Translations under genes and position numbers: made by a program
Assembly: GCF_000243135.2 (NCBI RefSeq)
Contig: NC_019903.1
Span: 1,464,001-1,528,000, forward strand
Direction of reading: 5' to 3'
Origin: Desulfitobacterium dichloroeliminans LMG P-21439
GTDB lineage: Bacteria > Bacillota > Desulfitobacteriia > Desulfitobacteriales > Desulfitobacteriaceae
Length of the DNA: 64,000 nt
The notes under the pieces: model-generated
What the model saw: only the letters and a program-made list of their open reading frames with translations
Database searches by the model: none
What the model was told of the DNA's origin: nothing
In this document: positions 1 through 64,000 of the stretch, piece after piece
Layout of the letters: every line of letters begins with the position of its first letter
Numbering within the stretch: the stretch's first letter is position 1

Positions 1-2
1 TA

Positions 3-3000
3 GTGGGTGAGCTCGATGGTGATCCGAGCTACCCTATATTAGTCAATAACTACGCTTATAGGGAGATGAAAGTCGGCAACAGTACAGTAGAAGGTGTGGA
101 CCCTAATACTATAGATGGTGCATCTGTAGGAATAGAAGAAATCAAAAAATTATGGACCGATGGAGTTTTAAAAGCTAGCTGGAATGCCGCTGGTGTTTGG
201 GATCTTGCTGAGAGTAAACTTCCAGTGTTGAAGAATATTCCAAATCAGAGCGATTTACTACCCACGCATCTTGTAGGCTTTGCAGGAAGTGGAACTATCG
301 ATCAACCCTTTCTTATATACAGCGCGGATGATTTAAAAGATATGGCAGATAAGGTAAATCATGATATGGATGATTACAGTGGTATAAGTTTTAGATTAGA
401 AAACAACATAGAGCTTTCTGCTTATGGCAAAGACTACGATAATGGCAAGGGCTGGACGCCCATAGGTTCTTCGGAAAATCCTTTCAAGGGTTACTTTGAC
501 GGCAATGACAAGACCATAACAGGTTTATATATAAATAATAGTGATGAAGATTATGTTGGATTGTTTGGCTATATCGTCGATGGTACAGTGCAAAATGTGG
601 CACTGGATGGAGGTAGTGTTAGCGGAAATAATAATGTGGGTGGTGTGATAGGGTATCTCGAGACTGCCCTTATTTCTAAAAACCTAATTAATTCGGGTAG
701 TGTCAGCGGGAGTAATAATGTAGGTGGTATAGTAGGATTTAACAAGGGGCCAGTGGAAAAATGTGTTAATAAAGGAAGTATTAGTGCCATAGGCCGAGTC
801 GGCGGTGTGGTGGGCTTTAATGAAGGAGGAGTAGAACAATGCATTAATACAGGAAGTATTAGTGCAAAAATTCAAGCTGGCGGTGTGGTGGGCTATAGCA
901 AAACCGGAGTAGGAAAAAGCATCAATACAGGAAGTATTAGTGCTGAAGACCAGGTCGGCGGTGTAGTAGGCTATACCGCAAACGTTGTATATGAAAGTAT
1001 TAATACAGGAAATCTTCGAGGAAGAGATCAAGTTGGTGGAATCGTAGGAAAGACAGAAGGTAGCTCAATAATACTACATTCCGTCGCCCTCAATAGTATC
1101 ATTACGGGAGATACTGATTCAGGTCGAATCGTGGGTTTTCGAGGAAATCCTGGGGTTGATTTGGAGAATAATTGTGCTTATAAGGGAATGAAACTTAACC
1201 AGAATACCGTGTCTGATGGAGCTGGAGACGATAAAAACGGCGTAAGTGTTGGAGTGGAGGAAATCAAAAGCCTATGGACCGGGACCGAGGGTCTGTTAAA
1301 AGACTTGTACGACATTAGTGCTTGGACTCTTGCTGAGGGTAAGCTTCCAACCTTGATAGATATGCCCTATCAGAGCGATTTACTTCCTGCTTATATCGTG
1401 GGGCTTGCAGGAATTGGAACCAGCGAAGAACCCTATCTTATATACAGCGCGGCTGACTTAAAGGATATGGCAGATAGAGTGAACAGTGATATGGATAATG
1501 ATTACGCTCATAGCTATTTTCGATTAGAAAAAGACATCGATCTTTCTACCTATGGTCAAGGATATGATAATGGCAAGGGTTGGACACCCATAGGTTCCTT
1601 CGACCATCCCTTCGGGGGTTTCTTTGACGGCAATGGCAAGACTATAAAAGGGCTGTATATAAATAATAGTGATAAAGATTATGTTGGGTTGTTCGGCTAT
1701 ATCGACAATGGTACAGTGCAAAAGGTGGCATTGGATGGAGGTAGTGTTAGCGGAAATAGCTATGTCGGTGGCATGGTGGGATTTAATTTAGCAGGAATCC
1801 TACAGAGCTGCATCAGCGCTGGCATTACCAGTGGATCAGGTCTCAATATCGGTGGCATGGTTGGGCATATGGAAAACGGTAGGGTGGAGAACTGTATCAG
1901 CTCGGGCAATATCAGTGGAACCAATACTAATGTGGGTGGAGTAGTGGGGTATGTTAAAAGTGGTACAGTGGAGGGCTGTATCAGTCTGGGTAATATCAGT
2001 GGAACCAATACTCATGCCGGTGGAGTAGTGGGCTTTAGTCAGAGCGGAACGGTGAAGAACTGCGCCGCCCTTAACCTCTTTATTGAGGGGAGTCTTTCCT
2101 GGGGACGTGTGACGTCGGAGGCCAAAGACACCCTTTCTAGTAACTATGCATACAGCGGTATGAAGGTTAATGGTAATACAGTATCAGGTACAGATAATAA
2201 CTTAAACGGGGCAGATAAAAATATTGCCACACTTTTAAGAGGTTCCTTCTGGCGAGAAACTATAGAATTGGATGAAACTGTATGGAGTATTGGAGATAAC
2301 AGCCTGCCGTATCTTAAGGCTCTACCGGAATATGTACCAAGGATGAGCAGTAACGCATATAATCTCCCTGCGCCAGACTCAGGGGATATTATACTCTCTG
2401 CCGCCCCCGATGTGATGGTGAAATCAGCAGAAGTACAGACGGTTATCTTTAGGGCAACAGGAGCTTTTCAAAACACAACGTGGCCTGAACTGACTTGGGA
2501 TACAAATGTAGGCAACCTTGATATCGATGCAGACACCTTTGGTTCTGTACTGACCGTGCCTGAAGATTTTACTGGAACAATTACAGTCACAGCTACACTG
2601 AAAAGCCTTCCCTACCTACCAGGCAAAAGCATAGCAGTACAGGTCAATGGCGACTTGGTAGGAAGGGTAACGGCAGCTGGCACCTGCCGTATAGGACAAA
2701 CGCTTACGGTCGCCATTTTAGAACTATCGGAAAACCCGGGCGCCCTTGCTTATCAGTGGATGCGAGGGGATGTGCCTATCAGTGGGGCGACGAATGAGAG
2801 TTATGAGATTATAGAAGGAGATTTAGGCGATATCCTATCGGTGTGTATCACAGCAAAGCATTATTTGGACAAAATCCAGTCAGAGGGGAAAACAGTACTG
2901 CGTCGTGAAAACAGTACTACCCCGATAGCACCTAGGCTTGTATCTAAAACTCACACAAAGATTACCTTAGCGACGGTTAGTGGTTATGAGTACGCCATTC

Positions 3001-4667
3001 TCCCAGCTAATGGTGATACGGCATTGCTTGCGCTGGAGGGAGCCTTTCAAGCTAATCCAGTGTTTGAAGGATTAAGCTCAGGCACTTCCTACGACCTATA
3101 TCAACGAATCGTTCAAACCGATATAATAGAAGCATCAGATTTCAGTGAAAAGCTTGTGGTGACTACAAATCCCATATATTCAGGAGGAGATGAAGGCTCA
3201 TCAGTAGGTGCGGGCGGTTCTTCTGACAATACTCTACCCCCAAGCAATAAGTATGTTCCTGAAATCAACAACGTCATAGACTCGGATACAGTGGTTGTAA
3301 CCTTGCTAGAAGATACCTCCCTCTTTTCAACTACCCAAATCGATCGCTTGATTGAGCAGAACCAGAGTAAACCCGTAATCCTTAGAGGTAATGGATATAC
3401 ATTTACCTTCCCAGCAGGCTCAATGCTTGGGGAGCGGGGGAATCGAGAATATGATTTGGGCTTGAGCCTTAACCAAGGAACCAATCATGATGCAATTCGT
3501 ACTTTAGCGGGAGAAAATTTCATCCTCTCTGTTAACTTTAACCACAGCGGTAACCTCCCCGGTGAGGCTGAAATCCGCATCTTAGTCGGGCCCCAGTATC
3601 AGGGAGAGCGGATGGAGTACCATTATTACAATCCCCAGAGCGGAAGTCTTGAATATAGACAAACAGTCACAGTAGACCAAGATGGCTATGCAACTGTGAC
3701 CCAATCCCGCTGCTCCCAATATGTATTCATAAAGCAGAAAGTAGGAGAGGTTCCTGTACGAGTTTACGGTGAAAATCGCTATGAGACCGCACTGGAGATT
3801 GCCAAAGCCTATTTCCCGCAAGGGGCAGATACGGTTATTATTGCCCGTGGCGATCTCTCCGTAGATGCTTTACCCGCAGTCCCCTTGGCCAAAAAGCATA
3901 ATGCGCCCCTTTTGCTCACCCCACCGGATCACTTACCGGAGAACCTTTTGACTGTTCTCAGGGACCTTGGAGCCAAGCAGATTATCATTATCGGTGGTCA
4001 CGGTGCAGTCCAAACAACGTTGGAAGAGATCCTGAAGGAAGCTGGCTATAAAGTTGAACGGGTCTATGGTGCTAGCCGCTATGATACAGCCTATGAAATA
4101 GCTAAGAGACTGGAAGGAACCAGTGGTCGGGCGGTGCTGGTAAATGGGGATAAGGCTGAAGAGACCTTCGCCGATGCTCTCTCCGTCTCCTCATGGGCAG
4201 GGTATCACGGCATACCCATTCTCTATCTGGACAGCACCCTAAGAGGATTACCGGAGGCAACCAATAAAGCCCTCAAGGAGTTAAAAATCACTGAGACCAT
4301 TATCATAGGGGGAGAGGGTGTTCTTCCCAAAGAGTTGGAGGGATATTTACCCAATCCTATGCGCTATGGCGGGGATACACGCTATGAGACCAACGCCTTG
4401 GTCTTGAAAAACCTACAGCCTACGACGGATTCCATCTACGGAGTCACAGGCAAGGATTTTGCGGATGCCTTGACTGGGGCAGCAGTGGCAGCTCAAAGTA
4501 ACAGTTGGCTACTCCTCACAGGAGGCACTACCAATGGTTTGACACCAGAACAGGAAACCCTACTCCAAGGAATGAAGGGAAGGATAACGCATCTTCATAT
4601 ATTTGGTGGTTCTTCGGTGGTATCGGAAGGAACAATTGACCGAATGAAGCAGTTGCTTAATCCATAA
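3..4667 (+). CDS. Large surface protein with GLUG repeats and C-terminal CwbR2 cell-wall-binding domains (5' end outside window)
   Basis: About 1,554 codons are visible. The frame opens at the window edge in the middle of a repeat module, so the true start and signal peptide probably lie upstream. The N-terminal half carries two long modules (roughly residues 87-290 and 463-680), each ending in short glycine-rich GLUG-type repeats of the form VGGVVGY spaced about 22 residues apart. A middle part looks like immunoglobulin/bacterial adhesin folds. The last 300 residues (from about 1250) hold three CwbR2 repeats recognisable by GxxRYxTA and the IIIGG motif. Such domains anchor proteins non-covalently to secondary cell-wall polymers in clostridia. 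A surface adhesin or cell-wall-associated role is inferred; no enzyme motif was seen. Its stop lies 1 bp from the convergent methyltransferase stop. Confidence 0.85.
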   Translation: MGELDGDPSYPILVNNYAYREMKVGNSTVEGVDPNTIDGASVGIEEIKKLWTDGVLKASWNAAGVWDLAESKLPVLKNIPNQSDLLPTHLVGFAGSGTIDQPFLIYSADDLKDMADKVNHDMDDYSGISFRLENNIELSAYGKDYDNGKGWTPIGSSENPFKGYFDGNDKTITGLYINNSDEDYVGLFGYIVDGTVQNVALDGGSVSGNNNVGGVIGYLETALISKNLINSGSVSGSNNVGGIVGFNKGPVEKCVNKGSISAIGRVGGVVGFNEGGVEQCINTGSISAKIQAGGVVGYSKTGVGKSINTGSISAEDQVGGVVGYTANVVYESINTGNLRGRDQVGGIVGKTEGSSIILHSVALNSIITGDTDSGRIVGFRGNPGVDLENNCAYKGMKLNQNTVSDGAGDDKNGVSVGVEEIKSLWTGTEGLLKDLYDISAWTLAEGKLPTLIDMPYQSDLLPAYIVGLAGIGTSEEPYLIYSAADLKDMADRVNSDMDNDYAHSYFRLEKDIDLSTYGQGYDNGKGWTPIGSFDHPFGGFFDGNGKTIKGLYINNSDKDYVGLFGYIDNGTVQKVALDGGSVSGNSYVGGMVGFNLAGILQSCISAGITSGSGLNIGGMVGHMENGRVENCISSGNISGTNTNVGGVVGYVKSGTVEGCISLGNISGTNTHAGGVVGFSQSGTVKNCAALNLFIEGSLSWGRVTSEAKDTLSSNYAYSGMKVNGNTVSGTDNNLNGADKNIATLLRGSFWRETIELDETVWSIGDNSLPYLKALPEYVPRMSSNAYNLPAPDSGDIILSAAPDVMVKSAEVQTVIFRATGAFQNTTWPELTWDTNVGNLDIDADTFGSVLTVPEDFTGTITVTATLKSLPYLPGKSIAVQVNGDLVGRVTAAGTCRIGQTLTVAILELSENPGALAYQWMRGDVPISGATNESYEIIEGDLGDILSVCITAKHYLDKIQSEGKTVLRRENSTTPIAPRLVSKTHTKITLATVSGYEYAILPANGDTALLALEGAFQANPVFEGLSSGTSYDLYQRIVQTDIIEASDFSEKLVVTTNPIYSGGDEGSSVGAGGSSDNTLPPSNKYVPEINNVIDSDTVVVTLLEDTSLFSTTQIDRLIEQNQSKPVILRGNGYTFTFPAGSMLGERGNREYDLGLSLNQGTNHDAIRTLAGENFILSVNFNHSGNLPGEAEIRILVGPQYQGERMEYHYYNPQSGSLEYRQTVTVDQDGYATVTQSRCSQYVFIKQKVGEVPVRVYGENRYETALEIAKAYFPQGADTVIIARGDLSVDALPAVPLAKKHNAPLLLTPPDHLPENLLTVLRDLGAKQIIIIGGHGAVQTTLEEILKEAGYKVERVYGASRYDTAYEIAKRLEGTSGRAVLVNGDKAEETFADALSVSSWAGYHGIPILYLDSTLRGLPEATNKALKELKITETIIIGGEGVLPKELEGYLPNPMRYGGDTRYETNALVLKNLQPTTDSIYGVTGKDFADALTGAAVAAQSNSWLLLTGGTTNGLTPEQETLLQGMKGRITHLHIFGGSSVVSEGTIDRMKQLLNP
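261..1790 (+). repeat. Long intragenic direct repeat, about 1,128-bp period
   Basis: The segment at about 261-650 recurs at about 1389-1780 with the same order of motifs (IYSA, DLKDMAD, GKGWTPIGS, GLYINNSD, YVGLFGY, VALDGGSVSG). Matching codons are offset by 1,128 bp, so frame is kept. Shorter 60-70 bp GLUG units lie inside it, most clearly at 690-1050. Such repeats allow in-frame expansion or loss. Confidence 0.8.
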
Positions 4668-4668
4668 A

Positions 4669-5271
4669 TTACTGCTCCTTTTTAATTGCTAAAACAGTAT
4701 ATATTGCATCATTAATTTTAGTTTTCTTCACAATTTCAAAGCCAATTGATGACAATGCTTTTTCGAGTTCCTCTGAACCAATACGAATGGACATTGGAGG
4801 ACCTTCTATTATTAAGTCATCTTTTTCATACTCCAGACATAGTAAGTGCCCTCCTGGTTTTAATATCTCAAATATATTTGTGAGTGCTTTTGTCAGTGAA
4901 CTTACTTCGTGGAGTATTAAGGATGCCATAACAAAATCAACACTACTATTTGGAATACTCAAGCTTTCAATATAATCTTGAATCAGTTCAATATTAGCAA
5001 GCCCTTTTTCCTTGGCCTTATCTTGTATGACGCTAAGCATACGTTTATCAGGATCCATAGCATAGACTTTGCCAGATGTGCTTTCTGCCATAGGAATTGT
5101 AAAGAAACCTGAGCCGGCACCGACATCGAGTAAAGTATGATTTTTTTGAATGGGCATTTGGCTAATAAGTGCTTCAGGTGGAATGAGCTGCTCCCTTTGC
5201 CTGCTATCTAGAAAGGCAATCTTGTTTAATAATTTTTGATCCAATGGGTTGTGGTGATGGATGTGATTCAT
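4669..5271 (-). CDS. Class I SAM-dependent methyltransferase (UbiE/Methyltransf_11-like)
   Basis: 200 residues. A Rossmann-type methyltransferase: motif I LLDVGAGSGFF (about residues 47-57), an acidic residue after the second strand (YAMDPDKRML), and the post-motif LILHEV followed by ILKPGGHLLCLEY, which is typical of the UbiE-like group. The His-rich N-terminus (NHIHHHNP) is common in small-molecule methyltransferases of anaerobes. The substrate cannot be read from sequence. An AGGAGG site 7 nt upstream supports the ATG. It lies 96 bp downstream of the Rrf2 regulator on the same strand, so the two may be co-transcribed and the regulator may control it. Confidence 0.8.
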   Translation of the reverse strand: MNHIHHHNPLDQKLLNKIAFLDSRQREQLIPPEALISQMPIQKNHTLLDVGAGSGFFTIPMAESTSGKVYAMDPDKRMLSVIQDKAKEKGLANIELIQDYIESLSIPNSSVDFVMASLILHEVSSLTKALTNIFEILKPGGHLLCLEYEKDDLIIEGPPMSIRIGSEELEKALSSIGFEIVKKTKINDAIYTVLAIKKEQ

Positions 5272-5367
5272 AGTAAAACCTCCTATAAAGTATAATGAAG
5301 AGTGTGATTATCTATAATCATCTCAAATAATTGAGCAGTTTATACTGCCAATATTTTTGCTCGTTTT

Positions 5368-5748
5368 TCAAACAATATCAATAATATATTTTTCTTTAAG
5401 GTGGTTCACCATTTTCTCTTCGGCATCTCTCATAACCTTTTCTATATGACAACCACGATTTTCGTCCATTTCACAAGTGAAAAGCGCTCCACTACCTTCA
5501 ATGGCTTGAATGACGTCATAGAAGCTGATGTCAGTCTTAGGTTTTCTAAGACTATAACCACCATTTACTCCAGGTGTAGATTGAATAAGGTCAGCCTTGA
5601 CTAATTGAGTTAGTATCTTAGACAGGTAGGTTGGTGATATATTCATGTGACTAGCTAAAGGCTGAAGACTTAAATTGTCTTTGCCTTCTTGTTTAACGAA
5701 ATAGGCCATTATATGCAAAGCATAATTCGTTGCTTTAGTATACTTCAT
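5368..5748 (-). CDS. Rrf2-family transcriptional regulator
   Basis: 126 residues from the ATG at 5748, chosen over an upstream in-frame ATG because it has a perfect AGGAGG about 8 nt before it and matches the family N-terminus (MKYTKATNYALHI). The winged helix contains the Rrf2 signature SPTYLSKILTQLVKA followed by GVNGGYSL. IscR and NsrR hold an Fe-S cluster with three cysteines; here only two occur in that loop (C-x7-C in CEMDENRGC), so an intact three-cysteine cluster site is not evident. Likely target: its own promoter and the downstream methyltransferase (inference). Confidence 0.85.
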   Translation of the reverse strand: MKYTKATNYALHIMAYFVKQEGKDNLSLQPLASHMNISPTYLSKILTQLVKADLIQSTPGVNGGYSLRKPKTDISFYDVIQAIEGSGALFTCEMDENRGCHIEKVMRDAEEKMVNHLKEKYIIDIV

Positions 5749-5982
5749 TGTCTTTCCTCCTAAGGATATTAAAGACTGTATTTGTCTTTGATTATATAGG
5801 ATAGATTTTGCTTTGTCAATAATTTTGGATTGAAGGAAACAATGACACCCCAATATCTCCCTCAAGTTGCATTATTTGAATCACAACAGGGAGCCAATGA
5901 AATTTTTAACGAAGACACCCGTTAATTTTTTATGCTCTTTATAGGGCTCTAAGCGAAGTACGAGATTCATTGAAAATCGCTC

Positions 5983-6043
5983 TTGAGAATAATACGAGGT
6001 TATGATATTCTGTGACTATAATGACGAAATCAGTCATACAGTC
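5983..6043 (+). promoter_or_regulatory. Promoter and probable TetR operator upstream of the tetR-ABC operon
   Basis: A -35 TTGAGA (5983-5988), 17-bp spacer and -10 TATTCT (6006-6011) are followed by an imperfect inverted repeat, GACTATAATGAC (6014-6025) and GTCATACAGTC (6033-6043). The repeat covers the start-of-transcription region, the classic place for TetR autorepression. Binding is inferred. Confidence 0.55.
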
Positions 6044-6056
6044 GAGGAGTGAGATC

Positions 6057-6662
6057 ATGCCAACAGCATTTAATGAAAACGAAATAAAGTTTATAAAACT
6101 AAAACTAATTGAATCTGCTCAGGAGTGTCTGAGCAAATATGGGGTAAGAAAAACAACGGTTGATCAGATTACTGAAATGTCAGGTATATCTAAGGGGTCA
6201 TTTTATAAATTCTATCCATCCAAAGAAATATTATTTTTTACTGTGCTAGAGAATTATCAAAAATCCATTATTGAAGAAGTTAACATTCAATTTAGCCAAA
6301 TGGATGGTGTAACCCCTGAAAGGTTTACGGAAGCGATTTACGGACTTTTTCAAAATGTGAGACAATCTTTTATGATGAACATCATTGAAAAACAGGAGTT
6401 CGAATATCTAATCAGGAAACTGCCGGAAGAGCTAATAATAGAACATCATTCATTTGATGATTTGATTGCAAAGAATATGTTTAAAAATATAAGTATCAAA
6501 AAAGATATAGATATTGGGGTTGCCACTACCTCTCTTAGGGCTATTTTTATGACCATGCTTTACGTTTCGGAGATTGGTGAAAAGGATTTTGATAAAGCAC
6601 TTAAACTTCTGATTAGAGGTCTTGCTCAACAGATATTGGAAGGAGGTTCCAAGGATGTGTGA
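6057..6662 (+). CDS. TetR/AcrR-family regulator of the adjacent ABC exporter
   Basis: 201 residues from ATG 6057, preceded by GAGGAG 7 nt upstream; an earlier in-frame ATG at 6012 lies inside the promoter/operator and is unlikely. The N-terminal TetR helix-turn-helix is clear (YGVRKTTVDQITEMSGISKGSFYKFYPSKE, residues about 25-55). The C-terminal ligand domain is not assignable. The stop overlaps the next gene's ATG by 8 bp, so regulator and transporter are translationally coupled. Expected role: repressor released by the transporter's substrate. Confidence 0.85.
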   Translation: MPTAFNENEIKFIKLKLIESAQECLSKYGVRKTTVDQITEMSGISKGSFYKFYPSKEILFFTVLENYQKSIIEEVNIQFSQMDGVTPERFTEAIYGLFQNVRQSFMMNIIEKQEFEYLIRKLPEELIIEHHSFDDLIAKNMFKNISIKKDIDIGVATTSLRAIFMTMLYVSEIGEKDFDKALKLLIRGLAQQILEGGSKDV

Positions 6663-7599
6663 AGCGATAAATACTATCAATTTAACAAAAGTCTATGATA
6701 ATGCGCATGCTGTATCCAACCTTAATATATCTGTTAAAAAAGGAGAAATACTGGGCTTCCTAGGACTGAACGGTGCAGGAAAAACTACTACGATACGAAT
6801 GTTACTAGGTATGGTTTCACCTACATCAGGTCAATGTTATCTACAGGGAAAAAAGGTTAGTGCAAGAGATGCAAGTTTATGGAGTGAGGTGGGTTATATT
6901 GTAGAAACACCTTATTCTTATCCGGAACTAACAGTCAGAGAAAATTTGGAAATAGTACGGGGATTGAGAGGTGTTGAGGATAAAACATGTGTAGAATGGA
7001 TTATTAATAAGCTTCAATTAGATGGGTATGCTTCTAAGACTGTAAAACACCTTTCTTTAGGTAATGCACAACGGCTTGGGATTGCAAAGGCAATTATCCA
7101 CAAGCCGAAAATCTTGATATTAGACGAACCAACCAATGGGTTAGATCCAGAGGGGATTATCGAAGTTCGTGATCTGCTGCATGATTTGGCGAAAAATTCA
7201 GGTGTGACGATACTTGTGTCAAGCCATAAGTTGGACGAAATTGCTAAGGTGGCTACAAATATTGCAATTATTCATAAGGGTAGGTTGATTAAAGAAGTGG
7301 ATGGATATGGGCTTGCAAGAGAATTAAAGAAGTCTTTGATTCTTAACGGAAGAGATAGGCCTGCGATGGTATCTATTCTATTGAAAGCTGGCTATAAAGT
7401 AGAAATGAAAGATAAGAACAAATCTGAAAACTCACCTGTTTTATGCATCGAAGATGAGGAAGTTATCGGAAACCCTGAACAGATGGTCACATTATTAGTC
7501 AATAAAGGCTATCCCCCCAATTTACTCAAGGTTGAAAAAGAAGATTTAGAGACTTATTTTATAAGAGTTATCAAAGAAGCTGGAGGAATGATAGGATGA
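6655..7599 (+). CDS. ABC transporter ATP-binding protein (BcrA/CcmA-like exporter ATPase)
   Basis: 314 residues; the start at 6655 has GGAGG about 8 nt upstream, inside the tetR gene. Walker A GLNGAGKT (37-44), a signature-like LSLGNAQRL, Walker B ILILDEP and the H-loop SSHKLDE are all present. The C-terminal extension after residue 220 is typical of bacitracin/lantibiotic-type exporters. Works with the permease whose ATG overlaps its stop by 4 bp. Likely a drug or peptide exporter; the substrate is unknown. Confidence 0.88.
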   Translation: MCEAINTINLTKVYDNAHAVSNLNISVKKGEILGFLGLNGAGKTTTIRMLLGMVSPTSGQCYLQGKKVSARDASLWSEVGYIVETPYSYPELTVRENLEIVRGLRGVEDKTCVEWIINKLQLDGYASKTVKHLSLGNAQRLGIAKAIIHKPKILILDEPTNGLDPEGIIEVRDLLHDLAKNSGVTILVSSHKLDEIAKVATNIAIIHKGRLIKEVDGYGLARELKKSLILNGRDRPAMVSILLKAGYKVEMKDKNKSENSPVLCIEDEEVIGNPEQMVTLLVNKGYPPNLLKVEKEDLETYFIRVIKEAGGMIG

Positions 7600-8378
7600 G
7601 GGAAATAGTAACATCTCTTCTAGTAGAAACCAAAAAGTTTATTAATTCAAAAGTGCCTTTGATAACTTTACTGGCAATGTTAATGGTGCCTTTTATGGGT
7701 GGATTTTTTATGTATATTTTGAAAGACCCTGATTTCGCGAAAGAAATGGGCATTATTTCTGCAAAGGCACAAATTATGGGAACTGCCGATTGGCCATCTT
7801 ATCTTAGCCTCCTTTCCCAGGCTGTTTCTATAGGAGGTATACTCGTTTTTGGATTTGTAACCAGCTGGATTTTTGGGAGAGAATACTCGGATAGAACGAT
7901 TAAGGATCTACTTGCGTTGCCCATATCCAGAAACATTATTGTATTATCCAAATTTATTGTTGTTTTTTTATGGTGTTCATTACTCTCGGTATTCATATTT
8001 ATGATTGGGATGCTTGTTGGTAATAGTGTTGATATCCCAGGCTGGTCACCTAGTATCGTATCCCAAGGCTTAACTATTTTTGTTATATGTTCTTTGCTTA
8101 CAATACTGCTGTCTACTCCGGTAGCCTTCTTTGCAAGTTTTGGCCGAGGATACCTATCGCCCCTTGGCTTTATGATATTTACCCTAGTGATTGCCCAGAT
8201 CGTAGCATCAACTGGATATGGCCACTTATTTCCATGGTCTATACCTGCAATTGTAAGCCAAAGTGCCGGTGGTTTTAATATAAAGTTGGAATATATAAGT
8301 GTTATAATTGTACTATTAACAAGCTTTGGTGGGCTAATAGGGACTCTATTATGGTGGAGATTCGCTGATCAAAACTAA
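7596..8378 (+). CDS. ABC-2 type permease subunit
   Basis: 260 residues with about six membrane segments: near 20-40, 70-92, 110-135, 150-178, 185-205 and 232-252. The fold order and size fit ABC-2 permeases that pair with BcrA-like ATPases; the loop GREYSDRTIKDLLALPISR is the hallmark of this group. The ATG overlaps the ATPase stop by 4 bp, so a 2:2 transporter is expected. Confidence 0.85.
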   Translation: MREIVTSLLVETKKFINSKVPLITLLAMLMVPFMGGFFMYILKDPDFAKEMGIISAKAQIMGTADWPSYLSLLSQAVSIGGILVFGFVTSWIFGREYSDRTIKDLLALPISRNIIVLSKFIVVFLWCSLLSVFIFMIGMLVGNSVDIPGWSPSIVSQGLTIFVICSLLTILLSTPVAFFASFGRGYLSPLGFMIFTLVIAQIVASTGYGHLFPWSIPAIVSQSAGGFNIKLEYISVIIVLLTSFGGLIGTLLWWRFADQN

Positions 8379-8431
8379 AGTTTATTCAGAGCAAAGCATT
8401 GGTGTGGAAGAAGTATAAGGAGGGATTTCCA

Positions 8432-8851
8432 ATGTATGAGGCAAAAACAAAAGTAAATGATAATAGTGTCAGTGAATATATTGAAAAAGTTGAGAATCCA
8501 AAGAAAAGAGAAGATGCATATCGCTTATTAGATGTTTTTTCCGAAACTACGGGATTAGAAGCTAAAATGTGGGGAGATAGCATGATTGGATTTGGTTCCT
8601 ATCACTACAAGTATGCTTCGGGTCATGAGGGAGACGCTTTTCTTGTAGGATTTTCTCCGCGAAAAGCAAAGATTAGTTTATACCTTGACTTATGGGATCG
8701 CGAAAGTGAAATATTGTTAAATGAGTTGGGCAAACATACTAAAGGTAAATCGTGTGTTTATGTTAATAAATTATCAGATATTGATACGGAAATATTAAAA
8801 AAGCTTATTACACTCTCTATCAAATTAGTAAGAGAAAAATATCCAGAATGA
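8432..8851 (+). CDS. DUF1801 family protein
   Basis: 139 residues from ATG 8432, preceded by AAGGAGGG; the upstream ATG at 8399 lacks a ribosome site. The sequence MWGDSMIGFGSYHYKY followed by FLVGFSPRKAKISLYL is the DUF1801 core (YdhG-like fold). Function of the family is not established. It stands 53 bp after the ABC permease, possibly read through from that operon. Confidence 0.75.
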   Translation: MYEAKTKVNDNSVSEYIEKVENPKKREDAYRLLDVFSETTGLEAKMWGDSMIGFGSYHYKYASGHEGDAFLVGFSPRKAKISLYLDLWDRESEILLNELGKHTKGKSCVYVNKLSDIDTEILKKLITLSIKLVREKYPE

Positions 8852-8994
8852 ATAGCCAATTGTGATAAATGATTAAGTTGACGCGGTATAAACAATGTCG
8901 TCGGAGTAGAGGATTCGGGGCTCCACAAGATATCGTGGTATAATGCTATTAACATAGCAGTTCCTCTGTGGAAGATAGTGAGGTGAGCACTTCT

Positions 8995-9363
8995 ATGGCC
9001 TTGCAAATAAAGAGGGTTTATGATTCTTTTCAGGAAAGTGATGGGATGCGTTTGCTAGTGGACCGTCTGTGGCCACGTGGTATTACCAAAGAAAACGCAC
9101 ACCTGGATGGATGGGTGAAAGAACTTGCCCCCAGCCATCAGCTTCGGATATGGTTTGGTCATAGAGCGGAAAATTTTGAGAAATTCGCCATGCTTTATCA
9201 GGAAGAACTGGATGCCACTACCGAGGCGCAAGCAGCCGCCCGGCAGGTCATTTTGCAAAGCAAGGAAAATAAGGTTACTCTGTTGTATGGTGCAAAAGAT
9301 CCTCAAGTTAACCATGCTATTATCTTAAAGGAATATCTGGAAGCTAAAGTTTTATCTTTATAA
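8995..9363 (+). CDS. DUF488 family protein
   Basis: 122 residues from ATG 8995, with GAGGTGAG upstream. Family hallmarks: RVYDS near the N-terminus, RLLVDRLWPRG, and WVKELAPSHQLRIWFGH, then LLYGAKD. Function in bacteria is unknown. A candidate -10 TATAAT lies at 8939-8944. A 49-bp fragment of this gene recurs at 23194-23242. Confidence 0.8.
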   Translation: MALQIKRVYDSFQESDGMRLLVDRLWPRGITKENAHLDGWVKELAPSHQLRIWFGHRAENFEKFAMLYQEELDATTEAQAAARQVILQSKENKVTLLYGAKDPQVNHAIILKEYLEAKVLSL

Positions 9364-9732
9364 ATCCTCGCGTAAACACTAAAGTTGATCAATCAATCAG
9401 TCAAGAAATAACCTAAAGTAAATTACTCCCGAGAACATTCCTATAAAGCGAGCACTTAGGGGAGAAAGAATCGAGAAAGGTATCATGACGGTATCCTAAT
9501 AATTGCATGATGAGATGTTCATCCCCTTAACGGCTGATTGGGGGAAAAGAGTAAACAGATCTTTGCCCGTCTAGATAATCAAGTAATTCATATTACTTAT
9601 TATGGTAAGGAGCGAATAGAAGATATTAACCGCTACTTGTATTATCGACACAAGGAGAGAAAACACTATGAAGGGTAGTGCGCATTCGCTCGTAAACCCC
9701 TTACTTTTTCAAGAAGAAAGTTGGCAAGCTAA
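9364..9732 (+). other. Intergenic stretch with decayed coding fragments
   Basis: No intact gene. At about 9389-9419 a stretch resembles 9836-9861 inside the following pseudouridine synthase gene (shared AAGAAATAAC and TAAAGT), possibly a relic. Positions 9538-9678 read as 46 open codons ending in TAG (Q-I-F-A-R-L-D-N-Q... R-Y-L-Y-Y-R-H-K) that look like the 3' end of a real gene, but I do not recognise it. Confidence 0.4.
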
Positions 9733-10650
9733 TTGACACAAGATGAAGATAACAAGAAAAGTAAAACGATAGCTAATGCAGAATTTGTGGTAACAGAGTC
9801 CAGCGATCTATTTGATTTTTTAACACTTAAATTAATCCATCAATCAAGAAATAACATAAAGTCGTTGCTTATCCACAAACAGGTTACGGTGGATGGGGGT
9901 GTTGTTACCCAGCACGATTTCCCGCTGAAAGAAAAACAGAGGGTAGGGATTGTTCGCTCGGTCATTCGGGGGCAAAAAGAGAATGAGCAACTGCAAATTA
10001 TCTATGAGGATACTGATTTGATCGTAATCAATAAGCCCGCTGGCTTGTTGGCTATAGCTGATCATAAAAATGGGCTTTCCGCTTACCATCTGCTGACAGA
10101 TTATGTGCGCCGGACGAATCCGAAAGCCCGTATTTTTATTGTTCATCGTTTGGACCGGGACACCTCCGGGGTGCTGATGTTTGCAAAAAATGAAAAGCTA
10201 AAACGGGCGTTACAAGATAATTGGGGAAGCCTTGTCTCGCTACGGGGTTATGTGGCAATGGTGGAGGGACGCTTAAGAGAAAAAAGCGGGAGAATTCACT
10301 CCTGGCTCAAAGAAACAAAGACTCTGCTTGTGTATTCCAGCCAAAAGGCGGGGGGCGGTTTGGAGGCTATTACAAATTATCAGGTAGTCGATGAGACCCC
10401 GAACTATTCGCTGTTGAATATACAGCTGGAAACAGGTCGTAAGAATCAAATCCGCGTACATATGAAGGAACTAGGGCATTCCGTCGTGGGCGATACCAAA
10501 TATGGTGCTAAAACCAATCCCTTGAAGCGATTAGGGTTGCATGCACACAAACTGGAACTTAGGCATCCATTTTCTAATCAATTACTATTTTTTGAAACGG
10601 AAGTACCGGAGAATTTTAAAACGTTAGCGGCCAAAGGCAATAGTAGGTAG
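9733..10650 (+). CDS. RluA-family pseudouridine synthase
   Basis: 305 residues, TTG start, weak ribosome site. An N-terminal S4-like RNA-binding region (about 20-75) precedes the catalytic domain with HRLDRDTSG at about 138-146, containing the catalytic aspartate of RluA/RluC/RluD enzymes, and the later GRKNQIRVHM block. It isomerises uridine in rRNA or tRNA; the specific site cannot be predicted. No operon partner is evident on the left; the next gene starts 44 bp downstream. Confidence 0.88.
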   Translation: MTQDEDNKKSKTIANAEFVVTESSDLFDFLTLKLIHQSRNNIKSLLIHKQVTVDGGVVTQHDFPLKEKQRVGIVRSVIRGQKENEQLQIIYEDTDLIVINKPAGLLAIADHKNGLSAYHLLTDYVRRTNPKARIFIVHRLDRDTSGVLMFAKNEKLKRALQDNWGSLVSLRGYVAMVEGRLREKSGRIHSWLKETKTLLVYSSQKAGGGLEAITNYQVVDETPNYSLLNIQLETGRKNQIRVHMKELGHSVVGDTKYGAKTNPLKRLGLHAHKLELRHPFSNQLLFFETEVPENFKTLAAKGNSR

Positions 10651-10694
10651 TATTGATGCTATGTGTCGTCACGATAACAAGGAGCGTGAATGAA

Positions 10695-11123
10695 ATGTGG
10701 AAATGCCCTAAATGCAGTCGTGTATTCAAAAGCATGGACCAAGGTCACTTTTGCGGGAAGCCGAACAACATTGACGAATACATAGCTGCACAACAGGAGG
10801 ATCTGCGACCTCTGTTGCAAAGTATTCGCGAAACCATCCGCGCAGCTGCGCCAGAGGCTACTGAGAAAATCTCGTGGCAGATGCCGACATTCTGGCAGGG
10901 TGAGAATCTCATCCACTTCGCAGCCTTCAAAAAACACATCGGGCTGTACCCTGGCGGTGAAGCTACATCCCATTTTGGGGAGCGGCTCGCTGGATACAAG
11001 ACCAGTAAGGGTGCGATCCAGCTACCCCTTGGCAAGCCGATTGATTATGAACTTATCACCGACATCGTGCGATGGAGAGTAATGGAAGGCGGAGCGCAAA
11101 GGGCGCACCAAATCCGAGGTTGA
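10695..11123 (+). CDS. Zinc-ribbon plus DUF1801 protein, 3' end altered by a deletion
   Basis: 142 residues from ATG 10695 (AAGGAGCG upstream). N-terminal CPKC...HFC zinc-ribbon-like motif, then a DUF1801 core ([27 protein letters not shown]). The last dozen codons (after VRWRV) are read from DNA that, in another frame, encodes the DUF2200 family motif [13 protein letters not shown]. So the native end of this gene has probably been replaced by out-of-frame DUF2200 sequence. It may still fold because the core is intact. Confidence 0.7.
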
Positions 11124-11376
11124 TGCTGTAATTTGCTGGTTGACAGGATATAATGATTCAAGTTTGGAAACACAAATTGCCAAGAACAATGATTACGAAA
11201 CCTTCTTTAAGGAAGCCCCGCAGATAAACCCGAACGCCACCAAAATTACAGGCGTGATTTGCGGGCATCGCGTCGAGGAAATCGAAGACCCTCTTATGCA
11301 GAAAATCAGATGGCTTGACAAACTGGTTGACGAATTGGCAAAAGGCAAGCCAATGGAGAAGATTTTCAGAAGTTGA
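11083..11376 (+). pseudogene. 5'-truncated DUF2200 gene
   Basis: From 11083 the frame reads [14 protein letters not shown]...W-L-T-G-Y, then [49 protein letters not shown], a close match to the DUF2200 family. The first 30 or so codons are missing; a TAA precedes at 11080. The 5' part overlaps the end of the DUF1801 gene in a different frame. Translation from TTG 11140 could yield a 78-residue product, but without the conserved N-terminus it is probably nonfunctional. Confidence 0.75.
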
Positions 11377-11399
11377 GAATCGAGAAAATGAGGCAGCTG

Positions 11400-11448
11400 G
11401 GGCTATTGCAAAACGAACAGAAAAGTTCGCTGAGCAATAGCCCATTTT
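11400..11448 (+). terminator. Rho-independent terminator
   Basis: GGGCTATTGC (11400-11409) pairs with GCAATAGCCC (11434-11443), with an inner 5-bp stem CGAAC/GTTCG, followed by ATTTTTG. Ends the DUF1801/DUF2200 unit just before the restriction operon. Confidence 0.8.
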
Positions 11449-11564
11449 TGTATAAAAATATAAGCAACAGTTTCAATTGTGATTTCATAAAGAATGAGAC
11501 TTGCCTATTTAAGGCAGGCGTACTAAAATGCAGATAGGTTAATTTTAGAAAGGCACGGATCTGC

Positions 11565-12137
11565 ATGAAGAAATTAGAAGATGTGGTGGAATTCATGAGT
11601 GGTTCGCCGCAATTTAGGATTGAAGAAGCGTTTGATGATAAAGCGCCACTTTACACCTATTATGGACAACTGGATATTGAAGAAGATTTGGTTGGTATTG
11701 CTTCTAATGGTAGTGACAGCAAACGAGTAAGAACATTTAATAAGGTAAATACGCTATGTAAAGGCGATGTTGTTTTTAGTTTGATATCGGGAAAATCCAC
11801 TACAGTTGCCGCGAATCATAAAGGGTATTTATACACGCAAAACTACGTTAGATTAGTAACGGTTAAAAATATCGATTCAAAATTTCTTGTGTACTTACTT
11901 AATGAAGATAAATCCATTAAGAAACAGCTTCAAATGGGATTGCAGGGTTCTCAAGTTCTAAAATATACTTTGAAACAATTGAAAGAACTTGAATTACCGG
12001 ATTTGCCAACATTAGAAAAGCAGCGGATTATCGGTGAACTTTATTTCAACCAACTGCGGCTGGAAGCATTGAGAAATAGAGCGGCAAATTTAGAAACCAC
12101 CATAGTATTAGAAAAGCTAAGGGAGGTTAGTGAATGA
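11565..12137 (+). CDS. Half-size type I restriction specificity subunit-like protein (one target-recognition domain)
   Basis: 190 residues. It begins like an HsdS target-recognition domain (KKLEDVVEFMSGSPQFR), has the usual KGDVVFSLISG and YLYTQNYVRL stretches, and ends in a single long helix with LPDLPTLEKQRIIGELYFNQLRLEALR, the HsdS spacer. Normal HsdS proteins have two such units and about 400 residues, as the second S gene here does. Half-S proteins can dimerise. Its stop overlaps hsdR by 4 bp. It may provide an alternative specificity or be a remnant kept for control; this is inference. Confidence 0.75.
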   Translation: MKKLEDVVEFMSGSPQFRIEEAFDDKAPLYTYYGQLDIEEDLVGIASNGSDSKRVRTFNKVNTLCKGDVVFSLISGKSTTVAANHKGYLYTQNYVRLVTVKNIDSKFLVYLLNEDKSIKKQLQMGLQGSQVLKYTLKQLKELELPDLPTLEKQRIIGELYFNQLRLEALRNRAANLETTIVLEKLREVSE

Positions 12138-15100
12138 ACGAGAATCAATTTGAAACAGAACTTATTCAATACATTACGAGTGGCGCAATTACCAAACCGG
12201 AGCATCTGGAAGGCATCGGTGACTTTGTTACTAAAGAATCACATGTTGATTATGTAGTGAAAACCAAACTGTGGAAATATGAACCCAATATTAAAACGAC
12301 AGCACAACTCTGGGATAACTTTAAGGCGATCTTGGAACAACACAATCAAAACACCCTTGATCATCCTTTAAGTGCTGTGGAATTTAATCAAGTTAAGAAG
12401 ATCATCTCGGACATTCAGACACCTTACAAAGCGGGGCAGTTCTTGTATGGATTAAATGGTGTATCCCAAATCGAGATTGATTTAGACGATGGACGTCATG
12501 TATTTCTTACTGTTTTTGATCAAAAACAAATAGGTGCAGGGGATACAGTTTATCAAGTGGTCAATCAGATTTATCGACCAGCGGTTATCACTGGAAAAAG
12601 GAATTGCTATTTCGACACGACTCTCTTGATTAACGGTCTGCCGATTATCCAAATTGAGGAAAAGCGTGACACTCGGGATGTCAATGATGCTCTCAATCAA
12701 ATGCATCAATATGCTGATGAAAACCAGTATCGCGATATTTTTTCAACCTTGCAAATTTTAGTGGCAATCACACCAAACAACGTAAAGTATATGGCCAATA
12801 CTACGTCAGATAAGTTTAATAAGGACTTCGCTTTTAACTGGCAACGTAAGAGCGATAACACCATTGTACGCAACTGGAAGGAATTTGCGGATTCTATGCT
12901 TTCCATCCCCATGGCGCATCAAATGGCTACCAACTACATGATTTTGGACGGAACAAAGAATAAACAAATGTTAAAGGTGATGCGTCCTTATCAAGTGTAT
13001 GCCACACAAAATGTTATCGAGAGTCTTAAGCGTGTCGATTTTGAATTCGGTATGAATAAAGTCGGTTACATCTGGCACACAACCGGCTCGGGAAAAACCA
13101 TTACAAGTTTTAAAACCGCATGGCTGGCCAGCCGTATGCCTAAAGTGGACAAGGTTGTCTTTGTGGTGGATCGGATCGCTTTAACCAAGCAAACCAATGA
13201 AAATTACAAAGCCTATGACCCTGATGCGACAGAAGACACCTTGGGCAGCGTTCAAAACACTAATAATACGACTGATTTGAGCCGTAAGCTCAAAAGTAAA
13301 GACAATAGTATTATTGTGACTTCCGTTCAAAAGTTGGATACTTTGGTGAAACGTAAATCCTTTAAAGCTCCTGATAAGAATATTGTATTTATCGTGGATG
13401 AAGCCCACCGTTCAACAGGCGGTGACTCATTCAAAACTATTCAAAAAGCCTTTAAGAAATCCGCGTGGGTTGGTTATACTGGAACCCCCATGTTTGATGA
13501 AACAACCACTGGGCTGCGAACAGAAGAAGTTTTTGGTCCACTATTACACGCATATACCATTCGTGAAGCGATTGCCGACCGCAACGTTTTGGGCTTCAAA
13601 GTGGATTTTGAGACAACAATAGATGAAAAACAAATGAAAGAAAACTATCTTCCTGACTTTTACCGTGAACGTTATCGTAAATGGAGCGAAGAACAAATTC
13701 ACGAGAAGATCAGCCATCTCTCACAAGAAGATATGGATGATGCTATTGAACCCAGTTTCTATGATGAAAATCTGGATCACGTCAAGCTAGTAGTGGAAGA
13801 TGTTTTCAAAAATTGGCGTAATCGTTCTAATGAAGGCAAGTATAATGCTCTGTTCACAACTCATGTAGGCGGTGGTAAAGCAAGTACGCCCATGGCGATG
13901 ATGTATTTTCATGAGTTTAAGCGTGTCAACGAAGTAAATAGGAAGAAGGGCGCGCAGACTTTAAAAGTTGCCGTTACTTTCAGTCAAAATACATCGAATA
14001 ATGATAGCATGCTTGCCACAAATCAAGGGTTGCACGATGCCATTAAAGCTTATAATGCTGAATTTGGCACATCTTTCGGGATGGATGATGTTTCGGGATA
14101 TACCCAAGACGTGACTTCACGCTTAAATAAATCTGCGACGGACAGAAGATTCCTGGATTTGGTTATTGTGGTAGACCAATTATTAACGGGCTTTGATGCC
14201 CCTGAACTGAACACCCTTTATGTGGATAGAACCTTGAAAGGGGCTGTGTTAATCCAAGCCTATTCAAGAACGAACCGTATTGCGGATATGCAAGAGAAGC
14301 CTTGGGGACGTGTGGTCAATTACCGCTGGCCTGCACAAAACGAGAAGTTGATGAATAAAGCCCTTGCCATTTATGCCAATAAAGACTCAGCTATTTTATC
14401 TGAAGATGAACAACGTGAGTCTAACCAAAAAGACGGTATCATCGCTAAACCATTTGAAGATGTGTTTAGCGAAGTGAAAGAAGTAGTTGGTAAACTGAGT
14501 AGCTTGACGACTGAATTTCAACAGTTACCACCCTCTGAAAAACAAAAGGACAATATGCTTGATTTGCTTCGTGAATATAACAGAGGAATGGCAAAGTTAA
14601 AGCAATATGATCCCGAAGAAGTTGAGGGTGAGAAAATCGGATTTAACTACGAAAATCCAGATGAGTTAGTAGAGAAGTTAGGGATGACCTCAGAGCAAGA
14701 AGTCATGTTGACAACAGTCTTAACCAATGAGCTTAAGTCACATATTGCTAAAGAGAAAAAAATCCCCTTTTATCAGATCGAACTGCGGATGACCCATGTG
14801 AAGGATGTTAAAGTAGATTATGATTATCTTACAGAACTGGTGGAACAATTATTGAACCAAGTTCACGAAGGTAAAGCTGTTGAGGCCAAAGAGACCCAAG
14901 AGAGAATCAACCAATTTGCCAATGGGTTGGATGATCGCAACTATGCGACGAAGATTATGAATGCGGCAGTGGCCATCATCAAAGGTCACTTCCCACCGGC
15001 GGGTTCTGATTTTAAATATCCTGCAAAACTGAGTGACAGTGAACAAATCATCCAGCAGGCGAATAATGTTAGCCTTGATCGAATGTTTCTTGACTTCCGG

Positions 15101-15343
15101 GTGAAGTGGGGAATCACGGATATTATCACCAGTGCAGAGATGCGAGAGTTATTTAGTCGCCATCGCTACGGCTTGCAAGACTTAGATGATACTGGCCAAA
15201 TCCGCGACATCATCGCTCAAGCAAGTTCTGACTATAAGACTCTTGCACATGATAAAGAAGTACAGTCATTGTCTAAGATAAAATACCGAAACGGTTTGCG
15301 TGATGCAATTTACGAATTAGCCGATGAATTGGCGGAAAGTTAA
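12134..15343 (+). CDS. hsdR: Type I restriction enzyme R subunit
   Basis: 1,069 residues. The N-terminal nuclease domain has the PD-(D/E)xK-type motif in IIQIEEKRD near residue 174. The SF2 translocase follows: Walker A HTTGSGKT near 316-323, DEAH near 421, the TGTPM motif III, and the late helicase motifs including QAYSRTNR. A long C-terminal helical region binds the methylase complex. It cuts unmodified DNA after ATP-driven translocation, together with HsdM and HsdS. Placed second in the operon, overlapping the half-S gene by 4 bp. Confidence 0.92.
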   Translation: MNENQFETELIQYITSGAITKPEHLEGIGDFVTKESHVDYVVKTKLWKYEPNIKTTAQLWDNFKAILEQHNQNTLDHPLSAVEFNQVKKIISDIQTPYKAGQFLYGLNGVSQIEIDLDDGRHVFLTVFDQKQIGAGDTVYQVVNQIYRPAVITGKRNCYFDTTLLINGLPIIQIEEKRDTRDVNDALNQMHQYADENQYRDIFSTLQILVAITPNNVKYMANTTSDKFNKDFAFNWQRKSDNTIVRNWKEFADSMLSIPMAHQMATNYMILDGTKNKQMLKVMRPYQVYATQNVIESLKRVDFEFGMNKVGYIWHTTGSGKTITSFKTAWLASRMPKVDKVVFVVDRIALTKQTNENYKAYDPDATEDTLGSVQNTNNTTDLSRKLKSKDNSIIVTSVQKLDTLVKRKSFKAPDKNIVFIVDEAHRSTGGDSFKTIQKAFKKSAWVGYTGTPMFDETTTGLRTEEVFGPLLHAYTIREAIADRNVLGFKVDFETTIDEKQMKENYLPDFYRERYRKWSEEQIHEKISHLSQEDMDDAIEPSFYDENLDHVKLVVEDVFKNWRNRSNEGKYNALFTTHVGGGKASTPMAMMYFHEFKRVNEVNRKKGAQTLKVAVTFSQNTSNNDSMLATNQGLHDAIKAYNAEFGTSFGMDDVSGYTQDVTSRLNKSATDRRFLDLVIVVDQLLTGFDAPELNTLYVDRTLKGAVLIQAYSRTNRIADMQEKPWGRVVNYRWPAQNEKLMNKALAIYANKDSAILSEDEQRESNQKDGIIAKPFEDVFSEVKEVVGKLSSLTTEFQQLPPSEKQKDNMLDLLREYNRGMAKLKQYDPEEVEGEKIGFNYENPDELVEKLGMTSEQEVMLTTVLTNELKSHIAKEKKIPFYQIELRMTHVKDVKVDYDYLTELVEQLLNQVHEGKAVEAKETQERINQFANGLDDRNYATKIMNAAVAIIKGHFPPAGSDFKYPAKLSDSEQIIQQANNVSLDRMFLDFRVKWGITDIITSAEMRELFSRHRYGLQDLDDTGQIRDIIAQASSDYKTLAHDKEVQSLSKIKYRNGLRDAIYELADELAES

Positions 15344-15372
15344 AACGGTGAAGGAATTACAGGGGGGATATC

Positions 15373-16374
15373 ATGAACGAGATCCAATTTTTAATGTATG
15401 ATGCCGATGAAAAGGTGGAAGTTCTTGTTCAGGATGAAACGATTTGGGCGACCCAAAAATCAATCGCAGAATTGTTTGACGTGGATAGAACATCAATTTC
15501 ACGCCATTTGAAAAATGTTTTTGAGACAGGTGAGCTCGATGAAAAAGTGGTTAGTGCAGAAATTGCACATACCACTCAACATGGTGCAATGGAAGGAAAA
15601 ACACAAACAAAGCCAGTAAAATATTACAACTTAGATGCGATTATCTCAATTGGCTACCGTGTAAATTCGCAAAAAGCCACGAAGTTCCGTATCTGGGCAA
15701 CGGATATCTTAAGAGAATACATCCAAAAAGGTTTTAAGATTGATGTTGAACGTATGAAACAAGGAAATGCTGTTTTTGGTAAGGATTACTTCCGTGAGTT
15801 GATTGAGACCGTTCGTTCCATTCGAGCAAGCGAACGACGGATATGGCAACAGATAACCGATGTTTTTGCGGAAATTTCATTCGATTATGATAAGAACTCG
15901 GATATCACCAAGAAGTTTTATGCGACAATTCAAAACAAGTTTCATTATGCCATTACAGGGAAAACTGCTGCGGAAATTGTTCATGATAGCGCCAATAAAG
16001 ACAAAGAACATATGGGGCTTACTTCTTGGAAGAACTCACCTGACGGACGAATCTTACAGTCGGATGTTGTAGTGGCAAAGAATTACCTATCAGAAAAAGA
16101 AATCCGGAGTTTGGAGCGTAACGTATCCGCTTACTTTGACTATGTAGAGCGGCTGCTTGAAGACGAAACTTTATTGGGGATGCAGGATTTTGCGGCAAGT
16201 ATTGATGAATTCTTGAAGTTCAACCGCTATGAAATTCTGGAAGGGCATGGGCATATTTCCCATAGCACAGCTAAGAAAAAGGCGATTGGTGAATATAAAG
16301 AATTCGATAAGCATCAAAAAGTAGTATCGGATTTTGATAAAGTAATTAAGAAGATACAGGGAGAGCAGAAATGA
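15373..16374 (+). CDS. RhuM family protein inside the restriction operon
   Basis: 333 residues, GGGGGG-based ribosome site before the ATG. The N-terminal block (IWATQKSIAELFDVDRTSISRHLKNVF) is a helix-turn-helix-like segment, followed by YNLDAIISIGYRVNSQKATKFRIWAT, the hallmark of RhuM/virulence-associated proteins. The C-terminal half has an additional helical domain often annotated as a death-on-curing-like part. Biochemical function is not settled; such genes recur inside type I restriction loci, suggesting an accessory or guard role. Its stop overlaps the following hsdS by 4 bp. Confidence 0.85.
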   Translation: MNEIQFLMYDADEKVEVLVQDETIWATQKSIAELFDVDRTSISRHLKNVFETGELDEKVVSAEIAHTTQHGAMEGKTQTKPVKYYNLDAIISIGYRVNSQKATKFRIWATDILREYIQKGFKIDVERMKQGNAVFGKDYFRELIETVRSIRASERRIWQQITDVFAEISFDYDKNSDITKKFYATIQNKFHYAITGKTAAEIVHDSANKDKEHMGLTSWKNSPDGRILQSDVVVAKNYLSEKEIRSLERNVSAYFDYVERLLEDETLLGMQDFAASIDEFLKFNRYEILEGHGHISHSTAKKKAIGEYKEFDKHQKVVSDFDKVIKKIQGEQK

Positions 16375-17597
16375 GTGGAAGCAAAGAAAATGTGCCTAAG
16401 ATAAGGTTCCCTGGATTTATTGATGCTTGGGAACAGCGGAAGTTCTCTGAAATTTTTATTTTTTTACAGAACAATTCATTGTCAAGAGCGGATTTAAATT
16501 ATGAGAGAGGCTTAGTAAAAAATATTCATTATGGGGATGTGCTGATAAAGTTTGGCGAAGTTTTGGATGTAGAAACAGAGGAAATACCGTTCATTTCTAA
16601 CAATGAATTTAAAACTAGTAGTGCATCATTATTACAGAACGGAGATGTCATAATTGCTGATGCTGCGGAAGATGAAACTGTCGGGAAATGCAGTGAAATC
16701 AAAGGAGTAGATGGTATGAGTGTTGTCTCAGGATTACATACGTTACCATGTAGACCTAGCAAGACATTTGCGACTGGTTATCTTGGATATTATTTAAATT
16801 CAAGCGCTTATCATGATCAGTTATTACCACTAATACAGGGTGCAAAAATTTCATCTATCTCAAAGTCGGCACTACAGAACACGGACATCATTTACCCAGA
16901 TTCAGAAAAGGAACAACTACAAATTGGACGGTTTTTCCAAAACCTTGACCACCTCATCACCCTTCATCAGCGTAACTTAAATAACGTGCAAAATTTGAAG
17001 GCTGGACTGCTTCAAAAAATGTTCCCGAAAGATGGCGAAGATTATCCGGAAGTTCGTTTCCCCGGATTCACTGACGCTTGGGAACAGCGTAAGTTAAGTG
17101 AGGTTGTTAATTTTTTTGATGAGCAAAGAAAACCATTAGAGTCTGGGCTAAGAGAGTCAGGCCCATATCCGTATTATGGAGCATCTGGTATTATCGACTA
17201 TGTGAAAGATTATTTGTTTGATGAAGAATTGATTTTATTTAGTGAAGATGGTGCAAATATTATAGATAGAAATTATCGTGTATGCTTCATGGCACGGGGA
17301 AAATACTGGGTTAACAACCATGCACATGTCCTAAAAAGCAAAGATAATTATTGCAATGGGTTCATATGTGAATCTTTGGAACGACTTGATTATGTTCAAT
17401 ATAATACTGGTACTGCACAGCCAAAGTTGAATCAGGAAGTCTGCCGGAATATTAATATTTTAGTTCCAAAGTTTGAAGAACAAGAGCGTATTTCAACTTA
17501 TTTAGAAAGTCTCGACAACCTTATCACCCTTCATCAGCGTAAGCTGGAACACCTGCAAAAACAGAAGAAAGCTTTACTACAACAAATGTTTGTCTAG
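16371..17597 (+). CDS. hsdS: Type I restriction specificity subunit
   Basis: 408 residues with the two-fold architecture of HsdS. Each half starts with RFPGF-[IT]-DAWEQRK (about residues 10 and 229), continues into a variable target-recognition domain, and ends in a conserved helix containing NLITLHQR or HLITLHQR (about 197 and 382). The two different recognition domains should read the two halves of a split DNA target. The near-identical internal repeats allow domain swapping by recombination. Confidence 0.9.
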   Translation: MSGSKENVPKIRFPGFIDAWEQRKFSEIFIFLQNNSLSRADLNYERGLVKNIHYGDVLIKFGEVLDVETEEIPFISNNEFKTSSASLLQNGDVIIADAAEDETVGKCSEIKGVDGMSVVSGLHTLPCRPSKTFATGYLGYYLNSSAYHDQLLPLIQGAKISSISKSALQNTDIIYPDSEKEQLQIGRFFQNLDHLITLHQRNLNNVQNLKAGLLQKMFPKDGEDYPEVRFPGFTDAWEQRKLSEVVNFFDEQRKPLESGLRESGPYPYYGASGIIDYVKDYLFDEELILFSEDGANIIDRNYRVCFMARGKYWVNNHAHVLKSKDNYCNGFICESLERLDYVQYNTGTAQPKLNQEVCRNINILVPKFEEQERISTYLESLDNLITLHQRKLEHLQKQKKALLQQMFV

Positions 17598-17612
17598 GAG
17601 GAAAATAACAGC

Positions 17613-19223
17613 ATGAGTAATAATCTACAAACCATTACGACAAAACTGTGGGCGATGGCGAACGAGCTTAGGGGAAACATGGACGCCGCAGAATACAAGA
17701 ACTATATTTTGGCTTTTATGTTTTATCGGTATCTGTCCGATTATCAAGAACGATATTTAATTGATAATAATGTTATTGATATGGCCACCGGTGAATCGAT
17801 CAATAAAGTCTATTTAGAACAAGCCAACGGTGACGATTTGAATGACTACTTAGAAGATATTTCGTCAAGTTTAGGCTATGCTATTGCACCTCTTGATACT
17901 TGGGAGTCTTTAGTTCAAAAGATTGATAATAGCATGGTGATTCCTAGTGATTATCAAACTATTTTCGATAACTTTAATAAGAATGCTGAATTGAACAGAG
18001 AAGCCGTGAAAGATTTTCGTGGTGTGTTTAATGACATCAACCTCGGTGACTCTCGTCTTGGCTCTTCTACAAATGAACGAGCGAAATCACTTAACCGTAT
18101 TGTAAAGCTTGTTGATGGTATTAATTACAAAGGTGAAGATGGCCAAGATATTCTTGGCGCCATCTATGAATATCTAATCGGTCAGTTTGCCGCAAGTGCA
18201 GGTAAAAAAGGTGGAGAATTCTACACACCTCATGAAGTCTCCATAATTTTAGCTAAAATCGTAACTGATGGTGTAGAAGAGTCAGATCATACATTTTCGG
18301 TGTATGACCCGACTTGTGGCTCTGGGTCATTGCTGTTAACAGTTCAAGAAGAGTTGCCTGGTGGAGATAAACCAGGGGCGATTAAATTTTTTGGTCAAGA
18401 AAAGAATACCACCACCTACAACTTAGCTCGTATGAACCTGATGATGCATGGGGTTTCATTTAATAATATGACTCTGTCTAATGCTGACACCCTGGAAAGG
18501 GATTGGCCTGATGGACCCGATGCCAAAGGAATTGACCAGCCGCGCTCTTTTGATGCCGTAGTTGCCAATCCTCCTTATTCTGCTCATTGGGACAATAGCG
18601 AAACGAAACTAAAAGATCCACGTTTTAGCGACTATGGTAAACTTGCTCCGAGAACTAAGGCGGATTATGCATTCATTTTACACAGCCTGTATCATCTGAA
18701 TGATGCCGGAACAATGGCGATTGTATTACCGCACGGTGTCTTGTTCCGTGGTGCGGCAGAAGGTACAATCCGTCAAACCATCATTGAGAAAAACTACCTT
18801 GATACAGTGATAGGGTTACCTGCTAACTTGTTTTACGGTGTATCCATCCCAACGACGATATTAGTATTCAAGAAAAATCGTAAAACAAAAGAAATTTTGT
18901 TTATCGATGCAAGTAACGAGTTTGAAAAAGGTAAGAATCAAAATAAACTTACGGATAAAAACATCAATAAGATTATTGAAACTTACCGGAATCGTGTGGA
19001 TGTAGATAAATACGCTCACGTGGCATTACTTAAAGAAATCAAAGAAAACGAGTTTAACTTAAATATTCCTCGTTACGTGGATGCGTTTGAAAAAGAAGAA
19101 GAGATTGACCTTGATGAAGTGAATAAACTATTAGAACAAGATAAACAAGAAATAGCTGCTCTTGAAGCTAAAATCCATGAACAGTTGAAATTATTGGGTA
19201 TTGATGTGCCAAGAATCGGTTAA
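17613..19223 (+). CDS. hsdM: Type I restriction N6-adenine methyltransferase subunit
   Basis: 536 residues, AGGAGG ribosome site. N-terminal HsdM_N helical domain, then motif I DPTCGSGSLLL near 231-241 and catalytic motif IV NPPY near 318-321. The KKGGEFYTP block is a family hallmark. With HsdS it methylates adenine at the recognition site, and with HsdR it forms the nuclease. It is last in the operon, 15 bp after hsdS. Confidence 0.92.
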   Translation: MSNNLQTITTKLWAMANELRGNMDAAEYKNYILAFMFYRYLSDYQERYLIDNNVIDMATGESINKVYLEQANGDDLNDYLEDISSSLGYAIAPLDTWESLVQKIDNSMVIPSDYQTIFDNFNKNAELNREAVKDFRGVFNDINLGDSRLGSSTNERAKSLNRIVKLVDGINYKGEDGQDILGAIYEYLIGQFAASAGKKGGEFYTPHEVSIILAKIVTDGVEESDHTFSVYDPTCGSGSLLLTVQEELPGGDKPGAIKFFGQEKNTTTYNLARMNLMMHGVSFNNMTLSNADTLERDWPDGPDAKGIDQPRSFDAVVANPPYSAHWDNSETKLKDPRFSDYGKLAPRTKADYAFILHSLYHLNDAGTMAIVLPHGVLFRGAAEGTIRQTIIEKNYLDTVIGLPANLFYGVSIPTTILVFKKNRKTKEILFIDASNEFEKGKNQNKLTDKNINKIIETYRNRVDVDKYAHVALLKEIKENEFNLNIPRYVDAFEKEEEIDLDEVNKLLEQDKQEIAALEAKIHEQLKLLGIDVPRIG

Positions 19224-19235
19224 AATCTGCTAGGT

Positions 19236-19296
19236 CCTTTGCTTCCTGCTCAGGAGAATAATTTTCAGGGTAGCCTGCAAAGGATTCTATTTTTTT
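19236..19296 (+). terminator. Probable terminator of the restriction operon
   Basis: CCTTTGC (19236-19242) can pair with GCAAAGG (19277-19283) across inner small stems, followed by a run of seven T (19290-19296) that overlaps the 3' end of the convergent BlaR1-like gene. Confidence 0.45.
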
Positions 19297-21113
19297 GTAG
19301 ATTCTGCAGGGATATAACCTTCGATTTGCTGTCCGGTTACATCATAGAAGGTATACCTTGTATCCCTCAATGTTTCAGGCAGCTTTATCACAGTCATGCT
19401 CGGATTTACACGGTCGACTTTTTCGCTGATGGCTTCGCCACCGGAGGCGTGTCTGATTTCTGCCAGATTCTCGTTGTTGCTCAATACAACGTCATAATAT
19501 TTGTTGGAGGGGGCGATGAGCAATCCTAGAACGATACGGTCCTGAACCAGAGCCTGCCCTTTATGGATGGTTCGACTGAGGAGCTGGTATTCTCCGGCTT
19601 TAAATTGAAACAGGCCGGCACCGATGTCCGATTGTTCCGTCTTTCCATCGGCAAGGAAGCCGATGATATACAGTCCGTTATCCATCTCATAAGTGGAGAA
19701 GCAGTATGCGGAGAAGGAAGAAAGCCCTAACATGGAGGCGACCTCCTGATCTGTCAGACTAAAGCCATTTCGGTCCCCTATCTCCTCTAATCTAAAGAGC
19801 CAACGAATGTGGCGGTTGTCCTCAGTATCATACCCTAATGCCCATAGTACATCGCCATTCTTGAGTTGAATTACCAAATAGAAGGTGTGATTAGCATCGT
19901 TTGCGTCGGCACGATAAATTAATTTGGCTTGGTCGATTGCTTCATGAGCCTTGTTATTGAGTGGATTGAACAGTGTATATAACTGCTGTCTGCTGATTTT
20001 ATAAGGGTTTAATCCTTTGTGCATGATCCAATCTTCATCTGTGATTTGTTTACTGTAAAGCACATAGTCAGATGAAATAGAAAACTGAGGTGCAGTATCC
20101 AATGTATAACCAAAGGAGTACATTGGCGCTTGGTATAGTATTTCTTCAACACGATAGGAAGAACCGTTAAAGGTCGTTGAAGACTTTGGGTTTGTCATCA
20201 GTCCCACATAGAGAGCAACCACTATGAACACGGCGATAGCTATAACCCAAAACGTAGGCTTCCTGTAATTGAGCACGTTTTTTATTCTGCTCTTGGTGTC
20301 CCCTTCGCCGAAAGCAAGGGGAATACCGCTAATAATGTGTCTGCCGGTGGCAAGTGCTAACAGCGAAGAAGAATAGTCCTTTTTTACATCATTGCCAAGG
20401 CGTCTGATGACCGCTTCGTCGCAAGACATCTCCATGTCCTTCCCGCTTAGGATAAATGCAACCCAAACTAAAGGGTTGAACCAGTGGACGCAGAGCACAA
20501 GGAAACTGAGCATCCTGATTACGTGGTCAAAGCGCCGAATATGTATCTGTTCATGCAAAAGGATATACTGCTTTTCATCAAGGGAAAGGGCTTTAGGTAG
20601 ATAGATTTTCGGACGAATGATCCCTAATACAAAGGGTGTATTCAAATGCTCCGCAAGGTAAACATTTTCCTTTTCATGGACGGCATTTTTCAGTCGGTTT
20701 TGAAGCCGTAGCAGCGAAACTACACTATAAAGCAAAAGCACAGCAATACCGGCAAGCCACACGAATTCTCCGATAAACGTCCATATTTGCATCGGGTTCA
20801 CACTGGCCCCGAGGGAAGGAGCAGGCAGCGAGGAGTTTACGGCATTATCAATTCCCGCGATTCCCGTCTTGATTTGAGGGGTCTGTGCATACAGAATTTT
20901 ATGGGAAATAGGGGTAGGATTACTAGGTAGTAGGCTCAGCAAGCTTTCAAAGGAGAAGGGGAAAACCAGCCGAAACAGCACGACGCTCCACAAGGCATAA
21001 GAAAAAATCTTAGGCGCTTTTTTGAGAGGAAGCTTAGCGACAAGCACAAATAGGATCACAATGCTAGCTGTGAAGCTCATATTGAGTATTTGCAAAAATA
21101 AATTGTCCAGCAA
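19287..21113 (-). CDS. BlaR1/MecR1-type M56 membrane metallopeptidase
   Basis: 608 residues, TTG start with AAGGAGG upstream. Four membrane segments (about 12-30, 38-55, 112-135, 285-310) surround a cytoplasmic M56 zinc peptidase with HEQIH (187-191) and a downstream CDEAV. In BlaR1 the outer domain is a penicillin sensor; here the outer domain after residue 310 is not recognisably penicillin-binding, so the signal is unknown. Together with the BlaI-like gene 2 bp upstream it should relay an envelope signal by cleaving or inactivating the repressor. No beta-lactamase gene is nearby. Confidence 0.85.
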   Translation of the reverse strand: MLDNLFLQILNMSFTASIVILFVLVAKLPLKKAPKIFSYALWSVVLFRLVFPFSFESLLSLLPSNPTPISHKILYAQTPQIKTGIAGIDNAVNSSLPAPSLGASVNPMQIWTFIGEFVWLAGIAVLLLYSVVSLLRLQNRLKNAVHEKENVYLAEHLNTPFVLGIIRPKIYLPKALSLDEKQYILLHEQIHIRRFDHVIRMLSFLVLCVHWFNPLVWVAFILSGKDMEMSCDEAVIRRLGNDVKKDYSSSLLALATGRHIISGIPLAFGEGDTKSRIKNVLNYRKPTFWVIAIAVFIVVALYVGLMTNPKSSTTFNGSSYRVEEILYQAPMYSFGYTLDTAPQFSISSDYVLYSKQITDEDWIMHKGLNPYKISRQQLYTLFNPLNNKAHEAIDQAKLIYRADANDANHTFYLVIQLKNGDVLWALGYDTEDNRHIRWLFRLEEIGDRNGFSLTDQEVASMLGLSSFSAYCFSTYEMDNGLYIIGFLADGKTEQSDIGAGLFQFKAGEYQLLSRTIHKGQALVQDRIVLGLLIAPSNKYYDVVLSNNENLAEIRHASGGEAISEKVDRVNPSMTVIKLPETLRDTRYTFYDVTGQQIEGYIPAESTKK

Positions 21114-21115
21114 GA

Positions 21116-21478
21116 TTATTCCTCCTTGTGCTCATTGATTAATTGCTGAAGCTCATTGATTTCCCGGTCACTTAGCTTGTTACGACGGGTAAAGGCAGCG
21201 AAAAACTGGGGCAGGGAACCGTCAAAGGTTTCGTTTATAAATTGCTCTCCTTGTGCAGCTTTGAATTCATTTTTACTCATTAGCGCGACAACTGTTCCGC
21301 TCTGATTTTCAAAGATATTCCGCTCACACAGCCGTTTGAGCATTGTATATGTTGTGGTGCGTTTCCAGGAAAATGCAACAGCACAAAGCTCTGTAAGAGC
21401 ACGGGAGTTGATTGGTTCGTTTGCCCAAATCAAGTCAGCGAACTGTTGTTCCATTTCCCCGAGCTTGTATTGTTCCAA
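21116..21478 (-). CDS. BlaI/MecI/CopY-family repressor
   Basis: 120 residues, TTG start with GGAGG 7 nt upstream. The winged-helix region LTELCAVAFSWKRTTTYTMLKRLCERNI is the BlaI DNA-binding domain; the C-terminal half forms the dimer. It precedes the M56 gene by 2 bp, a standard repressor-sensor pair. A perfect palindrome 24 bp before the start is its likely operator, so autoregulation is expected. Confidence 0.88.
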   Translation of the reverse strand: MEQYKLGEMEQQFADLIWANEPINSRALTELCAVAFSWKRTTTYTMLKRLCERNIFENQSGTVVALMSKNEFKAAQGEQFINETFDGSLPQFFAAFTRRNKLSDREINELQQLINEHKEE

Positions 21479-21501
21479 GGGAAGACCTCCTGTCGAATGA
21501 T

Positions 21502-21522
21502 ATTAGACAAATATAGTCTAAT
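21502..21522. promoter_or_regulatory. Palindromic operator for the BlaI-like repressor
   Basis: ATTAGAC and GTCTAAT form perfect 7-bp arms around a 7-bp A/T spacer, followed by a partial copy (TTTAGAC, 21526-21532). It lies just upstream of the repressor start. Binding is inferred from position and symmetry. Confidence 0.65.
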
Positions 21523-21620
21523 GCATTTAGACAGAGCTGTCAATGAACAGATAGGAAGAAATTTGACGGAATTAAGAAGGACAGATATCACACCAATCAG
21601 GAGACACATTTACCTTAACG

Positions 21621-21664
21621 AATTGGAGGCTCCCTAGGTTTTTCTAGGAAGCCTCCAATTTTGA
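21621..21664. terminator. Strong hairpin between the BlaI-like gene and the DUF3102 gene
   Basis: Arms 21621-21637 and 21644-21660 pair over 11 bp plus 5 bp with one mismatch around a 6-nt loop (AATTGGAGGCT with AGCCTCCAATT outermost). Downstream is TTTGAT. A terminator-like or repeat-derived structure; which strand it serves is unclear, because the flanking genes diverge. Confidence 0.5.
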
Positions 21665-21784
21665 TAATTAATGACCTACCCCAAGGTACAAGGATTCGCT
21701 GAAGAGTAATTGTCAATTTCACCCTCCATACCTTGTCCGCATACTCTATCATTATACGGATTAAAGAAAGGACGGGTATGTGGA

Positions 21785-22519
21785 GTGAATGATTTATCGG
21801 TCGAACGAACACCACAGGTGATTGCGACTGAAATAAATATGATTGTCCACCAAACCAAAAAGATCCTCCTGACCAACGCCATTGAAATTGGCCGCCGTCT
21901 GAAAGAAGCGAAAAGCTTGGTCGAGCATGGGGAATGGGGAAAGTGGCTAGAAGAGTCCGTAAGCTACTCCCAGAGTACTGCCTGTAGACTGATAAGGATC
22001 TGCGAGGAGTATGGGGCAAGTTTACCGGACGGGTCGGGCACGTCAAATTTGGCACCAGTGCCAAATTTGACATACACCCAAGCCCTTCTCCTATTGGGTT
22101 TGCCAGAAGGTGAGCGGGAGGAATTCATTGCTAAGAACGATGTGGCTACCATGACGAAACAGGAGCTACAACAGGCTCTGAGGGATAGAGATCACACTAA
22201 GCAGGAGAAAGAGCAGATCCCTCAGGAAAACAAAATAGGTAATGCCCCTCCGGCAAGCAATAACGCCTTGCCGACTCACAATCTCCCAACGGAGATTGAT
22301 CCTAACGCTCCTGCTAAGTATGTGGAACGTTGTGATGCCTGTTGTAAAACCATCAGCACCACCTTCTTCGAGCTGACGACAGCACTTACCAATCTGACGC
22401 ATCTTGATGCGAGGTTGAAAGAGGAAAAAAGAAAAGAGGCCCAGAAGCTGCTTGAATCCATTGCTGAGACGATTAAGGAGTGGCCGCCCGCCCCAAAACC
22501 CCTAAAATTCATCCGTTGA
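21785..22519 (+). CDS. DUF3102 domain protein
   Basis: 244 residues from the GTG at 21785, which gives the family N-terminus VNDLSVERTPQVIATEIN. The DUF3102 core is seen in NAIEIGRRLKEAKSLVEHGEWGKWLEESVSYSQSTACRLIRI. The C-terminal half is variable and helical. Such proteins recur in Firmicutes, often near plasmid or phage genes, and have no settled function. A perfect long palindrome (22042-22071) lies inside the coding sequence and encodes the unusual stretch SNLAPVPNLT. Confidence 0.7.
   Translation: MNDLSVERTPQVIATEINMIVHQTKKILLTNAIEIGRRLKEAKSLVEHGEWGKWLEESVSYSQSTACRLIRICEEYGASLPDGSGTSNLAPVPNLTYTQALLLLGLPEGEREEFIAKNDVATMTKQELQQALRDRDHTKQEKEQIPQENKIGNAPPASNNALPTHNLPTEIDPNAPAKYVERCDACCKTISTTFFELTTALTNLTHLDARLKEEKRKEAQKLLESIAETIKEWPPAPKPLKFIR
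22042..22071. repeat. 30-bp perfect palindrome inside the DUF3102 gene
   Basis: Arms of 14 bp (GTCAAATTTGGCAC and GTGCCAAATTTGAC) flank a 2-bp centre. The reading frame stays open through it. It could be an operator, a hairpin, or an inserted repeat; another copy was not seen in the window. Confidence 0.85.
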
Positions 22520-22601
22520 TTTCGGAACCTTTCGCAGGACAAGTCCATAGTATGTTTGTAGGACAACTTAGCTTGTCACTTTGGTGAAAGGAGAGATTAT
22601 A

Positions 22602-22829
22602 TTGCCTGTTGTTGCTACACCATCCGGGGCGGCTCTGGTATTGGTTTATCAGACTGGCCTCAGTCCCACCGGTGATCCGGTCACTAGGCAGCGGACCCTG
22701 AACAATATTGCCTATGATGCCTCTGAACAAGCTGTCTATGATGCGGCTAACGCCATCTTCAGCCTTTCCGAGTATACCCTCTTGGACGTCTATTTCCGCA
22801 GAACTCAGGAATTAATCGACGAGGTGTAA
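22602..22829 (+). CDS. DUF1659 family protein
   Basis: 75 residues from TTG 22602, which has AAAGGAGAG about 7 nt upstream. The sequence starts PVVATPSGAALVLVYQTG and ends with the small DUF1659 fold (LNNIAYDASEQAVYDAANAI). It is almost always paired with DUF2922 in Firmicutes, as here. Function unknown. Confidence 0.8.
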   Translation: MPVVATPSGAALVLVYQTGLSPTGDPVTRQRTLNNIAYDASEQAVYDAANAIFSLSEYTLLDVYFRRTQELIDEV

Positions 22830-22865
22830 GCTTGGGAAAAATACAAGGGAAGGGAGGTGCTTCAT

Positions 22866-23105
22866 TTGGCTGTGACTACGACCAGAACAGGAAGGCTATC
22901 CTTCACAACCAGCGACGGGAACACGTTCACGATAACGGTTCCCCAACCACGTGAGGATATTATTTTGAATGATGCCATGGACGTCATGAATTCGGTAATT
23001 GCCGGCGAGATATTTTTAACGGCACACGGCACCCTTTCAGGGATAAGGGATATAAAGGTCATCGACACAACGACCAGTGATCTCTATGATCCTCCGCAAG
23101 GGTAA
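22866..23105 (+). CDS. DUF2922 family protein
   Basis: 79 residues from TTG 22866, preceded by GGGAGG. The core GNTFTITVPQPREDIILNDAMDVMNSVI followed by IRDIKVIDTTTSDLYD is typical of DUF2922. It is 36 bp after the DUF1659 gene, so they form one transcript. Function unknown. Confidence 0.8.
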   Translation: MAVTTTRTGRLSFTTSDGNTFTITVPQPREDIILNDAMDVMNSVIAGEIFLTAHGTLSGIRDIKVIDTTTSDLYDPPQG

Positions 23106-23146
23106 GCGGGCAATGTCTGCTTAAAGGGTGAAGAGCGGGATAGAGT

Positions 23147-23200
23147 TTTTACAAGCAAGGCACCCTATGCTATAAATAGCGTAGAGTGCCTTACTTGATG
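23147..23200. other. Hairpin after the DUF2922 gene
   Basis: AAGGCAC, CTATGC and the matching GCGTAG, GTGCCTT form an interrupted stem around a TATAAATA loop (about 23157-23192). No T-run follows, so terminator function is uncertain. The relic of the DUF488 gene begins directly after it. Confidence 0.45.
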
Positions 23201-23242
23201 GATGGGTGAAGGAACTTGTCCCCAGCCATTAGCTTCGGATAT
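23194..23242 (+). pseudogene. 49-bp relic of the DUF488 gene
   Basis: 45 of 49 bases match 9103-9151 inside the DUF488 gene (W-V-K-E-L-A-P-S-H-Q-L-R-I segment). The surrounding gene is missing. Probably the remains of a duplicated copy. Confidence 0.75.
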
Positions 23243-23260
23243 TTTCTGACGAAATCATGA

Positions 23261-24331
23261 TTATCTATTCTCGATTCCAACAATCATCAGTGAAGGATGT
23301 TCTACTAGGTTATAATCAATAGGCGAAAATAGGCGACTATAAAAATCATGAGTCATCCGCACATAAGGACGAGTTGGGAAGTTGGGATTTTGTTTTACCA
23401 CATTACCCCGTTGTCCGTTGCTTAAGCGGACTCCTGTCCCAGTGGGATAGGGAGTAATGCATTTAGGAAAGACCTTCTGCACTAATAATGGTTCAAAGAG
23501 CCAATCAGAATTGGCAATTAAATATTCATAAGCCTCATAGGGCTGATGGGCGTTGCGATAAATTCTTTTGCTGGTAAGTGCTTCATATACATCCGCAACA
23601 GCTGTTACTCTCGCATATTCATGGATTTGAGTTCCTTTTAACCCCCTCGGATAGCCGCTACCATCCCAGCGTTCCTGATGTTGAAGGGCTACATGAGCTG
23701 AGACAATATTGATATCACGGTTTTTTCGTAGAATCTGGAACCCGTATTCCGAATGCTTCTTGATCTCATCGAACTCCTCCAGCGTTAAAGGCCCCACTTT
23801 ATTGAAGATTTCTTCTGGAATCTTGATCTTTCCTACATCATGCATGAGTACACCCATTCCGAGCTCAAATAATTTATTATCTGACCAACCCATGGAAATC
23901 CCCATAAGTAAAGCAATAATCGTTGTATTTACAGAATGATGAAAGGTATAATCGTCATGCCCTTGAATCTCAATTATATTACCTAGTAATCCTTTGTTAT
24001 CAAGAAGGTCGCCGATGATATTTCGAACAGCATTCTTAACCCCATCCAACTTACCTGAACGAAGCCGTGACTCATCGATATTCTTACTTAAGTTAAGAAT
24101 AGCTGCGTAAGCAACTTCACGAGTCTTTAAGGACACAGCTGAAGTTATCTCAACATCTTCAAAAGTTGCATCCTCGATGAACATCGTATCTAAACCCAGG
24201 CGAGCTAATTTATCGATATAACTTCTTGATAGTGTTATTCCCGCCTGTAAAAGTACTTTGCCATTAGGTGCTATCAAAGGTCTTGCAAGCACAGAACCTT
24301 CAACTACATACGCAATATTCACCAAACGCAT
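23261..24331 (-). CDS. HD-GYP domain protein (probable cyclic-di-GMP phosphodiesterase)
   Basis: 356 residues. The N-terminal half has no recognised sensor domain. The HD-GYP core is complete in appearance: HHSVNTTIIALLMG, MHDVGKIKIPEEI, KKHSEYGFQIL, then LQHQERWDGSGYPRGLKG with the GYP signature. Soluble, no membrane segments. It should hydrolyse cyclic-di-GMP and counteract the GGDEF protein at 39.6 kb. Divergent from vanR across a 261-bp control region; a GGGG ribosome site precedes the ATG. Confidence 0.88.
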   Translation of the reverse strand: MRLVNIAYVVEGSVLARPLIAPNGKVLLQAGITLSRSYIDKLARLGLDTMFIEDATFEDVEITSAVSLKTREVAYAAILNLSKNIDESRLRSGKLDGVKNAVRNIIGDLLDNKGLLGNIIEIQGHDDYTFHHSVNTTIIALLMGISMGWSDNKLFELGMGVLMHDVGKIKIPEEIFNKVGPLTLEEFDEIKKHSEYGFQILRKNRDINIVSAHVALQHQERWDGSGYPRGLKGTQIHEYARVTAVADVYEALTSKRIYRNAHQPYEAYEYLIANSDWLFEPLLVQKVFPKCITPYPTGTGVRLSNGQRGNVVKQNPNFPTRPYVRMTHDFYSRLFSPIDYNLVEHPSLMIVGIENR

Positions 24332-24483
24332 TTATATTACCCCAGTTCAGTTTATAATAATTCCTTATAATGTTATAAATTTATAGTATATAGAAATTCG
24401 CCAAGAATTTCCCAAATCCTCTTGAAATTTGTAAACTATTGCAATTATTGTTTAAAAGGAGATTTACTCAAAGAGCACCAGAA

Positions 24484-24526
24484 CATTAAGTATTTCTTAA
24501 GATTTTCCTAAGCTAAAAACTATAAA
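24484..24526 (+). promoter_or_regulatory. VanR-type heptad array and promoter of vanRS
   Basis: Three TNNTAAG-like heptads at exact 11-bp spacing: CATTAAG (24484), TCTTAAG (24495), TCCTAAG (24506). A -10-like TATAAA follows at 24521-24526, 15 bp after the last heptad start; another possible -10 is TATAAT at 24547-24552. The spacing is that of an OmpR-class tandem site, and the sequences resemble VanR sites of the vanA system. Confidence 0.7.
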
Positions 24527-24592
24527 ATGGATTTTCTGCTTTGCGGTATAATAAGTATGGGGGTAAATGCTTAAAAGAAAGAAGATGACGTT

Positions 24593-25291
24593 TTGGCTGC
24601 CAATATTTTAGTGGTTGATGATGAACAAGCTATTGCGGATTTGGTTGAAGTTTATTTAAAAAATGAGAACTATAAAATCTTTAAATTTTATAAGGGCAGG
24701 GATGCCCTTAACTGTATAGAAAATGAAAAACTAGACCTTGCCATCTTGGATGTCATGCTACCGGATATTGATGGCTTTTCAATCTGTCAACAAATCCGAG
24801 AAAAGCATAATTTCCCCGTTATCATGCTGACCGCCAAAGAAGAAGAAATCGATAAGATTACCGGGCTGACCTTAGGGGCGGACGACTATATCACTAAGCC
24901 GTTTCGCCCTTTGGAGCTTATTGCCCGTGTGAAGGCACAGCTACGGCGATTTACAAAATATAATTCTACTGAGCAAAACAAGGATGAACACTTGATTGCC
25001 TTTTCCGGCTTGGTATTGGACATGGATACTCATGAATGTACCCTGAATGAGAAAAAGCTATCTCTCACCCCTACAGAGTTTGCCATTCTTTGGTTTCTTT
25101 GTTCCAATCGTGGACGGGTGGTTCGATCAGAAGAATTATTCCAAGAAGTATGGAGCGACAAGTATTTCACCAATAGCAATAATACGGTAATGGTTCATAT
25201 CCGACATTTGCGAGAAAAAATGGGCGATAATGCAGAACATCCTAAATATATCAAAACCGTATGGGGGGTTGGCTATAAAATTGAAAAGTAA
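24593..25291 (+). CDS. vanR: VanR-type response regulator (OmpR family)
   Basis: 232 residues, TTG start. Receiver domain with Asp9/Asp10, phosphoacceptor Asp53 (LAILDVMLPD) and Lys102 (DDYITKPF). The C-terminal OmpR winged helix ends YIKTVWGVGYKIEK, nearly as in VanR of vanA-type clusters. Phosphorylated by VanS, it should activate the van promoters. The heptad array upstream suggests autoregulation. Overlaps vanS by 23 bp. Confidence 0.9.
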   Translation: MAANILVVDDEQAIADLVEVYLKNENYKIFKFYKGRDALNCIENEKLDLAILDVMLPDIDGFSICQQIREKHNFPVIMLTAKEEEIDKITGLTLGADDYITKPFRPLELIARVKAQLRRFTKYNSTEQNKDEHLIAFSGLVLDMDTHECTLNEKKLSLTPTEFAILWFLCSNRGRVVRSEELFQEVWSDKYFTNSNNTVMVHIRHLREKMGDNAEHPKYIKTVWGVGYKIEK

Positions 25292-26411
25292 AAGCGATAT
25301 AAGAAAGAATGACTATTCGAGATTGAAAAGGAAAGTATTTGGGCAAATGCTTCTGATTACAATCGTTGCTGTCGTGTCTGTATTTCTTTTGCGCTTTCTT
25401 CTGTGGGGAGAGATCGGCAATCTTATCGTTAAAATGTTAATCAGCACGTTTCGTTTTCGAGATTGGGAGGCACATACAGTCTATCAGTTGATGATTCGTA
25501 ATAACTTAGATATGATTCTTTTTCTTGTAATCCTCATCTTCTTAGTTATCCTTTTTCGGTTTTCCGTTTCTTGGTTCACAAAATATTTTGATGAAATTAG
25601 CTCCGGCATGGATAAACTCACGGAGGGATCCGCTGCAGATATTACCTTAGCACCGGAATTGGATTTTATGGAGAAAAAGCTTAATCAGATAAAAGACAAC
25701 TTGGAAAAACAACAGAAAGCCGCCCTTGAGGCCGAGCAGCGCAAAAACGATTTAGTCGTTTACTTGGCTCATGATATAAAGACACCGCTGACCTCCGTTA
25801 TAGGCTACCTAAGTCTTCTGGATGAAGCTCCGGATATGCCTTCTGAACAGAAGGCGAAATACGTCGGTATTACCTTGGAAAAAGCTTATCGCTTAGAGCA
25901 GCTTATCAATGAGTTTTTTGAGATCACCAGATTTAATCTGCAAACTATTGTTTTAAGCAAAGAAGAAATCAAATTGCTGTTCATGCTCGAGCAGATGGCT
26001 GATGAATTCTATCCCATGCTGGCCCCCCAAGGAAAGCAGGTGACAGTTAAGGTGCCTGACGCTCTCACTCTGTGGGGAGATGCTGACAAGCTGGCCCGTG
26101 TGTTCAATAACATCCTGAAAAATGCGATAGCCTATAGCTATGAAGACAGCGTCATCGATATTTCCGCCAGGGAGCAGGATGAAGATATCGTAATAACGTT
26201 TACGAATCAAGGTAACCCTATCCCTCCAGAAAAACTGCAAACAATATTTGAGAAGTTTTTCCGGTTGGACACTTCTCGTTCTACCATTACAGGCGGTGCC
26301 GGGCTGGGACTGGCTATTGCCCAAGAAATCGTCAACGCCCATGGCGGCAATATTTTCGTACAAAGTAATTCCGAGAAGACTGTATTTACAGTCGTGCTTC
26401 CGCAGAAGTAA
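25269..26411 (+). CDS. vanS: VanS-type sensor histidine kinase
   Basis: 380 residues from TTG 25269, chosen because it gives the family N-terminus (AIKLKSKSD... KNDYSRLKRK) and follows GGGGGG. Two membrane segments (about 27-46 and 83-102) flank a short outer loop. The kinase core has LAHDIKTPLTSVIGYLSLLD (phospho-His168), NILKNA, and GGAGLGLAI. The core is strikingly like VanS of vanA/vanB-type systems. It senses glycopeptide or cell-wall stress and controls VanR. Confidence 0.9.
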   Translation: MAIKLKSKSDIRKNDYSRLKRKVFGQMLLITIVAVVSVFLLRFLLWGEIGNLIVKMLISTFRFRDWEAHTVYQLMIRNNLDMILFLVILIFLVILFRFSVSWFTKYFDEISSGMDKLTEGSAADITLAPELDFMEKKLNQIKDNLEKQQKAALEAEQRKNDLVVYLAHDIKTPLTSVIGYLSLLDEAPDMPSEQKAKYVGITLEKAYRLEQLINEFFEITRFNLQTIVLSKEEIKLLFMLEQMADEFYPMLAPQGKQVTVKVPDALTLWGDADKLARVFNNILKNAIAYSYEDSVIDISAREQDEDIVITFTNQGNPIPPEKLQTIFEKFFRLDTSRSTITGGAGLGLAIAQEIVNAHGGNIFVQSNSEKTVFTVVLPQK

Positions 26412-26414
26412 GCA

Positions 26415-26464
26415 AGGGGTGTCGCAAAACTACTTTTTTAAAGTAGCTTGCGATGCCCTTTTTA
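26415..26464 (+). terminator. Terminator after vanS
   Basis: GGGTGTCGCAA and TTGCGATGCCC, with an inner ACTACTTT/AAAGTAG stem, followed by CCTTTTT at about 26457-26463. Closes the vanRS transcript before the convergent VanZ-like gene. Confidence 0.75.
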
Positions 26465-26575
26465 GATTCGGTTTTTGAAGGAGAATCTTTTTAATACGAT
26501 TTCCATCAATAGGCCATTTCTTAGTGGGTTCTGTAGCCAAAAGTTACTCACTATCGTTTGGAGACAGAACCTTTC

Positions 26576-27304
26576 TTAAAAAATAAAGTACTTCAAAAAG
26601 GGATGGAGGAAAGGTCTTAAAAATGGGTAAAACACCAAAAACATACCGGCGTAGGCGCAGGCCAGATAGAACCATGCCTCTCCACGAAGGAGCAAGGGGG
26701 TTGTTTCAAGCTGGGTACTTTGGACAGCAACCTTGTCCTGTAATTTTGCTAAATGCTCATGCATCAGTCTGAAAATAAGCCAGCCGAGTACTGCTCCGAG
26801 AGTATTCATCAGTAAATCATCGATATCGGTTATTCTACTATTGAACAATTGGCTTAATTCTATGATCAAGGAGAATGCCAGACCGGATAATGCGGTTTGC
26901 CATAACACCTCATAATTTTTCCAAATACAGGGAAGAAGAAATCCAAGGGGAACAAAAAGCAACATATTCTCTATATAGGGGCGAACACCCTCCGACAGCC
27001 AAAAAAATGGAATCAGATTAATCTCTGTCGGTGGGAAACTAAATCCCCCAGCTGTTATTATGCCAAAGCTGTTCTGAAGAAGATCCTTTATGGAAGGAAT
27101 ACCCGTAAGGCTTAACACCCCAGCAAGGTAATACATAAAGATACAAACGATTCCCATATGTTCAATTGACAGTTTATAGCCCATCTTTTTACCCTGAGAG
27201 GTTAGTAGGAAATAGTAGGGGACCAAGAATGGCAAAGTACTAATAAACCAAGTAAGCGACGATATAATAATCCTTAAAATAAACATTAAAATCATACTGA
27301 TCAC
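26576..27304 (-). CDS. VanZ-like membrane protein
   Basis: 242 residues from GTG 27304, which has GGAGG 8 nt upstream; an earlier GTG sits on top of that ribosome site. Five or six membrane helices. The VanZ-family core is present: RPYIENMLLFVPLGFLLP, SLIIELSQLF, and RITDIDDLLMNTLGAVLGW. VanZ is linked to low-level teicoplanin resistance in vanA clusters; biochemical action is unclear. Transcribed toward vanS, away from the carboxypeptidase, with a shared control region full of heptads. Confidence 0.8.
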   Translation of the reverse strand: MISMILMFILRIIISSLTWFISTLPFLVPYYFLLTSQGKKMGYKLSIEHMGIVCIFMYYLAGVLSLTGIPSIKDLLQNSFGIITAGGFSFPPTEINLIPFFWLSEGVRPYIENMLLFVPLGFLLPCIWKNYEVLWQTALSGLAFSLIIELSQLFNSRITDIDDLLMNTLGAVLGWLIFRLMHEHLAKLQDKVAVQSTQLETTPLLLRGEAWFYLACAYAGMFLVFYPFLRPFLHPFLKYFIF

Positions 27305-27360
27305 GCAAGGCACCTCCGTTGTAATGACTTGTCTATTATAGGATATTAAAAAAAGTAATG

Positions 27361-27447
27361 CCTTAACAAAACCTTAAGATAGGGTGATTTTCTCCTTAAT
27401 TCGAAACTCCCGAGACCTTGATAAGACAATCTTAAGAAGTTCATAAG
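27361..27447 (+). promoter_or_regulatory. VanR-type heptad arrays upstream of the D,D-carboxypeptidase
   Basis: Three heptads at 11-bp spacing, TGATAAG (27419), TCTTAAG (27430), TCATAAG (27441), with a -10-like CAACAT about 16 bp after the last. A second pair, CCTTAAC (27361) and CCTTAAG (27372), also 11 bp apart, lies nearer the VanZ-like gene. VanR control of both flanking genes is plausible. Confidence 0.7.
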
Positions 27448-27516
27448 CTGAAATTCCAACATCGCTTCTTGTTCTGTGGTTGAATACTATCAGCAAAGAA
27501 TAAGGAGCTGTTAAAT

Positions 27517-28554
27517 ATGGTCCGAAAAGTAAGAAAGAAAAAGCAAGGAATACCCCTATCTAGGGCACTTCCTTTGCTGGTTATCATGGCTGCTATTGTT
27601 TATGGATTTATCTTGACTCCAGGAACCCCACCCATTTTTGAAGAGGAATATAACGATAAAACCTCGTCATATTCTTCTATAAAGTTAAGTCCTGATTCTT
27701 CTGAAGATAGAACAAGACCGGTTTCTCCGTCAAAGAGAAAAACCGATCCTGCTGTTTTCATATCTCCCAATAAGTTGAAAAGTCCTTGTGCGATTCTTGT
27801 TCGATTAAAGGATCATACCATTCAGCTAGACAATAGAAGCTCAGAAAAAGTCTATCCTGCTTCTTTAACTAAAATGATGACAGCCCTTGTGGCGATAGAA
27901 AATTTACCTAATCTGAAGGAAAAGATTAGACTAACCCATACTGCCTTTCAGGGAATGGACGAGGCAGATGCATCAATGGCTGGTTTCCAACCGGGTGAGC
28001 AGGTCAGGGCAATCGATCTGTTATATGGGGTAATGCTACCGAGTGGCGCGGAGTGCTGTATTGGACTTGCTGATCAGATTGCGGGATCAGAGCAGGATTT
28101 TGTTAAATTGATGAATCAGAAGGCGGCAGATATAGGTATGAAAAGTACCCATTTTGAAAATGCCACCGGGCTTCACCATGAAAACCACTATACAACAGTC
28201 AACGATCTGGCTATTCTCCTCAGCTATGCCTTGCAAAATGATACTTACCGAGAAATCTTTACTTCATCCCGTCATTCCATACCACCGACGAATAAGCACC
28301 CTGACGGGATAACCTTATACAGTACCCTATTTGAAGAACTCAACCATCAAGATATTAGGGGTGGAGAAATATCAGGAGGAAAAACGGGATATACCCAAGA
28401 GGCCGGCCTCTGTCTCGCGAGTCTCGCCCAAGTGGGTAAACAGGAATATATCCTGATTACAGCCGGTGCGCAAGGGGATCACTATTCAGAGCAGTATAAT
28501 TTTACCGATGCTTTAGCTGTGTACGGCAGCATTAGTTCGACGGCTATTGATTAA
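27517..28554 (+). CDS. Serine D,D-carboxypeptidase (peptidase S11, PBP type), VanY_D-like role
   Basis: 345 residues, AAGGAG ribosome site. An N-terminal membrane anchor (about 15-35) leads to the S11 fold: SLTK at Ser116-Lys119, the SxN position read as SGA (176-178), and KTG at 289-291 (SGGKTGYTQEAG). It removes the terminal D-Ala from peptidoglycan pentapeptides outside the cell. In vanD clusters VanY is of this penicillin-binding type rather than the zinc type. The VanR-like heptads upstream support a resistance role: trimming precursors that still end in D-Ala. Asparagine replaced by alanine in the SxN motif is seen in some S11 members and may affect activity. Confidence 0.82.
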   Translation: MVRKVRKKKQGIPLSRALPLLVIMAAIVYGFILTPGTPPIFEEEYNDKTSSYSSIKLSPDSSEDRTRPVSPSKRKTDPAVFISPNKLKSPCAILVRLKDHTIQLDNRSSEKVYPASLTKMMTALVAIENLPNLKEKIRLTHTAFQGMDEADASMAGFQPGEQVRAIDLLYGVMLPSGAECCIGLADQIAGSEQDFVKLMNQKAADIGMKSTHFENATGLHHENHYTTVNDLAILLSYALQNDTYREIFTSSRHSIPPTNKHPDGITLYSTLFEELNHQDIRGGEISGGKTGYTQEAGLCLASLAQVGKQEYILITAGAQGDHYSEQYNFTDALAVYGSISSTAID

Positions 28555-28556
28555 AG

Positions 28557-28579
28557 CAACACAAGTGTTGTTTTCTTCT
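28557..28579 (+). terminator. Short terminator after the carboxypeptidase
   Basis: CAACA (28557-28561) and TGTTG (28566-28570) form a small stem followed by TTTTCTTCT. Confidence 0.4.
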
Positions 28580-28673
28580 ATCTTATCAGCTGTGTTGACA
28601 GCAAAAGGCGATAAAAGAGTAAAAATTTGGTATAATCAAAAGGGGAGAATATAAAAATTAGGAAGGTGAGTCC

Positions 28674-29954
28674 ATGGGGCATATTACAAGTAAAGATGCC
28701 TATAAGAATTTAGAAGAAAGAATCAATTGGTTTACACATGGGGCGCCGCCCTCGGCCAGTTTGTATGCTATTTTGCAGGTTCTCTATACAGAAACTGAAG
28801 CCAGAAGGGTAGCACTATTGCCCGTTCGACCATTTACTGCAAAACAAGCAGCAAAGATTTGGTCTATCAGTGAAGGGAAAGCCGAAGCTTTCTTAGAGGG
28901 TCTTTGCCAGAAGGCGCTACTTGTGGACTCCTTTTATAACGGGGTACGTCAATTCGTCATGCCACCTCCCATGGCAGGGTTTATCGAATTTGCCTTGATG
29001 CGTACAAGAGGCGATATTGATCAGAAATATTTAAGTGAGCTGTATTATCAATATATGAATGTTGAAGAAGATTTTGTAAAGGACTTATTTTTCGCGACTG
29101 AGACGCGTCTGGGTCGAGTTTATGTGCAGGAGCCTATGTTGACGAATGCTAACACCATTCATATTTTGGACTATGAAAGAGCAAGCCATATTATTGAGGA
29201 TGCAACTCATATAGGCCTTGGAATGTGTTATTGCCGTCATAAGATGTCACATGTGGACCAACCCTGTGCAATAGATGCCCCTTGGGATGTTTGCCTCACC
29301 TTTGGCAATGTTGCTCGTTCCCTTGCCGAACATGGGCAGCATGCGAGATTAATTGATAGGCAAGAAGCTATGGATGTATTAGAACGTTCTTATGCAGCTA
29401 ATCTTGTGCAAATAGGTGAAAATGTTCGTGAAACCCCAGCGTTTATTTGCAATTGCTGCGGTTGTTGTTGTGAAGCCTTGCAAGCGGCCAGAAAATTTAG
29501 CCCCATGCAGCCAGTGGCTACGACCAATTACATACCGAAGATTTCGGAAGAATGCATAGGCTGTGGACAATGTGAAAAGGTATGTCCAGTATTAGCGATT
29601 TCCATGTCAAAGAACACAGAAGGCAAGAAGGTAGCTCAAGTAGATCATGAAGTATGCCTTGGCTGTGGTATTTGTGTGCGAAGCTGTTCTAGAAATTCCA
29701 TTGAATTAGTGCGAAGAGAGGTTCAAATCATTACACCAGTGAATAGTACCCACCGATTTGTCCTGCAAGCCATTGAAAAAGGAACTCTCCAAAATCTTAT
29801 CTTTGATAACCAGGCCTTTGCTAACCATCGTGCGATGGCTGCAGTACTTGGAGTTATTCTTAAATTACCGCCATTAAAGCAGATGGGGGCTAGCAAGCAG
29901 TTTAAATCCATTTATTTAGATAAAATGCTATCTAGTAAAAGTAAGCAAAATTGA
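28674..29954 (+). CDS. Ferredoxin-domain redox protein (two 4Fe-4S clusters), unknown function
   Basis: 426 residues; a GGAAGGTGAG site precedes the ATG and a -10 TATAAT lies at 28631-28636. The N-terminal half contains a winged-helix-like part and then GMCYCRHKMSH...PC and NCCGCCC, cysteine clusters typical of a family in anaerobic Firmicutes. At about residues 288-345 a classical dicluster ferredoxin follows: CIGCGQCEKVCP and CLGCGICVRSCS. Soluble. It may serve an electron-transfer branch; no partner reductase is adjacent. It interrupts the van locus, and I see no reason to assign it to resistance. Confidence 0.7.
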   Translation: MGHITSKDAYKNLEERINWFTHGAPPSASLYAILQVLYTETEARRVALLPVRPFTAKQAAKIWSISEGKAEAFLEGLCQKALLVDSFYNGVRQFVMPPPMAGFIEFALMRTRGDIDQKYLSELYYQYMNVEEDFVKDLFFATETRLGRVYVQEPMLTNANTIHILDYERASHIIEDATHIGLGMCYCRHKMSHVDQPCAIDAPWDVCLTFGNVARSLAEHGQHARLIDRQEAMDVLERSYAANLVQIGENVRETPAFICNCCGCCCEALQAARKFSPMQPVATTNYIPKISEECIGCGQCEKVCPVLAISMSKNTEGKKVAQVDHEVCLGCGICVRSCSRNSIELVRREVQIITPVNSTHRFVLQAIEKGTLQNLIFDNQAFANHRAMAAVLGVILKLPPLKQMGASKQFKSIYLDKMLSSKSKQN

Positions 29955-29970
29955 AAGGAACTCAATCATC

Positions 29971-30136
29971 TCATCATAAGAAATTAATAAGAATTTCATA
30001 AGGAAAATTCAAACATCACCTGTCTGATTTCGGTAAGATGAGATTGCCGAATCGGACAGGCTTCGATATGAAATACCAAGAAAACAAAGTGTTTAATCTG
30101 CGTCTTGCCGCGGAGCCCGTCAATGGTCTGATAATC
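29971..30136 (+). pseudogene. Relic of the vanW promoter region and an internal vanW segment
   Basis: 29971-30065 matches the vanW leader (34980-35073) including three VanR-type heptads; 30061-30136 matches vanW codons at 35283-35358. The join is at the 8-bp word ACAGGCTT, present at both 35066-35073 and 35278-35285 in the intact copy, so 212 bp have been removed between these repeats. Only a handful of mismatches and one indel separate the copies, so the duplication is recent. No start codon remains. Confidence 0.88.
29974..30002 (+). promoter_or_regulatory. Heptad array retained in the vanW relic
   Basis: TCATAAG (29974), TAATAAG (29985), TCATAAG (29996), 11-bp spacing, identical to part of the vanW array. 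It may still bind VanR. Confidence 0.6.
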
Positions 30137-30233
30137 TAGTTGTGCAAAGTTGCCGAGATAAGAATATGAAGGGGTATTTGCAGGCAGCAAAGAGATAAAG
30201 TGCTATTTGGCGGTAGACAAAGATGGAGAGTAG

Positions 30234-30311
30234 CCCTATTAGCTAATTATATAGATATTTATTGACAAATTAGCTAAAATATGAATAATAGTATGTAAAT
30301 AGCTAATAGGG
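30234..30311 (+). promoter_or_regulatory. Promoter with three TTAGCTAA boxes before the Phd-Uma2 gene
   Basis: TTAGCTAA occurs at 30239-30246 and 30270-30277, and ATAGCTAA at 30299-30306. The outer two are part of a 12-bp inverted repeat (CCCTATTAGCTA at 30234-30245, its complement at 30300-30311). A -35 TTGACA (30262-30267) with -10 near 30285-30291 lies between them. This is a typical autorepression layout, with the Phd-like N-terminal domain the likely binder. Confidence 0.65.
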
Positions 30312-30321
30312 GGGGATTATT

Positions 30322-31047
30322 CTGAGAGTTCCTTCGACAGAGGTCCAGAACAATTTTGGCAAATACTTAAAGTTTGTGGAGGTCAACGAAGAAATCATCG
30401 TGACCAAGAACGGCAGGGATATTGCCAGAATCCTGCCCTGTGATGACCCGAATAAAAGCCTTTTGGCGGAAGAGGCCGTGGACTATGAAACCCATGAGGG
30501 AAGGGTGACCTATGAAGAGTTTCTGGAACTGGTGGAGGCTTCCGATCAGCGGTTTGAGCTGATCGACGGCGTCATCTACAATCTGGCGTCCCCCTCATAC
30601 GAGCACCAATACGCCGTTCGCGAGATATTTGGTACGTTTTATAACTGGTTTAAACAGAAAAAGTGTATCCCCCTCACTTCGCCTTTTGATGTTACCCTTT
30701 TTAAAGCGCAGGACAACATCTGCGTTGTGCAGCCGGATATCATCATTATCTGTGACCAGGATAACATGGACAAAAAAGGGAAGTACAAAGGAGTCCCAAC
30801 TTTGGTGGTTGAAGTTCTTTCCAGGTCCACCAGAAGCAAGGATCTTCTGAAGAAGCTGGAGCTTTACCGGCAATGCGGAGTGAAGGAATATTGGATGGTT
30901 GATCCGAAAAATAAGCTGGTCAATGTTTATGTGTTTGATCAGAATGAAATATCTGACATCATAGCCTTTCAGAAAGGCGCCCATGAATATGTAGATTCAG
31001 TATGTTTCAATGGTTTGAAGGTCGCCTTGACGGATCTGTTTTTATAG
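30322..31047 (+). CDS. Phd/YefM-like antitoxin domain fused to a Uma2-family nuclease-like domain
   Basis: 241 residues if started at CTG 30322, the codon 6 nt after a GGGGGG ribosome site; the nearest conventional start (GTG 30376) would cut off half of a conserved domain. Residues 1-40 read RVPSTEVQNNFGKYLKFV...IIVTKNGRDIARI, a Phd/YefM antitoxin DNA-binding fold. From about residue 60 a Uma2 domain follows (FELIDGVIYN, SPFDVTLF, QPDIIIICD, VVEVLSRSTRSKD) with the PD-(D/E)xK-like residues. Uma2 proteins are widespread and poorly understood. The three TTAGCTAA boxes upstream fit autorepression. Confidence 0.75.
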   Translation: MRVPSTEVQNNFGKYLKFVEVNEEIIVTKNGRDIARILPCDDPNKSLLAEEAVDYETHEGRVTYEEFLELVEASDQRFELIDGVIYNLASPSYEHQYAVREIFGTFYNWFKQKKCIPLTSPFDVTLFKAQDNICVVQPDIIIICDQDNMDKKGKYKGVPTLVVEVLSRSTRSKDLLKKLELYRQCGVKEYWMVDPKNKLVNVYVFDQNEISDIIAFQKGAHEYVDSVCFNGLKVALTDLFL

Positions 31048-31371
31048 AAATTCCGTACAAATTCGCTAAAATCTTACCCAGTATATCCAGACCTTTGTGC
31101 AAAACCCAGGCAGTTGATGGGCGTCGAACGCTACCATCATCCAAAAATAAGAGCAAAAGAATTGTTCCAATAAGAAATTAAGTTTATAATGTTTTTGTGA
31201 TCTATGGCTGGAGGGCTAAGAGAATCGGATCATAAATAATAACTGAAGGAGCTGTTGTTTATGTTGAATAGAATAATGGATATTGTAATTAAGGGAGGGG
31301 TATACGAATAATCGAGTATAAACCTCCCATAAAGGCATGGTAGCAAGCAGCTTTTAGGAGGAAAATATAAA
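31048..31371 (+). other. Intergenic region before rsgA
   Basis: Contains the rsgA promoter and a tiny open frame (ATG 31261 to TAA 31311, 16 residues, MLNRIMDIVIKGGVYE) with AAGGAG upstream, which could be a leader peptide or chance. A GGGAGG/CCTCCC pair at about 31293-31328 could form a hairpin. Nothing else recognised. Confidence 0.35.
31162..31190 (+). promoter_or_regulatory. Sigma-A-type promoter upstream of rsgA
   Basis: -35 TTGTTC (31162-31167), 17-bp spacer, -10 TATAAT (31185-31190). Confidence 0.55.
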
Positions 31372-32451
31372 TTGAGTAAAATCGACATGGGAAATATCGG
31401 GCTCATTTCAAGGTTTGTGAATGAGGCTACACTATATGAGGGGCTGTATATTGGGAGAATAGCTTCTCAATCTAAAGGCCTCTATAAGGTTATAACCGAA
31501 AATGGTGAGTTAACCGCAGAGGTTTCAGGAAAGTTACGCTTTGATGCAAATACAGTATCAGATTACCCTGCCGTCGGCGATTTCGTCATGGTTGACAGAA
31601 ATCAAGATAGGGAAGGAAAGCCAATTATCCACCACGTTCTGACAAGAAAAAGTGTTTTTGTCAGAAAAGCTGCGGGGACATCCAATGCTGAACAAGTGGT
31701 GGCCGCCAATATTGATACAGTATTCATCTGTATGTCCCTTAATAATGATTTCAATGTTCGCAGAATTGAGCGTTACCTGGCGATTGCCTGGAACAGTGGG
31801 GCAATTCCGATTATCGTGCTTACCAAAGCCGATTTATGCCTTAATCTTCCTGAGAAATTGGCAGAGCTTGATTCTGTGGCGATGGGAGTAGATGTTGTTG
31901 TCACTTCCAGTATGAGTGAGGACGGTTATCTCTCGGTCAAAGGTTATATTGGCAGAGGAAAAACTATTGCCTTCATTGGCTCATCAGGTGTTGGGAAATC
32001 TACCCTGATCAATAGACTCATTGGTGAAGAGATTATTGAAACCAAGGGAATTAGAAATGATGACAAGGGAAGACATACCACCACCAGACGGGAGATGTTT
32101 ATTTTTCAGGATGGCGGAGTAGTTATTGATACCCCAGGAATGCGAGAAATCGGAATTGAAAGCGCCGATTTGTCAAAAACCTTTGCAGATGTTCATGAGC
32201 TATCTCAAAAATGCCGCTTTAGCGATTGCACCCATACCAATGAGCCAAACTGTGCCGTACTAGAGGCCATAAATTCCGGTTTCTTGGCAAAGGACAGATT
32301 CGAAAGCTATTTAAAACTCAAGAAAGAAATTAAGTATGATGGTTTGGACTCCCGGGAGATCGAAAATGTCAAGCTTAATGAAATGTTTAAAGAAATGGGT
32401 GGAATGAAGAATGCACGCAAGTTTTTAAAAGAGAAGAAGAAGTTTAAGTAA
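31372..32451 (+). CDS. rsgA: Ribosome small-subunit-dependent GTPase A
   Basis: 359 residues, TTG start with AGGAGG upstream. N-terminal OB-fold (about 20-90), then the circularly permuted GTPase: TKAD (151-154), P-loop GSSGVGKST (203-211), DTPGM (253-257), and a zinc site C281-x4-C286-x-H288-x5-C294. It checks maturation of the 30S subunit. The length is about 50 residues above the B. subtilis-type protein, mainly at both ends, as in a clostridial subgroup. Transcribed alone and ended by a strong terminator. Confidence 0.92.
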   Translation: MSKIDMGNIGLISRFVNEATLYEGLYIGRIASQSKGLYKVITENGELTAEVSGKLRFDANTVSDYPAVGDFVMVDRNQDREGKPIIHHVLTRKSVFVRKAAGTSNAEQVVAANIDTVFICMSLNNDFNVRRIERYLAIAWNSGAIPIIVLTKADLCLNLPEKLAELDSVAMGVDVVVTSSMSEDGYLSVKGYIGRGKTIAFIGSSGVGKSTLINRLIGEEIIETKGIRNDDKGRHTTTRREMFIFQDGGVVIDTPGMREIGIESADLSKTFADVHELSQKCRFSDCTHTNEPNCAVLEAINSGFLAKDRFESYLKLKKEIKYDGLDSREIENVKLNEMFKEMGGMKNARKFLKEKKKFK

Positions 32452-32494
32452 TTTAGCGTTGCAGAAATTATTGCTAACGAATAATTCAAATACT

Positions 32495-32540
32495 GCCCCG
32501 CTACCTGTCGGCTTGAGCCGATAGGTAGCGGGGCTTTTTT
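32495..32540 (+). terminator. Rho-independent terminator of rsgA
   Basis: 18-bp arms (32495-32512 and 32517-32534, one G-U pair), loop TTGA, followed by TTTTTT. Confidence 0.92.
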
Positions 32541-32774
32541 GGAGAATATAATTTGGTTGCTCGTCTCCTTCAGGGGCATGGATGATGCCCATGAACTGCT
32601 TTACTTACCTTAACTGGCGTTTGAATTCTTTGTACCAATGCGTTGCTAATCCGTGACGCAGATAATCAGTACTACAGAGTACCGGATTAAAAATATAACT
32701 GAATAGTGAAGGTGATAGTTTAGGCGGCTCATTAACATTTGTAACCATCTATTCAGTAAGAGTTATCTATTGAA

Positions 32775-33110
32775 TTAGCGACCAATCGTATTGTTTAACT
32801 TCGCACGATATTTTTCTTGCCAAGTTTTCGAGTCCTTTACTAGTTCATCGCAAAAAGCGGCAACGTCCTCACCCGTGAAGTCAGTGACTTTTTTTCCTTC
32901 TACTGCACATTCCTCTAAGAGGTCGAGAATACCTCCAAAGATACGGCTTATATCCTTCCAGTCGGTGAGGCCACCAGAGGTATATAGGTATTTCTTAATT
33001 GCGTCGTAAGCGTTACGGTACTCACTCGGAAGTGCCTTCGCACGCGCTTCCAGAGCCTTCCATTCCCGCTTGTCATCGAGACTTCCAATGATTTTCTCAA
33101 TAATATTCAT
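32775..33110 (-). CDS. DUF1048 family protein
   Basis: 111 residues, AAGGAG ribosome site. Sequence of the DUF1048 type: [29 protein letters not shown]...[12 protein letters not shown]. It is typically encoded after a PadR-family regulator, as here (17-bp gap). Function unknown. Confidence 0.82.
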
Positions 33111-33127
33111 ATTATTTCTCCTTTTGA

Positions 33128-33454
33128 TTAGATTTTATTTGCTTTAAGTTCGTTAATTTTGCTTGAGATGAAATCCCATTTTTCCCAAAAAATCTCTCGT
33201 TGTGCTTGACCTGCCGTGTTGAGTGTATAAAATTTTCTCGGCGGTCCCATAGTGGATGCTTTTTTCTCGATGTTCACCAGATTGTTTTTCTCAAGCCGCA
33301 TAGTAATCGTATAAACTGTGCCTTCGACGACATCAGTAAAGCCAAGTTCTCGTAGCAATTGTGTAATTTCATAGCCATAAGTTTCGCCACGGCCGATGAT
33401 TTCAAGCACACAACCCTCAAGCACCCCTTTCAACATTTCCGTAATCTTTTCCAT
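33128..33454 (-). CDS. PadR-family transcriptional regulator
   Basis: 108 residues, GGGGG ribosome site. The PadR winged helix is clear: [42 protein letters not shown], and [13 protein letters not shown]. It has the short PadR C-terminus. Expected to repress its own operon with the DUF1048 gene. The upstream sequence is rich in TACT/AGTA words (33535-33560) that could be the operator. Confidence 0.88.
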
Positions 33455-33793
33455 TTTGCCACCCCCTTTTGTTGTCTATAGGTCTATTCAGTATTCTGTA
33501 GCACAGGTATTTAGCGTTATGGGTAATTGGTATTACGTACTACTGGTATATAGTATAACGGAATAGACTCGGTGTCAAGAATTGATGATGGCTAAGACTT
33601 GTTTAAAAACTTGACATGAAACCGAACTTCTGCCAAAAATGTGGTGGTCGTATTGTAGGGGTGAAATAAGTTTTTCAATTGAGGAAAGAAAAAGTAGGAG
33701 GTTTATTTAGGGAAATAATAGAATTTATTGTTAATAGAATGCTATAATGTTATGAATTAACACTCTAGGCTTATTTATGCTGGGGGTACATAG
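33455..33793. other. Intergenic region between padR and the broken diguanylate cyclase
   Basis: Holds both divergent promoters. A very short open frame at 33616-33669 (MKPNFCQKCGGRIVGVK) resembles the start of a zinc-ribbon protein and is probably a relic. Confidence 0.35.
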
Positions 33794-34897
33794 ATGGATG
33801 AGAACAAGAAATATGCAATATCATTATTTGGTGAATTTGTCGATAAATCTACGGAAAATGAATTCTTAGAACATAGTATGAACAGCTACTCAAAATCGAT
33901 AGGCGTTGTGGCGCTGATTTTTGGTCTTATCTCAATGCTCTTTCTATCTACCGATTATTATGATGTCGCAAGACCCATTTCATTTTTAATTATTACAGCG
34001 CTTAGGGTCTTTTTCCTTATTGCTTCAATAGCCATTTTCTTTATCGCCAAGCAAGAAACCAAATTTACAGGTTTCATTTATCTTATAACTGTGTATGAGT
34101 CCATTGCAGCTCTAACATTTCTTCTAATATTAGGACAATATGATAGCCTTAGTTACTTAAGTGTTTTAAGTCTAATGGCAGTTACCTTAGCCATATATAT
34201 CCTACCTAATAAAATGAAGTTTTGTCAGCTTATCTCAATCGCTATGAGCCTACTGTTTTTTCTTTACCCTGGGCAAAAAATTGAAGGTCTCGTTGAATAT
34301 GATTTGTATAAGCTTATGGCATATCAGAGTATTTTGTTGACTTACTGCAATATAAATTCCAGTCTTACCAACTCCTATAAAAGAAAACAATTTACGGGAA
34401 GTAAAGAGCTACTAGCCTTATCTGTAACGGATCCCTTAACAGGTATTTATAACAGGACGAAGTTTGATGAAGAAGTCGATCGGTGGATGAATTTCTCTCA
34501 TAGATAGGGCAACCCTCTTTCTTTAGCTATCCTTGATATAGATGATTTTAAAAAGGTAAATGATAGCTATGGACATCTGGTGGGGGATAGCGTTATTAAA
34601 AAGATTGTCACCATAATCAAAAGGTCATTACGCAATACAGATGTATTTGCTAGATGGGGAGGAGAGGAGTTCGTGATTCTACTTCCGAATACAGAAGTGC
34701 GGCACGCAGGAGAAATGGCTGAACGAATGCGACTATGTATACTAAATGATCTGATTGAAACGGACATGATTATCAGCTGTAGTTTTGGTATAGCAATACT
34801 AAATGAGGGAGACACGGCACAATCACTACTGAATAGGGCAGATGGTCTGCTTTTACAAGCAAAAGCCAGTGGGAAGAATAGAGTTGTGATTCAATAA
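33794..34897 (+). pseudogene. Membrane diguanylate cyclase gene with an in-frame amber codon
   Basis: 367 codons in one frame, interrupted only by TAG at 34505-34507 (codon 238). Upstream: about six membrane helices, then the beginning of the GGDEF domain (LSVTDPLTGIYNRTKFDEEV). Downstream in the same frame: GNPLSLAILDIDDFKKVND, an I-site RNTD, and the active site GGEEF near codon 289. In relatives this position is often Tyr before G-[NH]-P-L-S, so TAT to TAG is the likely change. Translation would stop before the active site unless the codon is read through. Confidence 0.85.
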
Positions 34898-34971
34898 GTA
34901 AGGTGGGAAGTTTAACATGGAGATTGAGGTATAGAGAACGTAGTATTATTTATTAAGTAATTTTAGAATAG

Positions 34972-35026
34972 GAATAAGGTCATCATAAGAAATTAATAAG
35001 AATTTCATAAGGGAAAGTTCAAACAT
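34972..35026 (+). promoter_or_regulatory. VanR-type heptad array upstream of vanW-ligase-vanX
   Basis: Four heptads at exact 11-bp spacing: GAATAAG (34972), TCATAAG (34983), TAATAAG (34994), TCATAAG (35005); AAACAT at 35021-35026 sits where the -10 does in the other arrays. TCATAAGAAATT here differs by one base from the VanR site known from the vanA system (T-C-G-T-A-A-G-A-A-A-T-T). Confidence 0.72.
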
Positions 35027-35028
35027 CA

Positions 35029-35078
35029 CCTGTCTGATTTCGGTAAGATGAGATTGCCGAATCGGACAGGCTTTTTTA
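35029..35078 (+). terminator. Terminator-like hairpin between the vanW promoter and vanW
   Basis: CCTGTC...GATTTCGG pairs with CCGAATC...GACAGG (35066-35070 end), followed by CTTTTTTATT. It sits only 20 bp before the vanW start, so it could attenuate the operon or stop transcripts arriving from the diguanylate cyclase gene. Confidence 0.65.
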
Positions 35079-35097
35079 TTCCGGAAAGGGGTCCAAC

Positions 35098-35937
35098 ATG
35101 AAAAGAAAAAGGGTTACACAGTTGTTTCCATTTTTAATACCGGTCCGCAAGACACAAAGAAAATTATTCTTTTATATCAAGATGTACTTTGATCGAAACC
35201 ACTATGCAAAAGCAAAATCTCCAGAGTTTTTACCTTATAGCATCTATGAAACCAAGTCGAAACTTCTTAATGAAAACACAGGCTTCGATATGAAATACCA
35301 AGAAAACAAGGTGTTTAATCTGCGTCTTGCCGCGGAGCCCGTCAATGGTCTGATAATCCGCCCTGGTGAAACATTTTCATTTTGGCAGGTTGTGAGATAT
35401 GCCGAGAGAAATGAGCGGTATAAGTATGGTTTGTGCGTAGTCAATGATGAATTGATCACGGTGCCGGGAGGCGGTTTGTGTCATCTCAGCAATTTGCTGT
35501 TCTGGGTGTTTCTGCATGTTCCCCTCACTATTGTCGAACGGCATCCTCATGGGATTAAGGATTTTCCTTCTCCTGATGAGGATGAACCGGATAGTGTGGA
35601 CGCGACGATTAACGAAGGGTGGTTGGATTTGAAAGTAAGAAACAATACCAGTCTTACCTTCCAGATTGAAATATCCTTCGATGAGTCTTTCATTTATGGC
35701 CGTATTTTTGTGGATCAAGCCGAAGGGTATAGTTACGAAGTCATTAACCGAGATAAGAGTTTTTTTAAAAAGGGTGGAAAGACCTTTGAGCGGGTTTCTG
35801 TTTGCAGGCAGGTGATAGACAACAAATCCCAACAGGTTATTTCCGAAAACCTGCTTTATACGGATATATTTGAAATCGGATATGCGCTTCCAGAAGGAAC
35901 TGTTATAGAAGGTGAAGAGGATGGATACGATGATTAA
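35098..35937 (+). CDS. vanW: VanW-family protein
   Basis: 279 residues; ATG after GGAAAGGGG. Close to VanW of vanB operons: MKRKRVTQLFPFLIPVRK, FDMKYQENKVFNL, GETFSFW, GGGLCHLSNLLFW, ERHPHGIKDFP. The function of VanW is not established. It is the first gene of the ligase-VanX unit; vanB operons have vanH between vanW and the ligase, but here the ligase follows after 28 bp. Confidence 0.9.
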   Translation: MKRKRVTQLFPFLIPVRKTQRKLFFYIKMYFDRNHYAKAKSPEFLPYSIYETKSKLLNENTGFDMKYQENKVFNLRLAAEPVNGLIIRPGETFSFWQVVRYAERNERYKYGLCVVNDELITVPGGGLCHLSNLLFWVFLHVPLTIVERHPHGIKDFPSPDEDEPDSVDATINEGWLDLKVRNNTSLTFQIEISFDESFIYGRIFVDQAEGYSYEVINRDKSFFKKGGKTFERVSVCRQVIDNKSQQVISENLLYTDIFEIGYALPEGTVIEGEEDGYDD

Positions 35938-35965
35938 TTCCTCAAACATGAAAGGAGAAAGCAGT

Positions 35966-37006
35966 ATGAATCGATTGAAAATCGCCATTATCTTCGGAGG
36001 TTGTTCTGAAGAACATTCCGTTTCCGTTAAATCTGCCCAAGAGGTCGCTAAAAACCTTGATCTCGAAAAGTATGAGCCCTACTATATCGGAATTACGCAA
36101 AATGGTGTCTGGAAGCTTTGTCACTTCCCTGAAGCAAATTGGGAAAATAGTTGTTGTCTTCCGGCTATGCTGGCACCGGACAGTGGGGTACACGGCTTGA
36201 TTGTTTTGGAGCAGGGAAAATACAAGATGATACCTTTGGATATGGTGTTTCCTGTTCTGCATGGCAAATTTGGCGAGGATGGTGCCATACAAGGTTTGTT
36301 GGAGCTTTCCTGCATCCCATATGTAGGCTGCGATATCCAAAGTTCTGCTCTGTCTATGGACAAATCCCTTGCTTATATCGTCGCCGGAAACGCGAGAATT
36401 GCGACCCCGAATTTCTGGACGTTTACGGAGAACGAGGATATGGACCCCGACCGGTTTATTTACCCCGTTTTTGTTAAGCCGGCCCGTTCGGGGTCATCTT
36501 TTGGGGTTACTAAGGTATGCCGAGAAGAAGAATTGCTAAGTGCGGTGGAAATCGCCAGACAGTATGATTCGAAGGTGCTGATTGAAGAGGCTGTCGTCGG
36601 TAGTGAGGTAGGATGTGCGATATTTGGGGACGATCCGGATTTGACTGCAGGAGAAGTAGATCAAATTTCACTATCGCATGGTTTTTTTAGAATCCATCAG
36701 GAGAGTGAGCCTGAAAACGGTTCCGAAAACTCAACAATCATCGTTCCCGCTGATATTTCGACGGAGATGCGCTTGCATATCCAGGAGACGGCTAAAGCCA
36801 TCTATCGTGCTTTGGGATGCAGGGGACTGGCGCGAGTGGATATGTTTCTGAAGGAAGATGGGGAAGTAATTCTAAACGAGGTAAATACGTTGCCTGGAAT
36901 GACCTCGTACAGCCGTTTTCCGAGAATGATGGCAGCCGCAGGGCTAACTTTTGCCGAAGTGATCGACCGAATCGTTGCATTAACCTTGGAAGGGAAAAGA
37001 CGATGA
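35966..37006 (+). CDS. D-alanine-D-lactate ligase, VanA/VanB type
   Basis: 346 residues from ATG 35966 (AAAGGAG 8 nt upstream). Closely follows VanA and VanB: GGCSEEHSVSVKSA, LHGKFGEDGAIQG, VGCDIQSSA, FVKPARSGSSFGV, and the omega loop FRIHQESEPENGSEN with His244, the residue that favours D-lactate over D-alanine. The D-Ser ligase signature is absent. It makes D-Ala-D-Lac for peptidoglycan precursors with low vancomycin affinity. Whether to name it vanA-, vanB- or another vanX-class requires phylogeny, so no symbol is given. Confidence 0.9.
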   Translation: MNRLKIAIIFGGCSEEHSVSVKSAQEVAKNLDLEKYEPYYIGITQNGVWKLCHFPEANWENSCCLPAMLAPDSGVHGLIVLEQGKYKMIPLDMVFPVLHGKFGEDGAIQGLLELSCIPYVGCDIQSSALSMDKSLAYIVAGNARIATPNFWTFTENEDMDPDRFIYPVFVKPARSGSSFGVTKVCREEELLSAVEIARQYDSKVLIEEAVVGSEVGCAIFGDDPDLTAGEVDQISLSHGFFRIHQESEPENGSENSTIIVPADISTEMRLHIQETAKAIYRALGCRGLARVDMFLKEDGEVILNEVNTLPGMTSYSRFPRMMAAAGLTFAEVIDRIVALTLEGKRR

Positions 37007-37611
37007 ACAATGGTTTTGCCTATGTCGACGAGTTTGTATCCGGAATACGTTGGGATGCAAAATACGCCACTTGGGATAACTTCACCGGCAAGCCGGTGGA
37101 CGGGTATGAAGCTAACCGAATTGTCGGTACGAGAGCATTGTGCGCGGCCCTGAAAATAGCACGGAAAAACGCCGCATCCTTGGGCTTTGGCCTGCTCCTT
37201 TGGGATGGTTATCGCCCGCAATGTGCCGTAGATAGTTTTCTGCGCTGGTCAAAACAGCCGGAAGATGGCCGGATGAAGCGAAAACACTATCCCAATATTC
37301 ACAGAGCCGAGATAGTTGAAAAAGGATATGTGGCCGCCAAGTCGGGACATAGTCGGGGTAGCACAATAGATTTGACGCTTTATCACTTAGCTGACGGTTC
37401 ACTTGTGCCAATGGGCGGTGACTTTGATTTGATGGATTCTGTCTCACATCATGGAGCAAAAGGAGTTACGGAAGTCGAAACGAGAAACCGTCAATTCCTG
37501 TGTTCGATCATGGAGACAGGTGGTTTTGTTCCCTACGATTGCGAGTGGTGGCATTACACCCTGAAACACGAACCTTATCCCAACACATATTTTGACTTTC
37601 CCATCACCTAG
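37003..37611 (+). CDS. vanX: VanX D-Ala-D-Ala dipeptidase
   Basis: 202 residues from ATG 37003, overlapping the ligase stop by 4 bp. All catalytic residues sit at the numbers known for VanX: Arg71 (WDGYRP), zinc ligands His116, Asp123 (SGHSRGSTIDLT) and His184, and Glu181 (EWWHY). This zinc dipeptidase destroys host-made D-Ala-D-Ala so that D-Ala-D-Lac is used instead. Cytoplasmic, no signal. Confidence 0.93.
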   Translation: MNNGFAYVDEFVSGIRWDAKYATWDNFTGKPVDGYEANRIVGTRALCAALKIARKNAASLGFGLLLWDGYRPQCAVDSFLRWSKQPEDGRMKRKHYPNIHRAEIVEKGYVAAKSGHSRGSTIDLTLYHLADGSLVPMGGDFDLMDSVSHHGAKGVTEVETRNRQFLCSIMETGGFVPYDCEWWHYTLKHEPYPNTYFDFPIT

Positions 37612-37718
37612 TTGTTTCTTCTCTTTGCCATTTTAATCAAGTTATTTCTTTGTTATAATAAGGAAAATGATAACAATTCTGTAATGATAGAATGGATGGA
37701 GAAATCGGGGATAATATC

Positions 37719-38882
37719 ATGGAAAATAAGTTAGTGAATTTAAAAACTACCATTATGCTGGGCTCCTTTGCTTTCGGTATAATGTCTTTTCTTTTGCCTA
37801 TCTATGCTAAAAGTATCGGTAGTGATGCAATTAGTATCGGAGGTTTGTTTTCAATATTTAGTCTCGTGACCTTATTATTAAGGCCTATAATTGGGAAAGC
37901 AATAGACCGTTATGGGGGGAAAAATTTCTTAGTTTTAGCGTTTGTATTTTATGCAATTTCAATGGTGCTTTTTTCTTACTCTAATAGTATTTTTCTTCTA
38001 TATATTAGTAGGTTAATTCAAGCAATAGGGTCATCGCTCATGTGGATTCCTGCTTACACTATAGCTATGGATATGGCTGATAATAAAAAAAGGGGGAATG
38101 CTATCGGTCAGGTAGATGGAGCTAGTGCCAAAGGAGCATTGTATGGAGCTATTATAGGATTTGTTTTTTTGACTTATCTTGGCTTTGTTAGCGGGTGGAG
38201 CACCATATTTAAAGTGTATGCTGTTTTGGCAATAGTGGCAGGGTATATCGCATTTAAGCATCTACCAGAAACAAAAATAGTTAAGCAGGAAGATATTTCA
38301 CTAACGATTAATAAATTCAATTCTAACTTTTACAAGCTACTAAGCATAGTCTTTTTCAGCTCAATTTCAATATCAATGTTAACCCCTCTCTTGATGATTT
38401 ATCTCCAGGATAAGTTTACAACTGATATTCAAACATTAGCATTTGCATTTATTCCGGCAGCTCTCGTATATTCGTTTTTACCGTCTAAATTGGGCGCAAT
38501 CAGTGATAAATTTGGCAGAATAACGCCTATGGCTATAGGGTTAATAGGTTCAGGTATAGTTTCTTTAGGCTTTACACATTTTTCTAGTCTTAAAATATTA
38601 ATTGTACTATGGGTTTTGGAGGCCATAGGGATAACTATGGCTTCTCCAGCGCAAGAAGCATTAGTCGCAGATATTGTAGGCGAAAATATTCGGGGTTCTG
38701 CGTATGGTTGGTATTTATTTATAGCAAGTTTAGGTGCATCGGTTGGCCCTCTGCTTGGCGGTTTCTTATATGATTATTTTGGACATTCTATTCCGTTCTA
38801 TTTAAATGGTATTATTTTATTACTTGATGCTTTCTTGGTAATAGTGTTATTCAAAAACTTAAAACGTCCAGCGAAAAACTAA
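37719..38882 (+). CDS. MFS transporter
   Basis: 387 residues from ATG 37719 (GGGG about 8 nt upstream); ATG 37692 lacks a ribosome site. Twelve predicted membrane segments, with the loop 2-3 motif GKAIDRYGGKNFLV and its weaker second-half copy SKLGAISDKFGRITP. Belongs to the drug/sugar exporter-like part of the superfamily; the substrate is unknown. It stands alone 107 bp after vanX and has no VanR-type array of its own. Confidence 0.85.
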   Translation: MENKLVNLKTTIMLGSFAFGIMSFLLPIYAKSIGSDAISIGGLFSIFSLVTLLLRPIIGKAIDRYGGKNFLVLAFVFYAISMVLFSYSNSIFLLYISRLIQAIGSSLMWIPAYTIAMDMADNKKRGNAIGQVDGASAKGALYGAIIGFVFLTYLGFVSGWSTIFKVYAVLAIVAGYIAFKHLPETKIVKQEDISLTINKFNSNFYKLLSIVFFSSISISMLTPLLMIYLQDKFTTDIQTLAFAFIPAALVYSFLPSKLGAISDKFGRITPMAIGLIGSGIVSLGFTHFSSLKILIVLWVLEAIGITMASPAQEALVADIVGENIRGSAYGWYLFIASLGASVGPLLGGFLYDYFGHSIPFYLNGIILLLDAFLVIVLFKNLKRPAKN

Positions 38883-38884
38883 CG

Positions 38885-38908
38885 AATGGCGGCCCAAAGG
38901 CCGCCATT
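38885..38908. terminator. Perfect hairpin between convergent MFS and XRE genes
   Basis: AATGGCGGCC (38885-38894) and GGCCGCCATT (38899-38908) around CAAA. T-runs are poor, but the placement between convergent genes suggests a bidirectional terminator. Confidence 0.55.
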
Positions 38909-38946
38909 AAATTGTGGGAGGGGATATGAAGATGGATTATTAGTCC

Positions 38947-39264
38947 TTATCGAGCAAAGTAAAGAAGAGCAAAATTCTTGATAAAGCGGACATCCTCCGG
39001 ATCCTTGCTCATCAATATCTGTACGAGTTCCTTCAATTCACCGTCAATTTCATTATTATCAGAGAGCATGAGTGCGCCTGTCAAACCCAAAACTTCGGAA
39101 ATCTTAGCAATCATCTGCACAGAGGGAGTCTTTAAGCCGTTTTCCAATTGGCTGATATAACCGACACTGACCAATATCTCTTCGGCAAGTTTTTCCTGTG
39201 TATATCCTCTTAAAAGTCGATATCTTTTTAAATTATTGCCTATTTCCCGCGCTATCTGCTCCAT
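38947..39264 (-). CDS. XRE-family helix-turn-helix regulator
   Basis: 105 residues from ATG 39264 with AAGGAG 8 nt upstream. HTH_3: LKRYRLLRGYTQEKLAEEILVSVGYISQLENGLKTPSVQMIAKISEVLG. A short helical C-terminus follows. Target unknown; convergent with the MFS gene and divergent from the GGDEF gene. Confidence 0.88.
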   Translation of the reverse strand: MEQIAREIGNNLKRYRLLRGYTQEKLAEEILVSVGYISQLENGLKTPSVQMIAKISEVLGLTGALMLSDNNEIDGELKELVQILMSKDPEDVRFIKNFALLYFAR

Positions 39265-39555
39265 TGCATAATCTCCTTTTGACAATTTTGCAAGTTCGTT
39301 TTTTAGAAACAACACTTCCAGGATCAAGCTATCAGGTATTAAGGAAATTATGGTTAATTAATTTTAGTATAAACTACTAGCTTTAGTTTGTTAAGTAAAA
39401 TCTTACTTGTAGCTTATGTCGGATTTGAAAAATATGGTGTATATTGATTAATAATGATGAGAGAACTCGAATATTCGGAAATCCTACGGTATTTACTCAA
39501 CGGTCATTCTGTAGGGAATGATTGGTATCGTTATTATTTAATAAGGAGTAGAGAT

Positions 39556-40650
39556 ATGGCTGGCAATAAACTTCCTGAAAATAGTAATGACGACCAAAAT
39601 CTATTTTTTATCTTTAATAGAGATAGCTTCATATTGATTGTCAACATTATTTCCATCGGATTAATGTTTGGTAGTGTTCTCAATCTTGTAGGGTATTTCT
39701 TTTGGGAAGATACTTTAGCAAGCGTTCTGATTTTAAGTGGCATCCTATTATTACTAGGGTGTTTTTTGCAGATGCTAATCCGGTTTAAGGTAAGAGATAA
39801 GATAACAGGAACTTCTTTGATCGTAATCAGTACCCTAATTATTCCGCTTTTTTCCTTAAAGTACATAGAAATAGGAAGTTTAACAGTATGGGCAATTCCC
39901 TTTATCCTGATTATTATTTCTCTTGTTTTCGTAACCCCTACTATGCTTTTTTGGGTAGGTCTATCAGCACTTTTGACCCAAATAGTTGTATGGATATTTG
40001 CGCCCTCTGCTCCGGTTGTGCTCGTTGACGATTCTGATTACATACTCAGGATAGGTTTTTTGATGATTGCGCTAGTTGCTGCATATTACATCAACAGGCT
40101 ATTTGTCAAAAAGCTTAGGGAAAATGCCTATTATACCAAAAGAATACAAGAGCTGGCTTATCATGATTATTTAACTGATTTGCCAAATCGGCTCTTATTT
40201 AATGATCGTCTTTACCAAGCAATCCTATCTGCCAAGCGTACGGAACAGAATTTAGCCGTAATATTTTTGGATTTAGATGATTTCAAAAGGGTTAATGACG
40301 CGATGGGACATGAACAGGGAGATGTACTCTTAAAGGAAGTTGCCAGGAGATTGACTGAGACACTAAGAGAGGAAGATACAGTTTCCCGCTACGGTGGGGA
40401 TGAGTTCCTTGTTTTAGCACAGAATATTTCGACTGAAGCAATAGAAGAGCTCCCCCGAAGAATAATCGAAAGCATGGAACGACCCTTCAACCTAGAGGAG
40501 CATAGTGTTTTTATTACTGCAAGTCTTGGGGTTTCCGTTTATCCGATACACGGGGAAACAGTCAATCAGTTAATAAAAAGCGCGGATCTGGCCATGTACC
40601 AAGCAAAGGAGAAGGGCAAAAATCAATATGTACTTTGTTCTCCAGAATAG
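39556..40650 (+). CDS. Membrane-bound GGDEF diguanylate cyclase
   Basis: 364 residues from ATG 39556, which has AAGGAG 7 nt upstream; an in-frame ATG at 39454 adds 34 residues but has no ribosome site. About six membrane helices (15-175) precede the cyclase domain: DYLTDLPNRLLFNDRL, FLDLDDFKRVND, I-site REED, active site RYGGDEF near 277-283. Should make cyclic-di-GMP. The intact counterpart of the amber-broken gene at 33.8 kb. Confidence 0.88.
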   Translation: MAGNKLPENSNDDQNLFFIFNRDSFILIVNIISIGLMFGSVLNLVGYFFWEDTLASVLILSGILLLLGCFLQMLIRFKVRDKITGTSLIVISTLIIPLFSLKYIEIGSLTVWAIPFILIIISLVFVTPTMLFWVGLSALLTQIVVWIFAPSAPVVLVDDSDYILRIGFLMIALVAAYYINRLFVKKLRENAYYTKRIQELAYHDYLTDLPNRLLFNDRLYQAILSAKRTEQNLAVIFLDLDDFKRVNDAMGHEQGDVLLKEVARRLTETLREEDTVSRYGGDEFLVLAQNISTEAIEELPRRIIESMERPFNLEEHSVFITASLGVSVYPIHGETVNQLIKSADLAMYQAKEKGKNQYVLCSPE

Positions 40651-40746
40651 CGGTATAGGTTATTTTGCATCCCCTAAAATTCTTTCTTTTTCGCGATAGA
40701 CATGTTGTATAATAGTATAGAAAGAGGATTAGGGAGGAAAAGGAAG

Positions 40747-41235
40747 TTGGAAAAGGATAAAGTGATGCCCGGAGCAGATCGGGGAAACAACTATAGAGTA
40801 TATAGAACTGATGATTTAATCGTTTATTGGGATGCTCGTCAGTGTTCACACGCCGGTAAGTGCTGGAAGAATCTTCCCCAAGTCTTTAGACCGAAGGAAA
40901 GGCCTTGGGTCAGTTTGACATCGGCAACTCCGGAAGAAGTTATTGCTACTGTAGATAAGTGTCCTACAGATGCCCTAAAATATGAATTGCCGGAAGGGTC
41001 CAAAGTAAATCCTGAGATTGCTCAAGGAATGGGCTCTATTGCTTATAAAAAAGATGAAACAACCTCGATTAAAATTAAAGCGACACACAGCGGGCCGCTG
41101 CGTGTAGAAGGTTCGGTACAGGTCTTTGACGCAGATGGAGAGTTCATAAAGCAATCTCACCGTATTATCTTATGCGGTTGCGGAAGGAGCGGCAATCGCC
41201 CCTTCTGTGACGGAAGCCACGCCAGTCAGCCGTAA
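40747..41235 (+). CDS. Fer4_19/Mut7-like plus CDGSH iron-sulfur protein
   Basis: 162 residues from TTG 40747, which has GGAGG 9 nt before it; the upstream ATG at 40702 overlaps a TATAAT promoter word (40708-40713). The first half (YWDARQCSHAGKCWKNLPQVF, PTDALKYELPEG) is the Fer4_19 divergent ferredoxin domain, the end is CGCGRSGNRPFCDGSH, the CDGSH 2Fe-2S site (three Cys, one His). Such two-part proteins are thought to serve electron transfer or cluster handling. Confidence 0.85.
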   Translation: MEKDKVMPGADRGNNYRVYRTDDLIVYWDARQCSHAGKCWKNLPQVFRPKERPWVSLTSATPEEVIATVDKCPTDALKYELPEGSKVNPEIAQGMGSIAYKKDETTSIKIKATHSGPLRVEGSVQVFDADGEFIKQSHRIILCGCGRSGNRPFCDGSHASQP

Positions 41236-41256
41236 TCGAGAAAATGTTAAAAAAAT

Positions 41257-41304
41257 AAACCATGGTAAGGGCAGAAACCCTTCCCATGGTTTATTTGCTT
41301 TTTA
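41257..41304 (+). terminator. Terminator after the CDGSH gene
   Basis: AAACCATGGTAAGGG (41257-41271) pairs with CCCTTCCCATGGTTT (41278-41292) with one mismatch; a later CTTTTT lies at 41299-41303. Confidence 0.75.
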
Positions 41305-41365
41305 CGCTTGCTCGTTATTTCTACACCAGTCATTATTTTTAAGATTACAAATTAGGTGAAAACTT

Positions 41366-41409
41366 CATAATAAGATGAGTGTGGTAGCATAATAAGATGA
41401 GTGTGGTAT
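41366..41409 (+). repeat. Tandem duplication of a 22-bp unit
   Basis: 41366-41387 and 41388-41409 are identical except for the last base (CATAATAAGATGAGTGTGGT plus AG or AT). Located in the control region of the OpuC-type operon. Confidence 0.9.
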
Positions 41410-41499
41410 TAAATAAAAGGATAGGTTACCATTTGCCAGTATTTCTTCTATCAATTAAATGAGATAACCACTGATCGCGAGTATACCTATTTGACCAGA

Positions 41500-41578
41500 G
41501 AAACTCAAAGTGATAAACTAGTCGAGTAACAACTTTATGGGACTATCGAAGTTGTTACATTAGAGTTTCCTAGGGGGG
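41500..41578 (+). promoter_or_regulatory. Structured leader before the OpuC-type operon
   Basis: Nested inverted repeats: GAAACTC (41500-41506) with GAGTTTC (41563-41569), and GTAACAACTT (41526-41535) with AAGTTGTTAC (41549-41558). The outer arm ends 3 bp before the GGGGGG ribosome site of the ATPase gene. No known riboswitch was recognised. Confidence 0.55.
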
Positions 41579-41588
41579 ATAGATTCAT

Positions 41589-42728
41589 ATGATTAAATTC
41601 GAAAACGTGAGTAAGAAGTACGTAGATGGCACAGAAGCCGTAAAGTCGCTTAGTTTTGAGATAAATGATGGTGAATTGCTGGTACTAATCGGTCCCAGTG
41701 GGTGCGGCAAGACAACAACAATGAAAATGATTAACCGCCTAATTTCGCATACGGAAGGCAGAATTACCATCGACGGTAAGGACATCGATACTATTGACCC
41801 GGTCCCTCTACGTCGTAATATCGGCTATGTTATTCAACAAGCAGGCTTATTTCCTCACTATACCATCGAAGATAATATAGCGCTAATACCGAAGCTTAAA
41901 AAATGGAATGAGTCTGATATCAAAGAACGTGTCGATTATTTAATGGAAGTAGTCGGGTTGGATCCCGCTGTATTTGCCAAACGGTATCCAAGGGAGCTTT
42001 CCGGTGGGCAACAGCAGCGGGTAGGGGTTGCCCGGGCCTTGGCAGCTAATCCAGACATTATTTTAATGGATGAGCCTTTTGGAGCGCTGGATCCCATTAC
42101 CCGGGAACAGTTACAGGATGAATTAGTGCGTATTCAGTCGGAAATGCATAAAACCATTGTTTTCGTTACTCATGACATGGATGAAGCTCTCAAACTCGGT
42201 GACAGAATTGCAGTTATGAGGGATGGCGAGCTGTTGCAACTGGATACTCCTGACCAATTGCTGAATAATCCTTCCCATGGTTTTGTGGAAGAGTTTATTG
42301 GAAAACAACGGATTTATCAAAATCCAGACTATATTTCTGTTACAGATATTATGCGGGAAAATCCAGCCATAGTCCTACCATCCAGGACACCTACCGTTGC
42401 TATTACCTTTATGCGTCAGCGTAAAACCGACACCTTGATTGTTTGCGACGAAAAAGGCAAATTATTGGGGATCATACCTAGTTATGATTTACATGCTAAG
42501 AAGGAAAGTATCCGTACTTTAGCGGAAATCGTACGGCCTATAGAAACGATTCTCGAGAGTACAGCCACAGCCAAGGATGCCTTGCAAATGATAAACAAGG
42601 CGACCTATGGGGTTATTCCAGTTGTCAATGAGATGCGAAAAGTTATCGGTGTTGTTACCCGTGGCTCGCTGTTAGGCGTTTTTGCCAATCAGTGGTCCGG
42701 CGAAGGAGGGGATTCGGATGAGAAATGA
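41589..42728 (+). CDS. Compatible-solute ABC transporter ATPase with CBS domains (OpuCA-like)
   Basis: 379 residues. Walker A GPSGCGKT (35-42), signature LSGGQQQRVGVARA, Walker B IILMDEP. Two CBS modules from about 255 on (VTDIMRENPAIV and IVRPIETILESTATAKDALQMI) are the OpuA/OpuC feature that senses ionic strength in relatives. Powers uptake of betaine, carnitine, choline or a related quaternary amine. Overlaps the permease by 11 bp. Confidence 0.9.
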   Translation: MIKFENVSKKYVDGTEAVKSLSFEINDGELLVLIGPSGCGKTTTMKMINRLISHTEGRITIDGKDIDTIDPVPLRRNIGYVIQQAGLFPHYTIEDNIALIPKLKKWNESDIKERVDYLMEVVGLDPAVFAKRYPRELSGGQQQRVGVARALAANPDIILMDEPFGALDPITREQLQDELVRIQSEMHKTIVFVTHDMDEALKLGDRIAVMRDGELLQLDTPDQLLNNPSHGFVEEFIGKQRIYQNPDYISVTDIMRENPAIVLPSRTPTVAITFMRQRKTDTLIVCDEKGKLLGIIPSYDLHAKKESIRTLAEIVRPIETILESTATAKDALQMINKATYGVIPVVNEMRKVIGVVTRGSLLGVFANQWSGEGGDSDEK

Positions 42729-43374
42729 GTCGTTATGGACACAAATTATTATTCAACTGGAAATGCGTTGGCCGGATTTAATACAATCATTGGTTCAGCA
42801 TATTCAGCTGGTCCTCTTTTCCATGCTGATCGCTATCGCCATCGGCATCCCACTCGGAATTTTGATTACCCGTGTCAAATCCTTGGAAGGACCTGTACTG
42901 GGAGGAGCGGGAATCTTACAGACCATTCCTAGTCTTGCCTTGCTGGGTTTTATGATTCCATTGTTTGGCATCGGCATTAAAACCGCGGTGGCGGCTTTGT
43001 TCCTCTATTCATTGTTACCCATTATCCGCAATACCTATACAGGTATCAAGGATGTAGATAAACCAACCATCGAGGCGGCTAAAGGGATGGGGATGACAGA
43101 TTTCCAGATTCTCTTCAAAGTTCAATTGCCCCTTGCCCTAAGTGTCATGATGGCGGGAATCCGGACTGCCACAGTTATTAACGTCGGTACCGCTACCCTA
43201 GCGGCTTTTATTGGCGCCGGCGGTCTGGGTGATTTCATATTCCTTGGCATCTCAAGAAACTTAGATGCTCTGGTGTTAATTGGAGCTTTTCCGGCCGCGC
43301 TACTGGCACTGCTGCTTGATTGGTTGCTGGGTAAGCTGGAAAAAGCAACAACACCCAGAGGATTAAAGGTTTAA
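42718..43374 (+). CDS. Compatible-solute ABC permease (OpuCB-like)
   Basis: 218 residues from ATG 42718 with AAGGAGGGG upstream. About six membrane helices and the binding-protein-dependent permease motif EAAKGMGMTDFQILFKVQLPLAL. OpuC systems usually have two permease genes (B and D); only one is present, so it probably works as a homodimer. Confidence 0.9.
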   Translation: MRNESLWTQIIIQLEMRWPDLIQSLVQHIQLVLFSMLIAIAIGIPLGILITRVKSLEGPVLGGAGILQTIPSLALLGFMIPLFGIGIKTAVAALFLYSLLPIIRNTYTGIKDVDKPTIEAAKGMGMTDFQILFKVQLPLALSVMMAGIRTATVINVGTATLAAFIGAGGLGDFIFLGISRNLDALVLIGAFPAALLALLLDWLLGKLEKATTPRGLKV

Positions 43375-43397
43375 TAAATATAGAGAAGGAGTTTATC

Positions 43398-44294
43398 ATG
43401 AAAAAGAAAATTCTAATACTGGGTTTGGTAGCTGCGTTGACACTTGCATTATTTGGCTGTGCCAAGGATGAAGCTAAGAGCGGTGGAACTATCGCAGTTG
43501 GCTCGAAAAACTTTACTGAGAACATCATCATCGCCCATATGATGGCCGATCTTGTTGAAGCCCATACGGATCTTAAAGTTGATAAAAAAGTTAACCTCGG
43601 TGGTTCTAATGTTGCATGGACTGCACTAGAGAGCAATGACATCCAGATGTACCCTGATTATACCGGAACCATCGTGGCGAACTATTATCAGGAAGAGACA
43701 GGAAAAAGCGAGGAAACCCTTGCTAAGACTAAAGAATTAACTGCCGGAGATAAACTTAAAGCATTAGAACCTATTGGTTTCAACAACACCTATACCCTTG
43801 CAGTGACACAAGAAACAGCTGCGAAATATAATCTGAACACATACAGTGATTTGGCTAAAGTAGCTAACGACTTAATTATGGGCTGCGAATTTGAATTTAT
43901 TGATCGCCCGGATGGATATCCGGGGCTTCAAAAAGTTTACAATTTGAACTTTAAGGAAGTTAAAGGTATGGACCACGGGATCATGTTCCGCGCTTTGAAT
44001 GAAGATGAGGTTGATGTGATTGATGCCTATACCACCGATGGGCAGATTAAAGTATTCGATTTGAAAGTACTTCAGGATGATAAAGAATTCTTCCCGCCCT
44101 ACGATATTTTGCCTTTGGTTCGTCAGGACACTCTAGACAAATATCCTGAAATCGAAGGAATTCTTAATAAGCTGGCAGGTAAAATTGATGAGAAGACTAT
44201 GCAGGAATTAAATGCTCTGGTAGATGATCAGGGAATGAAAGAGGAAGTTGTCGCCCATGACTTTCTGGTAAAGGCAGGTCTAATCGAGAAATAA
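43398..44294 (+). CDS. Compatible-solute-binding lipoprotein (OpuCC-like)
   Basis: 298 residues. Signal peptide with lipobox (LALFGC) gives a lipid anchor at Cys21. Mature part opens GSKNFTENIIIAHMMADLVE and has NLGGSNVAWTAL...DIQMYPDYTGTI, the QAT-family substrate-binding signature. It delivers quaternary amines to the permease. The exact ligand (betaine, carnitine or choline) is not readable. Confidence 0.9.
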   Translation: MKKKILILGLVAALTLALFGCAKDEAKSGGTIAVGSKNFTENIIIAHMMADLVEAHTDLKVDKKVNLGGSNVAWTALESNDIQMYPDYTGTIVANYYQEETGKSEETLAKTKELTAGDKLKALEPIGFNNTYTLAVTQETAAKYNLNTYSDLAKVANDLIMGCEFEFIDRPDGYPGLQKVYNLNFKEVKGMDHGIMFRALNEDEVDVIDAYTTDGQIKVFDLKVLQDDKEFFPPYDILPLVRQDTLDKYPEIEGILNKLAGKIDEKTMQELNALVDDQGMKEEVVAHDFLVKAGLIEK

Positions 44295-44308
44295 TATTCT
44301 TTCAGTTA

Positions 44309-44353
44309 AGAGGACCCAGCAACTTATCGTTAAGATAAGTTGCTGGGTCCTCT
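44309..44353. terminator. Perfect 20-bp hairpin after the OpuC-type operon
   Basis: 44309-44328 pairs perfectly with 44334-44353 around a 5-nt loop. T-runs are poor on both sides; convergent with the small gene at 44.4 kb. Confidence 0.75.
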
Positions 44354-44368
44354 ATTAATGGTCAAACA

Positions 44369-44443
44369 TCAAGGATTCGATGTGACTTTCTTTTCGGCTT
44401 TCTTTTTCTGCTTTGCAATATTCTTCGGACTTTTATCTCCCAT
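44369..44443 (-). CDS. 24-residue MGDKSPK small protein
   Basis: MGDKSPKNIAKQKKKAEKKV plus four residues. Start at 44443 with GGAGG 8 nt upstream. Tiny lysine-rich proteins beginning MGDKSPK are widespread in bacteria and have no known function; a longer in-frame reading upstream has no ribosome site. Confidence 0.7.
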   Translation of the reverse strand: MGDKSPKNIAKQKKKAEKKVTSNP

Positions 44444-44650
44444 TTTAAATACCTCCAAGGCGTTATTACCCCTAGTATACCATTCGGATGGAAAAATTAT
44501 ACAGTATTTGATCCTTGAACAATGCAAGACTTTGGAACAATCAGCACATGGATAGACAATATCGAGCAATGATCGAGGTGATTCTGGGAGTAGGGAGGAT
44601 AATTTCGGGAAAGAATATTGATATATGCCAAGGAAATGAGGACATATATC

Positions 44651-45592
44651 ATGGACTTAAGTATAGTCATTGTAAACTGGAACTCTGCTGAGCTGTTGTT
44701 GAAATGTTTGATTTCGATGGAAAAGTGGCTTGATGATTTAACCTATGAAGTATTTGTTGTAGATAATTGTTCCAATGAAACTGATATTGCCATGCTAAGG
44801 AATGAAATACAACCCCGGTTTCCTAGGGTTAATATTTCTTATAATACGACGAATATAGGGTTCGGACGGGCTAATAACCAGATTCTACATTGCTGCTCAG
44901 GAAAATACACCTTATTTTTGAATCCGGATACTTGCTTTATCAGCACCGGGATGAGGGAACTGCTGACGACCTTTGAGGAAGATGGCATAGGCTTGGTGAG
45001 TTGTAAGCTGTTAAAGGGTGATCATACAGTACAATTATCTTGTTTTCATTTCCCGCACTTGTGGAGGATCGTAGCAAACTCGTTGTTGTTAAGTAAGCTT
45101 TTACCGGTCACTCGACGAAGAATGTTTAGCTATGGTATCGCAGACCAAACCAAGTCGCTGCGCCCGGACTGGGTACTTGGTGCATTTATGGTGCTACCCA
45201 CAACAGTCATTCGAAGAGTGGGCGGGTTTGACCCCGCTATCTTTATGTATGGGGAAGATATGGAGCTTTGTTACCAAGTGAGAAAAATTGGACTGGAAGT
45301 ATGCTATGTCCCAGATTTTGCGGTTATCCATTATGGCGGTTGTTCTTGGCGTAAAGCGTGGTCAGAGGCTAGAAAAGAGGCTAAGGTACATAAAGCTATT
45401 CTCTATTTTTACCATAAACATCGGAGTAGAGGACTAGGGGCAGCTGTTCGAGTAGTTTTTGCTCTGGGTGCACTTATCAGGATCATCATCTATGCGTTTA
45501 GGTCTATTATACCCAGGGATTTGAAGCAAAGTTCGAAGGAAATAAAAACCCAGTGGTTAATCCTATTAGCCCAGTTTAGAAGTGAATTTTGA
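44651..45592 (+). CDS. Family 2 glycosyltransferase, rhamnosyltransferase-like
   Basis: 313 residues from ATG 44651 (family N-terminus DLSIVIVNWNS). GT-A fold: LFLNPDTCF as the DxD-type segment, then WVLGAFMVLP and GGFDPAIFMYGEDMELCYQVRK, typical of WbbL-like enzymes. It should add a sugar, often rhamnose, to a surface glycan. A strong terminator after it separates it from the rhamnose operon. Confidence 0.85.
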   Translation: MDLSIVIVNWNSAELLLKCLISMEKWLDDLTYEVFVVDNCSNETDIAMLRNEIQPRFPRVNISYNTTNIGFGRANNQILHCCSGKYTLFLNPDTCFISTGMRELLTTFEEDGIGLVSCKLLKGDHTVQLSCFHFPHLWRIVANSLLLSKLLPVTRRRMFSYGIADQTKSLRPDWVLGAFMVLPTTVIRRVGGFDPAIFMYGEDMELCYQVRKIGLEVCYVPDFAVIHYGGCSWRKAWSEARKEAKVHKAILYFYHKHRSRGLGAAVRVVFALGALIRIIIYAFRSIIPRDLKQSSKEIKTQWLILLAQFRSEF

Positions 45593-45604
45593 AGTTGATT
45601 GATG

Positions 45605-45633
45605 AGTAGCCTTAAAGATAGGCTACTTTTTTT
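45605..45633 (+). terminator. Rho-independent terminator
   Basis: AGTAGCCT (45605-45612) and AGGCTACT (45620-45627), then a T-run. Confidence 0.88.
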
Positions 45634-45745
45634 GTGTAATTTTCCGTGTACTAGGTATAGGGTCAAGGGCATAAAATTTAACCATATTAGAATTTCTAGG
45701 ATGGTCCTAGCTATTGTTAGATTAGATAGCTAAGGAGGATATGCT

Positions 45746-46609
45746 GTGAAGGTCATTGTGTGTGGTGCAGGTGGTATGTTGGCAACCGATGTTAGTGCAA
45801 TTTTTAGTCAAAGGGGACATCAAGTAACCAATTTAAGGAGCGAGGATTTAGATATAACCAAGCTCGAAGCAGTCAGGGCCAAGCTTAAGGCGCTACAACC
45901 TGACTTGGTATTCAATGCAGCAGCCTATACCAATGTGGATGAGTGTGAGAGTAAACCTGATCTTGCTTATCAGGTGAATTGCCTTGGCATTCGTAACTTA
46001 GCGATTATTGCTAATGAGTTAAACGCTGCTCTGGTCCATATCAGCACTGACTATGTGTTCGGTGGTCAGGGCAACAAGCCCTATCGGGAATATGATCCGG
46101 TTAATCCGCGAAGTGTTTATGGTAAATCGAAGCTTGATGGGGAATTAATGGTGCGCCAACACTGCAGACGTCATTATATCGTGAGAACTGCCTGGCTGTT
46201 TGGTTATTACGGTAATAACTTTGTACGGACAATGCTTCGTTTGGCAAAGGAGCAAGAATATTTAAGGGTGGTCAACGACCAAAGAGGTAGCCCTACCTAT
46301 ACACGAGATTTGGCGAAAGCTATTGCTGATTTAGTTGATAAGCCCACTTATGGGACGTACCACCTTACCAATAGCGGTAATTGCACTTGGTATACATATA
46401 CTCAAGAAATAATGGAATTGGCTGGGATGAACAATGTCAAAGTAGAGCCTATCACAACCCAGCAGTTAAGCCGTCCGGCAGAACGACCAAGCTATTCAGT
46501 GCTCGACAACTACGTGTGGCGGCTCGATGGTCACCAAGCCTTGCGTCCCTATCGGGAGGCATTGCTAGACTATCTCGAGGAAGAAGGCTTGAGTAGGAGG
46601 GGGGATTGA
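45746..46609 (+). CDS. rfbD: dTDP-4-dehydrorhamnose reductase
   Basis: 287 residues, GTG start with AAGGAGG. NAD(P)-binding GAGGMLATD, then FNAAAYTNVD, HISTDYVFGG and the catalytic YGKSKLDGE (YxxxK). Last step of dTDP-L-rhamnose synthesis. First of four clustered rhamnose genes. Confidence 0.9.
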   Translation: MKVIVCGAGGMLATDVSAIFSQRGHQVTNLRSEDLDITKLEAVRAKLKALQPDLVFNAAAYTNVDECESKPDLAYQVNCLGIRNLAIIANELNAALVHISTDYVFGGQGNKPYREYDPVNPRSVYGKSKLDGELMVRQHCRRHYIVRTAWLFGYYGNNFVRTMLRLAKEQEYLRVVNDQRGSPTYTRDLAKAIADLVDKPTYGTYHLTNSGNCTWYTYTQEIMELAGMNNVKVEPITTQQLSRPAERPSYSVLDNYVWRLDGHQALRPYREALLDYLEEEGLSRRGD

Positions 46610-46610
46610 T

Positions 46611-47360
46611 ATGAAAGGTGTGGTTTTGGCCGGGGGGACGGGATCGAGAATCTTTCCCTTAACGAAGGTGACGAATAAGCATTTGTTGCCGGTTGGTAAA
46701 TGTCCCATGATTTATTATCCAATAGCTAAGCTGAAAGAGGCAGGGATAACCGAAATTCTAATTGTTACCGGTAGGGAACATATGGGGGAAGTCGTCAATC
46801 TACTGGGAAGTGGCAATGATTTAGGCTTAAACTTTACTTTTAAAGTACAAGATCAAGCGGGGGGAATTGCCCAAGCTTTGAGTTTGGCGGAAGATTTTGC
46901 AGGTCAGGAAGCAGTGACCGTGATCTTGGGCGACAACGTTTTTGAGGAAAGCCTCCGGGATTATGTAACGGAATTTCAGGGACAAGGACAGGGCGCGAAG
47001 ATTTTGCTGCAGAGGGTGGACGATCCTGGAAGATATGGGGTGGCCGAATTAGATGAGAATAATAAGGTCCTAGCCATTGAGGAAAAGCCGACGACACCGA
47101 AAAGCAATTTTTGTGTCACCGGAATCTATATGTTCGATGCTGAGGTGTATAGCATTGTGAAAACCTTAAAGCCATCAAAGCGTGGAGAGTTGGAAATAAC
47201 TGACGTGAATAATGCCTACATTCAAGCGGGCAGCCTGTCTGCGGATATTATTTCGGGTTGGTGGATTGATGCAGGGACCTTCGGTTCATTAAAAACTGCA
47301 CACGACCTTGTGTATGCTGGAAAGCTAGATGATCAAGTTCTCAAGATATTAGAAGCTTAA
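46611..47360 (+). CDS. rfbA: Glucose-1-phosphate thymidylyltransferase
   Basis: 249 residues, 1 bp after rfbD. Opens with the nucleotidyltransferase signature GVVLAGGTGSRIFPLT, with ILGDNVF and the later GWWIDAGTFGSL. Makes dTDP-glucose. It is shorter than the E. coli enzyme (about 290), as in the short RmlA group. Confidence 0.9.
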   Translation: MKGVVLAGGTGSRIFPLTKVTNKHLLPVGKCPMIYYPIAKLKEAGITEILIVTGREHMGEVVNLLGSGNDLGLNFTFKVQDQAGGIAQALSLAEDFAGQEAVTVILGDNVFEESLRDYVTEFQGQGQGAKILLQRVDDPGRYGVAELDENNKVLAIEEKPTTPKSNFCVTGIYMFDAEVYSIVKTLKPSKRGELEITDVNNAYIQAGSLSADIISGWWIDAGTFGSLKTAHDLVYAGKLDDQVLKILEA

Positions 47361-47418
47361 ACTTTGGAAAAAGAGATGTGAATTTATACTACTTGAACTA
47401 AAGTTAGGGGTTGAGGCA

Positions 47419-48429
47419 GTGCGGCGCATTTTAGTCACGGGTGGAGCAGGTTTCATTGGGAGTAACTTTATCCAATTTATATTACAGACCTATGATGATT
47501 GGCACATCGTCAATTTAGATGCACTAACCTACGCCGGTAATCTGGAAAATCTTAAATCTGTTGAACGGCACCCTAATTACAAGTTTATCAAAGGCAGTAT
47601 CACCGATTATGACTTACTAGAATCCATAGCCCAACGAGGATTGGATGGGATAATCAATTTCGCAGCGGAATCTCATGTGGATCGGAGTATCAAAGATCCA
47701 GGGGTATTTGTGGAAACCAATATTATGGGAACGCAAAGATTGCTTGAGATAGTCCGTAAGTACAAGGTGGGCAGGTTTTTACAAGTTTCAACAGATGAAG
47801 TCTATGGCAGTTTAGGTGATAGTGGATTTTTTACGGAGGCAACGCCACTTAAGCCGAACAGTCCTTATGCAGCGAGTAAGGCAAGTGCAGATTTGTTAGT
47901 TCGCGCTTACCATGAAACCTTTGGTATGGATGTGGTGATAACACGCTGCTCCAATAACTATGGACCCTATCAGTTTCCGGAAAAGCTTATCCCCTTGATT
48001 ATTTCTAATGCCTTAGATGACAAGTCGCTACCGGTGTATGGCGATGGCTTAAATATCCGCGATTGGTTACACGTTATCGACCACTGTTCGGCTATAGCTT
48101 TGGCCTTTTTGAAAGGGCAAAGTGGTGAGGTTTATAATATCGGTGGAAATAACGAAAGAGCCAATATTGAGGTTGTTAAAAGCATTCTAAGTCTACTTGC
48201 TAAGCCCGAGTCCTTGATTAACAATGTTAAGGATCGACTTGGGCACGACAGACGCTATGCCATTGATGCCTCCAAAATAAGGACTGAACTGGGGTGGCAG
48301 CCCGAATACTGCTTTGAGACCGGTATCAGAGAAACGGTAGAATGGTACTGCCATAACCGTGTTTGGTGGGAGAAAATCCGATCGGGTCAATATCGAGATT
48401 ATTATTCCAAAATGTATGCCAAGGGTTAG
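47419..48429 (+). CDS. rfbB: dTDP-glucose 4,6-dehydratase
   Basis: 336 residues, GTG start. TGGAGFIGSNF NAD motif, FAAESHVDRSI, STDEVYGSLG and YAASKASADLLVRAY (YxxxK). Second step of dTDP-rhamnose synthesis. 13 bp before the RfbC-like gene. Confidence 0.93.
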   Translation: MRRILVTGGAGFIGSNFIQFILQTYDDWHIVNLDALTYAGNLENLKSVERHPNYKFIKGSITDYDLLESIAQRGLDGIINFAAESHVDRSIKDPGVFVETNIMGTQRLLEIVRKYKVGRFLQVSTDEVYGSLGDSGFFTEATPLKPNSPYAASKASADLLVRAYHETFGMDVVITRCSNNYGPYQFPEKLIPLIISNALDDKSLPVYGDGLNIRDWLHVIDHCSAIALAFLKGQSGEVYNIGGNNERANIEVVKSILSLLAKPESLINNVKDRLGHDRRYAIDASKIRTELGWQPEYCFETGIRETVEWYCHNRVWWEKIRSGQYRDYYSKMYAKG

Positions 48430-48442
48430 GGGGGACTCGAAA

Positions 48443-48904
48443 ATGATTACAATTGAAGGTGTAGTAACAAAGCGATTAGTCAAACATTGTGATGACCGTG
48501 GGTTTTTTACGGAAATTCTCCGTGACGACGATGAACTCTTAGCGCGTTTTGGTCAGGCATCCCTTTCCATGTCTTATCCAGGCGTTATTAAGGCCTTTCA
48601 TTATCACGAACGGCAGGACGATTTGTGGTTTTTCCCTGTGGGTAACGCCCAGGTTGTTTTGTACGACTTGCGAGAGACCTCGCCAACTAAGGGTGTAACC
48701 AATGTGTTTTATATGGGGGAGACCAATCCATTACTTTTAGTTATTCCTAAGGGAGTTGCCCATGGTTATCGGGTTTTAGGATCTAATCCTCTAATCATTA
48801 CCTACTTCACCACCGAGTCTTACAATCCAGCCAGCCCTGATGAACGAAGACTGGCTTGGAATGATGAGAGTATTAACTTTGATTGGATAACCGAGAATCG
48901 TTAA
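48443..48904 (+). CDS. dTDP-4-dehydrorhamnose 3,5-epimerase-like protein
   Basis: 153 residues from ATG 48443. A cupin with DDRGFFTEILR, the KAFHYHERQDDLWFFPVGNAQVVLYDLR block, and PKGVAHGYRVL. It is RmlC-like but shorter and with His-Tyr-His changes against the usual HxQ pattern, as in a subgroup of dTDP-sugar isomerases/epimerases. Very likely completes the rhamnose pathway, since rfbA, B and D surround it. A relic copy lies at 52.8 kb. Confidence 0.8.
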   Translation: MITIEGVVTKRLVKHCDDRGFFTEILRDDDELLARFGQASLSMSYPGVIKAFHYHERQDDLWFFPVGNAQVVLYDLRETSPTKGVTNVFYMGETNPLLLVIPKGVAHGYRVLGSNPLIITYFTTESYNPASPDERRLAWNDESINFDWITENR

Positions 48905-48961
48905 GGCTTCGTGTAAAACGATATCATGGGGAAAAGTTAAGAAGGCGGGAGTAGATGCTAT

Positions 48962-50149
48962 TTGAGTAATAGTTTCTTATCTAATCAAGAATTTAACAAC
49001 TCAATTGAGTTATCGATTTTAATGCCTTGTCTTAATGAAGCAGAAACAATTGCGGTCTGTATTGAAAAGGCACATTCTTTTCTTAAAGTGAACAAAATAA
49101 TTGGCGAAGTAGTTATAGCAGACAATGGCAGCACCGATGGTTCACAAAGAATTGCTGAAGCTAACGGAGCCAGAGTTATTCACGTAAAAGAACGAGGCTA
49201 CGGCAGTGCACTCATTGATGGTATTAAAGCTACCTACGGTAAATATATAATAATGGGCGATGCCGATGACAGCTATGACTTTACAGCCTTAACACCCTTT
49301 GTAGAAAAACTTAGAGAGGGTTATGACCTTGTCATGGGTAACCGGTTTAGAGGTGGAATAAAGCCTGGAGCTATGCCTCCCCTTCACCGTTATCTTGGTA
49401 ACCCAGTTTTATCTGGGATTGGTCGTCTGTTTTTCCCAAGCGCAATCGGTGATTTTCACTGCGGTCTAAGGGGGTTTAATAGGGAAGCGATGATCAAGCT
49501 GAACTTAAAAACCACCGGTATGGAATTTGCCAGTGAAATGGTGGTTAAGTCAACGTTACATAAACTTCGTATCTCTGAGGTGCCAACCACTTTATCCCCG
49601 GATGGCCGTACACGGCCACCTCATCTTCGGAGCTGGCGAGATGGGTGGCGTCATCTGCGTTTTTTGTTAATATTCAGCCCCAGATGGTTATTCCTCTATC
49701 CAGGTTTACTTTTACTACTGGTTGGTTTAGTTTGCCTGCTGGCTCTAATCCCCGGGCCCCAAACCTTGGGTGGAGTAACCTTTGATATTCATACTATGCT
49801 CTATGCATCAATGGCCATAATAGTCGGCTTTCAATGTGTAGCTTTCGCCATATTTTCTAAGGTCTTCGCTATTAATAATAAGATATTCCCAAGCGATAAG
49901 CGTCTTGAATCTGCTCTTAGCAAGATCACTCTTGAACGCGGGATTGTGCTCGGTTTATTATTATTCCTCATGAGCCTTATGGGTTCTATCAACGCTGTTA
50001 TGGCTTGGGGAAAAACATCGTTCAGCTCCTTGGTTCCTAGCATAACTATGCGGATCGCGATTCCCTCAGTTACCTTAATCGTTGTAGGAATACAGGTGTT
50101 TTTTAATAGCTTCTTTCTTACTTTTTTGGCCTCCCAAAAGGATGAGTAA
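48962..50149 (+). CDS. Polyprenol-phosphate glycosyltransferase (DPM/GtrB-like)
   Basis: 395 residues, TTG start. N-terminal GT2 domain (ILMPCLNEAETIAVCI, ADNGSTDGS, MGDADDSYDF) followed by four C-terminal membrane helices (about 240-395). It probably moves a sugar to undecaprenyl phosphate. The GtrA-like gene overlaps by 8 bp, the usual GtrA/GtrB pairing. Confidence 0.87.
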   Translation: MSNSFLSNQEFNNSIELSILMPCLNEAETIAVCIEKAHSFLKVNKIIGEVVIADNGSTDGSQRIAEANGARVIHVKERGYGSALIDGIKATYGKYIIMGDADDSYDFTALTPFVEKLREGYDLVMGNRFRGGIKPGAMPPLHRYLGNPVLSGIGRLFFPSAIGDFHCGLRGFNREAMIKLNLKTTGMEFASEMVVKSTLHKLRISEVPTTLSPDGRTRPPHLRSWRDGWRHLRFLLIFSPRWLFLYPGLLLLLVGLVCLLALIPGPQTLGGVTFDIHTMLYASMAIIVGFQCVAFAIFSKVFAINNKIFPSDKRLESALSKITLERGIVLGLLLFLMSLMGSINAVMAWGKTSFSSLVPSITMRIAIPSVTLIVVGIQVFFNSFFLTFLASQKDE

Positions 50150-50567
50150 TAAATCTTCGCTGCATAATTATAAACGGTATTTACTTGTCGGAGGTTTTGT
50201 AGGGCTTGTTACTGTTGCCCTACGCCATGGGATCAATAGACTTCTACTCGATAGGCCAAGTGACTACTTGCTTTCCATAGCACTTGCGTACGCTTGTGGC
50301 ATCCTATTAAGCTTTTTACTGAATAGAACGTTTACATTCAAGTCAACGGGTAAAGAGGGTAGCTGGCGAAAATTCCCTCCGTTTATAATTGTGGCATTAA
50401 TAGGTGCGGTCTCAACGTCTCTCCTTTCTATTGCAGTTCGCTATGGCTTGAAATTTGACTGGATTTTTGGCGAATTCGGTGCAACTCTTGCTTTTGCCCT
50501 AGCCACTTTTGCTTCATCGGTTATAACGTATAGTTTAAATTCTCGTTTTGTTTTCTTCCGTATGTAA
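50142..50567 (+). CDS. GtrA-family membrane protein (lipid-linked sugar flippase)
   Basis: 141 residues, four membrane helices, with YLLVGGFVGLVTV and LLSFLLNRTFTFKS, hallmarks of GtrA. Thought to flip the lipid-linked sugar made by the overlapping glycosyltransferase. Confidence 0.85.
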   Translation: MSNKSSLHNYKRYLLVGGFVGLVTVALRHGINRLLLDRPSDYLLSIALAYACGILLSFLLNRTFTFKSTGKEGSWRKFPPFIIVALIGAVSTSLLSIAVRYGLKFDWIFGEFGATLAFALATFASSVITYSLNSRFVFFRM

Positions 50568-50601
50568 GGTAATCTTATCCGGAGATTTTTCCGATGACTA
50601 C

Positions 50602-50719
50602 CAGCCGTAAGACTCCCAGCTTCTATAAGTGGGAGATAACGGCTGCTACGTCCCTGGATAAGTTCTTCTAAGCTTCAGATGGAGTAAGTATTTATCTTAG
50701 GCAAACTCCACCTGAAGCT
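50602..50719. repeat. Two large inverted repeats between the GtrA gene and the membrane protein
   Basis: First: CAGCCGT (50602-50608) with ACGGCTG (50639-50645), inner CTCCCA with TGGGAG. Second: AGCTTCAGATGGAGT (50671-50685) with ACTCCACCTGAAGCT (50705-50719), one mismatch. No long T-run. They may be transcript-processing or attenuation structures. Confidence 0.7.
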
Positions 50720-50745
50720 AAGAATCACTTGATGGAGGGGGTATT

Positions 50746-52725
50746 TTGTCCAAAAAATATAAAGAGATACCCCAGTGGGTATGGATCAGCTTCTTTGTTT
50801 TGGCCTTAGGGAAAATTGCCTTAACCAATAGTCAACCAGTCTTTGCCATTGGATGGAACAGTCATGATGATAAGCTCTTTTTAAGTTTGGCTGACAGTCT
50901 GCTCCATGGACAATGGTTAGGAGATTATAACAATCTCACCTTAGCTAAGGGATCCTTCTATCCCATATGGATTGCCTTGAACTCTTTATTAGGCATGCCT
51001 CTATTGACATCCCAACAATTACTGTATGCTTTTTCCTGCCTTATGTTTGTACTTGCCCTGCGTCCATTAAAGCTAAAACCGATGATCCTACTGCTGGTTT
51101 ATGCCCTGCTGCTTTTTAATCCTATAAGCTACGCCAATGGCCCATCAACCCGGGTCATACGCGAGGGTATTTACGCTTCAGAAACATTACTTGTCGTTGC
51201 TGGTTTTATGGCTTTGTTTTTAAGGTGGAACTGGGAAATGAAATCCGTTGTCCGTTGGTCTATGATCAGTGGGTTTTCCTTAGCCGCATTATGGATAACG
51301 AGAGAAGAAGGAATCTGGATTCTACCCACCGTATTTTTCTTAACGGTCGTACCCGCATTTTGGATATTTAAGAACCGCTTAGAAAATAGGTTTAAGCGAT
51401 TGGCTTTGTTAGCCCTCCCGTTTGGTCTACTGATCATAAGTATTTCATTGATTTCAGCCCTTAATTTTTATCATTATGGTATTTTCACTCCAGTCGAATA
51501 TAAACAGAAGGATTTTCTTTCGGCTTACGGAGCCTTGACTAGGGTAAAACATAACTCTTGGCAGCCGGATATTCCTGTACCGGCAGAAACCCGAATGCGA
51601 ATATATAAGGTCAGTCCGGCTTTTGCTGAACTGAAACCCTATCTTGAAGGAGATATCGGGAAAGCTTGGAGTTCCAATAGTGTGTTCTGGCGCCCTGCTA
51701 CTGAAGAGTGGGTAGCGGATCAACAGAACCTTGAAATAAGTGGTGGCTGGTTTATGTGGGCCTTGCGCGATGCTGCAGCAGCAGCAGGGCATTATACCTC
51801 CGGCGAAGCTGCAGCCACTTATTATCGCAGGTTAGCGTCAGAGGTTAACACGGCTATTGCCCAAGGAAAACTAGAAGCAGCAAGGGGAGTTAAGGCTACG
51901 ATGACACCCCTTTGGCATAAGGAATATTTAAGCCCTTTACTCAAGGCCATGGCTAAGTCAGCGGTTTTTATGATTAATTTTAGGGAATTTGACCCGAGGC
52001 CTAGTTATAGTATAGGCAATGATAGTCAGCTGGCTTTATTTCGGGATATAACTCGGGATAAGCTATCACAAAGTCCAAAAATGCGTGTAACGGGATGGGC
52101 TGTAAATAGTGAATCGCCTCTTGATATAACCATTCATACGGCTGATGGCAAAATATTGGATTCAAGCATCCAACGTGAGCAGAGTCCTGATGTATACCCA
52201 CATTTCCAAAGCTTACCTTGGGCAAGTGAAGCCCGATTTTCTATCACCACCACAAAATTGACGGGTGAAAACCTCTATCTATCTCTAAAAAACAATCATG
52301 GTTCCGTGGAAAAGATTCCTTTAGACGGAGCTATCAAGAGATTTCAATCCGCGAAGACTCAAGGGAATATCGAAGCCGTGAGCACCGTAACCAATAATTC
52401 GCTAGCACAAAATTTAGGGATCAGGTATTTAGAAAGTATAGGTAGAATTTATGGTTTAATTTTACCTCCTTTCGTGATCTTAAGTTTAGTCTATTATTTT
52501 ATATTTAGCCTAAAAATGTTTAGGAGTCTTAATAACTTTATGATTTGGGTCATTTCTTCGGCTATTCTTGGGGCAATCTTTATCAGGATTTTTATAGTTT
52601 CTTTTATCCATGTTAGTTCATTTCCCGGAGTTAACACCCTTTATCTATCGCCAGCCTATCCCCTGATGTTAGCCTTTGTTAGTGTTATGATGAGTAAAAT
52701 TACCAACAGCCTTGGTAGGCTTTAA
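50746..52725 (+). CDS. Multi-pass membrane protein, possible GT-C glycosyltransferase
   Basis: 659 residues, TTG start with GGAGGGGG. At least nine hydrophobic helices in the first 240 residues and the last 100, around a large outer loop (about 245-560). The early acidic HDDKLFLSLADSLLHG and GSFYPIW resemble GT-C enzymes that use polyprenol sugars. Family not firmly recognised. Likely uses the lipid-linked sugar supplied by the GtrA/GtrB pair to decorate the glycan (inference from location). Confidence 0.55.
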   Translation: MSKKYKEIPQWVWISFFVLALGKIALTNSQPVFAIGWNSHDDKLFLSLADSLLHGQWLGDYNNLTLAKGSFYPIWIALNSLLGMPLLTSQQLLYAFSCLMFVLALRPLKLKPMILLLVYALLLFNPISYANGPSTRVIREGIYASETLLVVAGFMALFLRWNWEMKSVVRWSMISGFSLAALWITREEGIWILPTVFFLTVVPAFWIFKNRLENRFKRLALLALPFGLLIISISLISALNFYHYGIFTPVEYKQKDFLSAYGALTRVKHNSWQPDIPVPAETRMRIYKVSPAFAELKPYLEGDIGKAWSSNSVFWRPATEEWVADQQNLEISGGWFMWALRDAAAAAGHYTSGEAAATYYRRLASEVNTAIAQGKLEAARGVKATMTPLWHKEYLSPLLKAMAKSAVFMINFREFDPRPSYSIGNDSQLALFRDITRDKLSQSPKMRVTGWAVNSESPLDITIHTADGKILDSSIQREQSPDVYPHFQSLPWASEARFSITTTKLTGENLYLSLKNNHGSVEKIPLDGAIKRFQSAKTQGNIEAVSTVTNNSLAQNLGIRYLESIGRIYGLILPPFVILSLVYYFIFSLKMFRSLNNFMIWVISSAILGAIFIRIFIVSFIHVSSFPGVNTLYLSPAYPLMLAFVSVMMSKITNSLGRL

Positions 52726-52820
52726 ACAGGATCATTTGGAAATTTAATAATATGTATTAATGTTCCCATAGACGGATGTTCTAAAGGAGCTTTCTATTTC
52801 ACAGTTGGTATATTCAAATG

Positions 52821-52899
52821 CTAAGGGTTAGGGGGACTCGAAAATGGTTAGAATTGAAGGTGTACCTTTTATGATCACGAACGGCAGGACGATTTGTGG
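52821..52899 (+). pseudogene. Relic of the RfbC-like gene
   Basis: 52821-52869 matches the start of the gene at 48443 including its ribosome region (CTAAGGGTTAGGGGGACTCG, ATG, six codons); then 52866-52899 matches about 48594-48629. About 126 bp of the gene are missing between. No open frame remains. Confidence 0.85.
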
Positions 52900-52934
52900 A
52901 TTCCTATAAAAGTATAGGGGAGTTTAGCATCTGA

Positions 52935-53789
52935 ATGAGCGAGATTAGAGCAGATATAACTCTAGGCGAAAAAAAGCGGAGCCTTTGGAATCCCAGTTCA
53001 ATGGTCGCAAGCCTATGGCAGAACCGTGAGCTAATTAAGCAATTTGTTAAACGTGAAGTGATAGGCCGCTACAAGGGGTCTTATTTGGGTTTGTTTTGGT
53101 CCTTTCTCAACCCACTATTTATGCTTGCTGTGTATTCCTTCGTGTTTAGCGTGGTGTTCGAGGCTAAGTGGGGAATAGGAACAGGAAGTAAAATAGAATT
53201 TGCTTTAGTGCTTTTTTGTGGTTTAACTACCTTCAATATTTTTGCCGAAGTTATCTCGCGTGCACCGAATTTAATCGTTTCCAATGTAAACTATGTCAAA
53301 AAAGTCGTTTTTCCTCTGGAGATTTTACCCATAGTCGTTTTAGGCTCTGCCTTAGTACAAGCTGCAATCAGCTTAGTGCTGCTAGTCAGTGCCTTGGTTG
53401 TTTTCATGGGGATATTTCATTGGACGATGCTTCTGCTTCCGCTGGTGCTATTACCGCAATTATTATTAGTTTTAGGGGCTGGCTGGTTTCTAGCCTCTTT
53501 AGGCATCTTTTTGCGGGATATTGGTCACGTGATTATGATCATAGTTCAAGTATTGATGTTTATGACCCCCATCTTTTATCCCATTACCGCTGTGCCTGAA
53601 AAGTTGCGCTGGATGTTTGAAATAAGTCCGATCTACCATGTGGTGGATGATATGCGTCGTATATTTATCTGGGGTCAGCTGCCTAGCTGGAATTGGCTGA
53701 TCCTTAATATTTTGCTTAGTAGTTGTATAGCAATTTTGGGCTACGTTTGGTTCCAAAGAACACGAGGTGGATTCGCAGATGTTCTCTGA
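52935..53789 (+). CDS. ABC-2 polysaccharide export permease (Wzm/TagG-like)
   Basis: 284 residues with six membrane helices. FVKREVIGRYKGSYLGLFWSFLNPLFMLAVYSFVFSVVF is the classical start of this family, and PIFYPITAVPEKLRWMFEISPIYHVVDDMRR the C-terminal mark. With the Wzt-like ATPase it exports a complete lipid-linked glycan across the membrane. Overlaps it by 11 bp. Confidence 0.92.
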   Translation: MSEIRADITLGEKKRSLWNPSSMVASLWQNRELIKQFVKREVIGRYKGSYLGLFWSFLNPLFMLAVYSFVFSVVFEAKWGIGTGSKIEFALVLFCGLTTFNIFAEVISRAPNLIVSNVNYVKKVVFPLEILPIVVLGSALVQAAISLVLLVSALVVFMGIFHWTMLLLPLVLLPQLLLVLGAGWFLASLGIFLRDIGHVIMIIVQVLMFMTPIFYPITAVPEKLRWMFEISPIYHVVDDMRRIFIWGQLPSWNWLILNILLSSCIAILGYVWFQRTRGGFADVL

Positions 53790-54978
53790 TCTTGCCGTAT
53801 CACTTAAAAATGTGAGTAAATGCTACCATATTTATGATCGACCCAAGGACAGGCTGTTGCAGGGACTCTGGCGCGGCAAGAAGAGATTTTATCATGAATT
53901 TTGGGCGCTTAATGAGGTCTCCTTTAATGTGAGAAAGGGTGAAACCATCGGTATTATTGGGCGCAATGGCTCCGGCAAGAGCACTATCCTGCAGATTATT
54001 GCGGGAACGCTTATCCCAACTGATGGGAGTCATGCTACTAGGGGTCGGGTGTCGGCCCTATTAGAGCTGGGCAGCGGCTTTAATCCGGAATTTACCGGGC
54101 GGGAAAACGTCATCATGGGCGGGGCGATTCTAGGATTGTCCAAACAAGAGATTCTCCAGCGGATGCCGCTGATTGAGCAGTTTGCAGAAATTGGAGAATT
54201 TATCGATCAACCCGTAAAGCTTTATTCTTCGGGGATGTATGTGCGTCTAGCTTTTGCCTGTGCGATTAATGTGGATCCTGATATCTTAGTTATCGATGAA
54301 GCCTTAGCGGTTGGTGATTTGCAGTTTCAGCTTAAGTGTATTGAAAAAATGAAAAGCTTTAAACGCCAGGGAAAAACGATCGTGTTTGTGAGTCATGATG
54401 TCTACACCGTCCGCAATTTTTGCGATACGGCCATCTGGATGATGGATGGAAAGATTCATCTGCATGATGACGTTAATACCGTTACGGAGCGTTATCTGGA
54501 TTTTATGCAATATACGGGCACGACAAAAGAAGAGGCGAAGGATGTAGCCGTAGTTAAAAAGAGTAGTATTTTAACCATTGATAGAGTGACGTTTTTAAAC
54601 GAGAATCAAAATCCGCAAAGGGATTTCTACTTTGCCGAACCGGTTACAGTGCTTGTTGATTATACCTTGCACGCCCCTAAGGAAGGTATTGTGGGTGGGG
54701 TGGCGATTTATGACAAGCAAAATACCTATGTTTGTGGTTTAAATACAAAACTTGATAAGCAGTCTTTACCTGATCAACCAGGTCAATACCGGTTGGAATT
54801 GTCCTATCGAGAAATGTCGCTCTTGCCAGGCACCTATTACGTCGACGTAGGATTCTTTGAGGATTCTGCAGTGGTCCAGTTGGATTACAAAAGCAGGGTG
54901 AAATCCTTTCGCATTATCTCAGGTGAATATATCGGTGAAGGGTTAACGCTGCTTAAACACGATTGGAGTTGCACGTAA
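53779..54978 (+). CDS. Polysaccharide export ATPase with C-terminal carbohydrate-binding domain (Wzt-like)
   Basis: 399 residues from ATG 53779. ABC ATPase with Walker A GRNGSGKS (61-68), Walker B ILVIDEALAVGD, and the H-loop FVSHDVYTVR. A beta-sandwich-like C-terminal domain (about 265-399; ILTIDRVTFLNENQ, VDYTLHA, LPGTYYVDVGFF) matches Wzt-C, which reads a modified glycan end before export. This implies that the exported polymer has a special terminal group. Confidence 0.92.
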   Translation: MFSDLAVSLKNVSKCYHIYDRPKDRLLQGLWRGKKRFYHEFWALNEVSFNVRKGETIGIIGRNGSGKSTILQIIAGTLIPTDGSHATRGRVSALLELGSGFNPEFTGRENVIMGGAILGLSKQEILQRMPLIEQFAEIGEFIDQPVKLYSSGMYVRLAFACAINVDPDILVIDEALAVGDLQFQLKCIEKMKSFKRQGKTIVFVSHDVYTVRNFCDTAIWMMDGKIHLHDDVNTVTERYLDFMQYTGTTKEEAKDVAVVKKSSILTIDRVTFLNENQNPQRDFYFAEPVTVLVDYTLHAPKEGIVGGVAIYDKQNTYVCGLNTKLDKQSLPDQPGQYRLELSYREMSLLPGTYYVDVGFFEDSAVVQLDYKSRVKSFRIISGEYIGEGLTLLKHDWSCT

Positions 54979-54983
54979 TAAGG

Positions 54984-57900
54984 ATGAGCTGTAAATATGA
55001 TTATCAAATTGATCTGTCCAAGAAAACCTCCCATTCTTTGCTTTTGAAGCGCATAATCCCGGGGTCACAGGTTTTGGAATTGGGATCAGCTACTGGGTAT
55101 ATGACGCGGTATTTAAAAGAAGAGCTAGGGTGCACTGTGACCTGTGTGGAAATCGACGCGAATGCGGCGGCTAAAGGGAGTATATACAGTGCAAAAATGA
55201 TTGTCGCCGATTTGGACTTGATGGAGTGGTATGAGCAATTACGGGGAAAAGGCTTTGACCATGTTATCTTTGCTGATGTCATAGAACACCTCAAGGATCC
55301 TTGGCAGGTAGTCCGGGCGGCAGTTCAGCTGTTGAGTCCTCAAGGTACTTTATTGATTTCTGTGCCCAATATTGGACATAGTTCGATACTGATGGAACTT
55401 CTCGAAGGCAGATTTGACTATCGGCCTACGGGGCTACTCGATGATACACATATTCGCTTCTTTACCCGCAAAAGTCTGTTAGATTTGTTGGGACGGGCGG
55501 GTATGTGTCCGATTGAGTTAATGGGTACGACGACAGAGCCGGAAGATACAGAATTTGGGCAAAGCTATGGTTCTTTAGCGGTGCCGCTGCAAAGATTACT
55601 GAAAGAGAGAGAGGATGCCCACATCTATCAGTACGTTGTTGTGGCCAAAAGACAAGAGGAAGTAGCGGTTGATGAGTACCGGCAGCCTTTGACCATTGAG
55701 AACAGTTCCACGGGTAAGGATTTTTTGCAGGTGTACTGGTCTGATAAGGGTCTCTCGGAAAGTAAATCGGTGACTGTTCCCTTACGTGATCAACAGGAAT
55801 TTGCAAAGTATGAAATTGTACTGCCTGAGAGTGTGGGGGAAAGCGGGGTATTGCGTTTAGACCCTACCAATTTCCCTGCTTTTGTGGAAATTAAAGAGAT
55901 TGAGTTAAATACTCGGGATAAGCAAGGGCCCGGTCAACTGGTCAGTCAATGGTCGGCAGAAACGGGTTTCACCAATTTAGAGATAAGCCAGGGTACGATT
56001 AGAATGAGTGATGAGACTAGCTTAAAGCTACTTTGCCCCAATGATGACCCGCAGGTGACCTTGACTGCACTGCCGTCAATTAAAGAGCAAAGTCTGCTGT
56101 GTTTGAAGATGCGGGTGTCACGGGATCTACAGCAAGCGGCCTTAGCGGAAGTGTCCGCCCAACGGGCTAATATAATAGATTTGCGCCAATCCCTTGAAAA
56201 TCGCCAAGCTGCCATCAAGGAGCTGAAGGCTACTTTAGAAAGAAGTCAAAAGGAGCTTGGGAGCCGGGTAGCCGATATCGATGGGTTGAAAGCTGCATTT
56301 AATAGAAGTCAAGAGGAACGTGATAGCCAAGTAACTGTTATCGATGAGCTGAAATCTACTATAGAAAGCAACCAAGAGGAGTTAAAACAACGGCGGGCAG
56401 AGGTTGCTGATTATGAGCAACAACTCAAGGAAATTAAGAGCTCGACAGTTTGGCGCGCCATTTCAAAATGGATGAGAATGACCTGCTGGACTCGTGAGCA
56501 ATTCAAACTAGGTCGTGATCTGCTTCAGGGTGGGTATAAGCAAAGGCTAATCCCCCTGGATAATATTATTCCTTTACCCGCTAAGGGTCCCGGCTATTGG
56601 CAAGCAGTGGGTGAAGATCCTAAGTTTTTGTTATCGGGTCCCTTTCCACACGGTTGGTCAGAGATTCGCTTTAAGGCTGCGAGCCCATTTCCCCTGAAAG
56701 TGCGGATCTATTTTGACCGAGGCAGAGGGTTTAATGAGACAGAAAGCTTGGCTCTTGAGGTAGTTTGTGGGGAGAGTATACAGGATTACCACGTTATTGT
56801 GTTAGTAGGTTACGATATTAAACAAGTTAGGCTTGATCCAGGTGAAACGGAAGGAAAGTTTGCCATTAATTCCTGTAGAATTGCCAGAGTTACCCGTATA
56901 GGGATTATATTGCGGGCATTTGGACTGTTTTTCCAACGTCAGGGTTACTCTTGGCACAGCATGAAGCTCTGGACAAGGCAAATTGGGAGCGCGATTAAAA
57001 GAGGTGGGCCCAAGGGTTTGTGGAGATGGGCAAAGAACTTGATTGCACCCCAAGAAGATTATGACCTTTGGCTCAAATATCATAGTTTAACCGAAGCGCG
57101 CAAGAAAATGCTCCAGACCCAATGCGCGGAGTTAGCCTTTAAGCCGGTATTTTCTATTTTGGTGCCGGTCTATAATGTAGACGAAAGATGGTTGCGCAGC
57201 TGCCTTGATTCAGTGCGGGAGCAAGTTTATCCCCATTGGGAATTATGTATAGCCGATGATGCTTCAACAGATCCCCAAGTTCAAAAAATGCTTAAGGAAT
57301 ATGCAGCTAGGGATCCAAGGATTAAAGTTATCTATAGAGAAAAGAATGGCCATATATCCGCGGCTTCTAATTCAGCCTTGGAACTGGCAACGGGTGAGTA
57401 TATTGGGCTATTAGACCATGACGATTGTTTGACGGCCGATGCCCTTTGCGAGAATGCCCTGCTCATCAATCAACATCCTGAGGCCGTGATGATTTACAGT
57501 GATGAGGATAAGATTGGGGAGGATGGGGTCAGACATTCACCCTTTTTCAAACCGGATTGGTCGCCAGACAACCTATTGGCTCAGATGTATACTTGTCATT
57601 TTGGGGTGTACAAGACCAGTGTGGTTCGGGAGTTGGGTGGTTTCCGTCTCGGGTTTGAGGGAAGCCAAGATCATGATCTTGCCTTACGGGTTTCGGAAAC
57701 CACCGACGAAATCTACCATATAGCCAAGGTTCTTTATCATTGGCGTACTGTAGCAGAGTCCACTGCGGTAAATGTCGGCGCTAAAAGTTATGCCACAACT
57801 GCTGGTTTAAAAGCAGTAGGCGAAGCACTGCAGCGGAGGGGAGAAGGGGGCTGGGTAGAAGCTTTAGAGCGGTATCCTTACTATAGGGCACACTATCCGG

Positions 57901-58748
57901 TCAAGGGGAACCCTTTAATTTCAATCATCATTCCGACGCGGGATATGGCTCGACTGTTAGGAAAATGCCTGGAAACTATATTCAGTAAAACGAGGTATCC
58001 CCATTATGAAGTACTGATAATAGATAATGGTAGTGTCAAGTCGGAAACACAGCAACTCTTTGCCAAGTGGCAACAGCTTGAACCGCAAAGATTCCGAGTC
58101 ATTCACCTCGATATACCCTTTAATTACTCTCGACTGAATAATCAGGCGGTGCAGCAAGCTAAGGGTGAGTTAGTTGTGCTGTTAAATAACGATGTGGAGA
58201 TCATCACCCCGAATTGGTTGGAGGAGATGGCTGGACAGGCCATGCGCCCCAGTATCGGTGCAGTCGGCGCAAAGCTTTTGTACCCAGACCAAACCATTCA
58301 ACACGCCGGAGTAACTCTGGGGATAGGAGGGGTAGGAGGTCACAGTCATCGTGGACGCGGTTCAGAGGAGCCAGGATATTTTGGTCGATTAATCATTGCG
58401 GCCAATTACGCTGCGGTTACGGGTGCTTGCCTCATGGTAAAAAAGGAGTTGTTTTGCCAGGTGGGTGGACTGGAGGAAAAATTAACAGTGGCCTTCAACG
58501 ATGTGGATTTTTGTCTGAAGCTGTGGGAGAAGGGCTATTATAATTTGGTCTTGCCTCAAGTGAAGCTGTACCACTTCGAATCAAAAAGCAGGGGCTATGA
58601 AGATACCCCGGAAAAAATGCAGCGTTTCCTCGGCGAAGTAAATTATATGAAGCAACACTGGAAGAATTTCTTGGAACGCGACCCTTTCTACAACCCGAAT
58701 CTCACCTTGGATCGAGAGGATTTTAGTTTAGCGATGCCCGGCGAATAA
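54984..58748 (+). CDS. Giant protein: methyltransferase, coiled coil and two family 2 glycosyltransferase domains
   Basis: About 1,254 residues from ATG 54984; poor ribosome site, likely coupled to the preceding gene. (i) A class I methyltransferase (about 20-230; VLELGSATGYMTRYL, FADVIEHLKDPW). (ii) a beta-rich stretch then a coiled coil (about 385-495) with three 21-residue repeats beginning LKAT, LKAA and LKST. (iii) A first GT2 domain (about 718-940; SILVPVYNVDERWL, LLDHDDC). (iv) A second GT2 domain (about 975-1220; SIIIPTRDMARLL, LLNNDVEI). It builds and probably caps the glycan exported by Wzm/Wzt. The closest functional parallel is WbdD, where a methyltransferase and coiled coil set chain length. 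Confidence 0.85.
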   Translation: MSCKYDYQIDLSKKTSHSLLLKRIIPGSQVLELGSATGYMTRYLKEELGCTVTCVEIDANAAAKGSIYSAKMIVADLDLMEWYEQLRGKGFDHVIFADVIEHLKDPWQVVRAAVQLLSPQGTLLISVPNIGHSSILMELLEGRFDYRPTGLLDDTHIRFFTRKSLLDLLGRAGMCPIELMGTTTEPEDTEFGQSYGSLAVPLQRLLKEREDAHIYQYVVVAKRQEEVAVDEYRQPLTIENSSTGKDFLQVYWSDKGLSESKSVTVPLRDQQEFAKYEIVLPESVGESGVLRLDPTNFPAFVEIKEIELNTRDKQGPGQLVSQWSAETGFTNLEISQGTIRMSDETSLKLLCPNDDPQVTLTALPSIKEQSLLCLKMRVSRDLQQAALAEVSAQRANIIDLRQSLENRQAAIKELKATLERSQKELGSRVADIDGLKAAFNRSQEERDSQVTVIDELKSTIESNQEELKQRRAEVADYEQQLKEIKSSTVWRAISKWMRMTCWTREQFKLGRDLLQGGYKQRLIPLDNIIPLPAKGPGYWQAVGEDPKFLLSGPFPHGWSEIRFKAASPFPLKVRIYFDRGRGFNETESLALEVVCGESIQDYHVIVLVGYDIKQVRLDPGETEGKFAINSCRIARVTRIGIILRAFGLFFQRQGYSWHSMKLWTRQIGSAIKRGGPKGLWRWAKNLIAPQEDYDLWLKYHSLTEARKKMLQTQCAELAFKPVFSILVPVYNVDERWLRSCLDSVREQVYPHWELCIADDASTDPQVQKMLKEYAARDPRIKVIYREKNGHISAASNSALELATGEYIGLLDHDDCLTADALCENALLINQHPEAVMIYSDEDKIGEDGVRHSPFFKPDWSPDNLLAQMYTCHFGVYKTSVVRELGGFRLGFEGSQDHDLALRVSETTDEIYHIAKVLYHWRTVAESTAVNVGAKSYATTAGLKAVGEALQRRGEGGWVEALERYPYYRAHYPVKGNPLISIIIPTRDMARLLGKCLETIFSKTRYPHYEVLIIDNGSVKSETQQLFAKWQQLEPQRFRVIHLDIPFNYSRLNNQAVQQAKGELVVLLNNDVEIITPNWLEEMAGQAMRPSIGAVGAKLLYPDQTIQHAGVTLGIGGVGGHSHRGRGSEEPGYFGRLIIAANYAAVTGACLMVKKELFCQVGGLEEKLTVAFNDVDFCLKLWEKGYYNLVLPQVKLYHFESKSRGYEDTPEKMQRFLGEVNYMKQHWKNFLERDPFYNPNLTLDREDFSLAMPGE
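56223..56411 (+). repeat. Three tandem 63-bp repeats in the coiled coil
   Basis: Units at 56223-56285, 56286-56348 and 56349-56411 each encode 21 residues starting L-K-[AS]-[TA]. They can alter coiled-coil length in frame. Confidence 0.75.
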
Positions 58749-58836
58749 TCCACTCAGGAAAAGTTTGAATTTGGAACATCCTAAGTGCTACTATTGATTT
58801 TTAAAGGGGTCAGAGCTTACAATAGGGAGAAAAGCC

Positions 58837-60141
58837 ATGAGCGACGAAAGGGATGTGATAGGGATGAGACGAGAGTATAAGTTTAAATATGATGAAGAGT
58901 ATCTTAGCCTAGCGCTGAATCCGGATCAGATAATCCAGGAGCTCCAGGCGAAAGATATTCAGCCTATCGAGGATGTAACCAAGGAAGTGAACAAAGTTCT
59001 CGATGCTCCGATTGCTTCGCCGCCTTTTAACGCCCTTTTTAAGGCAGGTGATCAGGTGACGATCGTCGTCAGCGATATCACCCGTCTGGTTAAGCTACAT
59101 GAATATTTGCCGACCCTTGTGAATCGCTTGAATTCGTTGGGCATACCCGATAAGGATATACTTATCTTGACTGCTACCGGCACTCATCGCGGGCAGACAG
59201 CTGAGGAGAAAAAAAGAGTTGTCGGCGCAGAGATGTATTCTCGTCTTGAGATAATCGACCATGACTGCGATCATTCGGAGATGGTATCGGTTGGAACAAC
59301 TCCACGAGGAACGGAAGTTGTCGTTAATCGTTTGGTGGTCGAGCGCAAGGTTATCCTTACTGGTGGAATCGTACACCACTTAATGGCAGGTTTCGGTGGG
59401 GGGCGCAAGTCAATTCTTCCGGGTGTAGCCAGCAGAGAAACCATTGCGCAAAACCATCTGCACTCTTTAGATCCCAATGCGGAACGGTCTAACCCCTTGA
59501 TCGGGGTAGGAGCACTCATCGATAATCCTTTACATGAGGATATGGTCGATGCGACCCAATTTGTGAATCCGGACTTTCTCGTCAATGCTGTGATCCATAC
59601 GGATGGACGAGTTGCCAAGCTCTTCGCGGGTCATTGGCTGAAGGCTTGGGAAGAGGGCTGTGTATGGGCTGATGAAAATTATGGGGTACCGATTGGCAAA
59701 AAAGCCGATCTGGTGATTGCCAGCTGCGGAGGTTTCCCCAAAGATATCTCTCTTTATCAAAGCACGAAGACCTTATTTAATGCTGCCTTAGCGGTCAAGC
59801 CCGGAGGGACGATTCTCGTTCTGGCGGGATGTCGTGAGGGTGCCGGAGCGGATGAGTTTTTTGGCTGGAGTGAGCCACTTAAGGAGCAAAAGCTTGATCC
59901 TGAGCTCCGTAAGAACTTTACGATTCCCGGCTATATTTTCTATGCTGCTGTAGAATCAGCGCGCAAGGCGAAAGTCATTTTATATTCGATGATTGAACCT
60001 GAGCAGGTGAAGCCTATGGGGATGACCGGAGTTAACTCCCTTGTCGAAGCTTTAGAATTAGCGCAAGTGGACAGAGAAAATCAAGAGATTATCATCATGC
60101 CCTATGGGGGAGCGACAATTCCTCTATATCAAAAAGGGTAA
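58837..60141 (+). CDS. larA: LarA-family nickel-dependent lactate racemase homologue
   Basis: 434 residues, AGGGAG ribosome site. Residues matching those of L. plantarum LarA: His117 (TGTHRG), His181 and Lys191 in VHHLMAGFGGGRK, and His207 (QNHLHS). LarA uses a nickel-pincer cofactor on Lys184; maturation genes larB, larC and larE are not in the window. Relatives also act on malate, phenyllactate or gluconate, so substrate is uncertain. It lies apart from the van genes, but could supply D-lactate. Confidence 0.82.
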   Translation: MSDERDVIGMRREYKFKYDEEYLSLALNPDQIIQELQAKDIQPIEDVTKEVNKVLDAPIASPPFNALFKAGDQVTIVVSDITRLVKLHEYLPTLVNRLNSLGIPDKDILILTATGTHRGQTAEEKKRVVGAEMYSRLEIIDHDCDHSEMVSVGTTPRGTEVVVNRLVVERKVILTGGIVHHLMAGFGGGRKSILPGVASRETIAQNHLHSLDPNAERSNPLIGVGALIDNPLHEDMVDATQFVNPDFLVNAVIHTDGRVAKLFAGHWLKAWEEGCVWADENYGVPIGKKADLVIASCGGFPKDISLYQSTKTLFNAALAVKPGGTILVLAGCREGAGADEFFGWSEPLKEQKLDPELRKNFTIPGYIFYAAVESARKAKVILYSMIEPEQVKPMGMTGVNSLVEALELAQVDRENQEIIIMPYGGATIPLYQKG

Positions 60142-60247
60142 AGTTTTGTTTATTACAAAGGGGTTGCAGGATAGAAAAATAGTAGTATTCCCTAATAAAT
60201 CCCATCATACCCGTTTTTAGTTTAAGCTTAATATATGTAAGGTGCAG

Positions 60248-60476
60248 ATGTTCAATTTTCCTCTGTTGATTGCAATTCTATATATTATCGTGTTATTTGG
60301 AATTAGCTTTTATGCTTCAAAGCTGGTCAAAGGAACGGAGGGGTTCATACTGAGGGTCGTCAGTTGACGACCTCACGCACGTAATCTATCTAGTGTGGAT
60401 CGTTGGTGCGATTACCTTCTTTTTGATACCTATGATTGATAAACAACCGATTCGATGGGGAAATCAGGTATCATAA
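60248..60476 (+). pseudogene. Relic of a sodium:solute symporter gene (N- and C-terminal ends only)
   Basis: 60248-60367 reads MFNFPLLIAILYIIVLFGIS followed by FYASKLVKGTEGFIL, the typical first helix of the SSS family, ending in TGA. From 60381, in another frame, VIYLVWIVGAITFFLIPMID then KQPIRWGNQVS and a stop looks like a C-terminal helix and tail. The middle of about 400 codons is gone. Confidence 0.7.
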
Positions 60477-60486
60477 AACATGATGT

Positions 60487-60533
60487 AAAAGCCGGTTAGG
60501 GTGTGGAACTAATTCCACTCTAACCGGCTTTTT
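60487..60533. terminator. Bidirectional terminator
   Basis: AAAAGCCGGTTAGGGTGTGG and its pairing partner (TTCCACTCTAACCGGCTTTTT is the right arm, 60513-60533, given in part: CTAACCGGCTTTTT) around a 4-nt loop; flanking A- and T-runs serve both strands. Confidence 0.88.
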
Positions 60534-60562
60534 GGGTGGGGTGAGAAACCATTCAATATTAG

Positions 60563-61276
60563 TTATAAGGGAAAGGAATCAATATATTTCGATAGCTTTT
60601 CCAGACTAACAGTCAAGTTCCTTTTTGATTTATAAGATTTAGATAAGATATCATTGTCCCGTAATTTACTATAGATTCTCGCAACAGTAACTCGTGATAG
60701 ACCCGAAAAGGTAGCTATGTCCTCTTGAGAGATATTCAAAATATATTTATTATCAGAGGTTTTAATCCCGTGATCAATACATAGATGGTATAAAGATTTT
60801 GAAACTCGTTGCTCGGGAGAAAGATTGTAGATATCCAAAAGGTGATCTACAGAAATTTGGGCTTTCAACATGATTGATTTAATAATTAAATCTTTAAATA
60901 GACTACTTTCTTCAGTTAAATATTTAATACAGTTATTATCAAAATAGTATAATACTGATCCAGAGTGTACTTCTATCTCTAAATTTGATTTATGATTGTT
61001 CAGAAAGGGAGCTTCACCAAAAGTACATAAAGGTTTCATAGTAAAAATTATTAATTTATTACCTTGCAGTGACATTACTCGAGCGTTTGCTTTACCTTTA
61101 TATAGTAGATACATGCCGTTAGCAAATTCGCCAAAATGGATGAAAATTTTGTTATTAGGGCAAATGATTTTACAACCTGTATCTTTCAATCGGCTCAATT
61201 CAATTTCTGATGCTTGTGTTTGTGGCTGATCGAAAAAACTAATAATATGCGAAATGGATGTAGATTCAGTTAACAT
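60563..61276 (-). CDS. Crp/Fnr-family transcriptional regulator
   Basis: 237 residues from ATG 61276 with GGGGAGG 8 nt upstream; the longer reading to 61342 has no ribosome site. Cyclic-nucleotide-binding-type effector domain (about 15-130) and a Crp HTH: NISQEDIATFSGLSRVTVARIYSKLRDNDIL. In Desulfitobacterium the relative CprK responds to chlorinated phenols; the ligand here is unknown. It is divergent from the flavoprotein operon, and a palindrome in the gap and a second one before the next module are its probable sites. Confidence 0.88.
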   Translation of the reverse strand: MLTESTSISHIISFFDQPQTQASEIELSRLKDTGCKIICPNNKIFIHFGEFANGMYLLYKGKANARVMSLQGNKLIIFTMKPLCTFGEAPFLNNHKSNLEIEVHSGSVLYYFDNNCIKYLTEESSLFKDLIIKSIMLKAQISVDHLLDIYNLSPEQRVSKSLYHLCIDHGIKTSDNKYILNISQEDIATFSGLSRVTVARIYSKLRDNDILSKSYKSKRNLTVSLEKLSKYIDSFPL

Positions 61277-61430
61277 GAAATAAGCCTCCCCTATAAGCAA
61301 TATAATTAGTTCAGGCGTATCTAAGAAGCAATAGGATACCAAAATGTGAAAGTGAGTTCAATAACTTAATCGGTTGTATCATCTCCTCCTCTCTAGGAAC
61401 AGGAAGATTAGCAAACTAAAGTTCACAACA

Positions 61431-61446
61431 TGTATCTACAGATACA
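61431..61446. promoter_or_regulatory. Palindromic site 1 (probable Crp/Fnr-protein operator)
   Basis: TGTATCT-AC-AGATACA: perfect 7-bp arms, in the 299-bp divergent gap (61277-61575), 130 bp before the flavoprotein start. A nearly identical site lies at 63588-63603. A GTATTCTGTATATT stretch directly follows and may hold the promoter. Confidence 0.72.
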
Positions 61447-61575
61447 GTATTCTGTATATTAAAAAACTATAATCATCATAACATAAAAAATATGACATGC
61501 TTGTAATTTATATGGACACGCAATAATAAATTTTGCTATTCAATAGTGTTATATCAAATAAGGGAGGGAAATCAT

Positions 61576-63216
61576 ATGGAAGTCGAAAAAATAACTTGCG
61601 ATGTTTTATGTGTAGGGGGTGGTATAGCAGGCTTGATGGCCGCGATTGAAGCCGCAGATAATGGGGCGAAAGTAGTAGTAGCTGAGAAAGCTTATACCGA
61701 ACGAAGTGGCGCTGGTGGCATGGGCAATGACCATTTTCATTGTTATATTCCAGAAGTTCATGGCGATTATAGTGAATTTGCCAAAGACCTATATTACGGT
61801 CAAATGGCGGGAAAAATTTCGGAAATTGGCAAGGAGGCTGCTGACTTTTGGTTTCAGAATACTTTCGATATTATTAAACTCTGGGACAAATGGGGTATTC
61901 CCATGAAGTATGAAGGCAGATATGAGTTTGCCGGACATAGTTTTAAGGGACAAATTCTTAACCATCTGAAGTATTCCGGTGAAAATCAGAAACCCGTCTT
62001 AACTAAACAGGCTAGAGAGCGGGGCGTCACAATAATCAATAGGGTAATGATTTATGATCTGATTAAAGACGAAAATGGAGTTGTCGGAGCTCTGGGTATA
62101 AGTACTCGGGAAGATAAGTTATATGAATTCGATGCAAAAGCTGTTATTTTAGCAACCGGGTTAGGCACCAGAATGTATCCAAGTGCTACACTACATGATT
62201 TTAATAGACCTTTCCCTGCAACAAATACTTGTGACGGAAGAGCAATGGCTTATAGAGCAGGTGCGGATCTAATGAACATTGAACTGACTTCTCGTCACGC
62301 TGGTCCCAAATATTATAATCGAGCCGGTCAAGCCACGTGGATAGGCGTCTTAAGGAATAGACAAGGCAAACCGGTAGGACCGTTTATGACTGAACCAGAT
62401 CGATACTATAGTGATATGACAACCGAGGTAAATAAGAGTATTTTTGCTGATTATATAAAACAAGGTAAGGGCCCTATTTATATGGATGGTCGAGGCATGT
62501 CTAATGATGACCTTGCTTATGTGAACCATTGGCTTCTGCAAGAAGGCAATGGAGGTTTACTAAATCATCTGGAAGAAGAAGGCATAGATCTAAGAAAGCA
62601 TCCAGTAGAATTTATGACCTTTGATATGTGTTGCTGGTCGGGAATTCCTTACAATAAGAATGGTGAGACTTCGGTAGAAGGTTTATATGCAGCTGGAGAT
62701 GAGTCCATGGGTGGAATATCGTGTGCTGCTGTATTCGGTAGATCGGCGGGTAAAAATGCATCCGTATATGCTGGACGCAGAACAGCAAGTAAATCAAATG
62801 CCTTGGAAAAATCAACGAGTATGGCGAAAACTGAAATCGAAGAGTTAAGAAAACGTAAAGAAGGCCCTAAATGGCAAGAGACTAGCCAAGCCTTACAACA
62901 AATTATGCGAGATTATGCAGAAAGTGTTCGGTGTGAGGATGGACTGCAAGCCGGTCTTGTGAACTTATATCGATTGAAAACAAAAGCCCATGAGCGCCTC
63001 GTAGCCGAGAATTCACATGAACTGATGCACTGTTTAGAAGTATTTAATCTAATTGATATTGGCCAACTAATATTTACCGGTGCTTTGGATCGCAAGGAAA
63101 CAAGAGGTGCCAATCATATTAGGCCGGATTATCCAATTACGAACCCTATTTTAACGGGTAAAGCCCATTTGGCTAGAAAAAATTATGACGGTAGCCCAAT
63201 GTTTGTCTGGAAATAA
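61576..63216 (+). CDS. FAD-dependent fumarate-reductase/adenylylsulfate-reductase-like flavoprotein
   Basis: 546 residues from ATG 61576 (AGGGAGG 8 nt upstream). Rossmann FAD motif VGGGIAGLMAAIEAAD (13-28), the SGAGGMGNDHF loop, VILATGLGTRMYP, and the C-terminal domain with GLYAAGDESMGGISCAAVFGRSAG. No twin-arginine signal, so cytoplasmic. Works with the ferredoxin-like gene 32 bp downstream. Related enzymes reduce fumarate, APS or other acceptors, but the catalytic substrate here is unknown. Confidence 0.85.
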   Translation: MEVEKITCDVLCVGGGIAGLMAAIEAADNGAKVVVAEKAYTERSGAGGMGNDHFHCYIPEVHGDYSEFAKDLYYGQMAGKISEIGKEAADFWFQNTFDIIKLWDKWGIPMKYEGRYEFAGHSFKGQILNHLKYSGENQKPVLTKQARERGVTIINRVMIYDLIKDENGVVGALGISTREDKLYEFDAKAVILATGLGTRMYPSATLHDFNRPFPATNTCDGRAMAYRAGADLMNIELTSRHAGPKYYNRAGQATWIGVLRNRQGKPVGPFMTEPDRYYSDMTTEVNKSIFADYIKQGKGPIYMDGRGMSNDDLAYVNHWLLQEGNGGLLNHLEEEGIDLRKHPVEFMTFDMCCWSGIPYNKNGETSVEGLYAAGDESMGGISCAAVFGRSAGKNASVYAGRRTASKSNALEKSTSMAKTEIEELRKRKEGPKWQETSQALQQIMRDYAESVRCEDGLQAGLVNLYRLKTKAHERLVAENSHELMHCLEVFNLIDIGQLIFTGALDRKETRGANHIRPDYPITNPILTGKAHLARKNYDGSPMFVWK

Positions 63217-63248
63217 ATTGGAGGCTATTATTGAAAGGAGATGGTCGT

Positions 63249-63464
63249 ATGCCACCGATCATTAATAAAGAGATGTGTATTTCTTGCGGAAAGTGTTACG
63301 ATGTTTGCCCACATGATGTGTTTTATAATTCAGTTGAAGGAGAGGTGCCGGTAGTATCTTACCCTGAGGAATGTTGGCATGAAGCAGCATGTGTTGCTGA
63401 GTGCCCGGTGGGGGCTATTAAGTTAAGGACACCATTGCAAATGATGATAAGCTATATGGAGTAA
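63249..63464 (+). CDS. Dicluster ferredoxin-like partner, second cluster site incomplete
   Basis: 71 residues from ATG 63249 (AAAGGAG 8 nt upstream). First motif CISCGKCYDVCP is complete; the second reads CWHEAACVAECP, so the usual second Cys is Glu and only three cysteines remain. A [3Fe-4S] cluster or different ligand is possible. Pairs with the preceding flavoprotein. The second ferredoxin (63676) is complete at the same place. Confidence 0.85.
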   Translation: MPPIINKEMCISCGKCYDVCPHDVFYNSVEGEVPVVSYPEECWHEAACVAECPVGAIKLRTPLQMMISYME

Positions 63465-63493
63465 TAGCGAATTATGGTTATAGTATAGTTGTC

Positions 63494-63528
63494 AAGCTCT
63501 CTAAGTCTTGGATTTGGAGAGCTTTTTT
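63494..63528 (+). terminator. Rho-independent terminator between the two modules
   Basis: AAGCTCTCTAAGTC (63494-63507) with GATTTGGAGAGCTT (63511-63524), with G-U pairs, then TTTT. The first module ends here. Confidence 0.85.
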
Positions 63529-63587
63529 GTTTGGGTATATTCAGAGAGTCTTTAAGTTGAAAAACACATGGAAAAACTTTAATTATG

Positions 63588-63603
63588 TGTATCCATAGAT
63601 ACA
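63588..63603. promoter_or_regulatory. Palindromic site 2 (probable Crp/Fnr-protein operator)
   Basis: TGTATCC-AT-AGATACA, one mismatch between arms, near-identical to site 1 and 73 bp before the next ferredoxin start. Confidence 0.7.
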
Positions 63604-63675
63604 GTTTTTGCCATAGAACAAATTTATAATTTAAATAGGGATAACTAATACCTTTGAAAGGTGAGGTGAGGTTTT

Positions 63676-63909
63676 ATGCCGCCCGTAATCGACCAGAATA
63701 AATGCAATAAGTGTGGCATATGTGCGCAAATTTGTCCACTGGATGTAATCAGGGTCGAAATGAAGAATCAGGAAAAGGAAATGGTTGTCAAGTATCCTGA
63801 TGAATGCTGGTACTGCAGAGCGTGCGTAATTGATTGCCCAAAAGAAGCCATTAAAATTAGATATCCATTGTCCCATATGATGTTGCATATGGAAGTACCA
63901 AATGCTTAG
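63676..63909 (+). CDS. Dicluster 4Fe-4S ferredoxin-like protein
   Basis: 77 residues, ATG after AAGGTGAGGTGAGG. Two complete cluster motifs: CNKCGICAQICP and CWYCRACVIDCP. A C-terminal helix follows. Precedes the second flavoprotein by 13 bp; probably its electron carrier. Confidence 0.88.
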   Translation: MPPVIDQNKCNKCGICAQICPLDVIRVEMKNQEKEMVVKYPDECWYCRACVIDCPKEAIKIRYPLSHMMLHMEVPNA

Positions 63910-63922
63910 GAGGTGATAAATA

Positions 63923-64000
63923 ATGCAAGTCAAGGTTAGAAAAGATGTTATTAAATCAGATGTGCTGATCATAGGCGGCGGTATTGCCGGACTGCAAGCA
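63923..64000 (+). CDS. Second FAD-binding flavoprotein (3' end outside window)
   Basis: 26 codons visible, from ATG 63923 (TTAGGAGGTGATAA upstream). The start MQVKVRKDVIKSDVLIIGGG then IAGLQA is a Rossmann FAD motif as in the first flavoprotein. Cut by the window end. Confidence 0.75.
   Translation, partial: MQVKVRKDVIKSDVLIIGGGIAGLQA

Follow-up and report, generated by a model that had tools for sequence, protein, structure and literature searches.

Why does a fragment of vanW, still preceded by a VanR-type array, lie 5 kb before the intact vanW gene of Desulfitobacterium dichloroeliminans LMG P-21439, and is it a dead duplicate or a working element? The genome is a single contig of 3,624,449 bp, and the window analyzed here is a 64-kb stretch of it (positions 1464001-1528000). 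An expanded 5S rRNA match in this genome ends at 2241816 on the minus strand, in agreement with the coordinate published for strain LMG P-21439, NC_019903.1 (PMC7812874). The gene order is vanR-vanS, vanZ, a vanY-like gene, a ferredoxin-like gene, the relic, a 4.8-kb block and vanW-vanI-vanX, while murF and vanK were not found in the window. In window coordinates, the relic and the van features around it are:

24593..26411, plus strand: vanR and vanS, both above NCBIfam cut-offs
27419..27516, plus strand: VanR-type array and promoter, preceding the gene of a vanY-like S11 carboxypeptidase (27517-28554)
29971..30136, plus strand: vanW relic, i.e., VanR array (3 units), leader and vanW codons 61-87, then a new TAG at 30137-30139
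34974..35097, plus strand: intact vanW promoter and leader, with a VanR array of at least 4 units, dyad, T-tract and ribosome-binding site
35098..35937, plus strand: intact vanW, the parent of the relic (NCBIfam vanW-gen, 463 bits, cut-off 365)
35966..37006, plus strand: vanI, D-Ala-D-Lac ligase (NF000372, 752.8 bits, cut-off 700), single copy in the genome
37003..37611, plus strand: vanX, D-Ala-D-Ala dipeptidase (386.8 bits, cut-off 320)

The locus is a vanI cluster by its genes, with a vanI-type D-Ala-D-Lac ligase, vanX and VanRS all above NCBIfam cut-offs. It has the same vanI ligase, vanW, vanX, vanR and vanS as the clusters of D. hafniense and Desulfosporosinus (PMC4229326). Protein identity to D. 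hafniense-like and Desulfosporosinus-like loci is 73-91% for most products and, depending on the query, 65-91% for vanX.

The parentage of the relic is read directly from an alignment of 29940-30200 with 34940-35420, complemented by a repeat search. The VanR array and leader of the intact copy (34980-35073) align to 29971-30063 with 97.9% identity (one 1-bp gap and one A/G difference), and vanW codons 61-87 (35278-35358) align to 30056-30136 with 98.8% identity (one silent A/G difference). The 64-kb window contains ACAGGCTT at three places (30056, 35066 and 35278), and the two occurrences in the intact copy are spaced by 212 bp (35278-35066), the exact length of the piece missing from the relic. 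The original prediction had described the relic as the vanW leader and an internal part of vanW minus 212 bp, lost at an 8-bp direct repeat that borders this piece on either side in the intact copy; this description proved exact, the retained part of vanW being codons 61-87 only.

30056..30063, plus strand: ACAGGCTT deletion junction, with parents at 35066 and 35278

Two repeats in the parent and a single one in the relic are the signature of a short-homology or slipped-strand deletion. If every deletion of 50-329 bp that the 378-bp parent allows is considered, 0.03% have terminal homology of 8 bp or more; the observed deletion has 8, and an incidental repeat is thus very unlikely. Chance is excluded as the origin of the match (E-value of 3e-82 for the whole relic, 1.6e-39 and 1.1e-34 by block), and with the relic as query the whole genome returned only the relic itself and the two blocks of the intact copy. 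The deletion removed the T-tract, the ribosome-binding site, the start codon and vanW codons 1-60, and the relic therefore cannot make VanW. Its coding remainder reads TGFDMKYQENKVFNLRLAAEPVNGLII up to the in-frame TAG and has neither start nor ribosome-binding site, as expected for a vanW pseudogene arising from a partial duplicate. The adjacent sequence (30137-30225) had no meaningful match in the nine genomes searched. A search of the plasmid collection gave no match.

With a probability of roughly 0.78, the relic has no function and is what remains of a recent duplication limited to the 5′ end of vanW. The duplicated piece, about 378 bp long, would have comprised the VanR array, the leader and vanW codons 1-87; we infer that the copy later lost 212 bp by slipped-strand or another short-homology deletion between the ACAGGCTT at the base of the leader hairpin and that in codons 61-63. 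Since VanR sites and a -10-like element survive, VanR~P may still bind and might even initiate a short transcript that is not translated; no useful product would be expected from it. The exact geometry, the 8-bp end homology, the near identity of the copies with changes on both branches, the new in-frame TAG after codon 87, the missing ribosome-binding site, the decay of the neighborhood and the comparable relics of relatives all count for a dead relic, while the retention of the best half-sites and of the -10-like element in the surviving array counts against it.

Over about 175 aligned positions, relic and intact copy differ by two substitutions and one 1-bp indel. Judged by the relatives, the 1-bp loss and an AAA codon are derived in the relic and AAAG is derived in the intact copy. 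Only one of the 81 coding bases differs between the two copies, as compared to 9-18 to relatives, which indicates that the duplication, or a later conversion, is recent. The same conclusion, already drawn from near identity in the original prediction, follows from a divergence of about 1.7% between the copies as opposed to about 11-20% to other species over the same stretches.

The extent of the duplication is smaller than first supposed. Only the array, the leader and the first 87 vanW codons are seen twice. On the left, homology stops inside the array, where the intact copy continues with a further unit and the relic does not, and on the right it stops at vanW codon 87. Furthermore, vanI is single-copy, the other match in the genome being a 37% ligase, and no vanI or vanX sequence follows the relic. 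A duplication of the whole van locus, as initially proposed, is consequently not shown, and a complete second van operon is rejected, given the single vanI and the absence of vanI and vanX after the relic.

This arrangement is compatible both with a partial duplication followed by deletions and with integration of the 4.8-kb block through a single crossover. The second scenario bears on the origin of the relic only, not on its function: the 4.8-kb block (30137-34979) would have arrived together with a 5′ fragment of vanW on a circular DNA, whose integration by a single crossover would have left a 3′-truncated copy on the left and a full gene on the right. The order of truncated copy, foreign block and full gene is the one expected, and the RsgA paralogue and GGDEF gene of the block are without close relatives in the genus genomes searched. 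However, it is the right-hand copy that has the fuller array, and on the left the break falls within the array; in addition, no terminal repeats of the block were seen and no integrase was identified among its genes, which makes such an integration rather unlikely. A comparison with an empty site through the ferredoxin-like gene brought out relatives that share this gene only and neither flank.

The array and leader kept by the relic are:

29974..30008, plus strand: relic VanR-type array, TCATAAGAAATT / TAATAAGAATTT / TCATAAGGAAAA, period 11, third unit 1 bp shorter than in the intact copy
30019..30061, plus strand: relic leader dyad, CCTGTCTGATTTCGG-N13-CCGAATCGGACAGG, with a -10-like TAAGAT between the arms; the T-tract of the intact copy is lost

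The published VanR consensus consists of 12-bp direct repeats, (T/C)CGTANGAAA(T/A)T, in the promoters of the vanA and vanG operons (PMC4405338). The three units of the relic match it at 11/12, 9/12 and 9/12 positions and lie, as in VanR-regulated promoters, upstream of the -35 position. Because a 9/12 match is common by itself (521 in the window, both strands), the evidence for VanR sites resides in the tandem 11-bp register and its recurrence: the 27-bp three-unit pattern, with at most 3 mismatches, has 5 matches in the genome and its reversed control has none, and related arrays in relatives precede a vanY-like gene, vanX, vanW, vanI and vanS. The original assignment of the array to VanR is thereby supported, as a prediction from consensus match and repeated use upstream of van genes. 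The arrays resemble the VanR-activated vanA and vanG promoters in having direct repeats upstream of a poor -35, with a best unit of 11/12, but these predicted sites differ from them by a period of 11, an ATAAG core and a leader dyad around the -10-like element. Weak array matches at L073 and L039 lie beside other genes, and no dehydrogenase that could stand for the missing vanH was recognized there by eye.

The relic hairpin is unchanged (-25 kcal/mol, z about -5). A leader with TAAGAT inside the dyad was found in 6 of the 47 genomes searched; five of these have a vanI-type vanW or its relics and the sixth (G017) has vanR-S and a vanY-like gene. No such dyad was found in viral contigs, and an Rfam search of 23500-41000 returned no family. 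Paired bases occupy 93% of cells in a covariation test of the hairpin, but covariation does not exceed that of shuffles, so an RNA structure of the leader is not proven. The TAAGAT of vanW, vanX and vanI leaders lies within a conserved terminator-like hairpin followed by a T-tract (window 35029-35080; L040, L044, L041, L038 and L067). Read-through from upstream would form this hairpin, while a transcript started at TAAGAT would be devoid of the 5′ arm. The van promoter could thereby be shielded from upstream transcription.

Four relatives (L038, L041, L067 and L110) carry vanW leaders that are orphaned or truncated, indicating that vanW has repeatedly been lost while its leader persisted, in a set of loci retrieved by vanW, array or leader queries and thus favoring surviving leaders. 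As in D. dichloroeliminans, array and leader survive and vanW is deleted internally or nearly wholly; the break points differ, and in L038 and L041 an ABC-transporter operon follows. In L038, nine vanW-like codons (MERKRMTQL) remain behind array and leader before this operon; in L041, array and leader are followed there by an ATG and a stretch resembling the vanW end. These two cases show that a vanW-type leader can outlive its gene at a place where it could work, and to that extent they count against a dead relic. In L067, vanW codons 1-28 are joined to codons 222-270, a leader runs directly into the terminal portion of vanX, and a small piece of vanW is present as well; vanI was not found in the L067 stretch examined. 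In L110, vanR-S and a vanY-like gene are followed by an orphan leader. Since vanW leaders without intact vanW occur several times in the group, the presence of a VanR array does not guarantee that a van gene follows, and other genes may have come under vancomycin control through some of these arrays.

The ABC-transporter operon behind the vanW leader is conserved in three loci (L038 8240-8480 and L041 16290-16520, with vanW deleted; L044 9875-10845, where array and intact vanW stand directly before the operon). This operon may be under VanR control.

Could the relic likewise act on the DNA to its right, as the original prediction suggested? The gene that follows is:

30234..31047, plus strand: Phd-Uma2 fusion gene, with its own operator dyad and promoter TTGACA-16-AATAAT, and CTG for ATG

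The relic would then be a live VanR-controlled promoter captured by this gene or by an untranslated RNA. Its VanR sites and TAAGAT are intact, the T-tract that would end read-through is deleted, and in relatives the leader fronts the ABC-transporter operon (L038, L041) or vanI (L044), so that such a leader could in principle drive the genes to its right. Nevertheless, homology of the Phd-Uma2 gene to two D. hafniense-like copies elsewhere begins at its own operator dyad, giving it a near-consensus promoter common to all three; its start position (30322) is CTG, whereas both homologues have ATG; about 180 bp without a plausible gene lie in between; and the spacing from array to -10 is 1 bp shorter in the relic than in aligned relatives. 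An in-frame TAG (34505-34507) also interrupts the otherwise open diguanylate cyclase (GGDEF) gene before vanW (33794-34897), and together with the CTG it fits weak selection on this stretch. It is therefore improbable that the relic serves as a useful promoter; most likely it is dead, and VanR may bind it but unproductively. It is equally doubtful that array and leader form a promoter module repeatedly detached from vanW and reused in vanI-type clusters, of which the relic would be a still firing example placing rightward DNA under vancomycin control.

It was also proposed that the array titrates VanR as a decoy. Three half-sites indeed remain, but one extra site per chromosome is little compared to the other arrays of the cluster and nothing shows selection for the relic, making this role very improbable. 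Finally, an assembly artefact has a negligible chance, for even with one assembly of the species compared, the genome is complete in a single contig, the junctions are unique on both sides, and the private changes directly seen on both branches mean that the relic did not arise by duplication of the intact gene during assembly.

By itself, the relic is an ordinary decayed duplicate. Strain DCA1 is presumably the one deposited as LMG P-21439. The genome of LMG P-21439 carries an intact-looking vanI with vanW, vanX, vanR and vanS, although a PCR survey scored D. dichloroeliminans DCA1 as vanI-negative, its MIC being listed as not determined (PMC4229326).

Decay and rearrangement were also observed at other van loci. 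The cluster at L067 9560-12140 is decayed, with internal deletions in vanW and in a vanY-like gene and a vanX fragment behind the vanW leader, while the vanR and vanK reading frames are full-length. In Desulfosporosinus lacus (L040 15350-15575), vanS is immediately preceded by a VanR array and leader, and no vanR was found in the stretch. In another relative (L042), fragments of vanS, vanZ and a vanY-like gene (6811-7328 and 10334-10576) lie beside vanW-I-X genes.
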